Of a stretch of DNA of 64,000 nt, positions 1 through 64,000 are shown piece by piece. Below the pieces are notes generated by a model. That model made no database searches and had not been told where the DNA came from. It saw only the letters and a list, made by a program, of their open reading frames with translations. Every line of letters starts with the position of its first letter. Within the stretch, counting starts at the first letter, position 1. The stretch comes from Pseudomonadota bacterium. Lineage in GTDB: Bacteria; Pseudomonadota; Alphaproteobacteria; Dongiales; Dongiaceae. The stretch covers positions 62,001-126,000 of the forward strand of contig JACPDN010000007.1 in NCBI GenBank assembly GCA_016183985.1, read 5' to 3'. The position numbers were made by a program, and so were the translations under genes.

Positions 1-1842
1 CAGGGCAAGAACTTGCTGGTTGGATCCGGCCTGAGGCTGGACGCAACAGATTCCTCAAAGACCGCAACCAATGCCTTGGAAGGTCTTTCGGGCGCGCGCG
101 CCACAAATGTGACGACGGCTGACAATTACAAGATCGAGGTCAACGGCAATGGCGCGATCGGCGGCAATAGCCGCGATATTGCCGACGCCGAGCTGCGGAA
201 TGGCCTCAGCAACATCGATGTCTCTGGCTATGTCAGCAGCACCGCTGGGAACTTCGATCCGATCCAGATCAAAGTCAGCGGCGGCAAGGGCAAGGACAAG
301 ACGTTTACGATCTCGGAAGGCAATGAAACGCAGTCTTTCACGTTAACCCAGGATCAGTGGAAGGATGCGAACGCGGTCGGCAGCACACTTCATGTGGCGA
401 CGTCCTTCAAAAGCGGCACGAATGTCTCGTTCGAGGTCGATTTCGAGAAGATCGAGGATGTGCCGGACACTGCCGGCATAGGCACTTCGACGATCGAGAA
501 GAATGTCGACCTGCGCATCGCGGTCACGAATGGCAATGGCGAAGCGATCGTTCGCGATGGCATGAATGACCTGGGCCTGTCGAAGCTGGCAAATGGTGAA
601 AATGCCTTTGCCTTTGATTCAGGAACGGTTCGTCTCTCCATCGATCAGCGGCAGCTGGTACGGGCATCGAACTTCGCAGATTCGGCCGGTGCGCCATTTG
701 GCGCCGGCGCGTTGGCGCTCGGTGGTGTGACGGCCCAAACCATCGCCGCCGATGAGACCTATACGCTCCAGGCATCTGCGGTTGAAGCCGACTTCGACTA
801 CACCACGGGGAGGTTCAACAACTACACCGTCTCGGTGGCTGGCAGCAGCGGGAATGCCATCACCATCAATGGTGCGGCAACCTATACTGTCACGAGCGCC
901 AATGCCGCCACCGCTGTCGCCGTCGCGAACGCGACCAACACCAACAGCAATAGCGTCAATTTCAACTACGGCTCGATGAACACCATAACCACCGCCGCAG
1001 CCGCAACCGCTGCGCAAGTGGCAGCCACGGCAACGGCGACGGGTGGGTTGACGGCGACCAATTTTGTCACCGATACCGTTACGGGTTTCGCGAGCAATGG
1101 TGTGACCCGCGTTTCGATCGATATCGATGCGACGGACGACACCAATGTCACGCTGAAGCTCTCCGACGGCGTTGGCGGCACGGCCGTGCTCAACAACGTC
1201 GATCTTTCTGCAGCGGCGACAGATTTGCGCTTCGTGGTTTCAGGCGGCGCCAATGACGGGGCCGTCCTGCAGATGGACGTGTCCGCCGCCGTTGCGGCTG
1301 GTACCAAGGGAACCGTCAGCTTCAACGTCCGCGGTGCATTTACCGGGCAATCCTCGCCGGCACAATTCTCGGTCCGGGAGGGGCAGACTCAAGCTTCGGC
1401 CGCCATCAACACCAAGCAGGTGGTCGATGGGAGCGACGCCAATGACCTCACGGTTCAGTTCAATGAAACGAATACCAGTCAGGTGCAGGTCGTCAGCCAG
1501 AACGTCCAGACAGATGGACAGGGTCTGAGGCTCGATTTTGCTCAGAACGCCTGGAATGATCGATCCGACATCGAGAATGCCGTGAAGCAACTCGATGCCG
1601 CCAAACTGAAGCTGCGCTCCGCTTCCACGGCACTCAGCACGAATCTGAATATCATTCAGTCGCGCGAGTCATTCACCAAGGAGTTTACGGACGTCCTTAC
1701 CGAAGGCGCCGGCAAACTCGTGCAGGCGGACCAGAATGAGGAGGGTGCGAATATTCTGACCCTGCAGACAAGGCAGCAATTGGGGACCATCTCCCTGTCG
1801 CTGGCCAACCAGGCCCAGCAGGCCATTCTGCGGCTGTTCTAA
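1..1842 (+). CDS. Flagellin, 5'-truncated by the window edge
   Basis: The reading frame is open from base 1, so the N-terminal D0/D1 domain lies outside the window; the Met at 13 is not a likely start. About 613 residues are visible. Residues up to about 500 are a Thr/Ala/Asn/Gly-rich variable region without cysteine, as in surface-exposed flagellin D2/D3 domains. The last 90 or so residues are a classical flagellin C-terminal helix, with a run of heptads, the motif FTKEFTDVLTEGAGKLVQAD and the terminal LANQAQQAILRLF. Flagellins polymerise into the extracellular filament. The visible part alone is longer than many complete flagellins. A strong hairpin follows directly. Confident on family; the number of upstream paralogues is unknown. 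Confidence 0.93.
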   Translation, partial: QGKNLLVGSGLRLDATDSSKTATNALEGLSGARATNVTTADNYKIEVNGNGAIGGNSRDIADAELRNGLSNIDVSGYVSSTAGNFDPIQIKVSGGKGKDKTFTISEGNETQSFTLTQDQWKDANAVGSTLHVATSFKSGTNVSFEVDFEKIEDVPDTAGIGTSTIEKNVDLRIAVTNGNGEAIVRDGMNDLGLSKLANGENAFAFDSGTVRLSIDQRQLVRASNFADSAGAPFGAGALALGGVTAQTIAADETYTLQASAVEADFDYTTGRFNNYTVSVAGSSGNAITINGAATYTVTSANAATAVAVANATNTNSNSVNFNYGSMNTITTAAAATAAQVAATATATGGLTATNFVTDTVTGFASNGVTRVSIDIDATDDTNVTLKLSDGVGGTAVLNNVDLSAAATDLRFVVSGGANDGAVLQMDVSAAVAAGTKGTVSFNVRGAFTGQSSPAQFSVREGQTQASAAINTKQVVDGSDANDLTVQFNETNTSQVQVVSQNVQTDGQGLRLDFAQNAWNDRSDIENAVKQLDAAKLKLRSASTALSTNLNIIQSRESFTKEFTDVLTEGAGKLVQADQNEEGANILTLQTRQQLGTISLSLANQAQQAILRLF

Positions 1843-1852
1843 CGTTCAGCAT

Positions 1853-1885
1853 GAATCGGGCGGACGCTTGCCGTTCGCCCGATTC
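1853..1885 (+). terminator. Hairpin after flagellin
   Basis: A 13-base stem (1853-1865 pairing with 1873-1885, one G-U pair) with a 7-base loop begins 11 bases after the flagellin stop. No U-tract follows, so it may protect the 3' end rather than be a textbook intrinsic terminator. The remaining bases to 2104 hold no supportable gene. Confidence 0.6.
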
Positions 1886-2104
1886 GCCCCACTTGCGTCA
1901 CAAATCTCACCAGCGGCGCCCAATGGCGCCGGTGATTTGGATTCTGCTCTTATCGATGAGTGGCGTCCTGGCCGTGATGAAACCGATAACTGGACCTTGG
2001 CTCACGGCGTCGCCGCGGTACATCGAACACATTGACATGACTGCCAAGCCCTGGGTCATTCCAGCAATGTGCCGAAGTCGTCCGGCGCCGGTATTGCCTC
2101 TCGA

Positions 2105-3601
2105 TTATTTTGGTTGTCGGCGGCGTTGAAGGACAATCGTTTTGATGGATGGCCAGATTGCTGAACCGAATATCATTAATGCTGACAAAGCCAGCAGGCT
2201 CAGCGAGATCCTGTCTTGAATGAATATCATCGGATCGTCGGCAGAGACCAGCAAGGCGCGCCGGAAATTCGACTCCACCATGTAGCCCAGCATGAGGCCC
2301 AGCACCAAGGGCAGCATCGGGAATTTCAGGCGCTTCATGACATAGCCGAAGACACCGGCCAGCAGCACCACAATAAGATCGAGCACGCTGCTATCGATGG
2401 AATAGACGCCGGAGAGAACCAGCGCATAGATCGCTGCAAGTCGATAGCGTTTCGGGCGGTTCACCAGCCAGATGCAAGGCGTCATGATCAGGAGGCCGAT
2501 GATCAACTGCGCGATGTTGGCAACGAACAGGCCGCCATACAGGCCGTACATGACCTTCGGGTTCTGCGCGAACAGCATCGGTCCGGGCTGCATGCCGTGC
2601 ACCAGGAGTGCGCCCAGGAGGACGGCCGTCGAATTCGAGCCCGGGATACCGAAGGAAAGCGTCGGGATGAGAGCCGTGCCAGCGACTGTGTTATTGGCGG
2701 CTTCTGGCGCAGCGATACCTTCGATCGACCCTTTGCCGAATTCCTCCGGATGTTTTGACCAGCGCCGTGCCTCGTTATAGCTGAGGAAGGACGCCACCGC
2801 GCCGCCACCGCCGGGCGTAATGCCTTCAAAGGTGCCGAGCGCCGAGCCCAGCGAAACCGGAAACCACAGCCGCTTCCAATCTCGCAGCTTGGGCAGGCGG
2901 ATGCGAGAATCGCGCTCGACCTGCTCTTCGTCACGGTGGCCAATCTGCTTCAGCAGTTCGCTAACGGCGAATACACCCATCATGACCAGTACGAAATGGA
3001 TACCTCCGAAAAGCTCCGGAAAACCGAAGGTGAACCGAGTAACGCCAGAAATGGGGTCGGACCCGATCGTCGCGATCATGAGGCCCAGGACGCCCATGAT
3101 GAGGCCCTTCACCAGCGAGCCTTCCGTCAGGCTGGCGATGACGCTGAGGCTCAAGATTCCGAGCGAGAAATAGGCGGCCGGGGTGAAGGCCAGCGCGATC
3201 TTCGCCAGCGGGCCGGTGAGTGCCACCAGCACAATCACGCCGACCAGGCCGCCGACCACGCCGGCCATCAGGGAGATGCCGAGCGCCTCCCCACCTCGAC
3301 CCTGCTGGTGCAGGGCATAGCCGTCGATCGTCGTGGCCGCCGCCGCGTTGGTACCTGGCGTGTTGATCAGGATGGCCGGGATGGAGCCGCCATATTCTGC
3401 GCCGACATAGACGGATGCCAGCATGATGATCGCCGTCGTCGGATCCATGGTGAAGGTGAACGGCACCAGTAGCGCCATGGCCACGGAGGGTGAGATGCCG
3501 GGCATGGCACCGCCGACGATGCCATAGGCCACGCCGGCAAAAGCGGCGAGAATTGCCGGCGTTCCGAATAGGACACCGAGCGCGATATTGATGGCTTCCA
3601 T
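2105..3601 (-). CDS. tctA: Tripartite tricarboxylate transporter, large permease (TctA family)
   Basis: A 498-residue, strongly hydrophobic membrane protein with the TctA hallmarks: GGAMPGISPSVAMALL near residue 30, YVGAEYGGSIPAILINTPG near 70-85 and a second GITPGGGGAVASFLSYNEA near 265. The length is usual for TctA. TTT systems use proton or sodium gradients to take up carboxylates captured by a periplasmic TctC protein. The gene is last in a minus-strand series tctC-tctB-tctA with short gaps. The substrate cannot be read from the sequence. Neighbouring MmgE/PrpD and ComA-like genes suggest a poly- or sulfo-carboxylate (inference). Confidence 0.93.
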   Translation of the reverse strand: MEAINIALGVLFGTPAILAAFAGVAYGIVGGAMPGISPSVAMALLVPFTFTMDPTTAIIMLASVYVGAEYGGSIPAILINTPGTNAAAATTIDGYALHQQGRGGEALGISLMAGVVGGLVGVIVLVALTGPLAKIALAFTPAAYFSLGILSLSVIASLTEGSLVKGLIMGVLGLMIATIGSDPISGVTRFTFGFPELFGGIHFVLVMMGVFAVSELLKQIGHRDEEQVERDSRIRLPKLRDWKRLWFPVSLGSALGTFEGITPGGGGAVASFLSYNEARRWSKHPEEFGKGSIEGIAAPEAANNTVAGTALIPTLSFGIPGSNSTAVLLGALLVHGMQPGPMLFAQNPKVMYGLYGGLFVANIAQLIIGLLIMTPCIWLVNRPKRYRLAAIYALVLSGVYSIDSSVLDLIVVLLAGVFGYVMKRLKFPMLPLVLGLMLGYMVESNFRRALLVSADDPMIFIQDRISLSLLALSALMIFGSAIWPSIKTIVLQRRRQPK

Positions 3602-3617
3602 GATTGACTGTCCGCCT

Positions 3618-4175
3618 TTAGGAGGCTGAGTGCGGCGAGGGTAACTGCAGCAGGGATTGGGACTGCGCGGGAGTGCTGCGGAAACTCATCCAGAGATCGG
3701 GCCAGAACCCCTTGGGCTGGCGGATTTCCAAGACGTAGACGAAGAGCGCCCAGAAGAAGATTGCGCCGATTACAGCAAAGCCAATGACGACTTTGCGCGA
3801 AGCACCGCCAGCCAGGAGCGTTACGGCCGCCAGCAGATAGGCGATGGCGCAGATGTAGCCGATGCTTTCGACCAATGCGACATAGCCGATGCCGATGCAC
3901 AGCATGCCCAACGCATAGCGATGCGTGCGCCAGCCGCCCTCGCGCGGGCTTTCGTGGCTGCCCTCAGCGGATGCGGCCCGTGCCGCCAGAAAGGATTCGA
4001 GGACCAGCACAAGCGACAGGATGCCGAGTGCCACGCCCAGCATCTTGGGCAAGGCGTCAGCGCCGATACTTCCCTCGAGAATGCTGTTCGGGATATGATC
4101 GGCGCCGAGCCAATAGAGTATCGCCAGGGCGATGAGAACGACGCCGACCATCAGGTCATTTTTTGCGACAGTCAC
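3618..4175 (-). CDS. tctB: Tripartite tricarboxylate transporter, small permease (TctB family)
   Basis: A 185-residue protein with about four to five hydrophobic segments, a pattern and length usual for TctB/DUF1468. The first helix (LMVGVVLIALAILYWLGA) starts about eight residues in. A charged loop near residues 65-85 (AASAEGSHESPREGG) separates the helices. It lies between tctC and tctA, 16 bases upstream of tctA and 24 bases after tctC. It would form the membrane complex with TctA. TctB proteins are poorly conserved, so the call leans on position as well as topology. Confidence 0.88.
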   Translation of the reverse strand: MTVAKNDLMVGVVLIALAILYWLGADHIPNSILEGSIGADALPKMLGVALGILSLVLVLESFLAARAASAEGSHESPREGGWRTHRYALGMLCIGIGYVALVESIGYICAIAYLLAAVTLLAGGASRKVVIGFAVIGAIFFWALFVYVLEIRQPKGFWPDLWMSFRSTPAQSQSLLQLPSPHSAS

Positions 4176-4199
4176 GGCGTTCCATCCCCTGGCTGGTGG

Positions 4200-5174
4200 T
4201 TATTCGGCCGGCACGCCAAAATCGGCGTAGAACTTGGCCTGCGCATCAACGAATTTCGCGACATAGGCTCGATACTCTTCCTGGCCCATATAGCCGGGGA
4301 TAAGGTTCAGGGCTTCATACTCTCTCTTGAATTCCGGGTCCGCCAGAACCTTTTGTGCCGCCGCCTCGATCAGCTTGATCGTTTCGGCGGGAATGCCCTT
4401 GGGGCCGGCGAGGCCGCGGAATTTGATGATAACTTCATCGTCCACACCCAGTTCCTTCGCCGTCGGAACATCCGTTAGAGTCGGCAGGCGCTCGGGCATG
4501 TAGACGCCAAGCGGCTTCAGCTCGCCGCCGGCGATCTGGCCCGCCAGCTCGCCGAGTTCGCCGACACCAATGTCGACGGTGCCGTTGAGCACATTGATGA
4601 GCAGGCCGGCCCCGTCCTCATGAGGAATGATCGCCACATCGGCGCCCGCCTGCTTCTTGATCTTTTCCAGGATCTGGCGCTCCAGCGAGCCGGCGCTGGC
4701 GCCACCCCATCTCGCCTTGCCTGGATTGGCAACGGCATAGTCGACAGCGTCCTTGATCGTTTTGAAGGGGCTGTCCGCCTTGGCGTAGAAGATCTCGGGG
4801 TCGTAGAAGAAGTTCACGACGTAATCGATGTCCTTGAACGTCTTTTCCGGCTTGCTGAGAAGCGATGTCGTGATGTGGGTCGGCGTGGTGGCGTAGAAAG
4901 TCGACCCGTCGGCGGGCGCGTTGGCAAGGTTCGCCATCGCCTTGGCACCTGAGCCACCGGTCCAGTAATCAATTACCACCTTGGCGCCGAGATATTTCGA
5001 CAGTGGTTGGCTGATCGCCCGCAGGAACAGATCCGAACCGGAACCGGGCTTCGAATGCGTATAGATCGTGACCGTGTCTACGGGATAGGCGTCTTGCGCC
5101 CATGCGGCCGTGCTGAAACTCGTGACGATCAACATTGCCAGCGCCGCTAGGGCGCCCTTCATGACCTGACCCAT
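4200..5174 (-). CDS. tctC: TctC-type periplasmic solute-binding protein
   Basis: A 324-residue protein with a Sec signal peptide (hydrophobic core ALAALAMLIVTSFSTAAWA, cleavage likely after AWA near residue 26). The mature part follows the TTT binding-protein (Bug) plan: YPVDTVTIYTHSKPGSGSD at the N-terminus, a central ANPGKARWGGASAGS segment and a C-terminal helix. It should capture a carboxylate in the periplasm for TctAB. A strong ribosome site (GGGAGGGG, 3 bases before ATG) fixes the start. It has its own promoter region with the cluster palindrome, so it can be transcribed apart from the gntR gene upstream. Confidence 0.92.
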   Translation of the reverse strand: MGQVMKGALAALAMLIVTSFSTAAWAQDAYPVDTVTIYTHSKPGSGSDLFLRAISQPLSKYLGAKVVIDYWTGGSGAKAMANLANAPADGSTFYATTPTHITTSLLSKPEKTFKDIDYVVNFFYDPEIFYAKADSPFKTIKDAVDYAVANPGKARWGGASAGSLERQILEKIKKQAGADVAIIPHEDGAGLLINVLNGTVDIGVGELGELAGQIAGGELKPLGVYMPERLPTLTDVPTAKELGVDDEVIIKFRGLAGPKGIPAETIKLIEAAAQKVLADPEFKREYEALNLIPGYMGQEEYRAYVAKFVDAQAKFYADFGVPAE

Positions 5175-5205
5175 CTACCCCTCCCAAGGCATATTTGTTA
5201 TTTTG

Positions 5206-5244
5206 AGTCTTATATAAGATATAAGAATACCGGGAGAGAGTCAA
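5206..5244 (-). promoter_or_regulatory. Promoter and HutC-type operator of tctC
   Basis: The 19 bases at 5206-5224 (AGTCTTATATAAGATATAA) are identical to 11904-11922 upstream of the comA-like gene, and both contain the perfect palindrome TCTTATATAAGA. Read on the minus strand, a -35-like TTGACT (5239-5244) is followed after 17 bases by TATCTT, which overlaps the palindrome. A bound repressor would cover the -10 box. The HutC-type GntR protein encoded just upstream is the natural candidate (inference). Confidence 0.72.
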
Positions 5245-5251
5245 ACAGCAC

Positions 5252-5998
5252 TCAGGTGTTTTCGACGGCGTAGTGAAGAAAGCGGGAATCGCAATGACTT
5301 ACGCGCCATTCGATTGCCTGCTGATCGAGGCTGAAGGCGATGCGGTCGATCTCGAGCAGCGGCAGGCCCAGGTCGATACCCAGCAGCTTGGCATCCGTCT
5401 TATCCGCCGAGACCGCCCGTAGCTGCTCTGCGACACGCACGATCATGACGCGGAATTCCTGCTCAAGCAGCGAATAGATCGAATCCGGCTGCAGGCGCCC
5501 CAGAATGTCCTCCAGACCGGGAAAGCGATCCAGACGCAGGACAATGCGCTCGACGATACAGTCATGCCCCGCAAAGCTTCGCAGACGTTCGGTGCGCAGG
5601 ACGCGTTCGCCGGCGGGCAGGCCCAGGCGCTCTCGTTCGGCAGTGGTCGCAGCACCGGTCTTGATCGATACGAAGCGAGTATGGGGGTGCGATTCGTCGC
5701 TGGTGTCGCTTTTAAGGCGAATGAAGCGGAAGGGGCGAACGCTGCTGCGATGGGTGGCGACGAATGTGCCCTTCCCCTGCTGCCGCACAACCAGGTTCTC
5801 GGCCGCCATTTCCTCGATCGCCTTGCGTACCGTGCCCTGGCTGACATTGTACTCTTCCGCCAGGCGCATTTCGCTCGGCAGCAATTGGGCCGGCTTCCAC
5901 TCGCCGCTCAGTACACGGCGAATGAGGAGTTGCTTGATCTGCAGATAAAGCGGCTGAAACTCGGGCCGCGCCTCGATTTCGGCATTCCCTGTCGACAT
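5252..5998 (-). CDS. GntR family regulator, HutC subfamily (wHTH + UTRA)
   Basis: A 248-residue regulator. Residues about 15-80 are a GntR winged helix, with LPSEMRLAEEYNVSQGTVRK and the wing motif QGKGTFVA. The rest has the HutC/UTRA ligand-binding pattern (ERVLRTERLRSFAG, SIYSLLEQEF). The start at 5998 is chosen because GGGGA lies about six bases upstream; an in-frame ATG at 6010 is the alternative. It sits inside the minus-strand cluster between the SDR gene and tctC. Two copies of a 12-base palindrome in the cluster are probably its operators. HutC-type regulators usually bind a pathway intermediate and lose DNA affinity. Confidence 0.9.
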   Translation of the reverse strand: MSTGNAEIEARPEFQPLYLQIKQLLIRRVLSGEWKPAQLLPSEMRLAEEYNVSQGTVRKAIEEMAAENLVVRQQGKGTFVATHRSSVRPFRFIRLKSDTSDESHPHTRFVSIKTGAATTAERERLGLPAGERVLRTERLRSFAGHDCIVERIVLRLDRFPGLEDILGRLQPDSIYSLLEQEFRVMIVRVAEQLRAVSADKTDAKLLGIDLGLPLLEIDRIAFSLDQQAIEWRVSHCDSRFLHYAVENT

Positions 5999-6112
5999 CT
6001 GGTTCCCCATGCTGGCACAGCCGATCCGGGCCGCGCACCGATATTCATTAGGCGCAAATATAACACGGGGTTCAGCTGCAATTGCCAGCTATTGCGAGAA
6101 GAAAGCTTCCCT

Positions 6113-6865
6113 TCAGGGCATAAAGACACCGCCGTTGATGTGAATGCTCTGCCCGGTGATATAGCGGGATTGCGGCCCGGCCAGATGGCGCACCAGAGCC
6201 GCGATTTCCGAGGGCCGGCCCAGCGGCTCGATGAGGCGCGGTCGCTCGGCATGATGCTTGGGCGCCTGCGGGGCATCGGCACCGCGTTCGGTGTCGATCA
6301 TGCCGGGTACGACACAATTGGCAGTGATGCCGTCGGCCGCGAGATCCTGGGCGATGGCCTTGGTGAAGCCGGCGAGGCCGGCCTTGCCCGTCACCACATG
6401 GACGCGTTGTTTGGCGCCGCTATGGCCGGTGAGGCCGCCGATATTGATCACCCGCCCGCCCCCCCGTGCCTTCATGCTGGGAACGCAGGCCTTGGTGCAC
6501 AGAAAGGCGCCGTTGAGCATGATTCCCAGCACCTGCTGCCATTCGGCAAAGGTGATGCTATCGAAAGGTGCTTCCTTGCGGACGGCCGCGTTGTTCACCA
6601 GGATGTCGACGCCGCCGAAGGCGTCCTTGGCCGTCGCCAACATCTTGGTGACGGAGGCTTCGTCGGTCACATCCGCAGCGACCACGATCGCCCTGGCACC
6701 GGCCGCGTCGACCAGTTTCGCGGTCTCCTGCGCAAGGTCGACCGAGTTCTTCACATTGACCACAATATTGGCGCCCGCCTCTGCCAAAGCCACACAGATG
6801 GCGCGGCCGATATTGCGGGCGGCACCCGTGACGAGGGCGACCTTGCCTTCCAGTTCACGCGACAT
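6113..6865 (-). CDS. Short-chain dehydrogenase/reductase lacking the usual Ser-Tyr pair
   Basis: A 250-residue SDR with the nucleotide-binding motif TGAARNIG (residues 13-20) and NNAA near 90. The C-terminal GGVF is also family-like. The ribosome site AGGAGGG lies upstream of the ATG. Where classical SDRs have Ser and YxxxK, this protein reads INIGGLTGHSG and HVVTGK: the Lys is kept but Tyr is Val and both candidate Ser positions are Gly. The bases were re-read and support this. It may belong to an atypical SDR branch using another residue, or may not be a standard oxidoreductase. It lies between an MmgE/PrpD gene and gntR. Confidence 0.85.
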   Translation of the reverse strand: MSRELEGKVALVTGAARNIGRAICVALAEAGANIVVNVKNSVDLAQETAKLVDAAGARAIVVAADVTDEASVTKMLATAKDAFGGVDILVNNAAVRKEAPFDSITFAEWQQVLGIMLNGAFLCTKACVPSMKARGGGRVINIGGLTGHSGAKQRVHVVTGKAGLAGFTKAIAQDLAADGITANCVVPGMIDTERGADAPQAPKHHAERPRLIEPLGRPSEIAALVRHLAGPQSRYITGQSIHINGGVFMP

Positions 6866-6880
6866 GTCGATCCCTCCTCA

Positions 6881-8245
6881 TCACGCTGCGACGTCGCCGA
6901 AGGCGGCCATCGACTTCGCCCGCCCTAGATTGCGCCCGAAGGCCAGCAATGCCTCGGCGCGAGCGCTGGACCAGCCGCCGAAGTCGACATTGCGGCGGAA
7001 CTTGGTATCAAGCTCCTCCTGCGACAGGCGATCGCGGCTGCCACCGCGCAGATGCGGCTGGTGCAATTCAACGATGCTGCCGTCGGCGAGGCGCGCCCGC
7101 ACGTCACCCGTGTAATTCTTGGGATATTCGTTCTGGGGATCAATCTCGAAACTGATCTTGGCCGCCAGCTTCAGCACGGCAGGATCCTTGATCTTCGCCT
7201 CGGTGAACTGGGCCAGGCCGGCATCGCCTTCCAGGAAGGCCACCGCCATGCAATAGGGCGTGCTGAACTTCGCCGCATAGGCGGTCGGCGGCTGCTGCTT
7301 CAGGGCGAGCGGCTCCCACAGGCGATGCACGGTCCCCTCGCCCACCGCACAAGAGATCTCCGCGATCTGGTCGGCTACGATACCCTTCTTCCGCAGGGCC
7401 AGCGCGCAATCGATATAGGGCTGCACCATGGTGCCGCAGGCGTAGGGCTTGAAGGCAAGCTGGCTGCCGACCCAGCGCCGCCCCAGATCATCGAGCAGGA
7501 ACGAGAAATCCGGTTTCAGCGACGGCGCGAAGGCGGAGAAGAATCCGTGCACGCCCTCGAATACGCTGACCGGGCCGGTGAAACCCGCTTTGCCGAGTGC
7601 CGCTGCCCGCAGGCCCGACTGCGCCGCCCAGCCGGCATGAAGCCGCTTCGTCGAGGAGCCATCCGCCAGATATTCGATGATGCCCGACGCGAGGCTTCCG
7701 GCAACGCCGAGACTGTTGACGATGGCCGGTCCGGCCAGCCGGTCGACGATCGCCGCCGAGACGGTGGCGGCCAAGGTGCCGAGCACGGCAGTCGGGTGAA
7801 AGCCCGCCTGATGCACCGATTTGTTCGAGACCAGCCCCAAGCGGCACATGATCTCGATGCCGGAGGCAATGGCGAGCAGCGTGCGCGCGCCGTCGAGGCC
7901 GCGTTGCTCCGCGAGCGCCAGGGTCGCCGGCACGATCACCGCGCCCGAATGCACCGGACAGCCTTCAAAGGTGTTGTCGAAATCCTCGCCGTGGGCGGCC
8001 GTGCCGTTGACGAGCGCAGCACCGATCGGCGCCAGGCGCCTGCCATGGGCGATGACAGTTGCGTTGCCGGCCTCGTCGCAGGCGGCAAGCGTCGATTGCG
8101 TGTAGTCATTGGCGCGCGCCGAGACGCAGAGCCCCAGCACGTCGACCACCGTATCGAGTGCCGCGCGTTCCATGCCGGCATCAAGCTGGTCGGGCGTCAG
8201 GCCCGCGACCCATGCAGCCAGATGTTCGGAAACGGTCTTGGTCAT
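6881..8245 (-). CDS. MmgE/PrpD family protein (paralogue 1)
   Basis: A 454-residue MmgE/PrpD protein. Typical signs are GTAAHGEDFDNTFEG near residue 90, then TKRLHAGWAAQSG near 205 and PYIDCALAL near 285. Characterised members are 2-methylcitrate dehydratase, cis-aconitate decarboxylase and iminodisuccinate epimerase, so the chemistry is probably on a di- or tricarboxylate, but the reaction cannot be assigned. The start at 8245 (MTKTVSEHL) avoids overlapping the preceding gene, which ends at 8256. It resembles paralogue 3 of this cluster more than paralogue 2. Confidence 0.9.
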   Translation of the reverse strand: MTKTVSEHLAAWVAGLTPDQLDAGMERAALDTVVDVLGLCVSARANDYTQSTLAACDEAGNATVIAHGRRLAPIGAALVNGTAAHGEDFDNTFEGCPVHSGAVIVPATLALAEQRGLDGARTLLAIASGIEIMCRLGLVSNKSVHQAGFHPTAVLGTLAATVSAAIVDRLAGPAIVNSLGVAGSLASGIIEYLADGSSTKRLHAGWAAQSGLRAAALGKAGFTGPVSVFEGVHGFFSAFAPSLKPDFSFLLDDLGRRWVGSQLAFKPYACGTMVQPYIDCALALRKKGIVADQIAEISCAVGEGTVHRLWEPLALKQQPPTAYAAKFSTPYCMAVAFLEGDAGLAQFTEAKIKDPAVLKLAAKISFEIDPQNEYPKNYTGDVRARLADGSIVELHQPHLRGGSRDRLSQEELDTKFRRNVDFGGWSSARAEALLAFGRNLGRAKSMAAFGDVAA

Positions 8246-8255
8246 CGGCGGCCCC

Positions 8256-9662
8256 TTATGGCTGGACGAGTTTGGCGAGGTCGCCGGCATCGGCCGTCTT
8301 CTCGACGCCCCAGGCGGCTTTGATCAGAGCGTCGCGCCGTGCGGTATCGAGGAGTCCGGCGGTGCAGGCCGCCACCTTGGCTTCGAGATCTGTGTCGCTC
8401 ATCGGGTTGTCGGGGCCACCGCGGTACCGCTCGTTGGCCCATTCGGTGAGCTTGCTCCCATCTTTGAGCGTGATCTCGATGCGCGAGCGGATGATGTCCC
8501 AGCCCTTGGCCTCGATCTCCGGATCGAGCTGGGTCGTGATCCGCCGCTGCATATCCTGCGTTTCGGGCGACTGGATGAAGGCGTTGGTGAATTCCTGGCG
8601 GCCAGCCTGACGCTTCAGCACGATCATGGCCAGGAGCGCCGCCATGCTGAATTTTGCCTGCAGGTGATTCTGCGCCACCGGATAGCGGATCGGGTTGAGG
8701 ATGTTGGAGCCGGCGAAGAAGTCGATCTTGGCAACCGTCTTCGGGTCGACATTCTTCTCGGTCACCAGCTTGAGCATCGCATCCATGGACTGGTGCGTCA
8801 CGATCCCGGATGGGTACGGCTTGATGCTGACGCCCGGCTCCATGATCGACCAGGTCTTGCCGAAGCCCTGCGCCAGCTTCTCCTCCGTCGCACCGCCGGA
8901 TTGCACGGTCATGAAACCCCAACGCCCGTCGAGCGCTTCCGGATCGGCGGTGAAGCCGCGTGCCGCGAGCAGCGCCGCGGTGACGCCGTTTTCCGCCGCG
9001 CGCCCGACATGCAGTGGCTTGGTCATGGTGCCGAAATTGCATCGGATGCCAGAGGCAAAGCTCGCCGCGATGCCGATCGCATGCGCAAGCTTCGTGCCGG
9101 AGAGGCCCATCAGCTTGGCCGCCGCCGTCGCGGCGCCGAAGGTGCCGACCGTGCCGCTGGAATGCAGGCCACGTTTATAGTGGTCGGGTTGCATCCATTC
9201 CGAAATCTTGCTCTCCACCTCGACGCCCGTGACGAAGGCATTGAGAAAGTCGCGACCGCTGACATGGCCCAGCTTCTGGCTCATGACCAGGGCGGCGGTG
9301 AGCGGTGGGATGGTGGGATGCGTGAGGAGGCCATAGACATGCGCTGGGTCGCGCGAGACCTGGGTATCGTCCCAATCGTGGGCGTGGCCCGCAGTGCCAA
9401 GCACGCGCGCGGCGAGGGCCGCGGGGATCCTGATGTCGCCGCCGCCCAGCAGCAGCGCCTCCGGCTTGCCGCCGATCTCCTTCGCGTCCTCGATCAGTAC
9501 CTGGACCGATTCCTCGTCGCTGCCCGCCACGTAGAGGGCCAGGCCGTCCAGAATGCAGCGGCGGCCGACGCGAATCGCCTCCTGCGGCAGGTTCTCAAAG
9601 CGGCTTGCCTCGATGAAGGCGCAGGCGGCGCGGGTCACATTCGTCGGCGTCATCACGGTCAT
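8256..9662 (-). CDS. MmgE/PrpD family protein (paralogue 2)
   Basis: A 468-residue member of the same family but of another subtype. It has HAHDWDDTQVSRDPAHVYG near residue 95 and NFGTMTKPLHVGRAAENGV near 210, the pattern also seen in paralogue 4 at 19064. The basic FGTMTKP-H-GR segment is typical of the family's active-site region. It is transcribed with paralogues 1 and 3 and has only about 30 bases between it and paralogue 3. Having two subtypes in one operon suggests successive dehydratase, isomerase or decarboxylase steps, or two stereoisomers (inference). Confidence 0.9.
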   Translation of the reverse strand: MTVMTPTNVTRAACAFIEASRFENLPQEAIRVGRRCILDGLALYVAGSDEESVQVLIEDAKEIGGKPEALLLGGGDIRIPAALAARVLGTAGHAHDWDDTQVSRDPAHVYGLLTHPTIPPLTAALVMSQKLGHVSGRDFLNAFVTGVEVESKISEWMQPDHYKRGLHSSGTVGTFGAATAAAKLMGLSGTKLAHAIGIAASFASGIRCNFGTMTKPLHVGRAAENGVTAALLAARGFTADPEALDGRWGFMTVQSGGATEEKLAQGFGKTWSIMEPGVSIKPYPSGIVTHQSMDAMLKLVTEKNVDPKTVAKIDFFAGSNILNPIRYPVAQNHLQAKFSMAALLAMIVLKRQAGRQEFTNAFIQSPETQDMQRRITTQLDPEIEAKGWDIIRSRIEITLKDGSKLTEWANERYRGGPDNPMSDTDLEAKVAACTAGLLDTARRDALIKAAWGVEKTADAGDLAKLVQP

Positions 9663-9693
9663 GGTATCAATACTCTTCGTCAGGTAGATGAAT

Positions 9694-11091
9694 TCAGATT
9701 CGGGCGCAGTTCAGTCCGGCGAGATCGGCCCGGCGTTCGATGGCAAGGCAGAAATCGAGTAGCCGCTCGGCGTCCGGCCGCTGCCAGCCGCCGTACTGGG
9801 CGTTGTCGTGATATTTACGGATGAGTTCGTCCCGCGAGAGCGGTTCGCAGCGGCCACCCCGCATATGCGGCTGCCGCAATTCGATTATCCGGCCGTCGGT
9901 CAGCGTCACCTTGATGTGGCCCGAATAATTTACCGGATACTCATTGTCGGGATCGATCACATAGGTGATGCGCCGCGCGAGATCGAGCGTGCGGTGCTCG
10001 CGCGCCTTGGCATCGGTGAATTGCTCGAGCCCCGCCGCCTGGTCGAAGAAGCCGACCGCCATGCAGAAGGGCATGCTGAACTTCGCGGCATAGCCCGAGG
10101 GCGGCCGATGCTTGGCGGCGAGCGGCTCCCACAGCCGGTCGACCAGGCCTTCGCCGGTCTCACACAGAATGGAAGCAATGTCGTCGGCGGCGATACCGCT
10201 CTGCGCCAGACGGATCATGCAATCGATATAGGGATGGATCATCGTGCCGCAGGCATAAGGCTTGAAGGCGATATCCACCATCAGCCACTTCTCGCCGACC
10301 CCGTCGCGCAGATATTCAAAGCGCGGCGTGGCACCGTGGGCGAAAGCACGAAAGAAGCCATGCGGCCCTTCGAGCACGGTGCGCGGTCCGTTATAGCCCG
10401 CGCACGCCAGCAATGCCGCGCGCAAACCGGATTGCGCCGCCCAGCCGGGATGCAGCCGCTTGGTCCAGGCACCATCGGTCAGATATTCGAGAATGCCGGA
10501 AGAGAGGCTGCCGGCGATGCCGATCGCATCCACCATCTGCGGGCGGGTGAGGCGCAAGACGGTGCCAGCGGCAACCGCGGCACCCAAAGCGCCGATCACA
10601 CCCACCGGATGAAAGCCGGCCTTGTGAATGGCGCCCGGCGCCACGTGATTCAGTCGGCAGATGGCCTCGAGGCCGAAAATAATGCCACGCAACGTATCGG
10701 CACCGCTGCGCCCGAAACGTTCCCCTGCCGCGAGTGCAGCCGGGATCACCATGGCGCCGACGCGGATTGGCGCCCCTTCCAGCGTGTCGTCGAAATCCTC
10801 GCCATGGGTGCCGGTTCCGTTGACGACAGCGGCATCCGCCGCGCGCAACGGGACGGGATGGCCGATCGCCGAGCAGCTGCCGGTGTCTTCGCAGCTGCCG
10901 ACGAGAGCCCGCATATAGTCCGTCTGTCGGGCGGAGAGGCAATTTCCGGCCATGTCGAAAAGATCGTTCACCGCGACCTCCCGCGCCTTGGACGGCAGAT
11001 CGGCAAGCTCGCGCACCATCAGTTGGTCGAGAAAAGTCTCGGTGACGCTTGCCGCGGCAGCACCGGCCGCAGGAATGTTCGTCGCCATCAT
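9694..11091 (-). CDS. MmgE/PrpD family protein (paralogue 3)
   Basis: A 465-residue family member with GTHGEDFDDTLEGAPIRVG near residue 95, TKRLHPGWAAQSG near 215 and PYIDCMIRLAQ near 295, close in pattern to paralogue 1. Its start region (ATGATGG) overlaps the stop of the ComA-like gene by four bases, a sign of translational coupling. Paralogues 1 and 3 are probably duplicates that have diverged. Substrate unknown. Confidence 0.9.
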   Translation of the reverse strand: MMATNIPAAGAAAASVTETFLDQLMVRELADLPSKAREVAVNDLFDMAGNCLSARQTDYMRALVGSCEDTGSCSAIGHPVPLRAADAAVVNGTGTHGEDFDDTLEGAPIRVGAMVIPAALAAGERFGRSGADTLRGIIFGLEAICRLNHVAPGAIHKAGFHPVGVIGALGAAVAAGTVLRLTRPQMVDAIGIAGSLSSGILEYLTDGAWTKRLHPGWAAQSGLRAALLACAGYNGPRTVLEGPHGFFRAFAHGATPRFEYLRDGVGEKWLMVDIAFKPYACGTMIHPYIDCMIRLAQSGIAADDIASILCETGEGLVDRLWEPLAAKHRPPSGYAAKFSMPFCMAVGFFDQAAGLEQFTDAKAREHRTLDLARRITYVIDPDNEYPVNYSGHIKVTLTDGRIIELRQPHMRGGRCEPLSRDELIRKYHDNAQYGGWQRPDAERLLDFCLAIERRADLAGLNCARI

Positions 11092-11870
11092 CCCAGCGCT
11101 CCGAGCAGGCCGAACACGCCGCGCTTGCGAATGCCCCGGCGCAGCAATTCCAGATCCAACACCTGATGATCGTCCACATCGAGGTTGACGACATTGCCGA
11201 AGGCCGAAAGGTACCAGAGCTGGGCACTGGCATCCTTCGCCTGGAAGATCAGGTTCTCTACGTCATACTTCGCCGCAATCCCCAGGATAAACTCGCTCTT
11301 GAAACGGTCGACATCCTCAGACACCCCTTCGGCCTGGATGAGCACCTTCCAGGCGCCGGCATCCTGATAGCTTTCGATCTGGCGCAGAACGTATGAGAGG
11401 CTCTTCGTCCAATCCTCCTGTGCTTTCTGCCCGGCCTCGGCAACGACTGCCAGCCCGGCAGCACGCGCCAGCCGGATCAGTTCGCACTTGTCGGCCAGTG
11501 ACATGATCGCCTGGGCGCTGGAAACTTCGACCGCGTCCACCCCAAGAGCCTTCGCCGCCGCATAAAAGCGGGGCGACTGGCCCTGAATGAACGCCGCTTC
11601 GGTGGCGTCGCCGGCCAGGAACACCTGGATGCCGGCCTGATGATATAGCCCGATCTTGCGCCGCAACAGGTCTTCGGGCAGCAACCGCCACGCGCCGATC
11701 CCCATCTTGGCAATGTCGATATAGTCCCCGGCCGTCGCCAGCAGATCGTCGAGCCGGTTAACGCCCATGCCCCGATCCGCCATGATGGTCAGCCCCGTCA
11801 CGCGCGGTTTGGCTGGCCGCGGCGCTACCCGGATGAAAGGAAAAGCCTTGTTTTCCAAGCTGGAACTCAT
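11088..11870 (-). CDS. ComA (phosphosulfolactate synthase) family protein, divergent
   Basis: A 260-residue TIM-barrel-type protein matching the ComA family end to end: GLTIMADRGMG near residue 28, AGDYIDIAKMG near 46, VEVSS near 115, then EAGQK and the C-terminal FGNVVNLDVDDHQVLDLELL followed by RRG. Archaeal ComA joins sulfite to phosphoenolpyruvate. Here several archaeal motifs are altered: KFGWGTS reads KMGIGAW, GGT reads AGD and SDG reads SSA, so another substrate is likely. It is the first gene of the operon, directly after the palindrome promoter. The ATG at 11870 is chosen; a GTG at 11879 is possible. Family call is firm, function open. Confidence 0.82.
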   Translation of the reverse strand: MSSSLENKAFPFIRVAPRPAKPRVTGLTIMADRGMGVNRLDDLLATAGDYIDIAKMGIGAWRLLPEDLLRRKIGLYHQAGIQVFLAGDATEAAFIQGQSPRFYAAAKALGVDAVEVSSAQAIMSLADKCELIRLARAAGLAVVAEAGQKAQEDWTKSLSYVLRQIESYQDAGAWKVLIQAEGVSEDVDRFKSEFILGIAAKYDVENLIFQAKDASAQLWYLSAFGNVVNLDVDDHQVLDLELLRRGIRKRGVFGLLGALG

Positions 11871-11903
11871 AACACGCACTGCCGTTGATCAAGCTTCAAT
11901 CTA

Positions 11904-11939
11904 AGTCTTATATAAGATATAAAACTTGATGAGTGTCAA
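11904..11939 (-). promoter_or_regulatory. Promoter and HutC-type operator of the comA-like operon
   Basis: Bases 11904-11922 repeat exactly the 19 bases found before tctC, including the palindrome TCTTATATAAGA. On the minus strand a consensus -35 TTGACA (11934-11939) lies 16 bases before the palindrome, which therefore overlaps the -10 region. The site lies between the TSUP gene and the comA-like gene, 34 bases from the latter's start codon. Confidence 0.75.
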
Positions 11940-11972
11940 TCGCAGGGACGAACGTCGGTCGGCAGCGATTTG

Positions 11973-12752
11973 TCAGCCGGCGGACAACCCCGCCAAGAGG
12001 CTGCGAAGCGGCCACCACAGGAGGGTGACACCGCCAATGAAGACCACGCATTCCATGATTCTGCTATGCAGGCGCAGGCTGGTCCGGCGCAGAATCCAGC
12101 GGGCGACATAATTGCCGGGGACCGTGCACAGGCCGATCATGAGCGCTGCCGACAGGATATCCAGCTGCAGGTCGCCGGCGTGGCCGAACATGCCGGCCCG
12201 CGTCAGGTTGACGGCGATGGAGATCGCCGCATCGGTTGCCAGGAATGCCGTCCCCGCGAGCCCCGCCCCCAACAGCACCGGGACAATCAGCACGCCGCTT
12301 CCCGATGTCGTTCCCGCGATCACGCCGAACGCCGCACCGAAACCCGCCAGGCCCACGGGCCGTAGGCGGATCTCGCGCGCGGCAAGCATGCGGCCGAGCG
12401 GAATCGACAACAGCAGGAAACCCCCAAGAACCAGGGCAATCGCGTCATGCGGGAGGCTGAGATAGATCATCGTGCCCAACACGACCGCCGGAATCATCGC
12501 CGCCAGGACGATGAGCGTCAGGCGCTTGTCGAGATAGCGGTGGTAAAGCCAGAAGCGGTGGCAGTTGGTCATCAGCATCGCCACGCTGAGGACGGGCATG
12601 ACGTTCTGCACGCCGAGCAGCGGTGCCAGGATCGGTGGCAGCAACAATCCACCGCCAAAGCCAGTCATGCCGCTGCAGATTCCGGCCGCAAAGGCGGACA
12701 CTGCGACGATGGCAAGCTCCAGGATCGGCAATTGCCAAATGATCGAACTCAT
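11973..12752 (-). CDS. TSUP (TauE/SafE) family membrane permease
   Basis: A 259-residue membrane protein with about eight hydrophobic segments and the TSUP signatures GMTGFGGGLLLPP near residue 32 and a second, weaker repeat GTTSGSGVLIVPVLLGAG near 150. TSUP proteins are anion or sulfonate/sulfite exporters or importers. The start at 12752 is supported by AAAGGAAG eight bases upstream; a longer start at 12836 is less likely. It precedes the comA-like operon on the same strand. Beside a ComA-like protein, sulfite or sulfonate export is an attractive guess but is not shown by the sequence. Confidence 0.85.
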   Translation of the reverse strand: MSSIIWQLPILELAIVAVSAFAAGICSGMTGFGGGLLLPPILAPLLGVQNVMPVLSVAMLMTNCHRFWLYHRYLDKRLTLIVLAAMIPAVVLGTMIYLSLPHDAIALVLGGFLLLSIPLGRMLAAREIRLRPVGLAGFGAAFGVIAGTTSGSGVLIVPVLLGAGLAGTAFLATDAAISIAVNLTRAGMFGHAGDLQLDILSAALMIGLCTVPGNYVARWILRRTSLRLHSRIMECVVFIGGVTLLWWPLRSLLAGLSAG

Positions 12753-12878
12753 CGCGCCGACTTCCTTTGCCCTCGTCTCGAGGGCGCCTCGCATAACACG
12801 CGGCGAGCACTGCATGCAGTGGCATATCACCGGCACGCGCCACGCAATCTCGGCAATCTCGACGTTTTGGTCAATTGA

Positions 12879-12893
12879 TTATTGTTGACAATC
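12879..12893. promoter_or_regulatory. GntR box 1 (TTATTGTTGACAATC)
   Basis: One of three identical 15-base copies in this window (others at 13922 and 18988). The core ATTGT-TG-ACAAT is an inverted repeat and contains TTGACA, so it may double as a -35 box. It lies 50 bases before the hydrolase start. The FCD-type GntR regulator at 18093 is the likely binder (inference). Confidence 0.72.
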
Positions 12894-12942
12894 ATCAGAA
12901 TTGAGGAAAATCTGCCGGCGCAAATTGGGAAGGAGTTTGTGC

Positions 12943-13884
12943 ATGCCGATGCCGCCTCTCGTGAAGCACAACAAGCTTATGGAGGGGTTCTCCTACCAGC
13001 GGATCAAGACGCGGGGCGCGAAGATCAACGTCGCCGTCGCCGGCGACGGTCCGCCTCTGCTGCTGCTGCACGGCAATCCGCTCACTCATGTGAGTTGGCA
13101 TTGCATCGCCCCGACCCTTGCCAGGTCGTTCACCGTGGTCGCGCCCGACCTCAGGGGTTACGGCGACAGCTCGAAGCCCGACGGCGGGCCTGACCATGCT
13201 GCCTACAGTTTCCGCGCCATGGGTGAGGATGCGTTCGATGTCATGGACGCCTTCGGCTTCGACTCGTTCGGGCTGGCCGGGCATGACCGCGGTGCGCGCG
13301 TCGGCTTTCGCATGGCATTGGATCGGCCGCAACGCGTCACCCGGTTTTGCGCGCTCGACATCATTCCGACGCACCATCTGCTGACGAATGTCACGCTGGG
13401 ATGGGGCTTGGAAAGCTATCACTGGTTCTTCATGGCGCAGAAGGCGCCCTTCCCGGAAAAGCTCATCTGCGCCGATCTCGACTATTACATCCTGTACAAG
13501 CTCAACAAGAAAGGCGTCGGCCTGCAGATCTTCACGCCCGACGCCTTTGCCGAATACGCGCGCTGCACGACGCCCGAGCAGATCCATGCGGTGTGCGAGG
13601 ATTACCGTGCCACGGTGACCCTCGATCTTGCGATGGACACCGCCGATTTCGGCAAGAAGAAGATCCAATGTCCCACCCTTGTGTTGTGGGGCTCCAACAG
13701 CCATGTCGGCCGGCATCTGAAGCCGATCGAAGCCTGGTCCGAATGGGCGCCGGATCTCCAAGGCTGGGCCATTCCGACCGGTCATTACCCAGCCGAGCAC
13801 CGGCCCGACCTCGTCTATCCGGCTCTTTGGCAGTTCTTTCGCGGCGAAAAGCTCACGCCTTACACCGAGGCGGCGACGGCCTGA
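12943..13884 (+). CDS. Alpha/beta hydrolase of the haloacetate (fluoroacetate) dehalogenase type
   Basis: A 313-residue protein; the start is fixed by AAGGAG seven bases before the ATG. It has HGNP (oxyanion region), DLRGYGDSSKP, the nucleophile segment GHDRGAR with Asp-Arg-x-x-Arg, a second Asp exactly 24 residues later in ALDIIPT, a His-Trp pair 21-22 residues after that (YHW), CEDYRA, and a C-terminal GHYPAEH with the catalytic His. These match the residues and spacing of characterised fluoroacetate dehalogenases, including the His-Trp fluoride pocket. Such enzymes release halide from haloacetates. Epoxide hydrolases share the fold but lack this halide pocket. It opens the second catabolic cluster. 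Confidence 0.82.
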   Translation: MPMPPLVKHNKLMEGFSYQRIKTRGAKINVAVAGDGPPLLLLHGNPLTHVSWHCIAPTLARSFTVVAPDLRGYGDSSKPDGGPDHAAYSFRAMGEDAFDVMDAFGFDSFGLAGHDRGARVGFRMALDRPQRVTRFCALDIIPTHHLLTNVTLGWGLESYHWFFMAQKAPFPEKLICADLDYYILYKLNKKGVGLQIFTPDAFAEYARCTTPEQIHAVCEDYRATVTLDLAMDTADFGKKKIQCPTLVLWGSNSHVGRHLKPIEAWSEWAPDLQGWAIPTGHYPAEHRPDLVYPALWQFFRGEKLTPYTEAATA

Positions 13885-13921
13885 ACCGGAAAGTCACCCC
13901 GCCCGGAACTTGATAATTGGT

Positions 13922-13936
13922 TTATTGTTGACAATC
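13922..13936. promoter_or_regulatory. GntR box 2 (TTATTGTTGACAATC)
   Basis: Exact copy of the 15-base box, 62 bases before the ABC ATPase start. Its right flank (TTCAGA) resembles those of the other copies (ATCAGA, TACAGA), so the conserved unit is about 20 bases. Confidence 0.72.
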
Positions 13937-13998
13937 TTCAGACGACATCACATTTTGCTAAGAACGGATCAAAAGAATCCGAGATCAGGGGAGGCTTA

Positions 13999-15066
13999 AT
14001 GGCGTTCGTGGAGCTCGTTGGCCTGACCAAGCAGTTCGGCAGTCTTGCCGTGGTCAATCAGGTCAACCTCAACATCGAGAAAGGCTCATTGGTGTGCCTG
14101 CTGGGGCCCTCGGGCTGCGGCAAGACCACCACCTTGCGCCTTATTGCCGGGTTCATCGAGCCGAGCGGCGGCGAAATCCGCGTCGGCGGCAAGCGTATCT
14201 CGGCGCCTGGCGCCAGTGCCCCGCCCGAAGCCCGCAACATGTCGATGATCTTCCAGAGCTACGCGCTGTGGCCGCATATGACGGTGTATGAGAACGTCGC
14301 TTACGGTCTGCGGCTGCGCAAATTGTCGAAGGACGAGATCCGCGTCCGCGTCGACGAGATTCTTTCCATTACAAAGCTCTCGGCCCTCGCCGAGCGCTAT
14401 CCGGCGGAGCTCTCCGGCGGTCAACAACAGCGCGTGTCGCTCGCCCGCGCTCTCGTCATCAAGCCGGAAACGCTGCTGCTCGACGAGCCGCTCTCCAATC
14501 TCGACGCCAATTTGCGCGAAGAGATGCGTTTCGAGATCCGGCGCCTGCACGATGCCTTCCGCTACACGACGGTCTATGTGACGCACGACCAGTCGGAAGC
14601 GATGACGACGGCCGATCTCATCGTGGTCATGAACCAGGGCGGCATCGAACAGGCCGGATCGCCCGAAGACATCTATCAACGCCCAGAATCCGAATTCGTG
14701 GCGCGCTTCATCGGCGGCACCAACATTTTCCGCGGCAAGAAGATCAGCGCCGACACCGTCGCCTGTGAGGGCGGCCTCAATCTTCGCTGCGGCAGCGGCT
14801 CCTTCGCTGCGCAAGGCGACACGGCGGTTTCCGTGCGCCATCACGACATCCTTCTCTCCGAGCATAAGCCAACGGCAAGCGACACGAATGCGATCGCCGG
14901 CACTGTCGCCAGGCAGATCTATCTCGGCTCGCACCGCGACTATCTCGTGACCATTCCGGGCGGGGAAACGGTGCGAACGGTTGCACCGGTAAGTGTTGCG
15001 ATCCCGGTAGGCCAGCAAGTCTGGTTGAACTTCCCGCCGGAAAACTGCCGGGCACTCGCGCGTTAG
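13999..15066 (+). CDS. ABC importer ATP-binding protein (Fbp/Pot type)
   Basis: A 355-residue ATPase with Walker A GPSGCGKTT near residue 36, Q-loop FQSYALWPH near 85, signature LSGGQQQR near 139, Walker B LLLDEPLSNLD near 160 and the switch His in YVTHDQSEA. A C-terminal TOBE-like region of about 115 residues follows. It would drive uptake through the fused permease at 16217 using the binding protein at 15079. The gene directly follows GntR box 2 and a short purine-rich leader (GGGGAGG before ATG). The subfamily serves ferric iron, polyamines, phosphonates and organic acids, so the substrate is open; the locus suggests an organic acid. Confidence 0.92.
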   Translation: MAFVELVGLTKQFGSLAVVNQVNLNIEKGSLVCLLGPSGCGKTTTLRLIAGFIEPSGGEIRVGGKRISAPGASAPPEARNMSMIFQSYALWPHMTVYENVAYGLRLRKLSKDEIRVRVDEILSITKLSALAERYPAELSGGQQQRVSLARALVIKPETLLLDEPLSNLDANLREEMRFEIRRLHDAFRYTTVYVTHDQSEAMTTADLIVVMNQGGIEQAGSPEDIYQRPESEFVARFIGGTNIFRGKKISADTVACEGGLNLRCGSGSFAAQGDTAVSVRHHDILLSEHKPTASDTNAIAGTVARQIYLGSHRDYLVTIPGGETVRTVAPVSVAIPVGQQVWLNFPPENCRALAR

Positions 15067-15078
15067 CAGGAGGAAAGC

Positions 15079-16122
15079 ATGTGGGGAAAGAGAGCGGCGA
15101 TCATCGCTTTGACGAGCGCGGTCGCATGGAGTGCCAATCTTGCCTATGCGCAAGACGGCTATAAGGTAACACCCGAACTGATCGAAGCGGCGAGGAAGGA
15201 AGGTACTGTCGTGTTCTACACGGCAACCGACGTCGCCGTCGCCGAAAAGCTCGGCAAGACTTTCGAAGAAGAATATCCGGGCATTAAGGTGCAGGTCGAA
15301 CGCGCCGGCTCCGAACGCGTCTTCCAGCGTATCGGCCAGGAACTGTCGACCGGCGTCTACAATGCCGACGTCGTCGAGACCTCCGACGCCGTCCACTTCC
15401 AGATGTTCAAGAAGCAGAGCTGGCTCGCCAGCGGCCTGCCCGAGGAAGTGATCAAGGAATGGCCGAAGGAAGAATACGATCCCGACGGCCAGTTCGCCGC
15501 CTACCGCGCCCATCTCTCGGTCATCGCCTATCGCAGCGACATGATCAAGGAAGAGGACGCCCCGAAGGGCCTTGCCGATCTGCTCGACCCGAAATGGAAG
15601 GGCAAGATGGTGAAGGCGCATCCCGGCTACAGCGGCACCATCATGACGGCGACCTATGCCATCAGCAAATTGCTGGGCTGGGAATATTTCGAGAAGCTGG
15701 GCAAGCAGGAAGTGATGCAGGTCCAGTCTTCGACCGAACCGCCGAAGAAGCTGGCGCAAGGTGAGCGTCCGCTCGAGGCTGACGGCAACGAATACAACGT
15801 CTTCCGCCTGATCGACGACGGCGTGCCGGTGAAGATCGTCTACGCCACAGAAGGCACGCCGCTCACCGTCGGCAATGCGGCAATTCTCGCGAAAGCACCG
15901 CATCCCAACGCGGCGAAGCTGTTCTATTCCTTCCTCTTCTCGTTGAAGGCGCAGCAGCTCAACAGCGATTTCGGCGGCCTGCGCTCCTTCCATCCGGGCG
16001 TCAAGGAAAAGGCCGGCCGTACGCCGCTGAAGGACATCAAGCTGTTGATGCCCGATGTGGCCGGACAGGAAGCTGAACTCGAAAACATCAAGGCCAAGTA
16101 CGAGGAGTATTTCGGCACCTGA
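15079..16122 (+). CDS. ABC importer periplasmic binding protein (FbpA-like)
   Basis: A 347-residue protein with a Sec signal peptide ending near residue 25 (NLAYA). The mature start EAARKEGTVVFYTATD and the segment NADVVETSDAVHF are typical of the ferric-iron/AfuA-like binding protein family, and the LADLLDPKWKGKM motif near residue 170 is also characteristic. A strong AGGAGGAAAGC precedes ATG. I do not see the paired Tyr motif of true ferric binders with certainty, so an organic or phosphonate ligand is possible. Followed by a hairpin before the permease gene. Confidence 0.9.
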   Translation: MWGKRAAIIALTSAVAWSANLAYAQDGYKVTPELIEAARKEGTVVFYTATDVAVAEKLGKTFEEEYPGIKVQVERAGSERVFQRIGQELSTGVYNADVVETSDAVHFQMFKKQSWLASGLPEEVIKEWPKEEYDPDGQFAAYRAHLSVIAYRSDMIKEEDAPKGLADLLDPKWKGKMVKAHPGYSGTIMTATYAISKLLGWEYFEKLGKQEVMQVQSSTEPPKKLAQGERPLEADGNEYNVFRLIDDGVPVKIVYATEGTPLTVGNAAILAKAPHPNAAKLFYSFLFSLKAQQLNSDFGGLRSFHPGVKEKAGRTPLKDIKLLMPDVAGQEAELENIKAKYEEYFGT

Positions 16123-16135
16123 TGTAAGCTGGACA

Positions 16136-16179
16136 CCGCATCGCATCCACCCCACGCCTGAGGGAGTGATGCGATGCGG
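16136..16179 (+). promoter_or_regulatory. Intercistronic hairpin between binding protein and permease genes
   Basis: A perfect 12-base stem (16136-16147 with 16168-16179, CCGCATCGCATC and its complement) encloses a 20-base loop. There is no U-tract. Such hairpins between binding-protein and permease genes usually stabilise the upstream message, giving more binding protein than permease. Confidence 0.6.
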
Positions 16180-16216
16180 ATCCGCCGATCACCGATAACT
16201 TTCGAGATCCGGGAAC

Positions 16217-17929
16217 ATGGCCAGCAGCGCTTACGCGACCCCTTTCAACCGCGGTATCGACTTCTCGAAGCCCGTCTTCATCCTGTTGGCGGCGATCCTG
16301 GCGGTGCTCGTCCTCTTCCCGCTCTTCTGGCTGCTGCTCTACGCCTTCACCGATCCGGCGCGCCAGTTCACCCTCATGAATTTCGTCAAGCTGGTCAGCG
16401 ATCCGGCGATGCGCCGCTCCTTCGGCCTCGCGATCGGCATGGCGGCCCTGGTCGGCGTGCTGGCTTGCGCGATCGCCACGCCGATGGCCTGGCTGGTGGC
16501 CCGCACCGATCTCCCTTACGCGCGCTTCGTGCGCATTCTGGTGACCGCCTCCTTCGTCACACCGCCTTTTCTGGGGGCCATCGCCTGGGAAATCCTGGCA
16601 GCGCCCAATAGCGGCATCTTCAACATTCTCTACCGCGTCCTGTTCGACCGGCCGACCGACGATTACCTCTTCAACATCTACAGCTTCGCCGGCCTCGTCT
16701 TCGCGATCGCCTGCTACACCTTCCCTTACGTCTTCACGCTGGTCGCGAACGCACTCGACCGCGTTCCCTCGGATCTTGAAGACGCCTCGGCGATCCTCGG
16801 CGCGAAATGGCTGACTACCCTGTCGCGGGTCACGTTGCCGATGGTGGTGCCCGCCATGCTGGCGGGCGCGCTCATCGCGATCCTGCAGGCGCTCACCATG
16901 TTCGGCTCACCGGCAATCCTCGCTTTGCCCGCCGGCTTCCATGTCATCACCACGAAGATCTGGAGCCTCTTCCAGTTCCCGCCGAAACTGGAGCTGGCCG
17001 CGGCGGCCGCCATTCCGCTGCTGATCCTCACCATCCTGCTGCTGCGCGGCCAGAAATGGATCCTGGGGCGCAAGGGATACACCGTCTTGGGCGGCAAGAG
17101 CGGTGCACCGCGCGTGACCGAGCTCGGCAAGTTCAAGCCGCTCGCCCTCCTCTTCGTCTTCGGCATTCTCTGTCTTACCGTGATCTTCCCCTATGCGGCG
17201 CTGATCAAGACCGCGTTCACGGAGACGATCGATGCCTCGATCAGCTGGGATTCCTTCACGCTGAAGCATCTCAACTTCGTGCTATTCGATTTCTCGGCGA
17301 CGCGTCTCGCTCTTTTCAACACGCTGCTGCTTGGCGTCCTCACCGCCACCGTCTGCACGGCGATCTCCCTCGTCGTTTCCTATCTGGTGGCGCGAAAGTC
17401 GGTCATGGGGGCCGGCATTCTCGGCGTGCTGGCGACGGCACCGGTCGCCATTCCTGGCATCGTGCTCGGCGTCGGCTTGTTCCTGAGCTACGCCAACCCG
17501 ACCTTCAAACTCTACGGCACCCTCTGGATCCTGCTCATCGCCTTCATGACGATCGAGATGCCGGCAGGTTACCAGCAGCTCTCCTCCGCCTTCCAAGGTG
17601 TCCATCCCGAGCTTGAGGAGGCAAGCCGCATCCTCGGCGCCTCGCGCTTGAAGGCACTCTGGCAGATTACGGCGCCGATGCTCCGCACCAGCGTCGTCGC
17701 CACCTGGTGCTTCGTCTTCATCGGCACGATCCGCGAATTGTCGGCGACCATCCTGCTCACCACCGCCAATACCAAGCTGGTCTCGGTCATCATCTATGAC
17801 CTCAATGAAAGCGGCGATCTTGGCGCCATTTCGGTCTTGGGGCTGATGCTGATGGTCGTCTCCTTCTTCGTCGTCTATATCGCCAGCAAGATGCCCTTGG
17901 GTGCCGGCCGGTTGCAGCCGCGCGGATAG
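16217..17929 (+). CDS. ABC importer permease, two fused membrane domains (FbpB-like)
   Basis: A 570-residue protein with about twelve transmembrane segments and two EAA-type coupling loops: one near residue 190 (DLEDASAILGAKWLTTLSRV) and one near 460 (ELEEASRILGASRLKALWQI). The duplicated layout is the known FbpB/AfuB arrangement in which one chain supplies both membrane domains. It completes the importer with the ATPase and binding protein upstream. The N-terminus begins MASSAYATPFNRGID; no other permease gene is needed. Confidence 0.92.
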   Translation: MASSAYATPFNRGIDFSKPVFILLAAILAVLVLFPLFWLLLYAFTDPARQFTLMNFVKLVSDPAMRRSFGLAIGMAALVGVLACAIATPMAWLVARTDLPYARFVRILVTASFVTPPFLGAIAWEILAAPNSGIFNILYRVLFDRPTDDYLFNIYSFAGLVFAIACYTFPYVFTLVANALDRVPSDLEDASAILGAKWLTTLSRVTLPMVVPAMLAGALIAILQALTMFGSPAILALPAGFHVITTKIWSLFQFPPKLELAAAAAIPLLILTILLLRGQKWILGRKGYTVLGGKSGAPRVTELGKFKPLALLFVFGILCLTVIFPYAALIKTAFTETIDASISWDSFTLKHLNFVLFDFSATRLALFNTLLLGVLTATVCTAISLVVSYLVARKSVMGAGILGVLATAPVAIPGIVLGVGLFLSYANPTFKLYGTLWILLIAFMTIEMPAGYQQLSSAFQGVHPELEEASRILGASRLKALWQITAPMLRTSVVATWCFVFIGTIRELSATILLTTANTKLVSVIIYDLNESGDLGAISVLGLMLMVVSFFVVYIASKMPLGAGRLQPRG

Positions 17930-18092
17930 GAAGGTTAACCGCCAAAGGCCGGAAACCGGGCTCAAACGGCGTTGACAGTCGACGATTTTCGATTGCCATA
18001 ACGGCATTTATGGTACGGTTGAGTGTAGTATCGGTGATTCTCTTTAGAGCCGCCGGCTGCGCATTGGGGACCAGACAACAGCGACTACCGCC

Positions 18093-18866
18093 ATGGCGAA
18101 ACCGACCGATCTTCCGACTGATTTTTCCGCCCTCGATTTCTTGCGCACGCGCTCGCTGGCGAGTGTCGTTCAGGCCGAGATCGAGCGCATGATCGTCGAT
18201 GGTGAGCTCACGCCCAATGAACGCGTGAACGAGAACGCCCTTGCCCAGGAATTGCGCGTCAGCCGCGGCCCGATCCGCGAGGCCTGCAGCGCGCTGGCGG
18301 CCATGGGCCTCATCGAGATCATTCCCAATCGCGGTTTCTTCGTACGCGCCTTGAGTGATGAGGAAGCGCTCGAAGTCTCGCAGGCTCGCGCCGGCATCTT
18401 CGCCTGCATGGCAATGCTGCTCGCCGAGCGCGCGACCGACGCGCAAATCGCGATTCTGCGCGGCCTCGTCGATCGCATGGACGAGATCGTGCCGAGCGGC
18501 GAAGTCAGCATTTATTACCCGGTCAATCTTGAATTCCACGAACAGCTCGCCCGCATGTGCGGCAATAAGCGTTTGGGGCAGATTTATCTGGGCCTTGCGC
18601 GCGAGCTCAACATCCAGCGCTACCGCGCCCTCTCCAGCGGCGACGTGCTGCACGTCTCCAATGCCGAGCACCGCGCGATCCTCAACGCGATCGCCGCCCA
18701 TGACTCGGTCGCGGCCTTCCGGGCAGCGCAGGCACATATCCTCAACGGCATCGTCCGCACCCATAAGGCGGGGCGACCGCTCGCGCGTCGCAAAGAGAAC
18801 AATAAAGAGAAGTCAGCTCTCAAGACCGCCCAAAAGGGCGCAAAAAAGCGCCAGCTAATCGATTAG
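18093..18866 (+). CDS. GntR family regulator, FadR/FCD subfamily
   Basis: A 257-residue regulator with a winged helix at about 20-90 (VNENALAQELRVSRGPIRE and a GFFVRAL wing) and an alpha-helical FCD domain. FCD metal-site-like residues appear in YYPVNLEFHEQLAR near 145 and in the two later His segments (SNAEHRAIL and RAAQAHIL). The C-terminus is a lysine-rich tail. FCD regulators typically sense organic acids. It sits between the importer and the MmgE/tartrate genes; the three identical 15-base boxes nearby have the short inverted-repeat form usual for this subfamily, so it probably controls the whole plus-strand cluster (inference). Confidence 0.9.
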   Translation: MAKPTDLPTDFSALDFLRTRSLASVVQAEIERMIVDGELTPNERVNENALAQELRVSRGPIREACSALAAMGLIEIIPNRGFFVRALSDEEALEVSQARAGIFACMAMLLAERATDAQIAILRGLVDRMDEIVPSGEVSIYYPVNLEFHEQLARMCGNKRLGQIYLGLARELNIQRYRALSSGDVLHVSNAEHRAILNAIAAHDSVAAFRAAQAHILNGIVRTHKAGRPLARRKENNKEKSALKTAQKGAKKRQLID

Positions 18867-18880
18867 CTAAACGTTTAGCT
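18853..18880. promoter_or_regulatory. Two overlapping 16-base palindromes with central CG
   Basis: AGCTAATCGATTAGCT (18853-18868) and AGCTAAACGTTTAGCT (18865-18880) are both perfect palindromes that share the middle AGCT. The first covers the gntR stop codon. The form with a central CpG resembles LacI/GalR-family operators. They could also act as a weak bidirectional terminator, though no U-tract follows. Confidence 0.5.
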
Positions 18881-18987
18881 GCCCAAAGCGGCGACCTGGG
18901 CCGTCATACGTCGCATTTACGACAAAACCCGTAGAAAGCCCGATAAACAAAGAACAACTTGGCACACGCAAGCACATTGTCGGCGAA

Positions 18988-19002
18988 TTATTGTTGACAA
19001 TC
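18988..19002. promoter_or_regulatory. GntR box 3 (TTATTGTTGACAATC)
   Basis: Third exact copy of the 15-base box, 61 bases before the MmgE/PrpD start at 19064, about the same distance as box 2 from its gene. Confidence 0.72.
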
Positions 19003-19063
19003 TACAGATTAAACGGCGATCATGGCCCAACGAGAAAACACGGCTCAAGTCAGGGGAAGATCC

Positions 19064-20482
19064 ATGGCAGATTCCGCCCAAACGGATATCAAACTCACCA
19101 AATACGTCGCCGAATTCATCACCGGCACCAGTGCTGCAGACCTGCCCGCCAATGTGGTCGAGCTCGGCAAGAAGTCGATCCTGGACGGTATCGGCCTCGC
19201 CCTGTCCGGCGCCGTCGCGCATAGCGGCGAACTCGTGCGCAAACATCTGGATTCGCTGAATTTAGGGAGCGGCCCGGCGACGGTGATCGGGGCCAACCGC
19301 AAAGTGGCGCCGCGCTTTGCGGCCTTCGCCAACGGTGTCGGCATCCATGCCGACGACTATGACGACACCCAGCTCGCCGTCGCCAAGGACCGGGTCTACG
19401 GCCTCCTCACCCACCCCACCGCCCCGGCGCTGCCGGCGGCGATCGCGATGGGCGAGATGGTGAATGCGAGCGGGCGCGACGTGATGCTGGCCTATCATCT
19501 CGGCGTCGAAGTGGAGTGCAAGATCGCCGAGGCAATCAACCCCAGGCACTATCAGACCGGCTTCCACACGACTGCGACTTGCGGGACTTTCGCGGCCGCG
19601 GCGGCGACGGCAAAGTTGATGAAGCTCGATGTCGAGACGACACAGCGGGCGCTGTCGATCGCGGGGAGCCAATCGGCGGGTCTGCGTGAGAACTTCGGCA
19701 CGATGACCAAGCCGTTTCATGCCGGGCGTTCTTCGGAGAGCGGCGTTGCCGCGGCGCAATTCGCGCAAAGCGGCTGGACCGCGGCGGGCACGCTTTTGGA
19801 AGCGCCACGCGGCTTCTTCCGCGCAGCTGGCGGCGGTTACGATGACGGTGCCATCTATCAGAAGCTCGGTGCGCCCTGGACCTTCGCCGATCCCGGCGTT
19901 TCCATCAAACCGCACCCCTCCGGCTCGCTCACCCATCCCGGCATGACCGAGATGGCGCGCCTGATCGAGGAGCACAGTATCAAGGCCACCGACGTGAAGC
20001 GGGTCCGCGTCGGGACCAATTCCAACATGCCGAATGCCCTCATCCACCACCGCCCGCAGGACGAATTGCAGGCGAAATTCTCGATGGAATTCTGCATGGC
20101 AATCCTGCTGCTGAAAGGTCGCGCCGGATTGGCCGAGTTCACTGACGAGGTGGTGCGCCAGCCGGATGTGAAGGCGATGATCGAGAAGGTGGATTTCGCG
20201 ATCGACGATGTGGCCGAGAAGGCGGGTTATCACCTGATGACCACGATCATCGACATCGAGCTCACCAACGGCAAGAAGATCTCCGGTCGCGCCGATTTCG
20301 GCAAGGGCAGCCCAGCTAACCCGATGAGCTATGACGAAGTCGCCGACAAGTTCCGTGAGAACGCCGATTACGCCAGTGTCGACAAGGCGGTCTACAACCA
20401 GGTGGTCGACCAGGTGAGGAATCTCGAAACCATCAAATCCATCGACGAAATTACCCGGCTGCTGATGAAGGTCGGCCGGTAG
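19064..20482 (+). CDS. MmgE/PrpD family protein (paralogue 4)
   Basis: A 472-residue MmgE/PrpD protein of the same subtype as paralogue 2: HADDYDDTQLAVAKDRVYG near residue 98 and FGTMTKPFHAGRSSESGV near 215. The start at 19064 (MADSAQTD) is supported by AGGGGAAG; an upstream ATG at 19022 lacks such a site. It is the first gene after GntR box 3, and a terminator-like hairpin follows its stop. In a tartrate-type cluster it may dehydrate, epimerise or decarboxylate a hydroxy-dicarboxylate (inference). Confidence 0.9.
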   Translation: MADSAQTDIKLTKYVAEFITGTSAADLPANVVELGKKSILDGIGLALSGAVAHSGELVRKHLDSLNLGSGPATVIGANRKVAPRFAAFANGVGIHADDYDDTQLAVAKDRVYGLLTHPTAPALPAAIAMGEMVNASGRDVMLAYHLGVEVECKIAEAINPRHYQTGFHTTATCGTFAAAAATAKLMKLDVETTQRALSIAGSQSAGLRENFGTMTKPFHAGRSSESGVAAAQFAQSGWTAAGTLLEAPRGFFRAAGGGYDDGAIYQKLGAPWTFADPGVSIKPHPSGSLTHPGMTEMARLIEEHSIKATDVKRVRVGTNSNMPNALIHHRPQDELQAKFSMEFCMAILLLKGRAGLAEFTDEVVRQPDVKAMIEKVDFAIDDVAEKAGYHLMTTIIDIELTNGKKISGRADFGKGSPANPMSYDEVADKFRENADYASVDKAVYNQVVDQVRNLETIKSIDEITRLLMKVGR

Positions 20483-20496
20483 ATCCACTGCGGGAG

Positions 20497-20526
20497 ACGG
20501 GCGCCAGCGAGCGCCCGTTTCTCTTC
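20497..20526 (+). terminator. Terminator-like hairpin inside the tartrate-type cluster
   Basis: ACGGGCGC (20497-20504), a 6-base loop and GCGCCCGT (20511-20518) are followed by TTTCTCTTC. It would end or attenuate the mmgE transcript before the dehydrogenase genes, which may rely on readthrough or an unseen promoter. Confidence 0.65.
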
Positions 20527-20584
20527 ATGCACAAAGACGGCGGCCAACGCACACCGTCCATCCGTCCATTCCAGGGGTAAAATC

Positions 20585-21667
20585 ATGACCAAGCCGCTTC
20601 TGGTGATCGGCATCCTGAACGGCGACGATATCGGCCATGAGATCGTGCCGGCCTCGGTCGAGATCGCGAAGGCAGCGGCCGCACGCCACGGCCTCAACAT
20701 CGATTGGCGCCCGACGCCGATCGGCCGCAAGGCGCTCGATGATCTCGGCTCCACCATGCCGGAGGGGACGCTCGACTCCTTAAGCAAAATGGACGGCTTC
20801 ATCCTGGGCCCGATCGGTCACCGCGAATATCCCAAGGGGCCGGGCGCCATCAATCCGCACCCGATCCTGCGCAAGCATTTCAACCTCTTCGCCAATATCC
20901 GTCCGACTCGCTCCTATCCCGGCCTCGGCGCCATCTATGACGATATCGACCTCATCATCGTGCGCGAGAACAATGAGGGCTTCCAGCCGGACCGCAATGT
21001 CGTCGCTGGCTCCGGCGAGTTCCGCCCGACCGAGGAGATGACCATCTCGGTTCGCGTCATCACCCGGACGGGAAGCGCCCGCGTGGCGCGCGCGGCGTTC
21101 GAGCTTGCCCGCCAGCGCAAGAAGCGCCTCACCACCGTCCATAAGAACACGGTCTTCAAGCTGGGCTGCGGCATGTTCGTCGAGGAATGCAAGAAGGTCG
21201 CCAAGGAATTCCCCGACGTCGTCTTGAACGAGGTGATCGTCGACACGATGGCGATGCGCCTGATCCGCGATCCGCAGAGCTTTGATGTCATCGTCACCAC
21301 CAACATGTTCGGCGACATCCTGACCGATGAGGCGGCGGGCCTGGTCGGTGGTCTCGGCATGGCACCGGGCCTTTGCATCGGCGAAGGCAATATCGCCATG
21401 GCGCAGGCGACCCATGGCTCGGCACCCGATATTGCCGGCAAGGGTATCGCCAACCCCTTTGCCATGATCGAATCGACGCGCATGATGTTCGACTGGCTCG
21501 GTCATAATCGCGGCATCAAACAGGCCGTCGACATGGCCGCGACCATGAACAGGGGCATCGAGAAGGCCCTCTCCGATCCGGCGACGCGGACCAAGGATAT
21601 CCGCGGCACCGGCGGGACGGCGGATATGACGCGCGGCATTCTGGCCGCCATTGCTGCGGGAGTCTGA
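20585..21667 (+). CDS. Isocitrate/isopropylmalate dehydrogenase family protein
   Basis: A 360-residue beta-decarboxylating dehydrogenase. The family motifs are present: VREN near residue 122 (DLIIVRENNEG), TVHKNTVFKL near 180, FDVIVTTNMFGDILTDEAAG near 237 and ATHGSAPDIAGKGIANP near 275. The usual N-terminal GDGIGPE is changed to GDDIGHE, a deviation also unlike the next gene. Members oxidise and decarboxylate 2-hydroxy-diacids such as isocitrate, malate, tartrate and isopropylmalate. The stop codon overlaps the start region of the next dehydrogenase, so the two are coupled. The exact substrate is unknown. Confidence 0.88.
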   Translation: MTKPLLVIGILNGDDIGHEIVPASVEIAKAAAARHGLNIDWRPTPIGRKALDDLGSTMPEGTLDSLSKMDGFILGPIGHREYPKGPGAINPHPILRKHFNLFANIRPTRSYPGLGAIYDDIDLIIVRENNEGFQPDRNVVAGSGEFRPTEEMTISVRVITRTGSARVARAAFELARQRKKRLTTVHKNTVFKLGCGMFVEECKKVAKEFPDVVLNEVIVDTMAMRLIRDPQSFDVIVTTNMFGDILTDEAAGLVGGLGMAPGLCIGEGNIAMAQATHGSAPDIAGKGIANPFAMIESTRMMFDWLGHNRGIKQAVDMAATMNRGIEKALSDPATRTKDIRGTGGTADMTRGILAAIAAGV

Positions 21668-21668
21668 T

Positions 21669-22745
21669 GTGGCAAAGCACAGAATCGCCGTCATCGGCGG
21701 CGACGGGATCGGTCCGGAAGTCATCGAGGCGGGGTGCCGCGTGCTCGAGGTGCTGGCTGAGACGCAGAAGGATCTCGCGTTCGATTTCACGCGCTTCGAC
21801 TGGGGCTCTGACTACTATCGCCGCAACGGCGTGATGATGCCGAAGGACGGGCTTGCGCAGCTGGAAGGCTTCGATGCGATCTATTTCGGCGCGGTCGGCG
21901 ATCCCAATCTTCCGGACGACCTGACCTTGTGGGGCCTGCGCCTTGCCATCTGCCAGGGCTTCGATCAATTCGCCAATGTGCGGCCGTCCAAGCTGTTGCC
22001 GGGCGTCGTCGGCCCCTTGCGTCCCGAATTGGGCCAGGCGATCGACTGGGTGATCGTGCGCGAGAATTCGGAAGGAGAATATGCCGGCGTCGGTGGCCGT
22101 GCGCATCGGGGCTTGCCCATCGAGGTCGGCATGGATGTGGCGGTCTTCACCCGCGCCGGTGTCGAGCGCATCGCGCGCTATGCGTGCGAGACCGCGCGCA
22201 GCCGACCGCGCAAGAAGCTCACCGTCGTCACCAAGTCGAATGCCCAGCGCCATGGCATGGTGCTGTGGGACGAAGTGTGCCGCGAGGTCATCCGCGACTA
22301 CAGCGATCTCACCGTCGACTGGATGCTGGTCGATGCCATGACCCAGCGCATGGTGGCAAAGCCCGGCACCATCGACACGGTGGTTGCGACCAATCTCCAT
22401 GCCGACATCCTCACTGATCTCGCCGCGGCGTTATCCGGTTCACTCGGACTCGGCGCCACGGCCAATGTCGATCCGTCGCGCAAGCACCCTTCCATGTTCG
22501 AGCCGATCCATGGCTCGGCCTTCGACATCACCGGCAAAGGCGTCGCCAATCCGCTCGCCTCGTTCTGGACCGCGAGCATGCTGCTGGAGCATCTCGGCGA
22601 GGCGAAAGCCGCACAGCGCCTGATGGCTGCCATCGAAACTGTGACGGCACGCCGCGAAGTCGTCCCGCCCGATCTCGGCGGCAAGGCGACCACCGTTCAA
22701 GTGACAGACGCCGTCATCGCCGCCGTTCGGGGAGCGAATGCATGA
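21669..22745 (+). CDS. Tartrate dehydrogenase/decarboxylase or D-malate dehydrogenase type enzyme
   Basis: A 358-residue member of the same superfamily with canonical GGDGIGPEVIEAG, VIVRENSEGEYAGVGGR, TVVTKSNAQRHGM and FEPIHGSAFDITGKG. These match the TtuC/DmlA branch, NAD-dependent enzymes that act on tartrate or D-malate. The GTG at 21669 is chosen because GGGAG lies six bases upstream; a TTG at 21651 lies further upstream in the same frame. The 3' end overlaps the next gene by four bases (ATGA). A D-tartrate dehydratase lies two genes downstream, which fits a tartrate-type substrate. Confidence 0.85.
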   Translation: MAKHRIAVIGGDGIGPEVIEAGCRVLEVLAETQKDLAFDFTRFDWGSDYYRRNGVMMPKDGLAQLEGFDAIYFGAVGDPNLPDDLTLWGLRLAICQGFDQFANVRPSKLLPGVVGPLRPELGQAIDWVIVRENSEGEYAGVGGRAHRGLPIEVGMDVAVFTRAGVERIARYACETARSRPRKKLTVVTKSNAQRHGMVLWDEVCREVIRDYSDLTVDWMLVDAMTQRMVAKPGTIDTVVATNLHADILTDLAAALSGSLGLGATANVDPSRKHPSMFEPIHGSAFDITGKGVANPLASFWTASMLLEHLGEAKAAQRLMAAIETVTARREVVPPDLGGKATTVQVTDAVIAAVRGANA

Positions 22746-23854
22746 AGATCAAGGATATTCGCGCCAGCCTCCATGGCTTCTCCATCGAAATCCCGCTGCT
22801 TCACGGCAAGGTCAAGGGTTATGGCCGCGAGGAGCAGACCCATTTCGTCTTCTGCGAGGTCGAAACGGATGAGGGCATCGTCGGCTATGGCCTCACAGGG
22901 CATTTCCTGGCGCAATCGGTGATCGTCGCTCTCGAGAAGCACGTGCTTCCTGTGGTACGCGACATGGACCCACGCGATATAGAGCTCATCCACAAGACCA
23001 TCTGGGCAAAGCTCAATCCGCGCGCCATGACCGGCACGATCTCGATGGCGCTTTCCTGCCTCGACATCGCGCTATGGGATATTCAAGGCAAGAAGGAAGG
23101 CCGCTCCATCGCCGCGCTCCTCGGCAATGCACGCAAGGAGGTGCCGGCCTATATCACCTTCGGCTTCCCACAATACGACCGCGATCAACTCGCCGAGGCC
23201 GCGAAGCTCCATGTCGGCAACGGTTTCAAGGCGCTGAAATCCGTGGTCGCCGTCGACAAGAAGGGTTGGCGCGAGGATGCGATCCGTACCCGCCTCATCC
23301 GCGAGGCGATCGGGCCGGATATCGATCTGATGATCGATGCCAATTACCTCTTTAGTCCGGTCGAAGCCAAGATGCTGTGCCGCGAGATCGAGAATCTCAA
23401 TCTCACCTGGTTCGAGGAGCCGCTACAGCAGAACGATGCGCGGGCTTTGGCGGATCTGCGGCAATCGACAAAGATCCCTCTGGCTGCCGGGCAGATGGAA
23501 GGGCATCGCTGGCGCTTGCGCGAATTGGTGCACAATCACGCCGTCGACATCCTGCAGCCCAACGTCACCTATTGCGGCGGTTACACGGAGGCGCGCAAGG
23601 CTGCACATCTCGCCCAGACCTATAACATGCCGATCGCCAATGGCGGCGGCTGGCCGATCTTCAACATGCATCTGATGGCCGGCATGATGAACGGCTGGTT
23701 CGTCGAATGGCATCTCGGCATGGTCGCCGTCGGTGAGACGCTGTTCACCGACGCGCCGAAGCCGGTGGGTGGCATGCTGACGATTCCGGAGCGCCCGGGA
23801 TTGGGCCTGACGCTGGATCGTGATGCGTGGCGGGATACGCGGGTAGCTGTTTGA
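22742..23854 (+). CDS. Mandelate racemase/muconate lactonizing enzyme family (enolase superfamily)
   Basis: A 370-residue enolase-superfamily protein with a capping domain, then a barrel carrying the metal ligands Asp in LMIDANYLF (near 198), Glu in WFEEPLQQND and Glu in GQMEGH. The second-strand Lys is in KALKSVV. At the place of the usual catalytic His of the mandelate racemase group the protein reads NGGGWPI. This makes the mechanism unclear: a dehydratase or epimerase of a sugar acid or hydroxy-diacid is likely. It is translationally coupled to the dehydrogenase upstream. Confidence 0.85.
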   Translation: MKIKDIRASLHGFSIEIPLLHGKVKGYGREEQTHFVFCEVETDEGIVGYGLTGHFLAQSVIVALEKHVLPVVRDMDPRDIELIHKTIWAKLNPRAMTGTISMALSCLDIALWDIQGKKEGRSIAALLGNARKEVPAYITFGFPQYDRDQLAEAAKLHVGNGFKALKSVVAVDKKGWREDAIRTRLIREAIGPDIDLMIDANYLFSPVEAKMLCREIENLNLTWFEEPLQQNDARALADLRQSTKIPLAAGQMEGHRWRLRELVHNHAVDILQPNVTYCGGYTEARKAAHLAQTYNMPIANGGGWPIFNMHLMAGMMNGWFVEWHLGMVAVGETLFTDAPKPVGGMLTIPERPGLGLTLDRDAWRDTRVAV

Positions 23855-23859
23855 AGCAA

Positions 23860-23904
23860 GGCCCCTCACCCCAACTCCTCTCCCCGCAATCGGGGCGAGG
23901 GGCC
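23860..23904. repeat. Nested palindromic intergenic element
   Basis: Outer arms GGCCCCTC (23860-23867) and GAGGGGCC (23897-23904) enclose inner arms CCCCG and CGGGG around a CAAT loop. The text CCCCTCACCCCAAC-TCTCCCCG resembles short dispersed palindromic elements common between genes of alphaproteobacteria. Only one copy is seen here. Confidence 0.55.
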
Positions 23905-23940
23905 TGACGCGATGCCAATCGTTCTTTAGAGGGTAAAAAG

Positions 23941-25110
23941 ATGAGGATTGTCGACATTCGCGAGGCGGTGCTGCCGATCGTGTCGGATATCCGCAACGCC
24001 TATATCGATTTCAGCAAGATGACAGTGAGCGTCGTCGCCGTGGTGACCGACGTCATGCGCGACGGCAAGCCGGTCGTCGGTTACGGCTTCAACTCCAACG
24101 GGCGCTATGCCGCGAGCGGCCTCCTCAAAGAGCGTTTCATGCCGCGCGTGCTGGAGGCTAGCCCTGAGAGCTTCCTCAACGCAGCCGGCGACAATCTCGA
24201 TCCCGCCAAGATCTGGCAGACTGCCATGACCAATGAGAAGCCCGGCGGCCATGGCGAAAGGTCGGTCGCGGTCGGCGTCATCGACATGGCGGTCTGGGAT
24301 GCGGTCGCCAAGATGGCGGAAGAGCCGCTCTACCGCTATCTCGCCAAGAATTATGGCGACAACAATCCGGACAAGGACGTCTTCGTCTACGCCGCCGGCG
24401 GTTATTATTATCCGGGGAAAGACCTCAAAGCGCTGCAGGACGAGATGCGAAGCTATCTCGACCTCGGCTACAACGTCGTCAAGATGAAGATCGGTGGCGA
24501 TAGCCTGGCCGAAGATCAGCGCCGTATCGAGGCGGTGCTGAAAGTCGTCGGCAAGGGCAAGGCGCTGGCGGTCGATGCCAATGGCCGTTTCGACCTCGCG
24601 ACCGCGATCGCCTATGCCAAGGCCCTGCAGCCTTACGACCTCTTCTGGTATGAGGAGGCAGGCGATCCACTCGATTATGCGCTGCAGGCGGAACTGGCCG
24701 AGCATTACGCCAATCCGATGGCGACGGGCGAGAATCTGTTCTCGCATCAGGATGCGCGCAATCTGCTGCGCCATGGCGGCATGCGGCCAGATCGCGACTG
24801 GCTGCAATTCGACTGCGCGCTTTCCTACGGGCTGGTTGAATATATGCGCACGCTGGCTCTGCTGGGTGACTACGGCTTTTCATCGCGCAATTGCGTGCCC
24901 CACGGCGGACATCAGCTATCGCTCAACATTGCAGCGGGCCTGAAGCTGGGCGGCAATGAATCGTATCCCGGCCTCTTCGCTCCCTTCGGTGGTTTCGCAG
25001 ACGGCATCCGGGTCGAGAACGGCCGTGTAGCCTTGCCGGCAATTCCTGGGATCGGCTTCGAGGCCAAGAGCAATCTCATCACCGCCTTGCGGGCAGCAAC
25101 GGGCACCTAA
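23941..25110 (+). CDS. tarD: D(-)-tartrate dehydratase
   Basis: A 389-residue enolase-superfamily enzyme, the same length as the characterised Bradyrhizobium enzyme and matching it closely as I recall that protein. Visible features are RNAYIDFSKMT near residue 18, GYGFNSNGRYAASG, the KMKIGG catalytic Lys near 184, metal ligands Asp (VDANGRF), Glu (WYEEAGDPLDYALQ) and Glu (ATGENLFSHQDARN), and the acid/base His in CVPHGGHQ near 322. It converts D-tartrate to oxaloacetate in the cytoplasm. It ends the plus-strand cluster and gives the best clue to the cluster's substrate class. Confidence 0.92.
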   Translation: MRIVDIREAVLPIVSDIRNAYIDFSKMTVSVVAVVTDVMRDGKPVVGYGFNSNGRYAASGLLKERFMPRVLEASPESFLNAAGDNLDPAKIWQTAMTNEKPGGHGERSVAVGVIDMAVWDAVAKMAEEPLYRYLAKNYGDNNPDKDVFVYAAGGYYYPGKDLKALQDEMRSYLDLGYNVVKMKIGGDSLAEDQRRIEAVLKVVGKGKALAVDANGRFDLATAIAYAKALQPYDLFWYEEAGDPLDYALQAELAEHYANPMATGENLFSHQDARNLLRHGGMRPDRDWLQFDCALSYGLVEYMRTLALLGDYGFSSRNCVPHGGHQLSLNIAAGLKLGGNESYPGLFAPFGGFADGIRVENGRVALPAIPGIGFEAKSNLITALRAATGT

Positions 25111-25162
25111 GTTCTTTAGGAATGACCGCCCCGCCGGACAATCATTGCCGGGCAATCATTAA

Positions 25163-25188
25163 GCGGCAGTACATGTGCTACCTGCCGC
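25163..25188. terminator. Imperfect hairpin between convergent genes
   Basis: GCGGCAG (25163-25169) pairs with CTGCCGC (25182-25188) between tarD and the convergent deacetylase pseudogene. No U-tract on either side, so a terminator role is only possible. Confidence 0.35.
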
Positions 25189-25192
25189 GCAA

Positions 25193-26095
25193 CTACAGTG
25201 GCTGAGCATGAATTGCACCGGATCGCCGCCACATCGCCAATGGATTGGCGTCGCGCCACTTGGCGGCATAGTCACCCAGAGGTGTGAATGTTACGCCCGG
25301 CTTGCTCTTGTAATATTCGATGAGACGCTCGAGCATCATCATTCGATGTCCTCGGCCGATAACCTGAGGATGCATGGTCAGATTGAACAACCCACCTGGA
25401 ACATTCTTCCATCCGTAGTCAAATTCGTCTCGCCAAATTTCCTCGGTCTTTGAGGGCGCAGAGAGACCTTGGGTATCGGAGCTGAACTCGAAATGGGGAT
25501 AATCATCCAGAAACCATGTCACCGGCAGTTCAACCAAATCAACGTTGGTTCCGAATACGTAGGGAGAGTTGTCGTTGAATTGATCGCCAACGCGCGGGAA
25601 ATAGGGCAGGAAATCGCTACCCATCAAACTTGAGTCATAAAGAAAACCGTAGTCCAGCAGGATCTTGAGCGCATTTTCGCTGAAGTCCCAGGACGGTGAG
25701 CGATATCCCCGCGGTGTCACTCCGGCCACGCGCTTCAGAGCCTTCAATCCGTGCTCATGCACTTCACGCTCGCCAGCCTCGTCGAAATCGGTTGGATTTT
25801 CATGAACCCAGCCGTGATGAGCGATTTCGCGCCCTTCGTCGTGGATCCGCTTAACCAAGCCAGGATAAGCAAGCGCGGTATGGCCGGGAATGCAGAAGCT
25901 GCCCGGTACATTGTGCTTTCTCAGCAATTCGAGGATCCGTGGGACAGCTACGGCGCAGAGCTCGCCACGCGAAATCGCGCTCGGATTCCGCGCTTTTTAG
26001 GAGCCAATCCAGACCGACCTCGCATCAAAGTCAAAACTCAACGCACAAGAGAATGACACTCTATCCCCATAACTATTGATCCAAAACCGCGCCAT
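25193..26095 (-). pseudogene. Polysaccharide deacetylase (NodB-type) gene with a premature stop
   Basis: Translation from the ATG at 26095 gives 32 residues ending ALSFDFDARSVWIGS, then TAA (25997-25999), then in the same frame KARNPSAISRGELCAVAVPR and the whole remaining domain: GSFCIPGHTALAYPGLVKRI, EIAHHGWVHENP, GYRSPSWDFSENA, FNLTMHPQVIGRG. FDFDA before the stop and SRGEL after it are both family motifs, so the stop splits a once complete gene of about 300 residues. A TTG at 25927 could in theory start a shortened protein, but this would lack the N-terminal Asp of the metal site. Members often act as amide hydrolases on small molecules. Confidence 0.85.
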
Positions 26096-26363
26096 CTAAC
26101 CGCGATGATTTTGGACGCCTCACTCAACATCTCGAAGCTGCCAGCCATCGAACAACGGGAATGGGGCAAATGCAACACCATCCCCCAACGACGCTTGCGA
26201 CACCTCAACGCCGCCGCTTAAACTCAACACTGATGAGCCAAGCCCTCTGCTAATTCACGCCCCGTGTCTCAAACACTTTGATGACGGACACTCGGGAGTC
26301 CAATATCCTTCGCTATGAGCCGCATGTCGCTCTTGCGGGCGTATGATCAACAAATGGTGCACC

Positions 26364-27420
26364 ATGAATTGGGCGACACTGCCCGCGTGGACGTACAACA
26401 GTTCAGAATTCCTTGCGCTTGAGAAGGAGGCCATCTTCCTGCGCACCTGGCAGCTCGTTGGATATATCAGCGAGCTGAAGTGAGCCGGCGGGACATTGCG
26501 AAAGGTGGTTCAGGTGTAAATACCACGGCTTCGCCTACGATTTCAGCGGAGCGCTGGTTGCGGTGCCCGGCGAGGCGGAATTCGAGGATCTCGAGAGAGA
26601 CAAGACCGGGCTGATATCGATCGAATTGGACACCTATCTGGGCTTCGTCTTCATCCGTTTCATCGATGATAGCGGACCATCCGTTGCTGAGCAGTTTGCG
26701 CCGTTCCATGACGCCCTGTCGTTGTATCGGATTGCGGAGATGGAACCATTTGGCCAGCGCAGCACAACGGATATCCGTGCGGACTGGAAGGTCGCGGTCG
26801 ATAACAACATAGAAGCATATCACGTGGCCATGGGTCATCCCGGCCTCCAGAGACTCTACAGACCCACCTATAGCTTTGAAGTCAAAGGCCCCGGTGTATC
26901 TTGCGGAGGCGGTCCGCTCCGTGACAAGACATCGACGAATTGAAGTGAGCGACACTATCAAAAGTTGCTGCCAGATATCGCGCACCCGCCGAGCGATCGC
27001 AAGCGATCCTGGCTCTACTACAACATGTTTCCGAGCCTAGCTTTCGACACCTATCCGGACATGATCGATTGCTTTCAGATCCTGCCATCGGCGCCCGGCA
27101 AGAGCATAAGTCGTTCCCGCAGCTTCGCCCTCCCGGACGCGCGGCCGGAGATGCGTGCCGCTCGATATCTCAATATGCGGATCAACCAGCAAGTGTCGTT
27201 CGAAGATGTCAAATTGATCGAAGGCGTTCAGGCCGGTCTGGGATCGAGCAGTTTTCAAGTTGGGCTCCTCTCGCGCAAAGAGGCCCGCGTGCGGCAATTT
27301 CAGAACATGATTCGGCAGCGCATCCCCGTCGCAGCGTGCATCGACCCGCCGGAACCCGGGACCGTTGCCTTGCAGAACCGGCAACGCGCTTCCGCGAATC
27401 AAACGTCCGCCGCCCAATGA
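26364..27420 (+). pseudogene. Rieske ring-hydroxylating oxygenase alpha subunit, degraded
   Basis: Three pieces of one gene are readable. From ATG 26364 comes a normal N-terminus (PAWTYNSSEFLALEKEAIFL and RTWQLVGYISELK) ended by TGA at 26481. After a deletion and frame change the second half of the Rieske site appears at 26515 (CKYHGFAYDFSG); the first Cys-x-His pair is gone. The mononuclear iron motif NNIEAYHVAMGHPG is intact near 26807. A second TGA at 26941-26943 falls in frame between KTSTN and SERHYQKLLPDI, where relatives have Trp, so TGG to TGA is likely. The frame then runs on (SWLYYNMFPSLAFDTYPDM) to 27420. The gene cannot make a working oxygenase. Confidence 0.88.
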
Positions 27421-27573
27421 GCACTTATAGCTGGTCGCCAAATCCGACGCATTGCATGCCTCATCGACGGTACGGTTCCCAGGTCGGCGTCCGGATAGCG
27501 CTGGACACATGCGCGAACGATCAGCGCCAACCTCATCACCAAGAAGGCGAAAGTGGCCAAGAATGATAGGATT

Positions 27574-27624
27574 GGACTGGGACTGGGACTGGGACTGGGA
27601 CTGGGACTGGGACTGGGACTGGGA
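27574..27624. repeat. GGACTG hexanucleotide microsatellite, about 8.5 copies
   Basis: Eight perfect GGACTG units (27574-27621) and a partial GGA follow one another with no interruption. It lies in non-coding DNA about 50 bases from the 3' end of tRNA-Glu. Simple repeats of this purity change length by slippage. The flanking bases from 27421 hold no supportable gene. Confidence 0.95.
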
Positions 27625-27677
27625 GCCAGATAAGCTGGCTTCGGCCCGATGTACAGCTGGACTTTGTACTGTATCGA

Positions 27678-27753
27678 TGGCGTCCCCAACGGGATTCGAA
27701 CCCGTGTCTTCACCGTGAAAGGGTGATGTCCTAGGCCCCTAGACGATGGGGAC
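27678..27753 (-). tRNA. tRNA-Glu (anticodon UUC)
   Basis: The minus strand reads GTCCCCATCGTCTAGGGGCC at the 5' end, an anticodon loop with CTTTCAC (anticodon TTC), a GGGTTCGAATCCC T-arm, acceptor pairing GTCCCC/GGGGAC, discriminator G and an encoded CCA (27678-27680). The 76-base length is normal. Its 3' end faces the decayed region. Confidence 0.97.
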
Positions 27754-27957
27754 GTCTTGGGCTGTGCGGGGGCCTTTTAGCCGCTGAGGCAACGGATTGC
27801 AACGGTGGAATGCGCCCCCTCGGTCCTATTCTCGGATGCCTCTTTAAGAGACCGGCCTCGGCCGTCATAATGCGCCGCCCGGCCGCCCTTGAAAATCCTG
27901 GGGAAAATCCGATCCTGGCCGGAAATCCTATAACTTTCCAATATCTTAGAGGTCATC

Positions 27958-28308
27958 ATGTCACTGAAGCGTCTGGGCGATCCGTCGGTCATCAGCGATG
28001 CCGTCATTCACAACAACATCGTCTATCTGGCCGGCCAGGTGGCGGAAGACCCCGTTTCGCCCTCGGTTTATGAGCAAACCAAGAACATCCTGGCCCAGAT
28101 CGACGCCCTCCTGAAGCAGGCCGGCACCGACAAGACCAAGATCATCAAGACCAATATCTGGCTCTCGGACATCTCGACCTTCCAGGACATGAACAAGGCC
28201 TGGAAGGAATGGGTCGTGAAGGGCGAAGCCCCGGCCCGCGCCACAGTCGAAGCTAAGCTCGCCGACGCGAAGTGGAAGGTCGAGATCATGATGACGGCCG
28301 CGATCTGA
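27958..28308 (+). CDS. RidA family protein (YjgF/YER057c/UK114)
   Basis: A 116-residue RidA-like protein with AGQVAED near residue 26 and the family signature GEAPARATVEAKLA near 86, including the Arg that binds the substrate carboxylate in deaminating members. RidA hydrolyses reactive enamine/imine intermediates made by PLP enzymes; other subfamilies have different roles. It has its own strong terminator. The shift to the next gene is convergent. Confidence 0.92.
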   Translation: MSLKRLGDPSVISDAVIHNNIVYLAGQVAEDPVSPSVYEQTKNILAQIDALLKQAGTDKTKIIKTNIWLSDISTFQDMNKAWKEWVVKGEAPARATVEAKLADAKWKVEIMMTAAI

Positions 28309-28330
28309 CGCCTGCCGTATCACCAGCGAC

Positions 28331-28365
28331 AAAAAGCCCGGCCGGATGCTACCGGCCGGGCTTTT
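28331..28365. terminator. Bidirectional intrinsic terminator
   Basis: AAAAAGCCCGGCCGG (28331-28345), loop ATGCTA, then the perfect complement ending CTTTTT (28351-28365). A-tract and T-tract flank a 10-base GC stem, so it works on both strands. The convergent oxidase gene ends inside it: its last codons and TAG stop (28349) form one arm of the stem. Confidence 0.95.
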
Positions 28366-29644
28366 TATTGCCGCGCTCCCGCCAAGCGTCCTGCGCTTGC
28401 AGGCTCCAATAGGTGAGCTGCACAGCGATACGGCCGAAGGGCCCGCCGTTCCAATCGAGACCGAAAGGTGCAAAGAGCCGGTAGCGATCGGTGGCACCGG
28501 TGATGCCTTCCGCGATCACCTTGCCGCCGATAGCGGTCGTGTTCATGCCGTGCCCGCCAAAGGCCGTGCAATGCCACAGCCCTTCGCCGAGCTTGCCGAT
28601 CTGGGGCATCAGATGCTTGGCGTAGGACATGAGGCCGGACCAGGCGAGTTCGACCTTTACGTCCTTCAGCTGAGGATAGGTGCCGACCATTTCCCGCCGC
28701 AGCAATCCGGCAATATCCTGTGGATCCGCCGTACGTGTCGTGATGCGGCCGCCCCAGAGAATCCGATCGCCATCCACCACGCGGTAATAATCCCCGGCGC
28801 GGCGGTCATCGCCGATCGCGGCCTTCGTGCGGATTGTCTGCTGCAGCAAGCTGCCGAGCCTTTCGGTCAGAAGCACATAGGTGGCAATGGGCAAGAAGGA
28901 ACGTGCAAGGCCCCGCTCGATGCCGTCGGTGTATCCGCCACCGGCCAGCACCACATGCTGTGCCGTCACCTTGGCCGCCGGTGTCACGACGACGTGGCCA
29001 GCACCTTGTGGCGACAGCGTGATCGCTGGTGTTTCTTCATGAATGCTGCCACCCAACCGCACGATCTCCGCCCCGACGGCGCAGGCATAATTGAGCGGAT
29101 GGAAGTGAAATCCATCAGGATCATAGAGTCCCTGATGATAGGAAGAGCTGCTGAGATCCGCCTGCACGGCCGCACGGTCGCGGAATTCGAGATGCTCGCC
29201 GAACCGGGTATTCATCTCATCGCGATAGGCTTTGAGGCCGTCGGCACCGTCATAACGGATGCAGCGCAGGATCCCGGGTGTCACGTCGGCGCCGGCAATG
29301 GCGAGTGCTGCAATATTGCCCCGGACGATGTCGACGCCTTCGATCGACATGCGATAGAGTGTTTCGGCATCCTCGCGGTTGACGCGGCGCTCCATGTTCT
29401 CGAGGCCCGTCGCATAGCCGGCGGTGACGAAGCCGCCATTGCGCCCCGAGGCGCCCCAGGCGATCCGGTTGCGCTCGATGACCGCCACCTTGCGGCCGGC
29501 GCGTGCGCATTCCAGCGCCGTTGTCAGGCCGGCAAGGCCACCGCCGATGATGCAGACATCGACCGCGATATCGCGGGCAAGAGGTGCATGCGCCGCGTCA
29601 TTGGCAAGCGACCGGCGATAATAGGTGTCGATATAACCCGCCAT
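28349..29644 (-). CDS. FAD-dependent amine/amino acid oxidase (DAO family, PuuB-like)
   Basis: A 431-residue DAO-family flavoprotein. The Rossmann FAD motif VDVCIIGGGLAGLTTALECA starts near residue 28, followed by WGASGRNGGFV near 63. The latter is typical of the glycine oxidase/gamma-glutamylputrescine oxidase group. A C-terminal FGGHGMNTTAIGG completes the FAD site. Such enzymes oxidise secondary or primary amines to imines with oxygen. The start at 29644 (MAGYIDTYY) lies just past the end of the ABC-F gene, suggesting joint transcription. An upstream in-frame ATG at 29680 would overlap that gene. Confidence 0.9.
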   Translation of the reverse strand: MAGYIDTYYRRSLANDAAHAPLARDIAVDVCIIGGGLAGLTTALECARAGRKVAVIERNRIAWGASGRNGGFVTAGYATGLENMERRVNREDAETLYRMSIEGVDIVRGNIAALAIAGADVTPGILRCIRYDGADGLKAYRDEMNTRFGEHLEFRDRAAVQADLSSSSYHQGLYDPDGFHFHPLNYACAVGAEIVRLGGSIHEETPAITLSPQGAGHVVVTPAAKVTAQHVVLAGGGYTDGIERGLARSFLPIATYVLLTERLGSLLQQTIRTKAAIGDDRRAGDYYRVVDGDRILWGGRITTRTADPQDIAGLLRREMVGTYPQLKDVKVELAWSGLMSYAKHLMPQIGKLGEGLWHCTAFGGHGMNTTAIGGKVIAEGITGATDRYRLFAPFGLDWNGGPFGRIAVQLTYWSLQAQDAWRERGNKKPGR

Positions 29645-29648
29645 TCCA

Positions 29649-31466
29649 TCACCCCTCGAGATTGGCACGCCGCTCTTCAAGTTCCAGCCACTTCAACTCG
29701 GCCGCTTCGAGCTCATCCCTCTTTGCGGCCAGCAGCGCAGAGGCTTTTTCGAACTTTCCGGGATCGCGAGCATAAAGATTGGGATCGGCCAAAGCAGTTT
29801 CGATCGTCTTGATTTCCGCTTCCAGCGTCGTCATGCGATCGGCCACCTGATCGAGCGCGCGCTGATCTTTCGATGACCAGCGTTCGGCCGTGGGGGCCGC
29901 TGCAGCTGGCTTGAGCGAGGATTTCGGCTTTGCCTCGACGGCGTGACGCTCGGCAACTCTCCGCTGGTCGAGATAGTCGGAATAGCCGCCGGGATATTCC
30001 TCAACGACACCGTCACCCTCGACGGCAATAATCGAGGTGGCCAACCGGTCGAGGAAATCGCGGTCATGGCTGACGACGATCACGGTACCGTCGAAATCGC
30101 CAAGGACATCCTGCAACAGGTCCAGGGTGTCCATATCGAGATCATTGGTCGGTTCATCGAGGATGATGAGATTGGCTGGCTGTGCGAAAAGTTTCGCCAG
30201 CAGCAGGCGGGCGCGCTCGCCGCCGGAAAGGGCGCGTACCGGCATGGTCGCCTGCTTCTCGTCGAAGAGGAAATCGCGCAGGTAAGCCACGACATGGCGC
30301 GAACGCCCTTGCGCGACAATGGAATCGCCGCCGCCAGATGCGAGGGTCTGCCACAGCGTCTTATCGAGATCGAAGCTCTCGCGTTTCTGATCGAGATAGA
30401 GTCGCGTCACATTGGTACCAAGCTTGATATTGCCGGTATCGGGCGCTAGATCGCCGGTCAACATCTTGATCAAAGTCGTCTTACCGGCGCCATTGGGACC
30501 GATGATCCCGATGCGGTCGCCGCGCTGAATGCGTGTCGAGAAATCCTTGGCGATAACGCGTACGCTGCCGTCAGGTCGCGTGAAATTCTTGGTGATCTTC
30601 TCAGCTTCAACGACGAGCTGGCCGCCCTGCACCGCCTCGCCAAGTTCCAGCTTCGCCCGACCGATGGCCCGCAGCTGCTCAGCGCGCTGTTTGCGCAGCG
30701 CCAACAGGCCACGGCGACGGCCTTCATTACGCGAGCGGCGTGCCGTGACGCCACGCGCCATCCAGTATTCTTCCTGTTCGATCTTCTTCTCGAGCCGGCG
30801 GGCCTCGGCCGCTTCCTGCGACATGATGCCGGCCGACCATTCCTCGAAACCGGCGAAACTGCCATCCATTTCGAACATGCGGCCGCGGTCGAGCCACAGC
30901 ACGCGCTTCGACAGCGCATTGAGGAAGGTGCGGTCGTGGCTGATCATCAGAATGCCACCCTGGAACTGGGCCAGTTCCTGCTCCAGCCATTCAATGGTCG
31001 GTAGATCCAGATGGTTGGTCGGCTCGTCGAGAAGCAGGATTTCCGGCTCTGCGACCAGGGCATGGGCGAGGGCCGCACGGCGGCCTTCTCCGCCCGACAA
31101 GGTGGCCGTATCGCGATCCGGCGCCAGGTCGAGATGATCGAGTACACGCAGGACGCGGTAGTCGTCCGTTTCGAGGCCCGGCACGGCCTTAGCGACAAAA
31201 TCCGCCACCGTGCCACCGCCGGAGAGATCCGGATTCTGCATCAGATAGCCGATGCGGGTGCCCGGCTGGACGAAACGCACACCACCGTCAAGCTCGACGA
31301 TACCAGCTAAGGTCTTGAGAATGGTCGATTTTCCAGAACCATTGGCGCCAACCAGGGCAACGCGCTCACCCTTTCCCAAGGTCAGGGTGATACCGGAAAA
31401 AAGCGGCTTTCCGCCGAATGTGACGGCGGCGTCGCGAAGGGCAATGAGCGGTGGGGCGGGCGGCAT
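29649..31466 (-). CDS. ABC-F family ATPase (Uup-like)
   Basis: A 605-residue soluble protein with two nucleotide-binding domains and no membrane segments. Domain 1 has GANGSGKST, LSGGEGRRAAL and LLLDEPTNHLD; domain 2 has GPNGAGKTT, LSGGERARLLLA and LIILDEPTNDLD. An ARM/linker rich in Arg and Lys lies between (around 210-290). The C-terminal 80 residues form a coiled coil (TTLEAEIKTIETALAD through LEAAELKWLELEERRANLEG), as in Uup. ABC-F proteins act on ribosomes or ribosome assembly. Confidence 0.93.
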   Translation of the reverse strand: MPPAPPLIALRDAAVTFGGKPLFSGITLTLGKGERVALVGANGSGKSTILKTLAGIVELDGGVRFVQPGTRIGYLMQNPDLSGGGTVADFVAKAVPGLETDDYRVLRVLDHLDLAPDRDTATLSGGEGRRAALAHALVAEPEILLLDEPTNHLDLPTIEWLEQELAQFQGGILMISHDRTFLNALSKRVLWLDRGRMFEMDGSFAGFEEWSAGIMSQEAAEARRLEKKIEQEEYWMARGVTARRSRNEGRRRGLLALRKQRAEQLRAIGRAKLELGEAVQGGQLVVEAEKITKNFTRPDGSVRVIAKDFSTRIQRGDRIGIIGPNGAGKTTLIKMLTGDLAPDTGNIKLGTNVTRLYLDQKRESFDLDKTLWQTLASGGGDSIVAQGRSRHVVAYLRDFLFDEKQATMPVRALSGGERARLLLAKLFAQPANLIILDEPTNDLDMDTLDLLQDVLGDFDGTVIVVSHDRDFLDRLATSIIAVEGDGVVEEYPGGYSDYLDQRRVAERHAVEAKPKSSLKPAAAAPTAERWSSKDQRALDQVADRMTTLEAEIKTIETALADPNLYARDPGKFEKASALLAAKRDELEAAELKWLELEERRANLEG

Positions 31467-31507
31467 GGCAGGTGGGCGATCTCATCAAAAAAAACCTGCT
31501 GGCTGAC

Positions 31508-32254
31508 CTACTTGATGCCGCGCTCCTTGGCAATCCTGTCATAAGCGGCGTTGAGCGTCGCCACTTTCTCGTTGGCGAGCGCCACGAATTCGGCCGGCAG
31601 ACCTTGCGCGACCAGCTTGTCCGGGTGGTTCTCGCGCATCAACTGGCGCCAAGCGGCCTTGATCTCGTCATCCGTCTGTTCGCGCCGGACGCCCAGCACC
31701 GTATAGGGGTCGGCCTGATCCGGTCCGACATTAACCTCGCGCATGCGGGCGAAATCGGCGTCCGTGAAGCCAAAGATGCGGGCAACCTCGCGGATATAAG
31801 TAATTTCGTTCTCGTGCACTTCACCATCGGCGCGCGAGATGTGAAACAAGCCGTCGATCAACTCCTCAAGCACCGGATGCCGCTCGTTGAACATACTGGC
31901 TAGTTGGCGGGCATAGGCGTCGAACCCGGCGACGTCTCGTTTAGCCTGGTCGAAGACACGGGCCACATTGTTGAGCTCGTCGGGCGGCACTTTGAAGACC
32001 TGCTTGAAGGCAGCTACCTCGGACCGCGTGACCGTGCCGTCGGCCTTCGCCATTTTGGCACCCAAGGCGATGACGGCGATGGTAAAGGCGATCTCGCGCG
32101 TGGCGCGCCGATCGTCATGCGCGGCCGGGAGTGCCCCGTTCTCCAATTGCTTATCGATGGCGTGACCGGCAAGCGCACCCAGCAGGGCGCCCAAAGGCCC
32201 GCCCAATGCAAAAAAACCGGCGGCCCCGCCGATGATCTTTCCCCAAACGCTCAT
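31508..32254 (-). CDS. DjlA-like co-chaperone (TerB + J domain)
   Basis: A 248-residue protein. The N-terminus has a Gly-rich hydrophobic stretch (GKIIGGAAGFFALGGPLGAL) like the DjlA membrane anchor. A TerB-like helical domain follows at about 55-165 and a C-terminal J domain at about 180-245 (DPYTVLGVRREQTDDEIKAA) with the HPD triad in ENHPDKLV. DjlA stimulates DnaK ATPase. The start at 32254 (MSVWGK) is chosen over 32299. Confidence 0.9.
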   Translation of the reverse strand: MSVWGKIIGGAAGFFALGGPLGALLGALAGHAIDKQLENGALPAAHDDRRATREIAFTIAVIALGAKMAKADGTVTRSEVAAFKQVFKVPPDELNNVARVFDQAKRDVAGFDAYARQLASMFNERHPVLEELIDGLFHISRADGEVHENEITYIREVARIFGFTDADFARMREVNVGPDQADPYTVLGVRREQTDDEIKAAWRQLMRENHPDKLVAQGLPAEFVALANEKVATLNAAYDRIAKERGIK

Positions 32255-32324
32255 GGGGCGAAGATACCGACCGGCGGCAGCGAATGCTAGCAGGCTCAAT
32301 CAGCGCTGATGGATGGCAATTTAC

Positions 32325-33593
32325 TTAAGCTTCCTCCCAGGGGAAGCTGTCGAGACGCTCGGCGCCATTTGGCTTGATGACGACCTGTGTCTCCAGCTTG
32401 ACACATTCGCCCCTGCCCTCCTCGCCGATCAGGCTTTCGACGCAGACCGTCATGTTTTCCTGGAAATGCCCCCGATAGGACGCCTTCCAATCGGGATGGA
32501 GCGGGATCGAGGGATATTCGTCGGCAAGCCCCACGCCATGCATCGCCACCGAATATCGGCAGGCGACATACTTGTCGGGGATGCGCCAGGATCGCTCATT
32601 GAACTCATCGAAGCTCAAGCCCGCCTTCAACAGGGCCATATTATGTTCGATCTGGTCGCGGGCGGCGAAATAGAGATCGCGCTGGTGCGGCGACATCTTG
32701 GAATGGCCGACGGTCCAGGAACGGGAGAGATCGGCGCAATAGCCGTAGGGGCCGATCATGTCGGTATCGAAGCCGAGCATTTCGCCCAGTTCCGCAATAT
32801 GATCCGAACATTCCTGAAACCAAGGGTTGGTCCGCCGCCCGACCGTGAGGAGGCGCGTCTCCAACCACTCGCCGCCGGAGCGGATATTTTCGTAATGGAG
32901 CTCGGCCCAGATTTCCTGCTCGGTCTTGCCGGGCAGCGAATAGTCATAAAGCCGCGCCATGCCAGCCTCGCAGACGCGGATGGTCCAGCGCATCAGTTCC
33001 AATTCTTCGGCGCTCTTGATCGACCTTGCGATCTCGGTGAGGGCCTGGCCTTCGACCACCGTGACACCGCGCCTGCGCAAAGCATCGACACCCGGTGGGT
33101 CCAGCTTGTCAATCGCGAGGCGCATATTGCCACCGCTCCGCTCCTTGAGGACCGATACCAACTCGTCGGCCCAGGCGTCAACCCGCTCCTGCAGCCGATC
33201 GGCCGTGTACATATAGAACCAGGCATTGCCGGGGCGAACCTCATTCACCGTTTCGAAGCCGTCAGCCAGATGCTCGGCGCCGCGATAGGCGAATTCGATC
33301 GCATGGCCGTCAGCAAAGACCATCACGTAGTGAAAGGGATTGTGCGTCGCCCAGAGCTGCATGTTGGAGAGGTCGAGGGCATAGCGGATATTGATCGGAT
33401 CGTAGAGCAGGATCGCCGCGCAATCCTTCTTGATAACCTGCGCGACCAGGCGCTGCTTGCGATAGCCGCGCGCCTTGACCAGCGTCGCTTTCGGCAAAGG
33501 AGATTTGAGCGGCCTGTCGGCTCCGTCCGGATTGAGATAGGCCTGCTTTCGAGCGTCCTTGAAGACAGGCGCCGCTGCCATATCCGCCGACAT
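32325..33593 (-). CDS. M24-fold protein of the DddP (DMSP lyase) type
   Basis: A 422-residue creatinase/M24-fold protein. Residues described for DddP are all present with the same spacing: FDTD (two Asp ligands) and a third Asp 12 residues after the first (FDTDMIGPYGYCADLSRSW), Tyr five residues before the ligand His (RYSVAMHG), the catalytic Asp six after it (GVGLADEYPSI), and two Glu ligands 15 apart (CVESLIGEEGRGECVKLET). WATHNPFHYV and ETRLLTVGRRTNPWFQEC are also DddP-like. DddP cleaves dimethylsulfoniopropionate to acrylate and dimethyl sulfide. GGGGAA before the ATG at 33593 supports that start. Other M24 relatives could share much of this. Confidence 0.75.
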   Translation of the reverse strand: MSADMAAAPVFKDARKQAYLNPDGADRPLKSPLPKATLVKARGYRKQRLVAQVIKKDCAAILLYDPINIRYALDLSNMQLWATHNPFHYVMVFADGHAIEFAYRGAEHLADGFETVNEVRPGNAWFYMYTADRLQERVDAWADELVSVLKERSGGNMRLAIDKLDPPGVDALRRRGVTVVEGQALTEIARSIKSAEELELMRWTIRVCEAGMARLYDYSLPGKTEQEIWAELHYENIRSGGEWLETRLLTVGRRTNPWFQECSDHIAELGEMLGFDTDMIGPYGYCADLSRSWTVGHSKMSPHQRDLYFAARDQIEHNMALLKAGLSFDEFNERSWRIPDKYVACRYSVAMHGVGLADEYPSIPLHPDWKASYRGHFQENMTVCVESLIGEEGRGECVKLETQVVIKPNGAERLDSFPWEEA

Positions 33594-33616
33594 GTCTTTC
33601 CCCATGAAGACTGTTT

Positions 33617-33636
33617 CGCTAGAGCAAACTCTAGCG
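33617..33636. promoter_or_regulatory. 8-base perfect inverted repeat upstream of the dddP-like gene
   Basis: CGCTAGAG-CAAA-CTCTAGCG. It lies 24 bases upstream of the dddP-like start, in the divergent intergenic region. It may be an operator or a leader hairpin. Confidence 0.45.
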
Positions 33637-33682
33637 CCGGCGCCACACTCGCAGCGATGCCAAAAGCGCATAGGTCGATATC

Positions 33683-33698
33683 GGTCATGAATATGACC
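33683..33698. promoter_or_regulatory. Inverted repeat GGTCAT-N4-ATGACC between divergent genes
   Basis: A perfect 6-base inverted repeat, followed by a further TTGACC half-site at 33703. It sits midway between the dddP-like gene and the aldolase gene, where a regulator could act on both promoters. No cognate regulator gene is adjacent. Confidence 0.45.
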
Positions 33699-33781
33699 AA
33701 AATTGACCAATCCCCTGTCCTTACGCCATAGTAACGTCTGACAATTGAATTCCGCCCCTTTGCCATTTGACGGAGCAGATG

Positions 33782-34564
33782 ATGACGTCGGTTGCGCGCA
33801 TTTCCAGCAAAATCGGGCCGACAAAAGCCCGGCTCGATAACTCGCATTACGAGGAGCGCTGCCAATTGGCCGCGGCCTTCCGTTGGACGGCCGAACTCAA
33901 TATGCACGAGGGTGTCGCCAACCATTTCAGCCTGGCGGTCTCGGATGACGGCAGCCAGTTCCTGGTCAATCCCTGCGGCAAGCATTTTTCACGCATCAAG
34001 GCGAGCGACCTGCTGCTGCTCGATGCCAACGACCCCACCACGATGGACCAGCCGAATGCGCCTGACCCCACTGCCTGGGCGATCCATGGCGCCATTCACC
34101 GCAACGCGCCGCATGCGCGCTGCGTTCTCCATGTCCATTCGAAATATGCGCTCGCCCTGGCCTGCCTCAAGGATCCGAGCATGCCACCGATCGATCAGAA
34201 CACGATGCGTTTCTACAACCGCATCTCGTTCGACATGGGCTTTGACGGCATGGGTCTCGGCGATGAGGCCGAGCGCTTGTCGGCCTGCCTCGGCAAGAAC
34301 AAGGTCATGGTGATGGGCAATCACGGCGTGCTGACCGCCGCCGGCACTGTTTCCGAGGCTTTCGACACACTCTATTACTTCGAGCGCGCAGCCGAGACTT
34401 TGCTCACTGCCTATTCGACCGGCCGCGAACTCAATATTGCGACGGCGGAAGTGGCCGAAAAGACGGCGCGTCAGTGGGAGGAATATCCCTCCAACATGAT
34501 GGATGCCCATCTCGACGAGATCCGCGCCATCCTGGATGTCAAGCAACCGGATTACGCCGAGTAA
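33782..34564 (+). CDS. Class II aldolase/adducin family protein
   Basis: A 260-residue protein with the zinc-site pattern of the family: HARCVLHVHSKYALAL near residue 113 (His-x-His) and MGNHGVLTAAG near 180 (third His). NHFSLAV near 47 fits the N-terminal substrate region. Family members are fuculose- or ribulose-phosphate aldolases, epimerases or decarboxylating enzymes; this branch is usually uncharacterised. The start at 33782 has GGAG six bases upstream; ATG at 33779 is too close to it. Confidence 0.9.
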   Translation: MTSVARISSKIGPTKARLDNSHYEERCQLAAAFRWTAELNMHEGVANHFSLAVSDDGSQFLVNPCGKHFSRIKASDLLLLDANDPTTMDQPNAPDPTAWAIHGAIHRNAPHARCVLHVHSKYALALACLKDPSMPPIDQNTMRFYNRISFDMGFDGMGLGDEAERLSACLGKNKVMVMGNHGVLTAAGTVSEAFDTLYYFERAAETLLTAYSTGRELNIATAEVAEKTARQWEEYPSNMMDAHLDEIRAILDVKQPDYAE

Positions 34565-34589
34565 GACGTCAGAGCGCTTTGCGTTGGAG

Positions 34590-34620
34590 ATGCCCGGGCC
34601 TGGTCCCGGGCATTTTCTTT
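34590..34620 (+). terminator. Intrinsic terminator after the aldolase gene
   Basis: ATGCCCGGG (34590-34598), loop CCTGGT, CCCGGGCAT (34605-34613), then TTTTCTTT. Perfect 9-base stem with U-tract. It lies between convergent genes. Confidence 0.92.
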
Positions 34621-34629
34621 TGCCGCTCG

Positions 34630-34998
34630 TTAGGCTGCGGGCGTGTGGCAAACTACTTCGATATTGTGCCCATCCGGACCAATGATGAAGGCCGCATAGT
34701 AGTTCGCGTGGTAGCGCGGGCGGAGGCCAGGCGCACCATGGTCTTTGCCGCCCGCATCAAGCGCTGCACGGTGGAAAGCGTCGACCTGCCCGCGATTCCC
34801 AGCCACGAACGCTAAATGAAGATGCGCCGGCTTTTCCTCAGTTTGGAACAGGCACAAGGAGGATTTTCCATCGGCGCTAAGCTCGATGCCCAGCGGCCCT
34901 TCCAGGACAATTTCTATGCCGAGCGGTGCGAGCGCCTTGAGGAAGAAGGCCTTGCTCGCGTCATAGTCGCTTACGCCGAAGACGACGTGATCAAACAT
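34630..34998 (-). CDS. VOC/glyoxalase family protein
   Basis: A 122-residue single-domain VOC protein beginning MFDHVVFGVSDYDASKAFF and ending with the family segment YYAAFIIGPDGHNIEVVCH, whose Glu is a usual metal ligand. HLHLAFVAG supplies a central His. Such proteins range from glyoxalases to bleomycin-binding and dioxygenase-like proteins. It lies 30 bases downstream of the acyl-CoA ligase gene. No specific function can be given. Confidence 0.88.
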   Translation of the reverse strand: MFDHVVFGVSDYDASKAFFLKALAPLGIEIVLEGPLGIELSADGKSSLCLFQTEEKPAHLHLAFVAGNRGQVDAFHRAALDAGGKDHGAPGLRPRYHANYYAAFIIGPDGHNIEVVCHTPAA

Positions 34999-35028
34999 AA
35001 TCGGCTCCGAAGTGTGAGGCGAACGGGA

Positions 35029-36657
35029 TCAGAGCGCCCTTGCCTGCTCCCGCAGGATGAATTTTTGGATTTTACCCGTGGAGGTTTTCGGCAGCTCTCC
35101 GAAAATCACCTTCTTTGGCGTCTTGAAGCCGGCCAAGGCTTCGCGACAGAAGGCGATAAGCTCGGCCTCGGTCACAGTGACGTTCGGCTTCAGCTCCACG
35201 AAAGCGCATGGCACTTCGCCCCATTTCGGATCTGGCTTCGCCACCACGGCGGCATTGGCAACAGCGGCATGCTTGTAGAGCCGGCTTTCGATCTCGATCG
35301 AGGAAACGTTCTCGCCACCTGAGATGATGACATCCTTCAGCCGGTCTTTCACCTCGACATAGCCGTTGGGATGCCGCACGGCGATGTCGCCGGAATGGAA
35401 ATAGCCCTGCTTGAAGGCCTTTTCGGTCGCATCAGGGTCTTTGTGATACCCTTTCATGACCGTATTGCCGCGGATCACAATCTCACCCATCGCGACGCCA
35501 TCAGCCGGCGGCACGGCACCGGTCTCGGGATCGCGCAGTTCCATCGCCTCGGTAATCGGAAAGCGCACGCCCTGGCGCGCCTTCATCTCCGCCTGCTCGG
35601 CGAAGGGTAGATCATCCCATTCGGGCTGCCAGGCACAATGCACCACATGGCCATAGGTTTCGGTGAGGCCATAGACCTGCATCACATCGAAGCCGAGCTC
35701 GGCCATCTTGGCAAGCACGGCAGAGGGCGGCGGGGCGCCAGCGGTCATGACCTGGACCTTGTGCGGCAATGGTCGCCGCTCTTCCGCCGGCGCATTGACC
35801 AGCATGCCGAGGACCACGGGCGCGCCACCGAGATGCGTAATGCCATGGGTCGCAATCAGATCGAAGATCGCCTTGGCACCGACATAGCGGCACATGACCG
35901 CCGTACCGCCAACGATCGCCAGCGTCCAGGCATGGCCCCAGCCATTACAATGGAATAGCGGCACGGTATAGAGGTAGCTGGGATGCGCCGGCACGTTCCA
36001 ACCGGCGACGGTGCCCAGGCTCATCAGATAGGCGCCGCGATGATGATAAAGCACGCCCTTGGGCCGCCCACTGGTGCCGGAGGTGTAATTCAAAGAGAGG
36101 CTCTGCCACTCATCGTCCGGTAGCCGCCAGGGATAATCCGGGTCACCACTGGCGAGGAATTCGTCATAGGTGCGTGGGCCTAGTCGGTCCTCCGGCTTGC
36201 CGCCGCTGCGCGCCTGCGGGTCGACGATATCGATGACAAGCGGCTTTTCCCCGCTCATGCGCTTCAAGGCCTCCCGCATCGCGGGGGCGAATTCGGTATC
36301 GGCAATCAGCACCTTGGCGCCGCCATGATCCAGGATATAGGCGATGGTATCCGGATCGAGACGGGTGTTGATCGTGTTGAGGATACCGCCCGACAGCGGC
36401 ACACCGAAATGGGCCTCAAAAATTTCCGGCGTGTTCGCAGCCATCACCGCGACGACAACATTGCGGGTGACACCATGGGCCGCCAGTGCCGAGGCAAGGC
36501 GTCTGGCGCGCTCGCGCACGTCGCTCCAGGTGTAGCGACGGTCGCCATAGATGACGGCCGCCCGATACGGATAGAGATCTGCCGCCCGCGCCAGATGTGA
36601 CAGGGGTGAAAGCGGCACGAAATTGGCGGCGTTTGGGGCGAGAAAGGCTTCGTCCAT
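35029..36657 (-). CDS. AMP-binding acyl-CoA ligase (fatty acyl/DmdB-like)
   Basis: A 542-residue ANL-superfamily ligase: YTSGTSGRPKGVLYHHRGAY (P-loop) near 185, VYGLTETYG near 330, YFHSGDIAV near 425, KDRLKDVIISGGENVSS and the catalytic Lys in TSTGKIQKF near the C-terminus. The length and the GVLYHHRGAY motif fit the medium-chain/DmdB (methylmercaptopropionate-CoA ligase) type. The start at 36657 is taken because the longer frame would overlap DUF1326. A dddP-like gene lies 1.4 kb away, but the two are in separate units. Confidence 0.9.
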   Translation of the reverse strand: MDEAFLAPNAANFVPLSPLSHLARAADLYPYRAAVIYGDRRYTWSDVRERARRLASALAAHGVTRNVVVAVMAANTPEIFEAHFGVPLSGGILNTINTRLDPDTIAYILDHGGAKVLIADTEFAPAMREALKRMSGEKPLVIDIVDPQARSGGKPEDRLGPRTYDEFLASGDPDYPWRLPDDEWQSLSLNYTSGTSGRPKGVLYHHRGAYLMSLGTVAGWNVPAHPSYLYTVPLFHCNGWGHAWTLAIVGGTAVMCRYVGAKAIFDLIATHGITHLGGAPVVLGMLVNAPAEERRPLPHKVQVMTAGAPPPSAVLAKMAELGFDVMQVYGLTETYGHVVHCAWQPEWDDLPFAEQAEMKARQGVRFPITEAMELRDPETGAVPPADGVAMGEIVIRGNTVMKGYHKDPDATEKAFKQGYFHSGDIAVRHPNGYVEVKDRLKDVIISGGENVSSIEIESRLYKHAAVANAAVVAKPDPKWGEVPCAFVELKPNVTVTEAELIAFCREALAGFKTPKKVIFGELPKTSTGKIQKFILREQARAL

Positions 36658-36683
36658 GTGGCTGCTCTTCAGGAGCTGTCTCG

Positions 36684-37289
36684 TCAGGGGCCGCGCCAGT
36701 TGATCTCGCAGATTTCGGCGCTGCGCCCGTCGAAATCCCAAACGCGGCCGAAGGCGCGCACCCGCCCCTGATTGGCTTTCGCCACGATGATATCGGGCGC
36801 GATCCAATAGCCGCTGTTCTTCACAACAACGCCGCCTTCCTGTTTGCCCTCGACCGGCTCGACCTCACCGATGATCTTCTTCGGCACCACCAGGCGGCGC
36901 TTTTCGCCGTCGCGCTCGAAGCTCACCGGAGCCTTCTCGGCACCGAGAAAATTGCCGACCAGAACCGAAAAGAGCCCGGTCGTGCCCCGTGCCTTGCCGC
37001 TGAAAATGTTGCAGAGCTTCTCGAAGGCGTCATCCGACGCCCGCTCGTCGATGAAAGCGGCAGCCGTCCAATTGCCGCGCGCCATCTGGCCAGGAATATC
37101 GAGCAGCAAGGCGACATTGAGGCCAGAGAGATTGGTATCGCCGCTGTAGCCGGTATCGATGCGGATGCCGGCCCAACCCTGGCAATTGCCCTCGGTCGGC
37201 GGGTGCTTGCCCAGTGAGATCACACAAGGGCAAAAGACGGTACAGGAACAATTGAGAATCAGCTCGCCACGCAGGGCCCATTTTCCCAT
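36684..37289 (-). CDS. DUF1326 domain protein
   Basis: A 201-residue protein starting MGKWALRGELILNCSCTVFC. A Cys-rich N-terminus (NCSCTVFCPC, Cys 15, 17, 21 and 23) and the GGVVVKNSGYW-type core are characteristic of DUF1326. It directly follows a DUF2182 gene, the usual partner. The Cys cluster suggests metal or redox binding, but the function is unknown. Confidence 0.88.
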   Translation of the reverse strand: MGKWALRGELILNCSCTVFCPCVISLGKHPPTEGNCQGWAGIRIDTGYSGDTNLSGLNVALLLDIPGQMARGNWTAAAFIDERASDDAFEKLCNIFSGKARGTTGLFSVLVGNFLGAEKAPVSFERDGEKRRLVVPKKIIGEVEPVEGKQEGGVVVKNSGYWIAPDIIVAKANQGRVRAFGRVWDFDGRSAEICEINWRGP

Positions 37290-37320
37290 TTTTTTCACTC
37301 CCAGAATCCCACCCCGCCGA

Positions 37321-38085
37321 TCAGGCGGCGAAGACAATCAAACCTAATCGATAAAAGGCACCGGCGATGAGGATCAGCCCCAAGGGTGCGGTCACGAAGC
37401 GGCCGGTGCCAGCGAGTTTTTCTAAGATCATTAGCCCCATGCCAAGCGCCATCCAGGCGAGGTTCATGATGCCGCCAACGAGCGCCAGCGACATCAAAGC
37501 CCAGCAGCAGCCCAGGCAGTCGCGCCCGTGGCGCAAGCCCATGGCGATCGCGCCATCGACGCCATGGCGCCAATGCGCCATGAAGAAGGTCATGGGATGC
37601 CGGCAGCGCGTAAGGCACGCCTGCTTCAACCGGCTGAACTGATAGAAGCCAGCCGCCGACAGCAGGCCGATGACGAACCAGGGCTCGAACGACACGGGCA
37701 TTTGCCGCGCAAGTACCAGCTGCAGCGAGCCTATTGCCAGCGCAAAGCCCAGCCAGACAACAACATAGCCGAGGAGGAATGCCGAGAAACGCAAGGCCGG
37801 CTGTGCGCCGTGCTGCACGAGTATATAGAGCCGGGCAAGCGTCGGCAGCGAGGTTGGCAGCATCATGCCGAGCGACATCAGAGACCACATCGTAGCCAAT
37901 TGCAGCCAGGCATTCTCGGAAGCCGGCGCCAGGCACCGGGCCAACAACCCAGAGATATCCACCCCACCCGCCCCGGCGAGCGCCAGCCATGCCGCAACAA
38001 TCACGGCATAGAACAGGCTCCAACCGACGAGCGGCCAGCCATCAACCAGCCACGTGCGGCGCGGCACCGATGATTCAAGCTCCAT
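37321..38085 (-). CDS. DUF2182 membrane protein
   Basis: A 254-residue membrane protein with about six hydrophobic segments. It has the family's MWSLMSLGMMLPTSLPT segment near residue 65, then KQACLTRCRHPMTFF near 150 and HGRDCLGCCWALM near 180. These Cys, Met and His residues in or near helices are the likely metal ligands. It pairs with the DUF1326 gene downstream and lies just after the sensor kinase gene. The start at 38085 (MELESS) is chosen over 38151. Confidence 0.87.
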   Translation of the reverse strand: MELESSVPRRTWLVDGWPLVGWSLFYAVIVAAWLALAGAGGVDISGLLARCLAPASENAWLQLATMWSLMSLGMMLPTSLPTLARLYILVQHGAQPALRFSAFLLGYVVVWLGFALAIGSLQLVLARQMPVSFEPWFVIGLLSAAGFYQFSRLKQACLTRCRHPMTFFMAHWRHGVDGAIAMGLRHGRDCLGCCWALMSLALVGGIMNLAWMALGMGLMILEKLAGTGRFVTAPLGLILIAGAFYRLGLIVFAA

Positions 38086-38151
38086 AAACTGTAGCAAAGC
38101 ACGAAACCCGAGGCTCGCGAAACGAATTCCTGTGCCGCGGCGCAGCAGCAC

Positions 38152-39573
38152 CTAGGCCAGAATCCGGGGCAGGGTCATTTGCACGACGAGGCCGCCATTC
38201 GGCGCGTTGGCGAGTTCCACGTCGCCGCCATGTGCACGGAAGACATGACGAGCGATAGCTAGGCCCAATCCGCTACCGCTCATTTCATTGGACGAGCGTG
38301 CTGGATCCAGTCGGTAGAAAGGTTCAAAGACATGTTCAAGTTCACCGGCCGGAATGCCGGGACCGGCGTCACAGACCCGGATTTCCACGACCGTCGCCGT
38401 CTCCTGCAGGCTGATATCGGCAACGCCGCCATATTTGATGGCATTTTCGGTCACATTGGTGATCGCGCGCATCAGAGATAAGGGTGCCGCCTCGACCGCG
38501 AGATAGTCCGGCCCGTGATAGCTCGCCCGCCCACCAGCATCGATGGTTTCGTCGCAAACCGCCTGCAACAAAGAAGCGAGATCGAGTTTCACGCGCTTTT
38601 CGCCGGCGACATCGTCGCGCGCGAAGGTCAGGGTGGCCGCGATCATCCGGTCCATCAGGTCGAGATCGGCGACGATCTTGCCCTTCTCGGCTTCGGACGG
38701 GAGGTTTTCCGCCCGTAGGCGCAGGCGCGAAAGCGGCGTACGCAGATCATGCGATATGGCGGCCAGCATACGCGTGCGGTCTTCGACGAAGCGTTGCAAG
38801 CGCCTCTGCATCTCGTTGAATGCGCGCGTGACCGAGCGAACTTCCTGTGGCCCGGTCTCGGCCAGCGGCTGTCCTGCCATGTTGATCCCAAGCTGCTCGG
38901 CGGCCCCGGCAAGGCGTCGCAATGGACGCGAGATGCCATGCGCCGCCACAAACGAGATGAGGATGATCGTCGAAATGCCGATGAGCCAAGGTATCCAGCG
39001 ATGGAATGGCGGCGGCGGCAGCAATTCGCCAAGCGGCATTGTCGCGGTAAGCCATGTCCCGTCGGCCAGCCGCAGCCACAGGGTGACAGGCTCCTGCATC
39101 GGCGGCGGAAAACCGATCAAGGGCGGTCCCGGCATGAAGCCCGGCACCGGACCAGGCATCGGACCCGGCCCAGGCTCCTGCATTTCAGCCTCAACCAGCA
39201 CCTGGTCGACCAGGCCAGGCAGACGGCGCAGGAAGTGATCGCGTAGGCGATCGAGCGGCGGCGCGATGCGGATAACGGCCTGCGGGGCGAAGGATCGATG
39301 CACGGTGAGCTTCATGGCCGAAATACCCGCCAGAAAAGCCACGCGCTCGTCATAGGGCATCGTTGATGCTGCTTCTATCGGCCCACGCAATCGTTCGACC
39401 GGGGGATCGAGCCGGGATTGCGGCCACCAGCCATTCCGGTCGCCGAGGAAAATGAGATAGCCGACGATCTGGGTGAGCAGCATCGCCGCCACCATGATGA
39501 GGGCGATCCGTGTCGCGATCCGGTCCGGCCACAGTCGACGCGCCAGTTGGGCCACTTTGTGCGCCCGGGACAT
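38152..39573 (-). CDS. Two-component sensor histidine kinase
   Basis: A 473-residue inner-membrane kinase: TM1 at about 20-45, a periplasmic domain to about 185, TM2 near 190-210, a HAMP domain (SRPLRRLAGAAEQLG), the phospho-acceptor SHDLRTPLSRLR near 272, N-box NVTENAIKYG, G1 DAGPGIP and G2 GSGLGLAIARH. The periplasmic part has an unusual EPGPGPMPGPVPGFMPGPPL stretch. It begins 4 bases after the response regulator gene ends, so the pair is co-expressed. Ligand unknown. Confidence 0.93.
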   Translation of the reverse strand: MSRAHKVAQLARRLWPDRIATRIALIMVAAMLLTQIVGYLIFLGDRNGWWPQSRLDPPVERLRGPIEAASTMPYDERVAFLAGISAMKLTVHRSFAPQAVIRIAPPLDRLRDHFLRRLPGLVDQVLVEAEMQEPGPGPMPGPVPGFMPGPPLIGFPPPMQEPVTLWLRLADGTWLTATMPLGELLPPPPFHRWIPWLIGISTIILISFVAAHGISRPLRRLAGAAEQLGINMAGQPLAETGPQEVRSVTRAFNEMQRRLQRFVEDRTRMLAAISHDLRTPLSRLRLRAENLPSEAEKGKIVADLDLMDRMIAATLTFARDDVAGEKRVKLDLASLLQAVCDETIDAGGRASYHGPDYLAVEAAPLSLMRAITNVTENAIKYGGVADISLQETATVVEIRVCDAGPGIPAGELEHVFEPFYRLDPARSSNEMSGSGLGLAIARHVFRAHGGDVELANAPNGGLVVQMTLPRILA

Positions 39574-39577
39574 GGCC

Positions 39578-40336
39578 CTATTCCAGGGTTACATGAGGTG
39601 CAAACAGATAGCCGCCGCTGCGCACTGTCTTGATGAAGCGTGGTGCCCGCGGATTGCGCTCGATCTTGCGGCGGATGCGGCTAACCAGAATGTCGACGCT
39701 GCGGTCGCTGCCGTCACTGCCGCGGTTGCGCGTCAACTCCACAAGATGGTCGCGCGTCAGCACGGTCTGGGGATGCTCGGCGAAGGCCAGTAACAGATCG
39801 ATCTCACCCGATGTCAGGGTGATGAGCACATTCTCCGGCGAATGGACTTCGCGTTTGGCAGCGTCGACCCGCCATCCTTCGAATTGATAGATGCGTTTGA
39901 CGCCTTTGCGTGGCGCCAGGATGGGTGCCGCCTCGCCATTGCGGCGCGCGCGGCGCAGCACGGCCTTCGTACGCGCCACCAGCTCGGCGGATTCGAACGG
40001 CTTGGCGATGTAGTCGTCAGCGCCCATATCGAAGCCGGCGAGCTTATGTGGCCCGCGCCCCAAGGCACTCAGCATGATGATCGGCAGATCCGATTCCGCC
40101 CGAATCCGACGGCAAAGCGAAAGCCCGTCCTCGTCCGGCAGCATCAGGTCTAGAATCACCAAGTCAGGCGCCGCCGTTTCCAACATCTTCAGCATCGTCC
40201 CCCCATCGGGTGCCAGCGAAACGCGGAATCCGTGTTCGCCGAACAGGCGCCCCAAGAGCAGCCGGTGGTCGCGATCGTCATCGACGATGAGAAGATGCGG
40301 CAGATGGGAAGATTGGGGTGTCGGGTTTGCCGTCAT
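39578..40336 (-). CDS. OmpR-family response regulator
   Basis: A 252-residue regulator with a receiver domain: Asp pair in LLIVDDDRDH, phospho-acceptor Asp in VILDLMLPDEDG near 65, Thr/Ser position in MLSALG and Lys in IAKPFESAEL. The C-terminal winged helix at about 150-245 ends RFIKTVRSGGYLF, as in OmpR/PhoB. The start at 40336 (MTANPT) is chosen; ATG at 40345 is also possible. It is the partner of the kinase downstream. Confidence 0.93.
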   Translation of the reverse strand: MTANPTPQSSHLPHLLIVDDDRDHRLLLGRLFGEHGFRVSLAPDGGTMLKMLETAAPDLVILDLMLPDEDGLSLCRRIRAESDLPIIMLSALGRGPHKLAGFDMGADDYIAKPFESAELVARTKAVLRRARRNGEAAPILAPRKGVKRIYQFEGWRVDAAKREVHSPENVLITLTSGEIDLLLAFAEHPQTVLTRDHLVELTRNRGSDGSDRSVDILVSRIRRKIERNPRAPRFIKTVRSGGYLFAPHVTLE

Positions 40337-40474
40337 GGCGAGCATTCGATGGGAACCTATGAACATTGCCGAAAAAGTCGGCGCCGATCCTGACATGGCG
40401 AGCGTCGCCTGTCATGACGCGGATTGTCGCCAACCACGGAAAAATTGCCGCTTGAAAACAACGGCAGGAGCGTT

Positions 40475-40506
40475 GGGGTCCAGCCTACCGGTAAAGGCTG
40501 GACCCC
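40475..40506 (-). terminator. Hairpin downstream of the EF-hand gene
   Basis: Perfect 12-base stem GGGGTCCAGCCT / AGGCTGGACCCC with an 8-base loop, about 40 bases beyond the EF-hand stop. No clear U-tract. It also separates that gene from the two-component operon. Confidence 0.6.
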
Positions 40507-40546
40507 GGATCAGCGGCAAGATCTGCCGGCAATCTCTTGGGAGAAG

Positions 40547-41290
40547 TCAGGCCGTTGCCGTATAGCTCTGGCTGACCTGACCTTGCTGCAGCTTGAAGAA
40601 GCTCTCCAGGATGCTGGCAAGATCCTCCTTGTTGACGCTGCCGGACGCACTGCTTTCGGTGCTCTTTTGGAGCATCGCCAGCAAGGCATCGGCCTCGTCG
40701 TCATCATCCTCATCGGAAGCAGCCGATGGCGGCGGGCCACCGGGGCCGCCCGGACCGCCATTCGGCGGCGGACCATCCGGCTGGTGGCTCTTGAACCCCG
40801 TCTCCAGTTCATCCGAGGTGAGGGAACCGTCCCCGTCGGAATCGAACGACGCGAACATTTCCTTCAGCTGGGATTCGCTGGGGCCGCGACCATCTTGTGG
40901 GGCGCCGGCGATGAATTCGGCTTCATCGACGCCACCGTCACTGTTGCTGTCGAGTTTGGCGAACATGTCTTCAGACGATGGCGGCTGGGGGCGCGATGCC
41001 TCCTGCTGCTGGATCAGTGTGGCACGCATCGCGTCACTCAACTTCTGGAAACCTGTCTCCAGTTCGTCTTGGCTAAGCTTGCCGTCACTGTCGCTGTCGA
41101 AGTTTTCGAAAAGCTGCGTTGCCAGCTTTTCCTTGGTGCTGTCGGTCGAGCTGACCCCGGCACCCTTCAGGAACTCCGCCTTGTCGATACCGCCGTCTTT
41201 GTCGGTATCGATCTTGGCAAAGAGCTGTTGGCGCATTTGGCTCAGCGCGGCCGTACTTGACCCCGCTGCGCCATAGCTGGTTGAGATCAT
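40547..41290 (-). CDS. Four-EF-hand calcium-binding protein
   Basis: A 247-residue protein with four canonical EF loops: DTDKDGGIDKAE (near 28), DSDSDGKLSQDE (near 65), DSNSDGGVDEAE (near 114) and DSDGDGSLTSDE (near 149), in two pairs as in calmodulin-like proteins. No signal peptide is visible. A Pro/Gly linker (PDGPPPNGGPGGPGGPPP) leads to an acidic DEDDDDEAD patch and a helical tail. Bacterial relatives are calcium sensors or buffers and some are secreted by other routes. A hairpin follows; the gene is probably a single unit. Confidence 0.88.
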   Translation of the reverse strand: MISTSYGAAGSSTAALSQMRQQLFAKIDTDKDGGIDKAEFLKGAGVSSTDSTKEKLATQLFENFDSDSDGKLSQDELETGFQKLSDAMRATLIQQQEASRPQPPSSEDMFAKLDSNSDGGVDEAEFIAGAPQDGRGPSESQLKEMFASFDSDGDGSLTSDELETGFKSHQPDGPPPNGGPGGPGGPPPSAASDEDDDDEADALLAMLQKSTESSASGSVNKEDLASILESFFKLQQGQVSQSYTATA

Positions 41291-41698
41291 GGAGTGAATC
41301 CTCCTTTCGGGTTAGGGACGCCGACATGGGAGTGACGATGCGTCCATCGCCGCACCTTCCGGCATCCACCCGCACATTTCGCAGGAAACATGCCATCATT
41401 ATTTCAACGTGTTAGCAGGCATTTCCGGGCGCAAGAGAAACAAAAATACATCTGCAGCGCTAACGGATTGCATTCATTGGGATCGGCGCGCAGAGGACCA
41501 TGCGGAAGCGCCACGGGCGCATGCGATATATATGTCCCGATATGTCTGCCAATTGAAAAGACACACGTCGACAAACTTGTGGCAGGCCTTTCGTCGCGCG
41601 GCACGCGCCCGGTTTATGACGTTTTGTTTCCGGCGCCGCTTGGCGTTATGTTGCACAGTAACGCTTGGTCCAAATCGACATGCAGGAGCGATCCACGA
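41291..41698. other. 408-base gap without a supportable gene
   Basis: The stretch is poorer in GC than its surroundings and presumably holds the promoters of the EF-hand gene (minus) and the small ParB-like gene (plus). A frame open from 41390 into the ParB-like gene exists, but its first hundred residues look like random translation. No RNA gene, repeat or clear operator was recognised. Confidence 0.6.
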
Positions 41699-41944
41699 AT
41701 GAGGCCCGTCAAAGTCAAGATCGCCGACATCTATGTCCCCACTGCCCTGCGCGCGCCGATCGATGCGGCCAAGGTCGAAGCATTGGCGCTCAGCATCGCC
41801 GACCAGGGACAACAGGAGCCGATCCTGGTCCGCCCGGACAAGGACCGCTATGTGCTGGTAAGCGGCCTCCATCGCATGGAAGCTTGCCGAGCGCTAGGCG
41901 AGACCACGGTCATCGCAAACCTGGTCCAGGCCCGCAAACATTAG
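41699..41944 (+). CDS. Small ParB-N/sulfiredoxin-like domain protein
   Basis: An 81-residue protein with AGGAG upstream of the ATG. It matches only the N-terminal ParB fold: VKIADIYVPTALRAPID, then ALSIADQGQQEPILVRP and the phosphate/nucleotide-binding VSGLHRMEACRALGE. ParB-N domains of this size bind nucleotide or act as phosphotransferases; chromosome-partitioning ParB is much longer and has a DNA-binding domain that is missing here. Its neighbours give no clue. Confidence 0.82.
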   Translation: MRPVKVKIADIYVPTALRAPIDAAKVEALALSIADQGQQEPILVRPDKDRYVLVSGLHRMEACRALGETTVIANLVQARKH

Positions 41945-42044
41945 AGCCGTTTAGCTGCCGCTGATTTTCATGGCAGATCGGAGCACCGCCTTCCGTTGGG
42001 CAACGACGTCTGCCTTCGTCCAGCAAGCCTTCGCCAACCAGCTC

Positions 42045-43241
42045 TCAGGCCCGATATGCGCGACGCCAGTGCGTGAGTGCATAGATGGCGCCGCCTGCCA
42101 GCAAGCCCCAGAACGCCCCGCTGATCCCGAAGAAGGTGAGGCCGGATGCGGTGACGATGAAGGTGATGATCGCCGCTTCGCGGTCTTTGAGGTCCGTAAC
42201 AGCACCAAGAAGCGACGAACCAAGCGCCCCCAGCAGCGCCAGTCCGGCCACGGCCTGAATTAGGACCGGCGGTGCCGCGCTGATAAAAGCGGTGGCGGCA
42301 CCGGCACAGAGACCGAAGATCACGTAGAAAATGCCACAGATGATCGCGGCCCAGTAGCGACGATCGGGATCGTGATGTGCATCGGGCCCGGCGCAGAGAG
42401 CCGCTGTGATAGCGGCGAGATTTACGGCATGACCGCCAAAAGGCGCCGATAGAAGGCTGAAGACGCCCGTGACACTGAAGAGTGGCCCCGGATCCGGTCG
42501 GTAACCGTTGACGTTGAGGACGGCGATGCCGGGAATGTTCTGCGAGGCCATGGTCACGATGAAGAGCGGCAAGGCAATGCCGATCATGGCCGAGAAATCG
42601 AATTGCGGCGCAATAAACACCGGCTGCGGCCATAGCGCATTCATGTCGAGATGGCTGACATCGGTCGTTACGGCAATAATGCCGACTGTCACGATCACCG
42701 CGGCCGGCACCGCCAGCAGGCGCTTCCATTTGGCGACCAGCGCCCAGGTCACGACAATCGCAAGGCCGTAATAGTGAGGTTCAGCGGCAATCGCCTTTAC
42801 CGGGGCGAAGCAGAGCGTCAGCAGAACACCCGCCAGCATGGCGTTGGCGAGTGGTGCCGGAATGGCAGCGACTGCCCGGCCCAGGGGTTTCCATAATCCG
42901 GCGATGACGATGAGCAGGCTGGAAATGAGGAAAGCGCCAACGGCACTCGCGAACCCGCCAGCCGGTGCCGCGGTCGATGCCAAAAGAGCCGCACCCGGCG
43001 TCGACCAGGCAATGCTGATCGGCTGGCGCTTCTTCAACGAGAGAACGATGCCGCAGACACCCATGGCGATCGAAAGCGCCATCAGGCCGGAAGCCGCCTC
43101 AATCTGGCTGGCGCCAACGGCGGTCAGGCCCTGGATGATGACGGCGAAAGAAGAAGCAAAGCCGACAAAGGAGGCCAGCAGCCCCGCCGAAAAGGTCTCG
43201 ATCGAGGGGCCGTGCTTTGCCCCGGTCGTTTGCTGATCCAT
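42045..43241 (-). CDS. BenE-type benzoate/H+ symporter family protein
   Basis: A 398-residue membrane protein with about eleven to twelve helices. Family features are STPGAALL near 80, PLANAMLAGVLLTLCFAP near 130, MASQNIPGIAVLN near 235 and PFGGHAVNLAAITAALC near 275. BenE proteins import aromatic acids. It follows the ferredoxin reductase gene by 75 bases and is the last gene of the aromatic-type operon, which suggests that the route feeds on, or releases, an aromatic acid (inference). The start at 43241 (MDQQTT) is chosen over 43280. Confidence 0.88.
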   Translation of the reverse strand: MDQQTTGAKHGPSIETFSAGLLASFVGFASSFAVIIQGLTAVGASQIEAASGLMALSIAMGVCGIVLSLKKRQPISIAWSTPGAALLASTAAPAGGFASAVGAFLISSLLIVIAGLWKPLGRAVAAIPAPLANAMLAGVLLTLCFAPVKAIAAEPHYYGLAIVVTWALVAKWKRLLAVPAAVIVTVGIIAVTTDVSHLDMNALWPQPVFIAPQFDFSAMIGIALPLFIVTMASQNIPGIAVLNVNGYRPDPGPLFSVTGVFSLLSAPFGGHAVNLAAITAALCAGPDAHHDPDRRYWAAIICGIFYVIFGLCAGAATAFISAAPPVLIQAVAGLALLGALGSSLLGAVTDLKDREAAIITFIVTASGLTFFGISGAFWGLLAGGAIYALTHWRRAYRA

Positions 43242-43316
43242 CGCCTCGAGTCGCCCGCTGGTTGCCGCGGTTGGCGACAATGTGACATTCGGGCCGGTTC
43301 GTAAAGGCTTGGAACC

Positions 43317-44534
43317 TTAGACGAATATGGCCTTCAAATCCGAATTGGGGTCGGCGACGACGGCCGGATCGGCGCTTTTCCCCGCTTCGAGGGCTTTCTT
43401 GCCGAGCGCATAGGCCAGGGCCTCGTTCATCGCATCGATAGCGATAAGGCGCCCGGCCTTGAAATACCAGATCGATTGGGTGCCCGGCCGCTTGCCGGGG
43501 CGGAAGACCGTGCTGTCATAGCCGCGATTGAGGCCGGCGATCTGCAGCTTGATGTCGTATTGATCGGACCAAAACCAGGGCTTCGGGTCGTAATCCTTGG
43601 TCTCGCCCATGATGGCAGCCGCCACATGCTCGGCCTGGTCGATGGCGTTCTGCACCGATTCAAGCCGCGTGCGCTCACCGCGCCACGGGAAGTTCGCACA
43701 ATCACCAGCCGCAAAGACATGGGGATCGCTCGTGCGGCCCTGGCCGTCCACCCAGATACCGGCATCGACAGCAATGCCCGCGTCTTTCGCCAAATCGTCA
43801 TTGGGCAGGATTCCGATGCCGACGATGGCGACATCCGCCGGCAGGAAACTGCCGTCGCTCAACTCGGCGCCGGTCAGGCGGCCGCTTTCGCCGACGAGTT
43901 TGGCCAATCCCGTCTTCTCGCGAATGATAACGCCGTGGGATTGGTGCAGGTTGCGGAAGAAGTCCGACGTGGGTGCTGCTGCAACGCGCTGCAAGATGCG
44001 GTCGGCCATCTCAATGACGGTGACGCCCAAGCCCTTCTGCGCCGCCACCGCTGCAGCCTCGAGGCCGATATAGCCGCCGCCGATCACCAGGAGCTTCGCC
44101 CCCGGTTTCAGCGTCGGTGCGATCGCATCGGCATCGGCAAGATCACGCACGGTATGGACACCGGCAAGATCACCGCCGATCGAAGCCGGCAGGCGACGCG
44201 GCCGCGACCCGGTGGTGAGCACAAGATCCCGATAGTGCAGCCGCGCGCCGTCGCCCAGTGCCACCTCGCGCGTCTCCGGGTGGATCGAAGCCACCCGCGC
44301 CCCCAGCATCAGATCGATCTTTTCTTCCTGATACCAGCTGAGTGGCCGCACGAAGAGGCGTTCCAGCGCCAATTCGCCGGAAACGTATTTCTTGGAGAGC
44401 GGCGGACGCTGGTAGGGCACGGCCTTCTCTTCCCCGATGATGACGAGCGGACCGTCATAGCCGAGCGCCCGAAGCTTCGCCGCACAAGACGCGCTAGCCT
44501 GGCCAGCACCGACGATGACGATCGGTTCGCTCAT
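43317..44534 (-). CDS. NAD(P)H:ferredoxin reductase (FAD, putidaredoxin-reductase type)
   Basis: A 405-residue flavoprotein with N-terminal FAD motif VIVGAGQASASCAAKLR, then PYQRPPLSKKYVSGE, a second dinucleotide site LLVIGGGYIGLEAAAVAA near 150 for NAD(P)H, and GIGILPND followed by HVFAAGDCANFP (FAD-binding GD) near 275. This is the pattern of reductases that feed 2Fe-2S ferredoxins of P450 or dioxygenase systems. It follows the ferredoxin gene by 12 bases, and a P450 gene lies two genes further upstream, so the three form a complete class I electron chain. Confidence 0.92.
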   Translation of the reverse strand: MSEPIVIVGAGQASASCAAKLRALGYDGPLVIIGEEKAVPYQRPPLSKKYVSGELALERLFVRPLSWYQEEKIDLMLGARVASIHPETREVALGDGARLHYRDLVLTTGSRPRRLPASIGGDLAGVHTVRDLADADAIAPTLKPGAKLLVIGGGYIGLEAAAVAAQKGLGVTVIEMADRILQRVAAAPTSDFFRNLHQSHGVIIREKTGLAKLVGESGRLTGAELSDGSFLPADVAIVGIGILPNDDLAKDAGIAVDAGIWVDGQGRTSDPHVFAAGDCANFPWRGERTRLESVQNAIDQAEHVAAAIMGETKDYDPKPWFWSDQYDIKLQIAGLNRGYDSTVFRPGKRPGTQSIWYFKAGRLIAIDAMNEALAYALGKKALEAGKSADPAVVADPNSDLKAIFV

Positions 44535-44546
44535 GGTACTACGCCC

Positions 44547-44864
44547 TTATATCTGCGGGACGCGCAGGACGATGCCGTCCAATTCCTCGGTCGCCACGAT
44601 CTGGCAGGAAAGGCGGCTGCTCTCCTTGCGTTCGGCCGTCGTGATCTCGAGCATGTCGTTTTCCATCTCGCCAGGCTTGCCGGTCTTGGCGGCCCAATCT
44701 GGCTCTACATAGACATGGCAGGTGGCACAGGAAAGGCAGCCGCCGCATTCGCCGATGACGTTCGGCACGTTGTTGGCGACCGCCGCCTCCATCAGATTAT
44801 GACCGACGGCAACTTGGGCGCTGATTTCGCGCCCGTCCGCCAGGATCCAGGTGACTTTGGGCAT
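44547..44864 (-). CDS. 2Fe-2S ferredoxin, adrenodoxin/putidaredoxin type
   Basis: A 105-residue ferredoxin with cluster ligands in GECGGCLSCATCHVYV (Cys-x5-Cys-x2-Cys, counting the Cys after GE) and a fourth Cys in RLSCQIVA about 35 residues later. This spacing is that of P450-type ferredoxins rather than plant-type ones. It would carry electrons from the adjacent reductase to the P450 of the operon. Confidence 0.93.
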   Translation of the reverse strand: MPKVTWILADGREISAQVAVGHNLMEAAVANNVPNVIGECGGCLSCATCHVYVEPDWAAKTGKPGEMENDMLEITTAERKESSRLSCQIVATEELDGIVLRVPQI

Positions 44865-44885
44865 TTCGCCTTCCCCACTCGCTGC

Positions 44886-46175
44886 CTAGATGAAGTTGAT
44901 ATAATAGTCGCGCAGGGCATCGCCATCGAGGCCCGCCACGCGTTCGATTTCGTGACGCTTCACGAAAACATGGTTTTCGACCAGCCCTTCGCTCACTGCC
45001 GCGACAAGTGCCTTGTCCGCTTCCAGCGCGTCAAGAGCACCGCCCAGATTTTCCGAGACACCGTCCTTGGCGTCATGCGTTTCCAGACAGTCCGCCGTCT
45101 CGGCCGGGGCCAGATCATAGTTCCCGACAAACCCCAAGCGAGCAGCCTGCAGGATGGCGGCGACGGTCGTATAGGGATTGGCGGCACCATCCGCCATACG
45201 GTGTTCGATGCGGGATTTGGCGCCACCTTCCGCAGAGAGCCGCGTGGTAACGCCACGGTGATCCACACCCCAATTGCGCCAGAACCCTGAAAGACTTGCT
45301 GGTTTCAGGCGGTCATAGGAATTCACAGTCGGGGCGATCAGTCCGGCCATGCCGGCATGATGCTGCATCAGGCCAGCGATGCAACCGCGCGTCAGCGCCG
45401 GCATTTGTTCCGGAACCGTCGCGTCGCCCACGGCATTCTTGCCGGCCTTATCGGCAAAGCTGAAATTGACGTGCATGCCATTGCCGGCCAGATTCAGGAT
45501 CGGCTTGGGCATGAAGGTCAATAGCACGCCATGCTCCAAGGCCACTTCGCGCGCCAGCAAGCGAAACAGGAAAATGTCGTCGACCGCCTTCAAGGCCTCA
45601 TCATAAGTGAGCGTGAACTCGAATTGTGGCGAGTCATATTCCGAGGTGAAGCAGTCGATGCGGAAGCCGGCCGCCGTGGCCTTCTCCCAGATCCTGTCGG
45701 TAAAACCCACCGGATCGGTGAAGGGGCCGGTCGAATAGACGAAGGCGCCCGGCGTGTCATAGGGCACCCATTTCCCTTCCGCATTGCGCACGAAGGCATA
45801 GGCCTCAAGCTCAATGCCGACCTTCGGGCTGAAGCCCAGCTTATTCCAATCGGCAATCGCCCGCTTCAAGGCGCCACGGCCGCAGAGCGGCAACGGATTG
45901 CCCTGCCCGTCATATTGATCGGCGATGACGACCTTGGTGCCGGGTTGCCAACCTTCGCGAATGTCCGCCGCCTTATAGACGGCATCGTAATCCGGCAATC
46001 CTTCCAGCATCTTGGAACCGGGTGCCGGGATGAGATCCTTGGCATAGCTCACTGCGTAGATGCCGATACAGAAGCGGGAAGAACTGTCGACCATCTTCGA
46101 CGCCGGCAGATATTTGCCGCGCGCCAGGTTGAGGTGGTCGCAGAAGAGAAGTCGCAGCCTTTCGCCGCTCGCCAT
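44886..46175 (-). CDS. Glutamine synthetase-like ligase (likely gamma-glutamyl-amine synthetase)
   Basis: A 429-residue protein with the catalytic half of glutamine synthetase: GIELEAYAF near 122 (Glu ligand), the GNGMHVNFSF His near 235, NSYDRLKP near 290 and RIEHRMADGAANPY near 325. The N-terminal beta-grasp region is short, starting MASGERLRLLFCDH. Its place inside an aromatic catabolic operon, rather than beside nitrogen-control genes, suggests that it ligates glutamate to an amine, as GS-like enzymes do for anilines, polyamines and ethanolamine. The amine is not known. Confidence 0.85.
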   Translation of the reverse strand: MASGERLRLLFCDHLNLARGKYLPASKMVDSSSRFCIGIYAVSYAKDLIPAPGSKMLEGLPDYDAVYKAADIREGWQPGTKVVIADQYDGQGNPLPLCGRGALKRAIADWNKLGFSPKVGIELEAYAFVRNAEGKWVPYDTPGAFVYSTGPFTDPVGFTDRIWEKATAAGFRIDCFTSEYDSPQFEFTLTYDEALKAVDDIFLFRLLAREVALEHGVLLTFMPKPILNLAGNGMHVNFSFADKAGKNAVGDATVPEQMPALTRGCIAGLMQHHAGMAGLIAPTVNSYDRLKPASLSGFWRNWGVDHRGVTTRLSAEGGAKSRIEHRMADGAANPYTTVAAILQAARLGFVGNYDLAPAETADCLETHDAKDGVSENLGGALDALEADKALVAAVSEGLVENHVFVKRHEIERVAGLDGDALRDYYINFI

Positions 46176-46205
46176 GATGAAGTCTCCCAGACTAAGCGTT
46201 ATTTC

Positions 46206-47468
46206 TTAATGTGCCTTGATGGTGACCGGCAGGCGCTTGATGCCGCCGATGAAGTTCGAGCGCAGGAATTCGTGTTCGCCGGCCTGTTCGATCGACTTTA
46301 CGCGCTTCACCAACTCCTGCAGCAGGATGCGCACCTCGAGCCGCGCCAGCCACATGCCGAGACAGACATGCGGCCCGCCTTGGCCGAACGCCACATGCCG
46401 GTTCGGCGTGCGCAACAGGTCAAGCTCGAAGGGATTCTGGAACACCTCATCGTCGCGATTGGCGGAGATGAACCACATGATGACCTTGTCGCCGGCTTTC
46501 ACCTCTTTGCCGTGCAATTCGAAATCACGCGTCGCCGTGCGACGGAAATGCATGGTAGGTGACGCCCAGCGGATGAACTCGTCAGGTGATGTTTCCCACA
46601 CATTGTTGTCGCCGGCTTTGAGTTGCTCCATCAATTGTGGGCGTTGGCAAAGGGCATAGAGCGAAGCGGCAATCGAATACCGCGTCGTGTCGTTGCCGGC
46701 GGCCACCAGCAGGCAGAAGAAGTTGCGGAATTCCGTCTCGCTGATGACATTGCCATGGGCGTCGGGCTGCAGGATGAGATGCAGAACCCCGGTCGTGTCG
46801 CCCTTGGCCTGCTTGTCGCGCATCAGCTTCTTGGCGTATTCATAAAGCTCGGCGCCCGCCGGTGAGCGGAACGGCATCAGGCGGTAAGCGTCGGTATCGA
46901 CCTTGTCGAGCACCAGGCTGGTGAATTCCGGGTCGGTATTGGCGATGAGCTGATCGCCCTTTTCCACCAGCCAATCGAGATCTTCATCCGGGGTGCCGAG
47001 GATCTGCCCCAGCATGCGCATCGGCAACTGCCGCGCAATGTCCTTGGTGGCGTCGAAGGAACCGCGTGCCAGCACGTCGTCCAGGATGCTGTCGCAGATG
47101 GTACGGATCTGCTGGTCGAATTGCGCAACAACGGGCTTCGAGAAGGCCTTGGCCACCAGCACGCGGGTGCGCGAGTGCTCGGGCGGATCGGTTTCCTGGA
47201 ATGTACGGCGGGCGAGGTATTCCTCGTAGGTCTGATCCTCCATGCGGATGCCCCGGGCGGAACTCAACAGTTCGAAATTCTTGTTGAGATCCATGATGTC
47301 GGCATGGCGGGTGATGGACCAGAAACCCTTGCCACCCTGCATCTCGCTCCAGGACATGGGATCCTCGCGCCGGAGACGCGCAAAGGTATTGTGCGGCGCG
47401 CCGCTCAGAAATGCATCGTGGCTGGAGAGATCGGCATGGCCGTCATCTACTGGCTTGAAGCTGGTCAT
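46206..47468 (-). CDS. Cytochrome P450 (class I, bacterial)
   Basis: A 420-residue soluble P450. I-helix LLVAAGNDTTRYSIA near 255 has the normal acid-alcohol pair, the K-helix ExxR lies in PDEFIRWASP near 300, then HFRRTATRDFELHG, and the heme loop is FGQGGPHVCLGMWLARLE near 365 with the Cys ligand. Its ferredoxin and reductase are encoded two and three genes downstream. The pattern resembles the CYP123/125/142-like branch, but the substrate cannot be assigned; ring or O/N-dealkylating oxidation upstream of ring cleavage is the contextual guess. Confidence 0.93.
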   Translation of the reverse strand: MTSFKPVDDGHADLSSHDAFLSGAPHNTFARLRREDPMSWSEMQGGKGFWSITRHADIMDLNKNFELLSSARGIRMEDQTYEEYLARRTFQETDPPEHSRTRVLVAKAFSKPVVAQFDQQIRTICDSILDDVLARGSFDATKDIARQLPMRMLGQILGTPDEDLDWLVEKGDQLIANTDPEFTSLVLDKVDTDAYRLMPFRSPAGAELYEYAKKLMRDKQAKGDTTGVLHLILQPDAHGNVISETEFRNFFCLLVAAGNDTTRYSIAASLYALCQRPQLMEQLKAGDNNVWETSPDEFIRWASPTMHFRRTATRDFELHGKEVKAGDKVIMWFISANRDDEVFQNPFELDLLRTPNRHVAFGQGGPHVCLGMWLARLEVRILLQELVKRVKSIEQAGEHEFLRSNFIGGIKRLPVTIKAH

Positions 47469-47497
47469 AGACGTTAGACTCCCATTCGTTTCTTTTT

Positions 47498-48910
47498 TCA
47501 GGCCTCGGCGCTATGGCGCAAAGCCCGCCACAAGGCCTCGACATCCTGTTGTTCGGTCAAATGTGCCCCCAGCGACAGGCGGACCATCCAGCGCCCGTCC
47601 AGTTGCGCGGGTGTGACATATGCCTCGCCGCTGAGGTTGACTTTTTCGGACCATTCCAGGGTATGACGATCAAGCGCTTCACCGCTGAGGCCCGCAGGCT
47701 CATGGCGCACGCAGATCGTCTGTAGCGGCACGGGTGCCAGCACGCGCCAGCCCGGCGCGGCTTCGATTGCCTTCAGCAGCCATTGTGCCTGGGCAAGATC
47801 ACGGCGCAGGCGCGTCTGTAGGCCTTCGACACCCTGTTCGCGGATCAGAATCCACAGCTTGAGAGCGCGGAATTTGCGCCCCAGCGGCAGGCCCCAATCG
47901 CGATAGTTCTTCACCTCGGCATCGGCATTGCTGCGCAGATAAGAAGGATTGGTCGACATGACCCGCACCAGATGCTGCGGATCGCGCACGTAATAGAGCG
48001 AGCAATCGAAGGCAACGCCGAGCCATTTATGGGGATTGGTGACGATGGAATCAGCGGCCTCGACGCCATCCCACATCCAGCGGCATTCCGGCAGGATCAT
48101 GGCCGAGCCAGCCATGGCGGCATCGATGTGAAGCCAGAGGCCGAACTCCTGTGCGATCTTCGCGATCTCCTTCACCGGGTCGATCGCGGTGGTCGCAGTG
48201 GTACCGACAGTAGCAACGACGGCACAGGGCTTGCGGCCCGCCACCAGATCGGCCTCGATCGCCGTACGCAGGGCCGCCGGCTGCATGGCAAAGGCGGCAT
48301 CGGTCGCGACATGGCGGATGTTGTCCCGGCCGAAGCCGGCCAGCAGCGCCGCCTTGTCGACCGAGGAATGGCTCTGCGCGGAACCGTAGACGATGAGCGG
48401 CTTTTCTTCCGCCTGCAAGCCGCCCTTATTGGCACCGTAACCGGTGCTACGTTCGCGGGCAGAGAGCAGCGCCACCAGCGTGCAGCTCGATGCTGTATCC
48501 TGGATGACGCCGGACCAGGCGTCGCTTAAGCCCAGCATGCGACGCATCCAATCGGTCACCACTTCCTCGACTTCGGTCAAGGCCGGACTCGACGCCCAGG
48601 AAAGACCCAGCACGCCAAGCCCCGTCGCTAGGTAATCGCCAAGAACACTCGACAGCAGGCTGTTTGATGGAAAGTAGGCGAAGAAGCGCGGATGCTGCCA
48701 ATGGGTGATGCCCGGCATGATCAGCTTTTCGACGTCGGCAAGGAGATTGTCGATGGATTCCGCCCGCTGTGGCGGATCGATCGGAAATCCGGCCTTGATC
48801 TCGCCGGGTTTGGCTTGGGTCGTAATCGATTGGCCAGGCGCCCGGGTCCGGTAATCCGCGACCCAGTCGATCAATCGATGACCCAGTTTGCGGAATTCCT
48901 CGGGCGTCAT
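47498..48910 (-). CDS. PLP-dependent aromatic-L-amino-acid decarboxylase family
   Basis: A 470-residue group II decarboxylase. It has HWQHPRFFAYFPSNSL near 70, SAQSHSSVDKAALLAG near 180 (His stacking on PLP), HIDAAMAGSA near 255 and the PLP Lys in TNPHKWLGVAFDCS near 290. These are the hallmarks of DOPA/tyrosine/tryptophan decarboxylases. It releases CO2 from an aromatic amino acid to give an aryl-ethylamine, or performs the related oxidative deamination. Its last-but-first-codon overlap with the ADC-like gene (ATGA, 48907-48910) shows coupling. Confidence 0.92.
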   Translation of the reverse strand: MTPEEFRKLGHRLIDWVADYRTRAPGQSITTQAKPGEIKAGFPIDPPQRAESIDNLLADVEKLIMPGITHWQHPRFFAYFPSNSLLSSVLGDYLATGLGVLGLSWASSPALTEVEEVVTDWMRRMLGLSDAWSGVIQDTASSCTLVALLSARERSTGYGANKGGLQAEEKPLIVYGSAQSHSSVDKAALLAGFGRDNIRHVATDAAFAMQPAALRTAIEADLVAGRKPCAVVATVGTTATTAIDPVKEIAKIAQEFGLWLHIDAAMAGSAMILPECRWMWDGVEAADSIVTNPHKWLGVAFDCSLYYVRDPQHLVRVMSTNPSYLRSNADAEVKNYRDWGLPLGRKFRALKLWILIREQGVEGLQTRLRRDLAQAQWLLKAIEAAPGWRVLAPVPLQTICVRHEPAGLSGEALDRHTLEWSEKVNLSGEAYVTPAQLDGRWMVRLSLGAHLTEQQDVEALWRALRHSAEA

Positions 48911-49704
48911 TTGATTACCGGTACCAATGACTTGCCGCCGTTCCAGACGACGCCGATCTGCCGGTAATAGCCGCCGATGATCTCCTTCGGCTTCAGATGC
49001 GATAGTTCCTCGGTGGGCGAATCGAACAAGGCGAAGTGATCGACCGAGGCGGCGAAGGGCTGGCCGCCCTCGAATTTGGCGCCTGACGATTCGATAAGCT
49101 CGGCATGGGCATCGCCCTTACCATCAATGGCCGGCAGCCAGCGGTGATGCGCCATCGGATGGCCATTGACGAAGCCGTTCTTCTCGGCCGGGCCCTTCAA
49201 GGTGATGGTCGCTTCGGCGAGGCGCCGGTCGGCCGCCGCCAGGGTCGCCCCGAACTTGCCGCCGGCCGCCACCTGCGGCGCCGGTGCAAAAGGATGCGGG
49301 CGCGTCATATGGATCGAGCCGAATTTCTTCGGATAGCCCTGGTGGATGCCGCGCAGCATCGCGAAATCCTTGTCGACCCAAATATAGATGCAGCGCGAAT
49401 AGGTGCGGCCTTCGAAGCTGCAGCGCACGACGGCGAAGGCCTCCTTGTATTGCGCACGCACCGGATCGAGCATTTCCTCATAGGCGCCACCGCAGGATTG
49501 CCAATCGGCCCAGATAAGCGCCACGGCACCGGGGTCTTCCGCCGCCAGTGTGAGTGGGGCCGGCAGGATGTCGGCGATGAGCTTCGGGTCGGTGCGATAT
49601 TCGACGGTCAAGAGATCGCCGGCGTAATACCAGGGTGGCGGTGGCAATAAGCTGGCACTGCCCGTCACCGAGCGAGGGTAGAAGAAGCCTTTTTGCTGGG
49701 TCAT
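48907..49704 (-). CDS. Acetoacetate decarboxylase family protein
   Basis: A 265-residue ADC-superfamily protein beginning MTQQKGFFYPRSVTG. The catalytic region reads GIHQGYPKKFGSIHM near 120: the Lys-Lys pair matches the Schiff-base Lys and its pKa-lowering neighbour in acetoacetate decarboxylase. IGGYYRQIGVVW ends the domain. True ADC is rarely placed in meta-cleavage operons, so it may decarboxylate or hydrate a ring-cleavage 2-oxo acid. The start at 49704 is preceded by a purine-rich GAGGGAAG; a longer frame from 49863 would overlap the FAH gene. Confidence 0.87.
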   Translation of the reverse strand: MTQQKGFFYPRSVTGSASLLPPPPWYYAGDLLTVEYRTDPKLIADILPAPLTLAAEDPGAVALIWADWQSCGGAYEEMLDPVRAQYKEAFAVVRCSFEGRTYSRCIYIWVDKDFAMLRGIHQGYPKKFGSIHMTRPHPFAPAPQVAAGGKFGATLAAADRRLAEATITLKGPAEKNGFVNGHPMAHHRWLPAIDGKGDAHAELIESSGAKFEGGQPFAASVDHFALFDSPTEELSHLKPKEIIGGYYRQIGVVWNGGKSLVPVIK

Positions 49705-49726
49705 GACCTTGCTTCCCTCTCTCTGC

Positions 49727-50581
49727 TCAGGCGCCAGGCTTCTTCGGCGCGCGAATACCGCGGAATTCCCAATCGCCACCGAGTGCGGTCGAAAGAACTT
49801 CCTCGGATTCTGTCGGCTGCGCGCCAAGCTCGGTGCGGATTTCCGCCGGACCTTCGACGACACGATTGGAAAGACGCCCCAAACCCTCGACCTCGACCTC
49901 GACCAGATCGCCGGGCTGCACGGGGCGCGAATTGGCCGGCGTGCCGGAGAGCAGCACGTCGCCCGGCTCCAGCGTGATGTTGCGGGCGATGTCGGCCACC
50001 AGATAGTTCATGTCCCAGGTCATCTCGGACGTGTTGCCATCTTGGCGCAAGACGCCGTTCACATAGGTGCGCAGGTATTTGTTGTGGAAATCCCACCCCG
50101 TGACGAAACCCGGCCCGAGCGGACAGAGCGTATCGCTGCCCTTCACGCGCAGCATGGAACCGGCATCGGTGTCGCGGAAATCATGCAGGCCGAAATCATT
50201 GGCGACCGTATAGCCGGCGATATAGGCGCCGGCTTCGGCCTGGCTGATATTGCGAGCGCGCTTGCCGATGACGATGGCAACCTCGCCCTCATAATTCAGC
50301 CATTTGCAGTTCTTCGGGCGCACGATCTCGCCCCAATGGGAATTGAGTGATGAGGTAGGCTTCTGGAAATAGGTCGGTGTCGCCGAGAGCTTGATCTGGA
50401 ATTCATGCACGCGGCTCACATGGTTGAGGTGCACGGCGATGATCTTGCCCGGCTGCACGGGCGGCAGATGGATGGCGTCCTTGATCGCGACACGGCGGCC
50501 ATCGCGCGCCACCAATTCTTCGCCCTGACGCTCGGTCTCAACGACGGCGCCACCCAGCAGAATGCGGCGATATTCGGTCAT
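49727..50581 (-). CDS. Fumarylacetoacetate hydrolase family (HpaG/HpcE-like)
   Basis: A 284-residue FAH-family protein with the metal-binding Glu/Glu/Asp set: NYEGEVAIVIGKRARN near 110 and NDFGLHDFRDTD near 145, then the LEPGDVLLSGTPANS motif near 220. In homoprotocatechuate degradation, relatives isomerise and decarboxylate the oxidised ring-cleavage product. Other relatives are acylpyruvases or oxaloacetate decarboxylases. It follows the extradiol dioxygenase gene by about 28 bases. The start at 50581 (MTEYRR) is chosen over 50644. Confidence 0.9.
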   Translation of the reverse strand: MTEYRRILLGGAVVETERQGEELVARDGRRVAIKDAIHLPPVQPGKIIAVHLNHVSRVHEFQIKLSATPTYFQKPTSSLNSHWGEIVRPKNCKWLNYEGEVAIVIGKRARNISQAEAGAYIAGYTVANDFGLHDFRDTDAGSMLRVKGSDTLCPLGPGFVTGWDFHNKYLRTYVNGVLRQDGNTSEMTWDMNYLVADIARNITLEPGDVLLSGTPANSRPVQPGDLVEVEVEGLGRLSNRVVEGPAEIRTELGAQPTESEEVLSTALGGDWEFRGIRAPKKPGA

Positions 50582-50609
50582 GTTCTTCTCCCCTGTGGCG
50601 CGCGTCCGT

Positions 50610-51509
50610 TTACTCGGCGGCCTTGTTTCGCTTCGTCCAGCCACCGGCCGGGCGGTCGAACCAGATATGCACCTGACCGGTGCCGATCGAATTTTCGTAA
50701 TCGCTGAAGAGGCGACCGGCAGCGGTAAAGTCGCGCTCGCCCAATGCCGCCGCCATCATCACGTAATGGCCGAAATTGGCTTCCGGCTTGAACTTCAGGA
50801 ATTCCGGCATCGCATTGAGGACACGCGCATGATCCCCGGCCTTGAGCCAGTCGATGCGCTCGAGGTCCGCGGCGGCGTGTTCCGAGCTGAAGATATGCTG
50901 AACACCGGCCGCTTCATGGGCCCGCAGTTTCTGCAGCGGCCAGAATTTATGGCTCATGGCACCGGAAGCCAGCAGCAGCACTTTCTTTCCACTGTCGGCG
51001 ATCGCCTCACCCAGCGCCCGGCCGACGCGCAGGAAGTCCTCGGTCTCGCCGGTCTGAGCGCAACTCATCGACAGCCAGGCCTCTTTGCTTTTCTGCAAAT
51101 AGTGCGCGACGTTGACGGTCGCATATTGGATCGGCAGGCATGGATCGGCGATGGGCGTGATCCAGGTGCCGTTCTTCGCAGCCTTGCTCGCCACCAACTC
51201 GGCAAAATCGGGATCGCCAGGCAAATCATAAGGAACCTGGCTCATGCCGCGTGGCAATTCGTCCGACGTATACTTGCCGCTGCGCCGCTCGGCTGACGTG
51301 ATCACGAATTCGACCGTCGTGAACCAGTGTGAATCCAGCACCACGACGACGTCGTAATCGAGCTTCTCCAGCACCTCGCGCTTCAGCCGATGCAGGCCTT
51401 CGACCAGGCTGAAATCCTTGCCTTCATTGAGCTCGTGCCGGATCTTTTCCGGCAGCATGATGGTGGGCACATGGGCGATGAGCCCGCAGCCGACAACTTC
51501 GCCCATCAC
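50610..51509 (-). CDS. Class III extradiol dioxygenase (homoprotocatechuate 2,3-dioxygenase HpaD-like)
   Basis: A 299-residue LigB-superfamily protein. It follows the HpaD/HpcB plan: HVPTIMLPE near residue 13 (first iron His), VVVLDSHWFTTVEFVI near 57 (second His), YTSDELPRGM near 80, FASG-like LLLASGAMSHKFW near 175 and the C-terminal GTGQVHIWF. These enzymes open catechols carrying an acidic side chain with O2 at a ferrous centre. Its start overlaps the end of the aldehyde dehydrogenase gene by four bases. The side chain of its catechol substrate may differ from homoprotocatechuate. Confidence 0.9.
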   Translation of the reverse strand: MMGEVVGCGLIAHVPTIMLPEKIRHELNEGKDFSLVEGLHRLKREVLEKLDYDVVVVLDSHWFTTVEFVITSAERRSGKYTSDELPRGMSQVPYDLPGDPDFAELVASKAAKNGTWITPIADPCLPIQYATVNVAHYLQKSKEAWLSMSCAQTGETEDFLRVGRALGEAIADSGKKVLLLASGAMSHKFWPLQKLRAHEAAGVQHIFSSEHAAADLERIDWLKAGDHARVLNAMPEFLKFKPEANFGHYVMMAAALGERDFTAAGRLFSDYENSIGTGQVHIWFDRPAGGWTKRNKAAE

Positions 51510-52963
51510 TTCCTCCAGCCATGCGGCGCAAAGACCGCGTTCTTGACGTCACAGTAGAAGTCGAACGACCACGTCCCGCCCTCGCGACCGATCCCTGATT
51601 TGCCGTTGCCGCCGAAGGCCTGCCGCAGGTCGCGCACGAAGAAGCAGTTGTTCCACACCAAGCCCGCATTGACCTGGGCCGTCACGCGCTCGGCGCGCGT
51701 CTCATCGCCGGTCATGACGACGGCAGCCAGGCCGTATTCGGTGTCATTCGCCATGGCGATCGCCTGCGCCTCGTCCTTGAAGGATTGCATGCAAAGCACC
51801 GGACCGAATACTTCCTCACGTAAAATCTCCGACTCATTGCCGGGATCTGCGAAGAGCGTGGGGCGGAAGTAGAGGCCGCCGAGATCCGCATTGGGTCCGC
51901 CGCCGATCAGCGGCTTCAGCCCCGATGCCTTGGCACGCTCGACAAAGCCGGCAACGCGTTCAAAATGCGGCCGGCTGATCTGGGGACCGATATCATTGGC
52001 CTCGTCGCGCGGATCGCCTTGGCGGATATTCTTGGCCTTCTCGATGAAGGCCTCCTGGAATTTCGCGCGGATACTTTCCTCGACCAGGATACGGCTGCCG
52101 GCAAGGCAAACCTGGCCCGCATTGTCGTATTGGCCGATCGCCGTATTGACCGCGAGGTCGAAATCGCTGTCGGCAAAGACGATGAAAGGCGATTTGCCAC
52201 CAAGCTCAAAGGAAAGCGGCACCAGATTGGGGGCGGCCGCAGCGGCGATCGTGCGCGCCGTCGGCACCGAACCGGTAAAACTCAGGCGCCGGACCTTAGG
52301 GTTACGCGTCAGGGCGGCACCCGCATTGCGGCCCAGACCCTGCACGACATTGAAAACACCTGCCGGAAGGCCCGCTTCCGCGGTAATGTCAGCGAGGAGC
52401 GACGCCGTGAGCGGCGCCCATTCCGGCGGTTTATAGACAACGGTGCAGCCTGCGGCCAGGGCCGGCGCGATGCGCCAAGTGCCCAGCATCAGGGGCGCAT
52501 TCCATGGCGTAATGATGCCGGCAACGCCGCTTGGGTCGTAAGAGATGTGGTTGCGATGGCCACGCACATCGAAATCGGGATGATCGAGCTGCGTCAGCCA
52601 ATCGGCAAAAAAGCGGAAATTCATGGCAACGCGCGGCATGACCCCACGCCGGTGCGAGCGCAACAGCGAGCCATTGTCGCGCGTCTCGACCACGGCCAGC
52701 TGTTCGACCTTAGCCTCAATGAGATCGGCAATCTTATGAAGATAGGCGGCCCGTTCGGCCGGGCTGGTGCGGCGCCAGGTCTGAAAGGCCTTGTGGGCGG
52801 CATTCACCGCCGCGTCGACTTCCCCTTCGCCGCCCGCCGCCAGTTCGGCAATCGGCTGCTCGTCGATCGGAGAAATACTCTTGAAGCTCTCGGCGCTGCC
52901 GACCCGAGCGCCGCCAATCCAATGGCGGCCATCGATTTCGACACCTTCGACCAGCGACCTCAT
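51506..52963 (-). CDS. Aldehyde dehydrogenase (HpaE-like semialdehyde dehydrogenase)
   Basis: A 485-residue NAD(P)-dependent ALDH with ITPWNAPLMLGTWR near 140, LSFTGSVPTARTIA near 215, the catalytic Glu in FELGGKSPFIV near 245, the catalytic Cys in NAGQVCLAGSRILVEE near 280 and EEVFGPVLCMQSF near 380. The order ALDH-extradiol dioxygenase-FAH is that of homoprotocatechuate (hpa) operons, where it oxidises carboxymethyl-hydroxymuconate semialdehyde. The start at 52963 has GGGGAG eight bases upstream; ATG at 52981 would lie almost on the operator. First gene of the ten-gene operon. Confidence 0.9.
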   Translation of the reverse strand: MRSLVEGVEIDGRHWIGGARVGSAESFKSISPIDEQPIAELAAGGEGEVDAAVNAAHKAFQTWRRTSPAERAAYLHKIADLIEAKVEQLAVVETRDNGSLLRSHRRGVMPRVAMNFRFFADWLTQLDHPDFDVRGHRNHISYDPSGVAGIITPWNAPLMLGTWRIAPALAAGCTVVYKPPEWAPLTASLLADITAEAGLPAGVFNVVQGLGRNAGAALTRNPKVRRLSFTGSVPTARTIAAAAAPNLVPLSFELGGKSPFIVFADSDFDLAVNTAIGQYDNAGQVCLAGSRILVEESIRAKFQEAFIEKAKNIRQGDPRDEANDIGPQISRPHFERVAGFVERAKASGLKPLIGGGPNADLGGLYFRPTLFADPGNESEILREEVFGPVLCMQSFKDEAQAIAMANDTEYGLAAVVMTGDETRAERVTAQVNAGLVWNNCFFVRDLRQAFGGNGKSGIGREGGTWSFDFYCDVKNAVFAPHGWRK

Positions 52964-52987
52964 CTTGGGTGCTCCCCGCATAAATCG

Positions 52988-53029
52988 TTCGACGTCGAAT
53001 AATTATGCGAAGCACTCTCGGCAAGTCAA
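52988..53029 (-). promoter_or_regulatory. Promoter and MarR-type operator of the aromatic operon
   Basis: On the minus strand, -35 TTGACT (53024-53029), a 16-base spacer and -10 CATAAT (53002-53007) are followed at once by the perfect palindrome TTCGACGTCGAA (52988-52999). The palindrome would sit at the transcription start. A one-mismatch copy lies in the same position in the divergent permease promoter. The MarR protein gene lies between the two sites. Confidence 0.75.
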
Positions 53030-53053
53030 GCGCGGGCCGCGACCGACCGCCGC

Positions 53054-53677
53054 TTATTCGTCTTCCGCGATGCCGTCGAGCTCGATGATGGTGGCAAGGA
53101 TCAGGCGGATAGCCTCGGTCGCGGCCTGAATCTGCTTGGGCGACAGACGCTCGACGATGCGTGTTTCCTCCGCATTGAATTTCGGGAAGAGGCCGCTGAT
53201 GACCTCCGCCCCGCTCGCGGTCAGATTGACGATGACGAGGCGGCGTTCCAATTCATTGGTGCGCCGTCGGACCAGTTTGCGCGCCTCCAGCATGTTAAGG
53301 ATCGAGGAGAGCGTGCTCTTGGCAACGCCCGCTTCCGCCGCGAGTCGCCGGGTTTCCAGCTCGCCATAGATCCACAGGCACCACAGCGTCACGAAGGCAG
53401 ACCAGTGCAAATCGGCATCTTTCAGGATCGCACGTTCGAAATGGTCGCGGATGAAGCCGGAGGCGCGGTGGATGTTGGAGACCAGCGCCATCGATTCGAG
53501 ATTGACGCGCAAGCCCGCGACCCGCTTTTCGCCCAACACCTCGGCCAATGGTTTCGCTTGGCGCTTCGCAGGCGCTTTACGCGGTGCAGCAGAGCCAGCA
53601 GGCGATTTTGATTGGGGAACGGCGGCTCCCTTCGCGGGTGCAGCAGCACGGGCTGGCAGTCGTCGGTCTTTGGTCAA
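53054..53677 (-). CDS. MarR family transcriptional regulator
   Basis: A 207-residue regulator. The first 45 residues are an Ala/Pro/Lys-rich tail (PAGSAAPRKAPAKRQAKPLA), then a MarR winged helix: LAAEAGVAKSTLSSILNMLE near 118 as recognition helix and VRRRTNELERRLVIVNLT near 138 as wing with its Asp/Glu-Arg pattern. MarR proteins bind palindromes as dimers and are released by phenolic ligands. Placed between the two copies of the TTCGAC-RTCGAA site, it is the likely controller of the aromatic operon and the permease. Confidence 0.9.
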   Translation of the reverse strand: MTKDRRLPARAAAPAKGAAVPQSKSPAGSAAPRKAPAKRQAKPLAEVLGEKRVAGLRVNLESMALVSNIHRASGFIRDHFERAILKDADLHWSAFVTLWCLWIYGELETRRLAAEAGVAKSTLSSILNMLEARKLVRRRTNELERRLVIVNLTASGAEVISGLFPKFNAEETRIVERLSPKQIQAATEAIRLILATIIELDGIAEDE

Positions 53678-53793
53678 GCAGCAACTCCGATCATTCGGTC
53701 AGGTTCTAAGGGCGTCAGGGCCAGGTTATAGCATCCTCTTGCGGCCCACTTTAAGCGCCCAATCGACGCGCGGCGATTTTCTGGTCTGCTCCC

Positions 53794-53833
53794 TTGCCAC
53801 GGATTTTCATTCGCGTTATCGTTCGACATCGAA
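53794..53833 (+). promoter_or_regulatory. Promoter and MarR-type operator of the permease gene
   Basis: -35 TTGCCA (53794-53799), 16-base spacer, -10 TTATCG (53816-53821), then TTCGACATCGAA (53822-53833), one base off a perfect palindrome. The wider text ATCGTTCGACRTCGAAT is shared with the site at 52988. A leader of about 140 bases precedes the gene start. Confidence 0.68.
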
Positions 53834-53972
53834 TGAATTACCAAAGCCGTCGCGCATGACACCCGTTATGCGGAAGCGGTTGAGTTCGGCCCGCGGGCAA
53901 CGACCCGCGATCACAAGGGAGTCTGGGCCAGCTGAGATATCTCGGCCGGCCGGCGTCATCAGGAGGGGAAGC

Positions 53973-55415
53973 ATGACCGACACTAGTTCCACCAATAAAC
54001 TGCAGCGTGACGCCCTTGGCGTTGCTGCCGTGACTTTCTTCGTCGTCTCCGCTGCGGCGCCGCTCACGGCGGTCGCAGGCGGCTATCCGATCGCCATGCT
54101 GCTCGGCAACGGCGTCGGCGTGCCCTTGGCCGTGCTGCTGGTGATGGCGATCCTGCTCATCTTCTCGGTCGGCTATACGACCATGGCGCGGCACATCTCC
54201 AATGCCGGCTCGTTCTATGCTTTCACGACCCGGGGTCTCGGCGGCGTCATGGGCGGTGCCGCCGCCTATATCGCCGTCCTCGCCTATAACGCCATGCAAG
54301 TCGGCCTCTATGGCCTGTTCGGCGCGGTCGCGGCCGGTACTGTTGCGGCATTGAGCGGCGGCTCCGTTGACCTGCCCTGGTGGGTCTGGTCGCTAGCCTC
54401 CTGGGTGCTGGTCGGCATCTTCGGTTATATGAAGATCGATCTTTCGGCCAAGGTGCTCGCTATCCTGGTCTGCGCCGAATACATCATCGTCGTCGTGCTC
54501 GACCTTGCCATTATCGGCAATGGCGGGCCGGAAGGGGTCAGCACGGTGAGCTTCACGCCGACCGCCTTCGCGACTGGCGAGCCCATCATCGGCATGCTGC
54601 TCTGTTTTGCTGCCTTCATGGGCTTCGAAGCGACGACGATCTACAGCGAAGAAGCGCGCGATCCGGAACGTACCGTGCCGCGGGCGACCTATCTCTCGGT
54701 CCTCGTTATCGGCATCTTCTATGCGTTTTCGACCTGGTGCATGGTGATCGGCACCGGTGCATCGAAGCTGATGGAAACCCTGGGCGGCCTCGCCGACCCG
54801 ACCACCTTCATCTTCGTCCTCTCCGATCAATATGTCGGCAGCTGGCTCACCACCGTCATCAGCCTGCTGCTGATCTCCAGCGTGTTCGCCGCCCTGCTCG
54901 CCTTCCACAACGCCGCTGCGCGTTACTTCTACGTGCTCGGCCGCGAAGGCCTGCTGCCGGCGGGTCTCGGGCGGACCCATGACGAGCATAAGAGCCCGCA
55001 TGTGGGCTCCGTCCTGCAGACGGTTCTGGGTGTCGTCATCCTCGCCATCTTCATCATCACGGCGCAGGATCCGGTGTTGGGTCTCTTTGCCTGGCTCACC
55101 AACCTCGCCACCTTGGGCGTCATCACCTTGATGGCCATCGTCTCCTTCGCGGTGGTGGTTTTCTTCCGGCGCAATGGCCAGTTAGCGCCCAATGCGTTCA
55201 AGACCCTGATAGCCCCGCTGGTGGCCGCCGTGCTGCTCGCCATCATCGCCTATCAGGTCGTGACGCATTTCGACGTACTGACCGGCGCCTCGCCGGCACT
55301 TGCGATCGGCCTGCCGATCCTGGTCCCGATCGCCGGATTGCTCGGCGCGCTCGTGGCCTACCAGTTGAAAAAATCGAGCAATTCCCGGTTTGCCCAGCTG
55401 GGCGCCGGGCAGTAA
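53973..55415 (+). CDS. APC superfamily amino acid/amine permease
   Basis: A 480-residue inner-membrane transporter with about twelve helices. Typical APC motifs are ALGVAAVTFFVVSAAAPLTA in helix 1, NAGSFYAFTTRGLGG near 75 and FEATTIYSEEARDPERTVPR near 220. Such carriers import amino acids or amines. A strong AGGAGGGG lies before the ATG. The frame is open far upstream, but that part is not coding. Shared regulation with the aromatic operon suggests that it brings in the amine or amino acid substrate (inference). Confidence 0.92.
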   Translation: MTDTSSTNKLQRDALGVAAVTFFVVSAAAPLTAVAGGYPIAMLLGNGVGVPLAVLLVMAILLIFSVGYTTMARHISNAGSFYAFTTRGLGGVMGGAAAYIAVLAYNAMQVGLYGLFGAVAAGTVAALSGGSVDLPWWVWSLASWVLVGIFGYMKIDLSAKVLAILVCAEYIIVVVLDLAIIGNGGPEGVSTVSFTPTAFATGEPIIGMLLCFAAFMGFEATTIYSEEARDPERTVPRATYLSVLVIGIFYAFSTWCMVIGTGASKLMETLGGLADPTTFIFVLSDQYVGSWLTTVISLLLISSVFAALLAFHNAAARYFYVLGREGLLPAGLGRTHDEHKSPHVGSVLQTVLGVVILAIFIITAQDPVLGLFAWLTNLATLGVITLMAIVSFAVVVFFRRNGQLAPNAFKTLIAPLVAAVLLAIIAYQVVTHFDVLTGASPALAIGLPILVPIAGLLGALVAYQLKKSSNSRFAQLGAGQ

Positions 55416-55428
55416 CGACCCCTCGAAC

Positions 55429-55466
55429 GGGCGGAGCGGCAGGCAGCCACTCCGCCCCCTTTTCTT
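55429..55466 (+). terminator. Intrinsic terminator after the permease gene
   Basis: GGGCGGAG (55429-55436), 13-base loop, CTCCGCCC (55450-55457), then CCTTTTCTTTC. It separates the permease from the second P450 gene. Confidence 0.85.
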
Positions 55467-55502
55467 TCTCCATCTCAATTTCTTGCGCTGTGGAGCGTGA
55501 TC

Positions 55503-56684
55503 ATGTCCCCGGCCGACCGGATCAGTGTCGAGGCGTTGGAAGCCGATCCCTATCCCTTCTATGCGCATCTCCGGCGTGAGGCGCCGGTCTGCTTCGTGCC
55601 CGCCGTCAATCTCTGGATGGTGACGCGTTGGGCCGATGTCGAATTCGTGGCCAAGATGCCAGACCTGTTCAGTGCCGAAGTCACCGCTTCACCGGTCGAG
55701 CGCACCTTCGGCAAGCCGACCATCCTCACGACCGATGGGCCCGTGCATAAGGAATTGCGCGCCGGTATCGACCCCAAATACAAGCCCAAGCCGGTTGCAG
55801 CTTATATCGACGGCCTGGTGCGGCCGATCGCGGAAGAATATCTCAGCTCCCTCCTCAAACGTGGCGGCGGCGATCTGATGGCCGAGTATTTCGAGCCGAT
55901 CTCGACGCTGGCTCTCGCACGCTCCTTCGGCTTTCACGACATCGACATGCCGACCTTGCGGCGCTGGTTCTATGGCCTCGCCCAGGGTGCTATCAATTTC
56001 GAGAACGACCCTACCCGTCAGGCAATCGGCGATGCGGTGAGTGCCGAGATCAGCGAGAAGGCCGAAGCGATCTTCGCCCGGCTGGAACGCGAGCCAGACG
56101 ATTCCGCCCTCTCCCACATGCTGCATGACGGCATGCCGGACGGGCAGACGCGGCCGCGTGCATTTCTCCTGCCGACCGTGAAGGTAACGCTGCTGGGCGG
56201 CATGCAGGAGCCCGGACATGGTGCCGGGTCGGTTCTCGTCGGGCTGCTCACGCACCCCGATCAGATGCGGGATGTGCGGGAAGACTTGGCCGCGCTGCTA
56301 CCCTTGGCTGTCGATGAGGGCCTGCGTTGGGTGGCGCCCATCGGCACGCAGACGCGCCAAGCCAGAAGCGATATCGAGCTTGGCGGAGCGGTCATTCCGG
56401 CAGGCGCCATGGTGGGCGCATTCGTCTCTTCCGCCAGCCGCGACGAAAGCCGTTTCAGCGATCCCGACAGCTTCAATATCCACCGCCGCGAAGGCCCCCA
56501 TGCTGCCTTCGGCTTCGGGCAGCATTTCTGTTCCGGCCGCTGGTTCGCGCGCGACCAGGTGATCGCGGCGCTGCGGGTGCTGCTGGAGAATTGCCGCGAG
56601 ATCACGCTGGTGCCTGAGAACCCACCGGTTTTCCGCGGTTGGGAGTTCCGGGCACCGACATCACTGCAGGTCACACTCGGCTAG
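55503..56684 (+). CDS. Cytochrome P450 with atypical I-helix
   Basis: A 393-residue P450: EGLRWVAPIG near 280 gives the ExxR motif and FGFGQHFCSGRWFARDQ near 340 the heme Cys. The I-helix segment that normally reads AGxxT reads LLGGMQEPGHGAGS, with neither the acid-Thr pair nor a Thr nearby. Enzymes that lack this pair often use peroxide, an unusual proton relay or a substrate group. GGAG lies eight bases before the ATG at 55503. It is downstream of the permease, past a terminator, and has no redox partner of its own, so it might share the ferredoxin and reductase of the divergent operon. Confidence 0.9.
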   Translation: MSPADRISVEALEADPYPFYAHLRREAPVCFVPAVNLWMVTRWADVEFVAKMPDLFSAEVTASPVERTFGKPTILTTDGPVHKELRAGIDPKYKPKPVAAYIDGLVRPIAEEYLSSLLKRGGGDLMAEYFEPISTLALARSFGFHDIDMPTLRRWFYGLAQGAINFENDPTRQAIGDAVSAEISEKAEAIFARLEREPDDSALSHMLHDGMPDGQTRPRAFLLPTVKVTLLGGMQEPGHGAGSVLVGLLTHPDQMRDVREDLAALLPLAVDEGLRWVAPIGTQTRQARSDIELGGAVIPAGAMVGAFVSSASRDESRFSDPDSFNIHRREGPHAAFGFGQHFCSGRWFARDQVIAALRVLLENCREITLVPENPPVFRGWEFRAPTSLQVTLG

Positions 56685-56702
56685 AGCCTGCCAATACAAC
56701 CC

Positions 56703-56731
56703 GTCATCCCCGGGTCAAGCCCGGGGATGAC
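56703..56731. terminator. Palindromic hairpin between convergent genes
   Basis: GTCATCCCCGGG (56703-56714), loop TCAAG, CCCGGGGATGAC (56720-56731): a perfect 12-base stem between two convergent genes. The text resembles the GTCATCCCCGGG palindromes dispersed in many alphaproteobacteria, so it may be a repeat element as well as a transcription stop. Confidence 0.7.
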
Positions 56732-56737
56732 GATAAA

Positions 56738-58366
56738 TCAAGCCTTGCGCAGCGCTTCCACGTAAGGCGCATCGGCGCGCACTTCGATAATGGTCGGGCA
56801 CTTGCCGCTGGCAGCCTGCTGCAAGGCAGTCGTCAAGCTAGCGACACTGTCGGGCCGCACCGCTTCGCAGCCGAACCCCTTGGCGATGGTGAGGAAATCG
56901 GGCGTATAGATATCGACGCCGATCGGATGGATCTGGCGGTCGATCATATAGGTCTTGATCTCGCCATAGCCGTCATTGTTCCACAGCAGGATGACCAGCG
57001 GCACGCCCGCCTCGACCGCCGAGGCCAACTCGCCGATGGTGAATTGCAGGCCGCCATCGCCGATCAGGACGACAACCGGGCGTCCCGGTGCCGCAAGCTT
57101 GGCGCCGATGCCCGCAGGAAGACCGTAACCCAGCGTGCCGTAACCCGTGCTGGAATTGAAATAGGCGCGTGGAGTCGGCGCCTCGTAACACTGATTCATG
57201 GCATAGACCGGCTCGGTGGAATCACCGGCGATGATGACGTCGGGAAGCGCGTCCAGCACAATCTTGCCAAGGCGCTGGTGCAGACTCACCGCCGGCCACC
57301 AATGCTTGGGCGTTGCGGCACGCACCGCCGCCGCACGCTTTGCCCCGGCACTGTCCGCGCTGGCCAGGGCCTTTTCCGGCACATCGAGCGCGGCGTTGAG
57401 GGCCGTCACCGCAAGGCCCGCATCTGCCAGAATCGGGAGATGGGCGGAGACGCCGCGTACCAGCTGTTCTGGATCGATATCGATGCGGATCAGTTTGTCG
57501 CGGAAAATAAGCGGCTGCGGATCGGGATACATTTCCGTCTCGCCGAATTCAGTGCCGATCGCCAGCACCACATCGGCTTCGGCGATCGCCCGGTGCACGC
57601 TGGGGAAGGCCATATTCTCGCCGATGCGCAAGGGATGGCCCGGCGGCAGAATGCCCTTGGCATTGACTGTATTGACGACCGGCGCATCGAGATGCGCCAC
57701 AAGGCGACGAATGGCGGGGGCCGCATCGGCGGCGCCACCGCCCAGGACCACGAGCGGTGCCTTGGCGGCACGTAGCCATGTGGCCGCTTGGGCGATATCG
57801 GCCGGCTGTGGCGCCGGTCGCTTGGGCAGCACGCGTTTTGCCACGATCTTGGGATCGGCGGGCATGGCGATGACGTCGATTGGAATCTCGATATGGACGG
57901 GGCGCGGCCGGGCACCGTTGAAGATGGCGAAGGCGCGCGCAAGAACCTGCGGCAATTGCTCAGGCGAGAGCAGCGTGTGGCTGAACGCAGCGACGCCCGC
58001 CACGACATTGCGCTGCGACGGCAATTCATGAAGCCGGCCGTCACCCATGCCCAGTTGTTCGGTGCGATTGACCGCCGAGATCACCAGCATGGGGACGGAA
58101 TCGGCATAGGCCTGGCCCATGGCGGTGAGGATGTTGGTCATGCCCGGCCCGGTGACGATGAAGCAGACACCTGGCTTGCCGCTCACCCGCGCATAGCCGT
58201 CGGCCATGAAACCGGCACCTTGCTCATGCCGCGGTGTGATATGCCGGATCTTGGTTGAGGGAAGGCCACGATAAAGCTCGACCGTATGCACGCCCGGAAT
58301 GCCGAACACCATCTCGACGCCGTAAGCCTCAAGAAGATGCACGAGGAGTTCGCCACAAGTCGCCAT
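56738..58366 (-). CDS. Thiamine-pyrophosphate enzyme (acetolactate synthase/2-oxoacid decarboxylase type)
   Basis: A 542-residue TPP enzyme in three domains. The N-terminal Pyr domain has FGIPGVHTVELYRGL and the activating Glu in TPRHEQGAGFMADGYAR near 50. The middle domain spans about 185-330, and the C-terminal PP domain has GDGGLQFTIGELASAVEAG followed by WNNDGYGEIK near 430-465 (Mg/TPP site). True acetolactate synthases are longer and paired with a regulatory subunit, which is absent. AruI-like 2-oxoacid decarboxylases fit equally well. The start at 58366 (MATCGELL) is chosen. It lies 104 bases after the AraC gene on the same strand. Confidence 0.9.
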   Translation of the reverse strand: MATCGELLVHLLEAYGVEMVFGIPGVHTVELYRGLPSTKIRHITPRHEQGAGFMADGYARVSGKPGVCFIVTGPGMTNILTAMGQAYADSVPMLVISAVNRTEQLGMGDGRLHELPSQRNVVAGVAAFSHTLLSPEQLPQVLARAFAIFNGARPRPVHIEIPIDVIAMPADPKIVAKRVLPKRPAPQPADIAQAATWLRAAKAPLVVLGGGAADAAPAIRRLVAHLDAPVVNTVNAKGILPPGHPLRIGENMAFPSVHRAIAEADVVLAIGTEFGETEMYPDPQPLIFRDKLIRIDIDPEQLVRGVSAHLPILADAGLAVTALNAALDVPEKALASADSAGAKRAAAVRAATPKHWWPAVSLHQRLGKIVLDALPDVIIAGDSTEPVYAMNQCYEAPTPRAYFNSSTGYGTLGYGLPAGIGAKLAAPGRPVVVLIGDGGLQFTIGELASAVEAGVPLVILLWNNDGYGEIKTYMIDRQIHPIGVDIYTPDFLTIAKGFGCEAVRPDSVASLTTALQQAASGKCPTIIEVRADAPYVEALRKA

Positions 58367-58470
58367 GAAATCTCTTCCAATCGTCAAACAATTAGAGCCG
58401 GAAACGGCCCCAAAACTCCGCGCAACATAGCGAGCGGAGTGACGGCTGGTAAGGCCCAATAACGGGCGGA

Positions 58471-59520
58471 TCAGTGACGCGAAATTGTCTGACGATAGCT
58501 GCGGGGACTAACGCCCGCCCAGCGCGTGAAAGCGCGGGTGAAGGCCGACAGCTCGGAATAGCCGAGCAGCAGCGCAATTTCGCTCAAAGGCAATTGGCTT
58601 TGCTGCAGGTAATGCCGCGAAAGGTCAAAACGGGTCGCTTCAACGGCATCCCTGAACCCCATTCCGGCATCGTTCAGGGCGCGCTGAATGGCGTTGGGAG
58701 AGAGACGCAAAGCATGCGCCACCTGTTCCAAGGTCGGCGCACCATCGGCGAGGCGCAGGCGCACGGCACCACGCACGCGGTCGACCAGGCTTTCCGGCCG
58801 TTCCCGCGAGCCCAGCGATTCCAGGCAGGATTGCATCATGGCCAAGAGCTTCGGATCGCGCCCCGGCATCGGCCGCTTGAGCAAGCCGGCATCAAAGACG
58901 ATGGCATTGGTGGCGCAGCCGAAGAAGACCGGCGACCCGAAAGCCATTTCATGCTGGCGCCATTCTGCCGGCCGCGGATGCTCGAACTGGATCTCATCCG
59001 GCGCCCAATGTCGGCCGCAGCACTCGCGGATGATGTTGGTGAACTGGCCGAGCGACAATTCCGCATCCTGGCGCCGCGCGATGATCGAGGGCGAGAGAAT
59101 CTGGTATTCGAGGCGCATGCGCCCCACCCCGTCGGGTTTCAGCGCCATGACAGAGGAGCTCTGCTGGTATCGGAAGAGCCCGACGAGATTTTCCAAGGCA
59201 CTGCCCAAGGTCGGCGAGGAGAGTGAGGCATAGCCCCACATACCCAGATCGCGCGGGCTGAACTGCTGTCCGAACCACAGGCCGAAATTGTCATGTCGCG
59301 TCTGGCGCGCAGATTCCTCAAACAGGGCACAATAGGCGGAAAGGCGCAGCTGCAAGGCAGGAGCCACGGTCATTTCGGGTGCCACGCCGCAATTGCCGAA
59401 AATGGAATCGACATCGCCGCCTTGGCGCTCGATGAAATTGACGAGGCCCGAGGCCGCCGCCGACAGAACGATCGGCGCCGCATCATTTTGAGAAATGGGT
59501 CGACCGCTTGGATGGATCAT
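58471..59520 (-). CDS. AraC family regulator with an N-terminal arabinose-binding-like (OruR-type) domain
   Basis: A 349-residue regulator. The N-terminal 200 residues (FIERQGGDVDSIFGNCGVA, FGLWFGQQFSPRDLGMWGYA) follow the domain found in OruR/ArgR-type AraC proteins. The C-terminal 100 residues hold two helix-turn-helices: TLEQVAHALRLSPNAIQRAL and LSEIALLLGYSELSAFTRAF followed by RWAGVSPRSYR. It is divergent from the diol dehydratase operon and upstream of the TPP gene, so it may control both. Confidence 0.9.
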   Translation of the reverse strand: MIHPSGRPISQNDAAPIVLSAAASGLVNFIERQGGDVDSIFGNCGVAPEMTVAPALQLRLSAYCALFEESARQTRHDNFGLWFGQQFSPRDLGMWGYASLSSPTLGSALENLVGLFRYQQSSSVMALKPDGVGRMRLEYQILSPSIIARRQDAELSLGQFTNIIRECCGRHWAPDEIQFEHPRPAEWRQHEMAFGSPVFFGCATNAIVFDAGLLKRPMPGRDPKLLAMMQSCLESLGSRERPESLVDRVRGAVRLRLADGAPTLEQVAHALRLSPNAIQRALNDAGMGFRDAVEATRFDLSRHYLQQSQLPLSEIALLLGYSELSAFTRAFTRWAGVSPRSYRQTISRH

Positions 59521-59730
59521 GCGACACCGTCCGCCATGGCCTTGGAAGATCATCGGAATGGGTCAGGAATGATGGCATGCCCCCGTAGATGCTGCAAGGC
59601 AACAAGGCATCTCTGTCAAACACATCGCCCTTTCGGTCAAGCCCAGCGGGCGTCGACTGATTAATCTGCGGGCAAATTCGCCAAATTCTGCCCCAAAATT
59701 GATCGGAGCGGAATTGACCAGGAGACAATC

Positions 59731-62010
59731 ATGAGCGAGCCATCGCATCAGAGCGCCAATCGCTGGCGCCGTTTCAGCGACTGGGACGAGCGGCCTTTGC
59801 GGCTGGATCGGTTCGCGGTCGAAGACCCCGCCAATGGCTTTGCCGCCTTCAACGGCGCCAAAGATCCGAAACCCGGTCTGGTGATCGCCGACGGCAAAGT
59901 AGCCGCGATGGACGGAATTGCCGCCGCCGAGTTCGACATGATCGATACCTATATTGCCCGACATCACCTGGACATCGCCTTGGCGGAAACCGCCATGGCG
60001 ATCCCGTCGACCCAGATCGCCCGCATGCTGGTCGATATCGCCGTGCCGCGCGCCGAACTCGCCCGTTTGGCGCATGGCCTGACGCCCGCAAAACTCGCCG
60101 AAGTCGTGGCACAGCTCTCCTCGATCGAGCTCGCCTTCGCCTTTTCCAAGATGCGCACACGCAAGACGCCCGGCAATCAGGGCCATGTGACGAATGCGAA
60201 GGACGATCCGCTGCAGCTCGCTGCAGATGCGGCTATCGCCGTCGCCTTCGGCTTCGACGAGGTCGAGACGACGATGCGCGTCGCCCGCAACGCCTGGTCG
60301 AATGCACTGGCCTGTGCCGTCGGTGCTGCGGTCGGCCGCTGGGGCACCCTCTTTCAATGTTCCAGCGAAGAGGCGGAAGAATTGCAGATCGGCATGGCGG
60401 GCTTCACCTCCTATGCCGAAACCGTTTCGGTCTATGGCACCGAGAAGGCCTTTACCGACGGCGACGACACGCCCTGGTCCAAGGCCTTCCTCGCCGCCGC
60501 TTATGCCAGCCGCGGCATCAAGATGCGCTGCACCTCGGGTGCCGCTTCCGAATTGCTGATGGGATTTCATGAATCGAAATCGCTGCTTTATCTCGAGGCG
60601 CGATGCCTGTGCCTGCAGCGGGCGATGGGCGTGCAAGGGACGCAGAATGGCGGCATCGATGGCGCGCCGCTTGCCTCCACCATGCCGGGCGGCGTGCGCG
60701 AGCTGCTGGCCGAAAACCTGATCGCGGTCTGGCTCGATCTCGAATGCGCGACCGGCAACGACGCGCGGCATTCGGAATCCGAAATCCGCGTCGGTGCCAA
60801 GATCCTGCCTTATCTCATTGCCGGATCGGATTTCATCTGTTCCGGCATGGGCTCGATCCTCGCCTATGACAATTCCTTCAATCCATCCTCCTTCAACGGC
60901 GAGGAGATGGAGGATTTCCTGGTCCTGCAGCGTGATTACGAAGCCGATGGCGGATTGACCTCGGTCGGCGAGACCCGCGCGCTGGAACTGCGCCGGCGCG
61001 CCACCGATGCGCTGGGTGCCGTGTTGGAAGAGCTGGGTCTGGGCCAACCCAGCGAAGCCATGAAGCGCAGTGTCATCGTCGCTTCCGGCTCCAATGAGAC
61101 GGAAAGCTACCTGCCCCGCGACGTGAGCTTCATCAGCGAGGAAATCAAGGCGCGCGGCATCAATGTGCTCGATGTGATCAAAGCATTGACCAAGCGGGGC
61201 TATAAGGAGGAGGCGCAGAACCTGCTCAATGTCGTGCGGCTGCGTGTCTCCGGCGATTATTTGCAGACGGCGGCGGTGGTGCGGCAGGGCCATGTCATCA
61301 GCGCGGTCAATGACCCCAATGATTATGGCGGGCCCGGCTCTGGCTACCGCCTCAATGAACAGCGGCGCAGCGAGTTGGCGGCCATTCGCGATGTACTGAC
61401 GCGCGAGGAAGTACTGCGTACTGAGGCCACCTATGCCGGTCCGGAAGCGCGACGCATCCGCTATCACGCGCTGGGCGACGCCAGGGCGACCGGCCCGAAG
61501 ACCGAGATCGTCATCGGCGTCAGCCCTGCCTTCGGGTTGAAGTTGTTCCGCACGCTGGCCGGCCATCCCTTGTCCGCGGTTCTCAAAGCACTGAGCGACG
61601 GCATCGCCGAAAAAGGCGGCATTCCCCGCATCGTCCGCATGCGGCACACAGCCGACACGTCTTTCCTGGGCCTCAGCGCCGCGCGCCTCGCCGGCTCCGG
61701 CGTCGGGATCGGCCTGCAGGCCAAAGGAACGGCCGTGATTCATCAAGCCGATCGCCTGCCGCATCACAATCTGGAGCTTTTCTCCAACGCGCCGATCACG
61801 ACACTCGATCACTATCGCCGCATGGGCGCGAACGCGGCCACCTACGCCGCGAGCGAGATGCCGGAGCCGGTCGTGGTGACGAATGACGGCGAGGCCATGG
61901 GCGCCCGCTTCCACGCCCAGGTGGCGCTCATCTATGCCATCGAAACCTCGCTCACCGAGGACGGCGCCAAGCCCGAAGACATCAAGATCGATTTCCTGGA
62001 GACCGCTTAG
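59731..62010 (+). CDS. B12-dependent diol/glycerol dehydratase, fused large and medium subunits
   Basis: A 759-residue protein. Residues 1 to about 555 match the PduC/DhaB large subunit: TPGNQGHVTNAKDD (active-site His), FDEVETTMRVAR (Glu), YAETVSVYGTEKAFTDGDDT (Glu), SLLYLEARCLCLQ, and NDPNDYGGPGSGYRL. From about 585 to the end it matches the medium subunit: KTEIVIGVSPAFGLKLFRT, LAGSGVGIGLQAKGTAVIH and LELFSNAPITTLDHYR. These subunits are separate genes in enterobacteria. The enzyme turns 1,2-diols or glycerol into aldehydes through adenosylcobalamin radicals. AGGAG precedes the ATG. The small subunit follows at once; no reactivating factor is seen in the window. Confidence 0.92.
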   Translation: MSEPSHQSANRWRRFSDWDERPLRLDRFAVEDPANGFAAFNGAKDPKPGLVIADGKVAAMDGIAAAEFDMIDTYIARHHLDIALAETAMAIPSTQIARMLVDIAVPRAELARLAHGLTPAKLAEVVAQLSSIELAFAFSKMRTRKTPGNQGHVTNAKDDPLQLAADAAIAVAFGFDEVETTMRVARNAWSNALACAVGAAVGRWGTLFQCSSEEAEELQIGMAGFTSYAETVSVYGTEKAFTDGDDTPWSKAFLAAAYASRGIKMRCTSGAASELLMGFHESKSLLYLEARCLCLQRAMGVQGTQNGGIDGAPLASTMPGGVRELLAENLIAVWLDLECATGNDARHSESEIRVGAKILPYLIAGSDFICSGMGSILAYDNSFNPSSFNGEEMEDFLVLQRDYEADGGLTSVGETRALELRRRATDALGAVLEELGLGQPSEAMKRSVIVASGSNETESYLPRDVSFISEEIKARGINVLDVIKALTKRGYKEEAQNLLNVVRLRVSGDYLQTAAVVRQGHVISAVNDPNDYGGPGSGYRLNEQRRSELAAIRDVLTREEVLRTEATYAGPEARRIRYHALGDARATGPKTEIVIGVSPAFGLKLFRTLAGHPLSAVLKALSDGIAEKGGIPRIVRMRHTADTSFLGLSAARLAGSGVGIGLQAKGTAVIHQADRLPHHNLELFSNAPITTLDHYRRMGANAATYAASEMPEPVVVTNDGEAMGARFHAQVALIYAIETSLTEDGAKPEDIKIDFLETA

Positions 62011-62436
62011 ATGGCCCGCATCGAGAGTGTTGCCGACTACCCGCTGGCCGAAAACCGCCCGGACTTGGTCAAGACCGCCCGCGGCAAGGCCCTGCAGGAA
62101 CTGACCCTGGATGCCGTCATGGCCGGTGAGGTCACGCTGGAGGATCTGCGCATCACCCCGCAGGCGCTGCTCGATCAGGCGCGCATCGCAGCCCTGGCCG
62201 GGCGTCCAACTCTGGGCCGCAATTTCGAACGCGCAGCCGAACTCATCGCCGTGCCGCAGGATTACCTCCTGAAAGTGTATGAATTGCTGCGGCCCGGCCG
62301 AGCCAAGACCAAGGCCGATCTCCTCGAAGCAGCAAAGACCTTGCGCGAGACCTACAGCGCGACAAAAATGGCGGCCTTCGTCGAGGAAGCGGCGGAGGTT
62401 TACGAAAAGCGCGGCCTATTCACCTTCAGGTTCTAG
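62011..62436 (+). CDS. Diol/glycerol dehydratase small subunit
   Basis: A 141-residue protein beginning MARIESVADYPLAENRPDLV, the usual start of PduE/DhaE, then LTLDAVMAGEVTLEDLRITPQALL, AALAGRPTLGRNFERAAEL and a C-terminal LRPGRAKTKADLLEAA. It completes the dehydratase with the fused large-medium chain, whose stop codon directly precedes this ATG. Length and motifs are normal for the family. Confidence 0.92.
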   Translation: MARIESVADYPLAENRPDLVKTARGKALQELTLDAVMAGEVTLEDLRITPQALLDQARIAALAGRPTLGRNFERAAELIAVPQDYLLKVYELLRPGRAKTKADLLEAAKTLRETYSATKMAAFVEEAAEVYEKRGLFTFRF

Positions 62437-62466
62437 CCCCCAGGTTCTAGCCCCAGGTTCTGACCC
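62427..62466. repeat. Three tandem 13-14-base repeats at the end of the small-subunit gene
   Basis: CAGGTTCTAGCCCC (62427-62440), CAGGTTCTAGCCC (62441-62453) and CAGGTTCTGACCC (62454-62466) run from the last codons of the small-subunit gene to the base before the next start codon. The first copy contains that gene's TAG. The array replaces a normal ribosome site. Confidence 0.85.
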
Positions 62467-62467
62467 A

Positions 62468-63163
62468 ATGAGTTGGAAGACACGCAACCGCTCCTTCTAT
62501 TACCAAGGCGCGCCGGAGCCTGGCGATCTCGCCTTCAAGCCTGCCGAAACGGCGCTGCTGGTGATCGACGTCCAGAATACCTATCTCACGCGTCCCGACC
62601 GCGCGTCCTTGGATGCGGCGGATCAAGCCAATTACGACGCCTGGACACCTTTTCACGACCGGATGAACAAGATCGTCATCCCACGCACGGCCGATCTGCT
62701 CGCTTGGGCGCGCAAACACGGCATCGAATGCCTCTTCGCCCGCATTGCCTGCCAGACCCAGGATGGTCGCGACCGATCCTTGAGCCAGAAGATGCCGGGC
62801 TGGAACAATCTGCTGCTGCCCAAGGACGAACACGCCTCGCAGATCGTGCCGCAGCTCGCGGCGCAAGGCGACGAGATCACGGTGACCAAGACGACAGACA
62901 GCGCCCTCACCGGCACCAATCTGCGCCTGATCCTCCATAATCTTGGCATCAGGAACATCATCTGCACCGGCATCTTCACCGATCAATGTGTCGCTTCGAC
63001 CGTGCGCAGCCTGGCTGATGAAAGCTTCCAGGTTGTCGTGGTCGAGGATTGTTGCGCCGCCGGCAGCGATGCACTCCATGAGCAGGAGCTGGCGATCATC
63101 AACATGATCTATTGCCATGTGATGCGGGCCGATGAATTGAAAGCCATGCTGAAACGGCCATGA
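62468..63163 (+). CDS. Isochorismatase-like cysteine hydrolase
   Basis: A 231-residue alpha/beta hydrolase with the catalytic triad of the family: Asp in LLVIDVQNTYL near 35, Lys in VTKTTDSALTGTNL near 140 and Cys in GIFTDQCVASTVRSLAD near 175. Family members hydrolyse amides, ureides, biurets or isochorismate. The ATG at 62468 is taken because the protein start MSWKTRNRSFYYQG matches the frame and the upstream part of the frame overlaps the dehydratase gene. It overlaps the next gene by four bases. An amide- or carbamate-bearing substrate is implied. Confidence 0.9.
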   Translation: MSWKTRNRSFYYQGAPEPGDLAFKPAETALLVIDVQNTYLTRPDRASLDAADQANYDAWTPFHDRMNKIVIPRTADLLAWARKHGIECLFARIACQTQDGRDRSLSQKMPGWNNLLLPKDEHASQIVPQLAAQGDEITVTKTTDSALTGTNLRLILHNLGIRNIICTGIFTDQCVASTVRSLADESFQVVVVEDCCAAGSDALHEQELAIINMIYCHVMRADELKAMLKRP

Positions 63164-63888
63164 AACGAATCCTGATCATCGTCCCCGAACTGGTGGCCCC
63201 TCCCGGCATCCTCGGCCAGGCGCTCATCGCACAAGGCGTGCGCTACGACGCCGTATTCCCGGTCGCCAAATTCGCCAGCCAAGCACCGATGCAGTATCCG
63301 GGCCTGCCCGGCGGGCCCGGCGATTACGCGGGGCTCATCGTCATGGGCGGGCCGATGAGCGCCAAGGACGAGCATGCCTTTCCGTTCCTCACAGAAACCA
63401 TGGCACTGATCCGCGCCTTTGCCGCAACGGACCGCCCGATCCTGGGGGTGTGCCTGGGTGCCCAGATCATTGCCCATGCCTTCGGCGGCGAGATCTATCG
63501 CATGGGCAAGCTGGAATCCGGTTTCTATCAGCTGGATTTGACACCGGAAGGCCGTGCCGACCCGCTGCTCCGCGACGTCCCACCTTCGATCACGACCTTC
63601 GAAAACCATTACGAGGCGACCCGCAATACGCCGGGTGCCGTGCCGCTGGTCACCGGTGGTGCCTGCCCCGTCCAGGCCTTCCGCATCGGGGCCAAGACCT
63701 ATGGCGTGCAGTTTCATGTCGAAGTGACGATCGACATCATCCGTGATTGGATTCGCGTCTTCGGGAGCGATTTCTGTCGCGATGAGCCAAGACTGCTGAC
63801 CGATCTCGACCGGCAGTTCGCACTACATTTTCCGGACTACATGCAGGTCTGCAACACGCTCACGCGGAATTGGCTGGCCTTAACCTGA
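63160..63888 (+). CDS. Class I glutamine amidotransferase-like protein
   Basis: A 242-residue class I GATase domain with the nucleophile Cys in ILGVCLGAQIIAHAFGG near 107 and the His and Glu of the triad in YGVQFHVEVT near 188. No synthetase domain is attached. Stand-alone members include GMP-synthase-like amidotransferases and gamma-glutamyl hydrolases such as PuuD relatives. Coupled to the isochorismatase-like gene by a four-base overlap (63160-63163). After its stop no further gene is supportable to the window end. Confidence 0.88.
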   Translation: MKRILIIVPELVAPPGILGQALIAQGVRYDAVFPVAKFASQAPMQYPGLPGGPGDYAGLIVMGGPMSAKDEHAFPFLTETMALIRAFAATDRPILGVCLGAQIIAHAFGGEIYRMGKLESGFYQLDLTPEGRADPLLRDVPPSITTFENHYEATRNTPGAVPLVTGGACPVQAFRIGAKTYGVQFHVEVTIDIIRDWIRVFGSDFCRDEPRLLTDLDRQFALHFPDYMQVCNTLTRNWLALT

Positions 63889-64000
63889 CCCACCCGCCGG
63901 CCCCGGCCCGCGAAGCTTGGCGGGGCTGTCAAGATTAACGGCCTAAATGTCAAGACCGGGTGGTAGGTGCGCCCTATCGTCCTTAACGTGACCGATTTTT

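Follow-up and report, generated by a model that had tools for sequence, protein, structure and literature searches.

What does a bacterium do with an operon that joins a P450 electron-transfer chain, a glutamine-synthetase-like (GS-like) ligase, an aromatic-amino-acid decarboxylase and ring-cleavage enzymes? The operon lies in a window of 64,000 nucleotides (the whole stretch of DNA analysed) from a soil-type member of the Dongiaceae. By the window's open reading frame list and translations, its ten reading frames are all intact and lie on the minus strand, from 42045 to about 52963. Family names come from Pfam and NCBIfam profile matches. The genes and the sites around them are as follows.

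42045..43241 (-): BenE-type transporter, optional; ATG at 43241; PF03594; TIGR00843 298 bits, exceeding the cut-off of 203
43317..44534 (-): ferredoxin-NAD(+) reductase; PF07992 and PF14759
44547..44864 (-): [2Fe-2S] ferredoxin; PF00111
44886..46175 (-): GS-like ligase, proposed γ-glutamyl-amine synthetase; PF00120; best PDB match 9qur
46206..47468 (-): P450-1, proposed ring hydroxylase of a γ-glutamylated arylamine; PF00067
47498..48910 (-): PLP aromatic-amino-acid decarboxylase, DOPA-decarboxylase-like, optional module; PF00282; PDB 7xin 729.5 bits
48907..49704 (-): acetoacetate-decarboxylase-like (ADC-like) enzyme, kin of MppR, 4zbo and 5upb; PF06314; proposed hydratase-aldolase
49727..50581 (-): FAH-family isomerase/decarboxylase, like the C-half of HpaG; PF01557; TIGR02303 209 bits; PDB 1gtt 231.6 bits
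50610..51509 (-): LigB-type extradiol dioxygenase, divergent HpaD_Fe kin; PF02900; TIGR02298 141.9 bits
51506..52963 (-), alternative start 52981: aldehyde dehydrogenase (ALDH), HpaE-like, CHMS dehydrogenase kin; PF00171; HpaE 535.7 bits
52988..52999: operator 1, core TTCGACGTCGAA; two bases behind the operon's -10-like CATAAT
53002..53029 (-): promoter-like site of the operon; TTGACT-16-CATAAT, 10 of 12
53054..53677 (-): MarR-family regulator; best curated match HpaR, 42 bits against a cut-off of 121
53822..53833: operator 2, TTCGACATCGAA; one-base overlap with the -10-like TATCGT of the divergent unit
53973..55415 (+): APC-family permease for amino acids or amines, transcribed away from MarR; PF00324 and PF13520
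55497..56684 (+): P450-2, GcoA-like aromatic O-demethylase type; 8u09 293 bits, 5ncb (GcoA) 288 bits

The ten genes are closely packed. Two pairs overlap by four bases (ALDH/dioxygenase and ADC-like/decarboxylase), and the gaps are 29 bases for decarboxylase/P450, 30 for P450/GS-like, 21 for GS-like/ferredoxin, 12 for ferredoxin/reductase and 75 for reductase/BenE. Those of dioxygenase/FAH and FAH/ADC-like are 28 and 22 with ATGs at 50581 and 49704, or 25 and 19 with starts one codon upstream. The class I P450 chain is complete, with a P450 carrying the heme Cys motif, a [2Fe-2S] ferredoxin and an FAD reductase. The ten-gene operon with short gaps or overlaps described in an earlier note is borne out by the intact frames, the gap values and the conservation of order; its range was drawn too short, as the MarR gene, the divergent permease gene and the P450-2 gene are parts of the same larger unit.

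The order MarR-ALDH-DIOX-FAH-ADC-(DDC)-P450-GS-Fdx-FdR is found in all 11 Dongiaceae loci that can be read whole, i.e. the window and ten fetched loci; a twelfth (L034) is truncated where its contig stops. Since the order, apart from the decarboxylase, is the same in 11 of 11, the gene association is not due to chance. Permease homologues are likewise present in all 11, three being truncated where the stretch ends, and the MarR gene is kept throughout. P450-2 is found in 11 of 12 GS-positive and in none of five GS-negative genomes of the order. The decarboxylase is present in four complete loci and absent from seven, which counts against the pathway proposed below, and BenE was seen in four of 12 loci within the stretches fetched. 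Thus, the search for the gene order in other genomes that the earlier note had proposed finds the association conserved; of its ten-gene set the P450 and the GS-like ligase stand as the constant core, and the decarboxylase and BenE become optional parts. A rearranged set (dioxygenase, P450, GS, ALDH, ADC-like, FAH and ferredoxin) occurs in L021, which is named Novosphingobium, and in L049 and L050, two genomes of one genus. Statements on neighbourhoods rest on tblastn or record annotation (two Tritonibacter records carry no annotation); gene calling based on ORF length, or on GC content at the codon positions, was wrong for some loci and was not used for them. A scan of genome contigs that used a single sequence turned up just two loci.

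In each of the 11 loci a palindromic predicted operator stands ahead of both transcription units, with 0 to 2 mismatches, and in the window's own 4.6 Mb genome the exact 17-mer has no copy beyond these two. The operon and the divergent permease/P450-2 unit probably constitute one MarR-controlled, switchable regulon. Promoter-like and terminator-like sites in the region are at chance level, as might be expected of unrelated neighbours or separate transcription units with no common pathway. This is extremely improbable in the face of the conserved order, the retention of the set where it is rearranged and the operator common to both units.

P450-1 and the GS-like gene are neighbours wherever both are readable, including loci where no P450-2 was seen, and the identities of the two proteins are correlated over 22 loci (r = 0.954). 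They are a co-inherited conserved core. The heme-cysteine and I-helix motifs of P450-1 are present in 22 of 22 homologues. Its nearest solved relatives are of the CYP125/CYP268 type, which are not known ring hydroxylases, and this is a point against the best explanation.

The best PDB match of the GS-like protein is glutamate-methylamine ligase (9qur), with which it shares SLSG. The flap Glu, presumably the ammonium-site Glu, is missing in 22 of 22 sequences, and motifs that we take to hold the metal-site residues are kept. Paralogues from the same genome also lack the flap Glu in the alignment (7/7), so its loss marks non-canonical GS-like proteins generally and not the P450-linked group. With a GS catalytic domain, metal-site residues and no ammonium-site Glu, the protein has the features by which γ-glutamyl-amine ligases (PuuA, glutamate-methylamine ligase, AtdA1) were recognized here, and it is proposed as a putative member of that group. 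The idea of a γ-glutamyl-protected intermediate, raised earlier, gains support from this ligase and from the comparative evidence.

P450-2 aligns with 8u09 and 5ncb over about 385 residues, its whole length; we assume that 8u09 is AgcA and that the GcoA/AgcA family is CYP255. AgcA O-demethylates 4-alkylguaiacols to 4-alkylcatechols, which are then meta-cleaved (excerpt of PMC13101465). A GcoA/AgcA pocket residue was considered as a substrate test and dropped, as there is an alignment gap in that loop. The GcoA-like character of P450-2 would suit a lignin-type pathway for alkylguaiacols and alkylcatechols, with ammonium assimilation as the sole task of the GS-like enzyme, but the absence of the flap Glu and the position of the GS-like gene next to P450-1 in every locus read, even where no P450-2 was seen, make such a pathway very unlikely.

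The enzymes of ring cleavage resemble those of the homoprotocatechuate (hpa) pathway, yet the HpaD-, HpaE- and HpaG-like proteins reach 141.9 of 316, 535.7 of 638 and 209 of 276 bits, all below the curated NCBIfam equivalog cut-offs. Because of this, a standard hpa trio is rejected; what survives of that earlier assignment is kinship to HpaE, HpaD and HpaG. The dioxygenase retains H13, H61 and E243 and shows fixed differences at 14 positions when compared with four true HpaD_Fe proteins. AphC of the Rhodococcus agc/aph pathway belongs to a different dioxygenase family. Curated-grade HpaD was found in none of 14 window-type genomes in one search and none of 13 in another.

The ADC-like enzyme aligns with PDB 4jm3 (MppR), 4zbo and 5upb at the lysine of GYPKK, which we take to be the Schiff-base Lys, and the motif is present in 14 of 14 homologues. 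All 14 loci with the divergent dioxygenase also have the ADC-like gene, which was not seen in the 14 stretches that carry either a true HpaD or the other kind of P450-GS pair. In eight such stretches, the neighbourhood of the true HpaD includes HpaH in six cases and HpaI in three. The window's operon contains neither, and has the ADC-like enzyme there. No HpaH or HpaI exceeds the cut-off in the window's own genome, nor in any control genome; the best own-genome matches (HpaH 112.9/351.5, HpaI 181.7/368.8 bits) are on another contig, and HpaI of L043, inside a true hpa operon, also falls just under it (338.9).

Eight other loci have the P450-GS pair together with a GATase (amidotransferase) and a class III aminotransferase (8/8), joined in seven by a PuuC-like ALDH. 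A tripartite transporter and Tm-1-like genes also occur in this locus type; they lie outside the proposed scheme and are counted against it, as is a search at 1e-15 that found no relatives of the Ruegeria-type GATase in 17 genomes of the order and had no positive control. A curated-grade homoprotocatechuate dioxygenase is present in all six searchable genomes with this locus type and lies beside the pair in two; the search took in six of the eight loci, the plasmid-borne Ruegeria and Tritonibacter loci being left out. VOC-type HpaD exceeds the cut-off in six of 372 genomes of the class, four of which have the other-type locus (4/4 vs 2/368; Fisher 1.9e-8, in a test that ignores phylogeny, G132 and G236 sharing a genus). 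This class background covers VOC-type HpaD and not HpaD_Fe. The LigB HpaD_Fe genes of G132 and G236 have no hpa neighbours in the stretches read, which speaks against the best explanation. HpaD is present without a GS match at 1e-90 in G344 and G373, and thus hpa does not need the P450-GS pair. In Ruegeria TM1040, paa genes adjoin the pair; a paa-linked phenylethylamine route was set aside, as the hpa link is broader.

The presence of homoprotocatechuate dioxygenase in all six genomes points to amines of the tyramine/dopamine type. The decarboxylase is closest to DOPA decarboxylase (PDB 7xin) and has the HKWLG lysine motif in 5 of 5 sequences; the DOPA decarboxylase of Pseudomonas putida is reported to be highly specific for L-DOPA (excerpt of PMC9048412). 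The comparison of genomes favours an arylethylamine (tyramine, dopamine or 3-methoxytyramine) over aniline-type amines. Of the aromatic amine or amino acid route first suggested, the arylethylamine form is retained, and the hpa link and the DOPA-decarboxylase-like module disfavour the aniline form. An aniline- or aminobenzoate-type amine, with its nitrogen on the ring and handled as γ-glutamylanilide, has some appeal: the aniline route combines an oxygenase with GS-like and GATase-like enzymes (excerpt of PMC4539516), BenE is present, and the dioxygenase is distantly similar to 2-aminophenol 1,6-dioxygenases (57 bits vs 77 for the homoprotocatechuate enzyme). Such a substrate is nevertheless distinctly unlikely given the association and the module just named, as well as downstream enzymes of the HpaE/HpaG kind, which suit a side chain of two carbons. 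In some members BenE hints at an aromatic acid as substrate, a further point against the arylethylamine pathway.

The computed gene content, order and conservation, the shared operator, the missing ammonium-site Glu and the homoprotocatechuate association are consistent with a MarR-controlled catabolic regulon for tyramine/dopamine/3-methoxytyramine-type arylethylamines, γ-glutamylated while the ring is oxidised and cleaved. On balance we consider this probable, if by no great measure; we infer the substrates, the order of steps, the position on the ring, the stage at which the cap comes off and the reaction of the ADC-like enzyme. The permease would import the amine, or an amino acid that the optional decarboxylase converts to it, and the GS-like ligase would join glutamate to the amine. 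P450-1, with ferredoxin and reductase, would put a second hydroxyl on the ring of the capped amine, and P450-2 might O-demethylate methoxylated analogues to the same catechol. The divergent LigB dioxygenase would then cleave the ring of the capped catechol where HpaD cleaves its own, and the cap may stop the amine from condensing or cyclising with the ring-fission aldehyde. Pyruvate and γ-glutamyl-4-aminobutanal would then result from the action of the ALDH, FAH and ADC-like enzymes, the last being a hydratase-aldolase that stands in for HpaH (hydratase) and HpaI (aldolase). The full form of the scheme, with ring cleavage wholly on capped intermediates, both hydration and retro-aldol cleavage by the ADC-like enzyme and entry into putrescine catabolism at γ-glutamyl-4-aminobutanal, is more tentative, a possibility that we would not call probable.

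Oxidative deamination might take its place: P450-1 would hydroxylate the carbon next to the nitrogen of the γ-glutamyl amide, giving arylacetaldehyde and glutamine, ALDH would form 3,4-dihydroxyphenylacetate, and the trio would be a diverged ordinary hpa branch. An ALDH gene does follow P450-GS in L021, L049 and L050, and comes after the ferredoxin gene in L047. One CHMS dehydrogenase also oxidises succinic semialdehyde (excerpt of PMC12718150), so one ALDH could serve two steps. This route leaves the GATase and the aminotransferase superfluous, yet both accompany the pair in all eight other-type loci; together with the low hpa scores and the fixed differences of the dioxygenase, this makes it rather unlikely.

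The capped pathway resembles hpa in its HpaD-, HpaE- and HpaG-like enzymes, in its regulator and in tyramine and dopamine as proposed sources. Tyramine and dopamine reportedly enter homoprotocatechuate meta-cleavage in P. putida U, and the upstream steps of the hpa route are a flavin hydroxylase and an amine oxidase, in place of which the window has the class I P450 and the GS-like ligase. As in the Puu/Pau polyamine pathway there is a γ-glutamyl cap, and the predicted product is an intermediate of the Puu putrescine route in the excerpts consulted, whereas the window's system is proposed to have an aromatic substrate and ring cleavage. The pip/mor operons (piperidine, morpholine) also pair P450, ferredoxin and reductase with an amine, but the substrate is a saturated heterocycle and we know of no ring-cleavage branch of the window's kind in them. 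A GS gene lies within the Gulosibacter set (excerpt of PMC9477822). In aniline oxidation of the AtdA1 type a GS-like ligase caps an aromatic amine before oxygenation, and the GATase of the other locus type adds to the likeness; the window has a P450 and an Hpa-like lower branch instead, and no aniline dioxygenase or GATase among its ten genes (Pfam).

Methanofuran synthesis differs in being biosynthetic, MfnD is not a GS, and the window's decarboxylase scores 66.5 bits, far short of the 299 required for MfnA. MfnA tyrosine decarboxylase and MfnD tyramine-glutamate ligase lead to γ-glutamyltyramine there (excerpts of PMC11365854 and PMC8141765), and thus the proposed capped amine exists in nature. 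The Rhodococcus agc/aph 4-alkylguaiacol pathway likewise has a P450 O-demethylase feeding an extradiol dioxygenase (excerpt of PMC13101465), but the window adds a putative γ-glutamyl ligase and a second P450.

Among the papers listed by searches of the open literature, none deals with a γ-glutamyl route for the catabolism of tyramine or dopamine and none describes a pathway with the present gene set, as the earlier note had supposed; Swit_4259 was found there only in a reference list. If correct, the scheme would offer a full substitute for amine-oxidase routes in handling tyramine, dopamine and their methoxylated analogues, producing no free arylacetaldehyde and no hydrogen peroxide. P450-GS gene pairs, and ADC-like proteins whose function is unknown, would gain a definite role, and the scheme would include a P450 that may hydroxylate a capped phenol. 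Vague annotations would become about six single-enzyme predictions. The gene set may reveal an undescribed bacterial use of tyramine-like aromatic amines. γ-Glutamyldopamine itself appears in a title on Aplysia in the reference list of PMC6454038.

All ten genes that the earlier note assigned to the minus-strand operon (ALDH, dioxygenase, FAH protein, ADC-like protein, decarboxylase, P450, GS-like ligase, ferredoxin, reductase and BenE) were found intact and co-directional, with spacings of 12 to 75 bases or four-base overlaps, and their family names are upheld by Pfam and NCBIfam. The first three had been described as an hpa-type trio. Their kinship to HpaE, HpaD_Fe (the LigB-type dioxygenase) and HpaG stands, but curated-grade membership does not, as each falls under its NCBIfam equivalog cut-off.

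Scores of the trio within the operon (42045–52963, minus strand)
ALDH, kin of HpaE: 535.7 bits, cut-off 638
Dioxygenase, kin of HpaD_Fe: 141.9 bits, cut-off 316
FAH protein, kin of HpaG: 209 bits, cut-off 276

No paper uniting these elements was found in searches of the openly accessible literature, in agreement with the earlier statement that no described pathway has this set. The gene combination is undescribed, and the pathway possibly includes a new enzymatic step. γ-Glutamyl capping has already been described for aniline (PMC4539516) and polyamines (PMC10606097), and γ-glutamyltyramine is known in methanofuran biosynthesis (PMC11365854, PMC8141765). The aniline system resembles the route proposed for the window, where a γ-glutamyl cap would be placed on the amine of tyramine, dopamine or 3-methoxytyramine. 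For cyclic amines, class I P450s are known from sets that include a GS gene (PMC9477822); the window's operon has a GS-like one. Meta cleavage of tyramine and dopamine via 3,4-dihydroxyphenylacetate appears in a title cited in PMC10606097.

The GS-like gene is rare in the class and phylum samples. It is present in 12 of 17 genomes of the window's order (E <= 1e-80), in 9 of 385 class genomes, of which five, the source genome (4.6 Mb, 16 contigs) among them, are of the same genus, and in 5 of 398 genomes of the phylum, again including the source genome (both E <= 1e-90). A search for the gene order in other genomes bore out the association: MarR-ALDH-dioxygenase-FAH-ADC-(decarboxylase)-P450-GS-ferredoxin-reductase is found in 11/11 complete loci, i.e. 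the window and ten fetched homologous loci, with a twelfth, L034, beginning within the P450 gene. Those close relatives that bear a name are Dongia MAGs (L022, L023), hence an assignment of the loci to Dongiaceae. Among complete loci the decarboxylase is limited to the window, L032, L035 and L039; BenE, within the stretches fetched for all twelve, is limited to the window, L032, L033 and L034. The dioxygenase, P450, GS, ALDH, ADC-like, FAH and ferredoxin genes are found in a different arrangement in L021, named Novosphingobium, and in L049 and L050, which represent two genomes of one genus. Retention of the set despite rearrangement is stronger evidence of joint function than gene order alone. 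Downstream of the operon, at 40547–41290 (minus strand), is a probable EF-hand-type repeat protein, so labelled from its translation, which is kept in L032, L033 and L034.

The operon P450 (P450-1) adjoins the GS-like gene in every locus where both are readable, and the pairwise identities of the two proteins correlate (r = 0.954 over 22 loci, which are not independent). The nearest solved structure to the GS-like protein is glutamate-methylamine ligase. In true GS the flap carries the Glu of the ammonium site. This Glu is absent from all 22 aligned GS-like sequences, which have SLSG or TLSG (19/22) or SMAG (3/22) at the position and retain the metal-site motifs. It is also missing in seven GS-like paralogues of the source genome within the alignment, and thus its loss marks a non-canonical GS-like protein and not an aromatic amine substrate. 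The nearest solved relatives of P450-1 are of CYP125/CYP268 type, which is counted against the proposed reading, as is BenE, which it leaves without a role.

The pair also occurs in a second type of locus. In all eight such loci (L020, L043–L048 and L051) it has GATase and class III aminotransferase genes for company, and no window-type dioxygenase was seen. A PuuC-like ALDH lies beside the pair in seven, with none seen in L045; the likeness was scored in L020, L043 and L047 and judged by similarity in the remaining loci. A true homoprotocatechuate operon adjoins the pair in L043 and L046. HpaD is over its cut-off in both, HpaE is over in L043, where it was scored, HpaH is over in L046 and slightly under in L043, and HpaI is slightly under in L043 and was not seen in L046. 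Given the GATase and aminotransferase, the simplest reading would be that the amine is capped, hydroxylated, uncapped, transaminated and oxidised to 3,4-dihydroxyphenylacetate, in which case it would be tyramine-like. TctA and TctC transporter genes are found in seven of the eight loci, the protein of L047 being assigned to the TctC family by Pfam. Six of the eight have Tm-1-like ATP-binding proteins, with none seen in L043 and L045.

All six searchable genomes among the eight loci have a curated-grade homoprotocatechuate dioxygenase, of VOC type in G132, G236, G323 and G358 and of LigB type in G132, G236, G603 and G604. In the fetched stretches, hpa genes surround the dioxygenase of G603, G604, G323 and G236 (VOC gene); no hpa neighbours were seen for the LigB-type genes in G132 and G236. 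VOC-type HpaD is over its cut-off in 6 of 372 class genomes, the four named here among them; its association with the second type of pair is 4/4 versus 2/368 (Fisher 1.9e-8, phylogeny ignored). G344 and G373 of the class sample have curated-grade VOC-type HpaD and no GS match at 1e-90; this occurrence of HpaD on its own is counted against the proposed reading. Genomes with the window-type operon have no curated-grade HpaD of VOC type (0/14, including G003, where the operon is cut) or of LigB type (0/13); the in-operon dioxygenases of these 13 reach 128 to 145 bits where the cut-off is 316. In the five GS-negative genomes of the order, no LigB-type match exceeds 21 bits. By this distribution the pair accompanies cleavage of the homoprotocatechuate type, for which a genome has either a separate hpa operon or a diverged branch of its own.

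A comparison of 14 in-operon dioxygenases with four true HpaD_Fe proteins shows that the former retain His13, His61 and Glu243, the iron ligands in this family. Fourteen positions fixed within each group separate the two (e.g. Lys10 to Leu). This fits an enzyme with HpaD chemistry unchanged and a different side chain on its putative substrate. For the ADC-like protein the nearest match is MppR (4jm3); further matches are 4zbo and 5upb, which we take to be Sbi_00515 and Swit_4259, aldol/dehydration enzymes and not decarboxylases. The GYPKK motif of the ADC-like protein is present in 14/14 homologues. The gene occurs with the divergent dioxygenase in 14/14 loci, and neither HpaH nor HpaI was seen beside it there; it was not seen in the 14 stretches that have either the second type of pair or true HpaD (L020, L043–L048, L051 and L064–L069). 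Eight stretches with true HpaD have HpaH in six cases and HpaI in three. On this pattern the ADC-like enzyme is proposed to perform hydration and cleavage of the last intermediate.

If its amine were free, the ring-fission aldehyde could close to a five-membered ring, as in extradiol cleavage of L-DOPA, and this would give the γ-glutamyl cap a purpose. By the hpa carbon count, replacement of the CH2COOH side chain by CH2CH2NH-Glu would lead to γ-glutamyl-4-aminobutanal instead of succinic semialdehyde. The former is given as a Puu intermediate in a figure legend of PMC10606097.

The decarboxylase scores 729.5 bits against 7xin, a solved DOPA decarboxylase that we take to be from P. putida. The P. 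putida enzyme is reported to be highly specific for L-DOPA (PMC9048412). Such a decarboxylase, which converts an amino acid to an arylethylamine, is well suited to supply the pathway. In L045 a PLP decarboxylase 41% identical to that of the window (L045:2496–3941) lies inside the P450-GS-GATase locus, decarboxylation being again paired with P450-GS. As to removal of the cap, a search that had no positive control found no Ruegeria-type GATase in the window's order, a result that is counted against the proposed reading. The window has a stand-alone GATase at 63160–63888 (plus strand), just downstream of an isochorismatase (62279–63163); it is of another kind, in that its best curated models differ from the ones matched by GATases next to P450-GS pairs.

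The unit extends past the ten genes: on the far side of the MarR gene lie an APC permease, divergently oriented, and another P450 (P450-2, 55497–56684). P450-2 is found in 11 of 12 GS-positive genomes of the order (missing in G005) and in none of five GS-negative genomes, one of which is only 68% complete (Fisher 0.001). In ten of these 11 genomes it shares a contig with the GS gene and lies within 10 kb of it; the exception is G003, where the genes are on separate contigs. With 293 bits to 8u09, presumably AgcA, and 288 to GcoA, P450-2 is by sequence akin to both. AgcA demethylates 4-alkylguaiacols to 4-alkylcatechols, which then undergo meta cleavage (PMC13101465). 3-Methoxytyramine would be a 4-substituted guaiacol of the type that AgcA demethylates.

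A palindrome with the core TTCGAYRTCGAA is present in the MarR-ALDH and MarR-permease intervals of 11/11 loci, with 0 to 2 mismatches. Within the window the core occurs once exactly and once with a single mismatch, both in these intervals, and seven times elsewhere with two mismatches, so lone 2-mismatch copies are weak evidence; the weight of the operator case is in the presence in both intervals of every locus. In the source genome a 17-base form matches exactly only at the two MarR-flanking sites. Ten more matches appear at two mismatches, one of them the second operator on the opposite strand, and a reversed-pattern control gives two matches. The first copy in the window sits behind the operon's -10-like element at a distance of two bases, and the second shares one base with the corresponding element of the divergent unit, a placement that fits repression. 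It should be pointed out that promoter-like sites in the region number 4, with 4.0 expected by chance, and therefore promoter support comes from position and not from score.

Two further loci lie beyond P450-2. At 59731–62010 (plus strand) a B12-type diol/glycerol dehydratase has its large and medium subunits in a single reading frame (PF02286, 688 bits; PF02288, 84 bits); a 783-aa minus-strand open reading frame opposite it has no Pfam or NCBIfam match. In the region 56738–59553 (minus strand), a 5-guanidino-2-oxopentanoate decarboxylase (785 bits, cut-off 500) has as its neighbour an AraC-type regulator that scores above the QhpR cut-off (332 versus 250).
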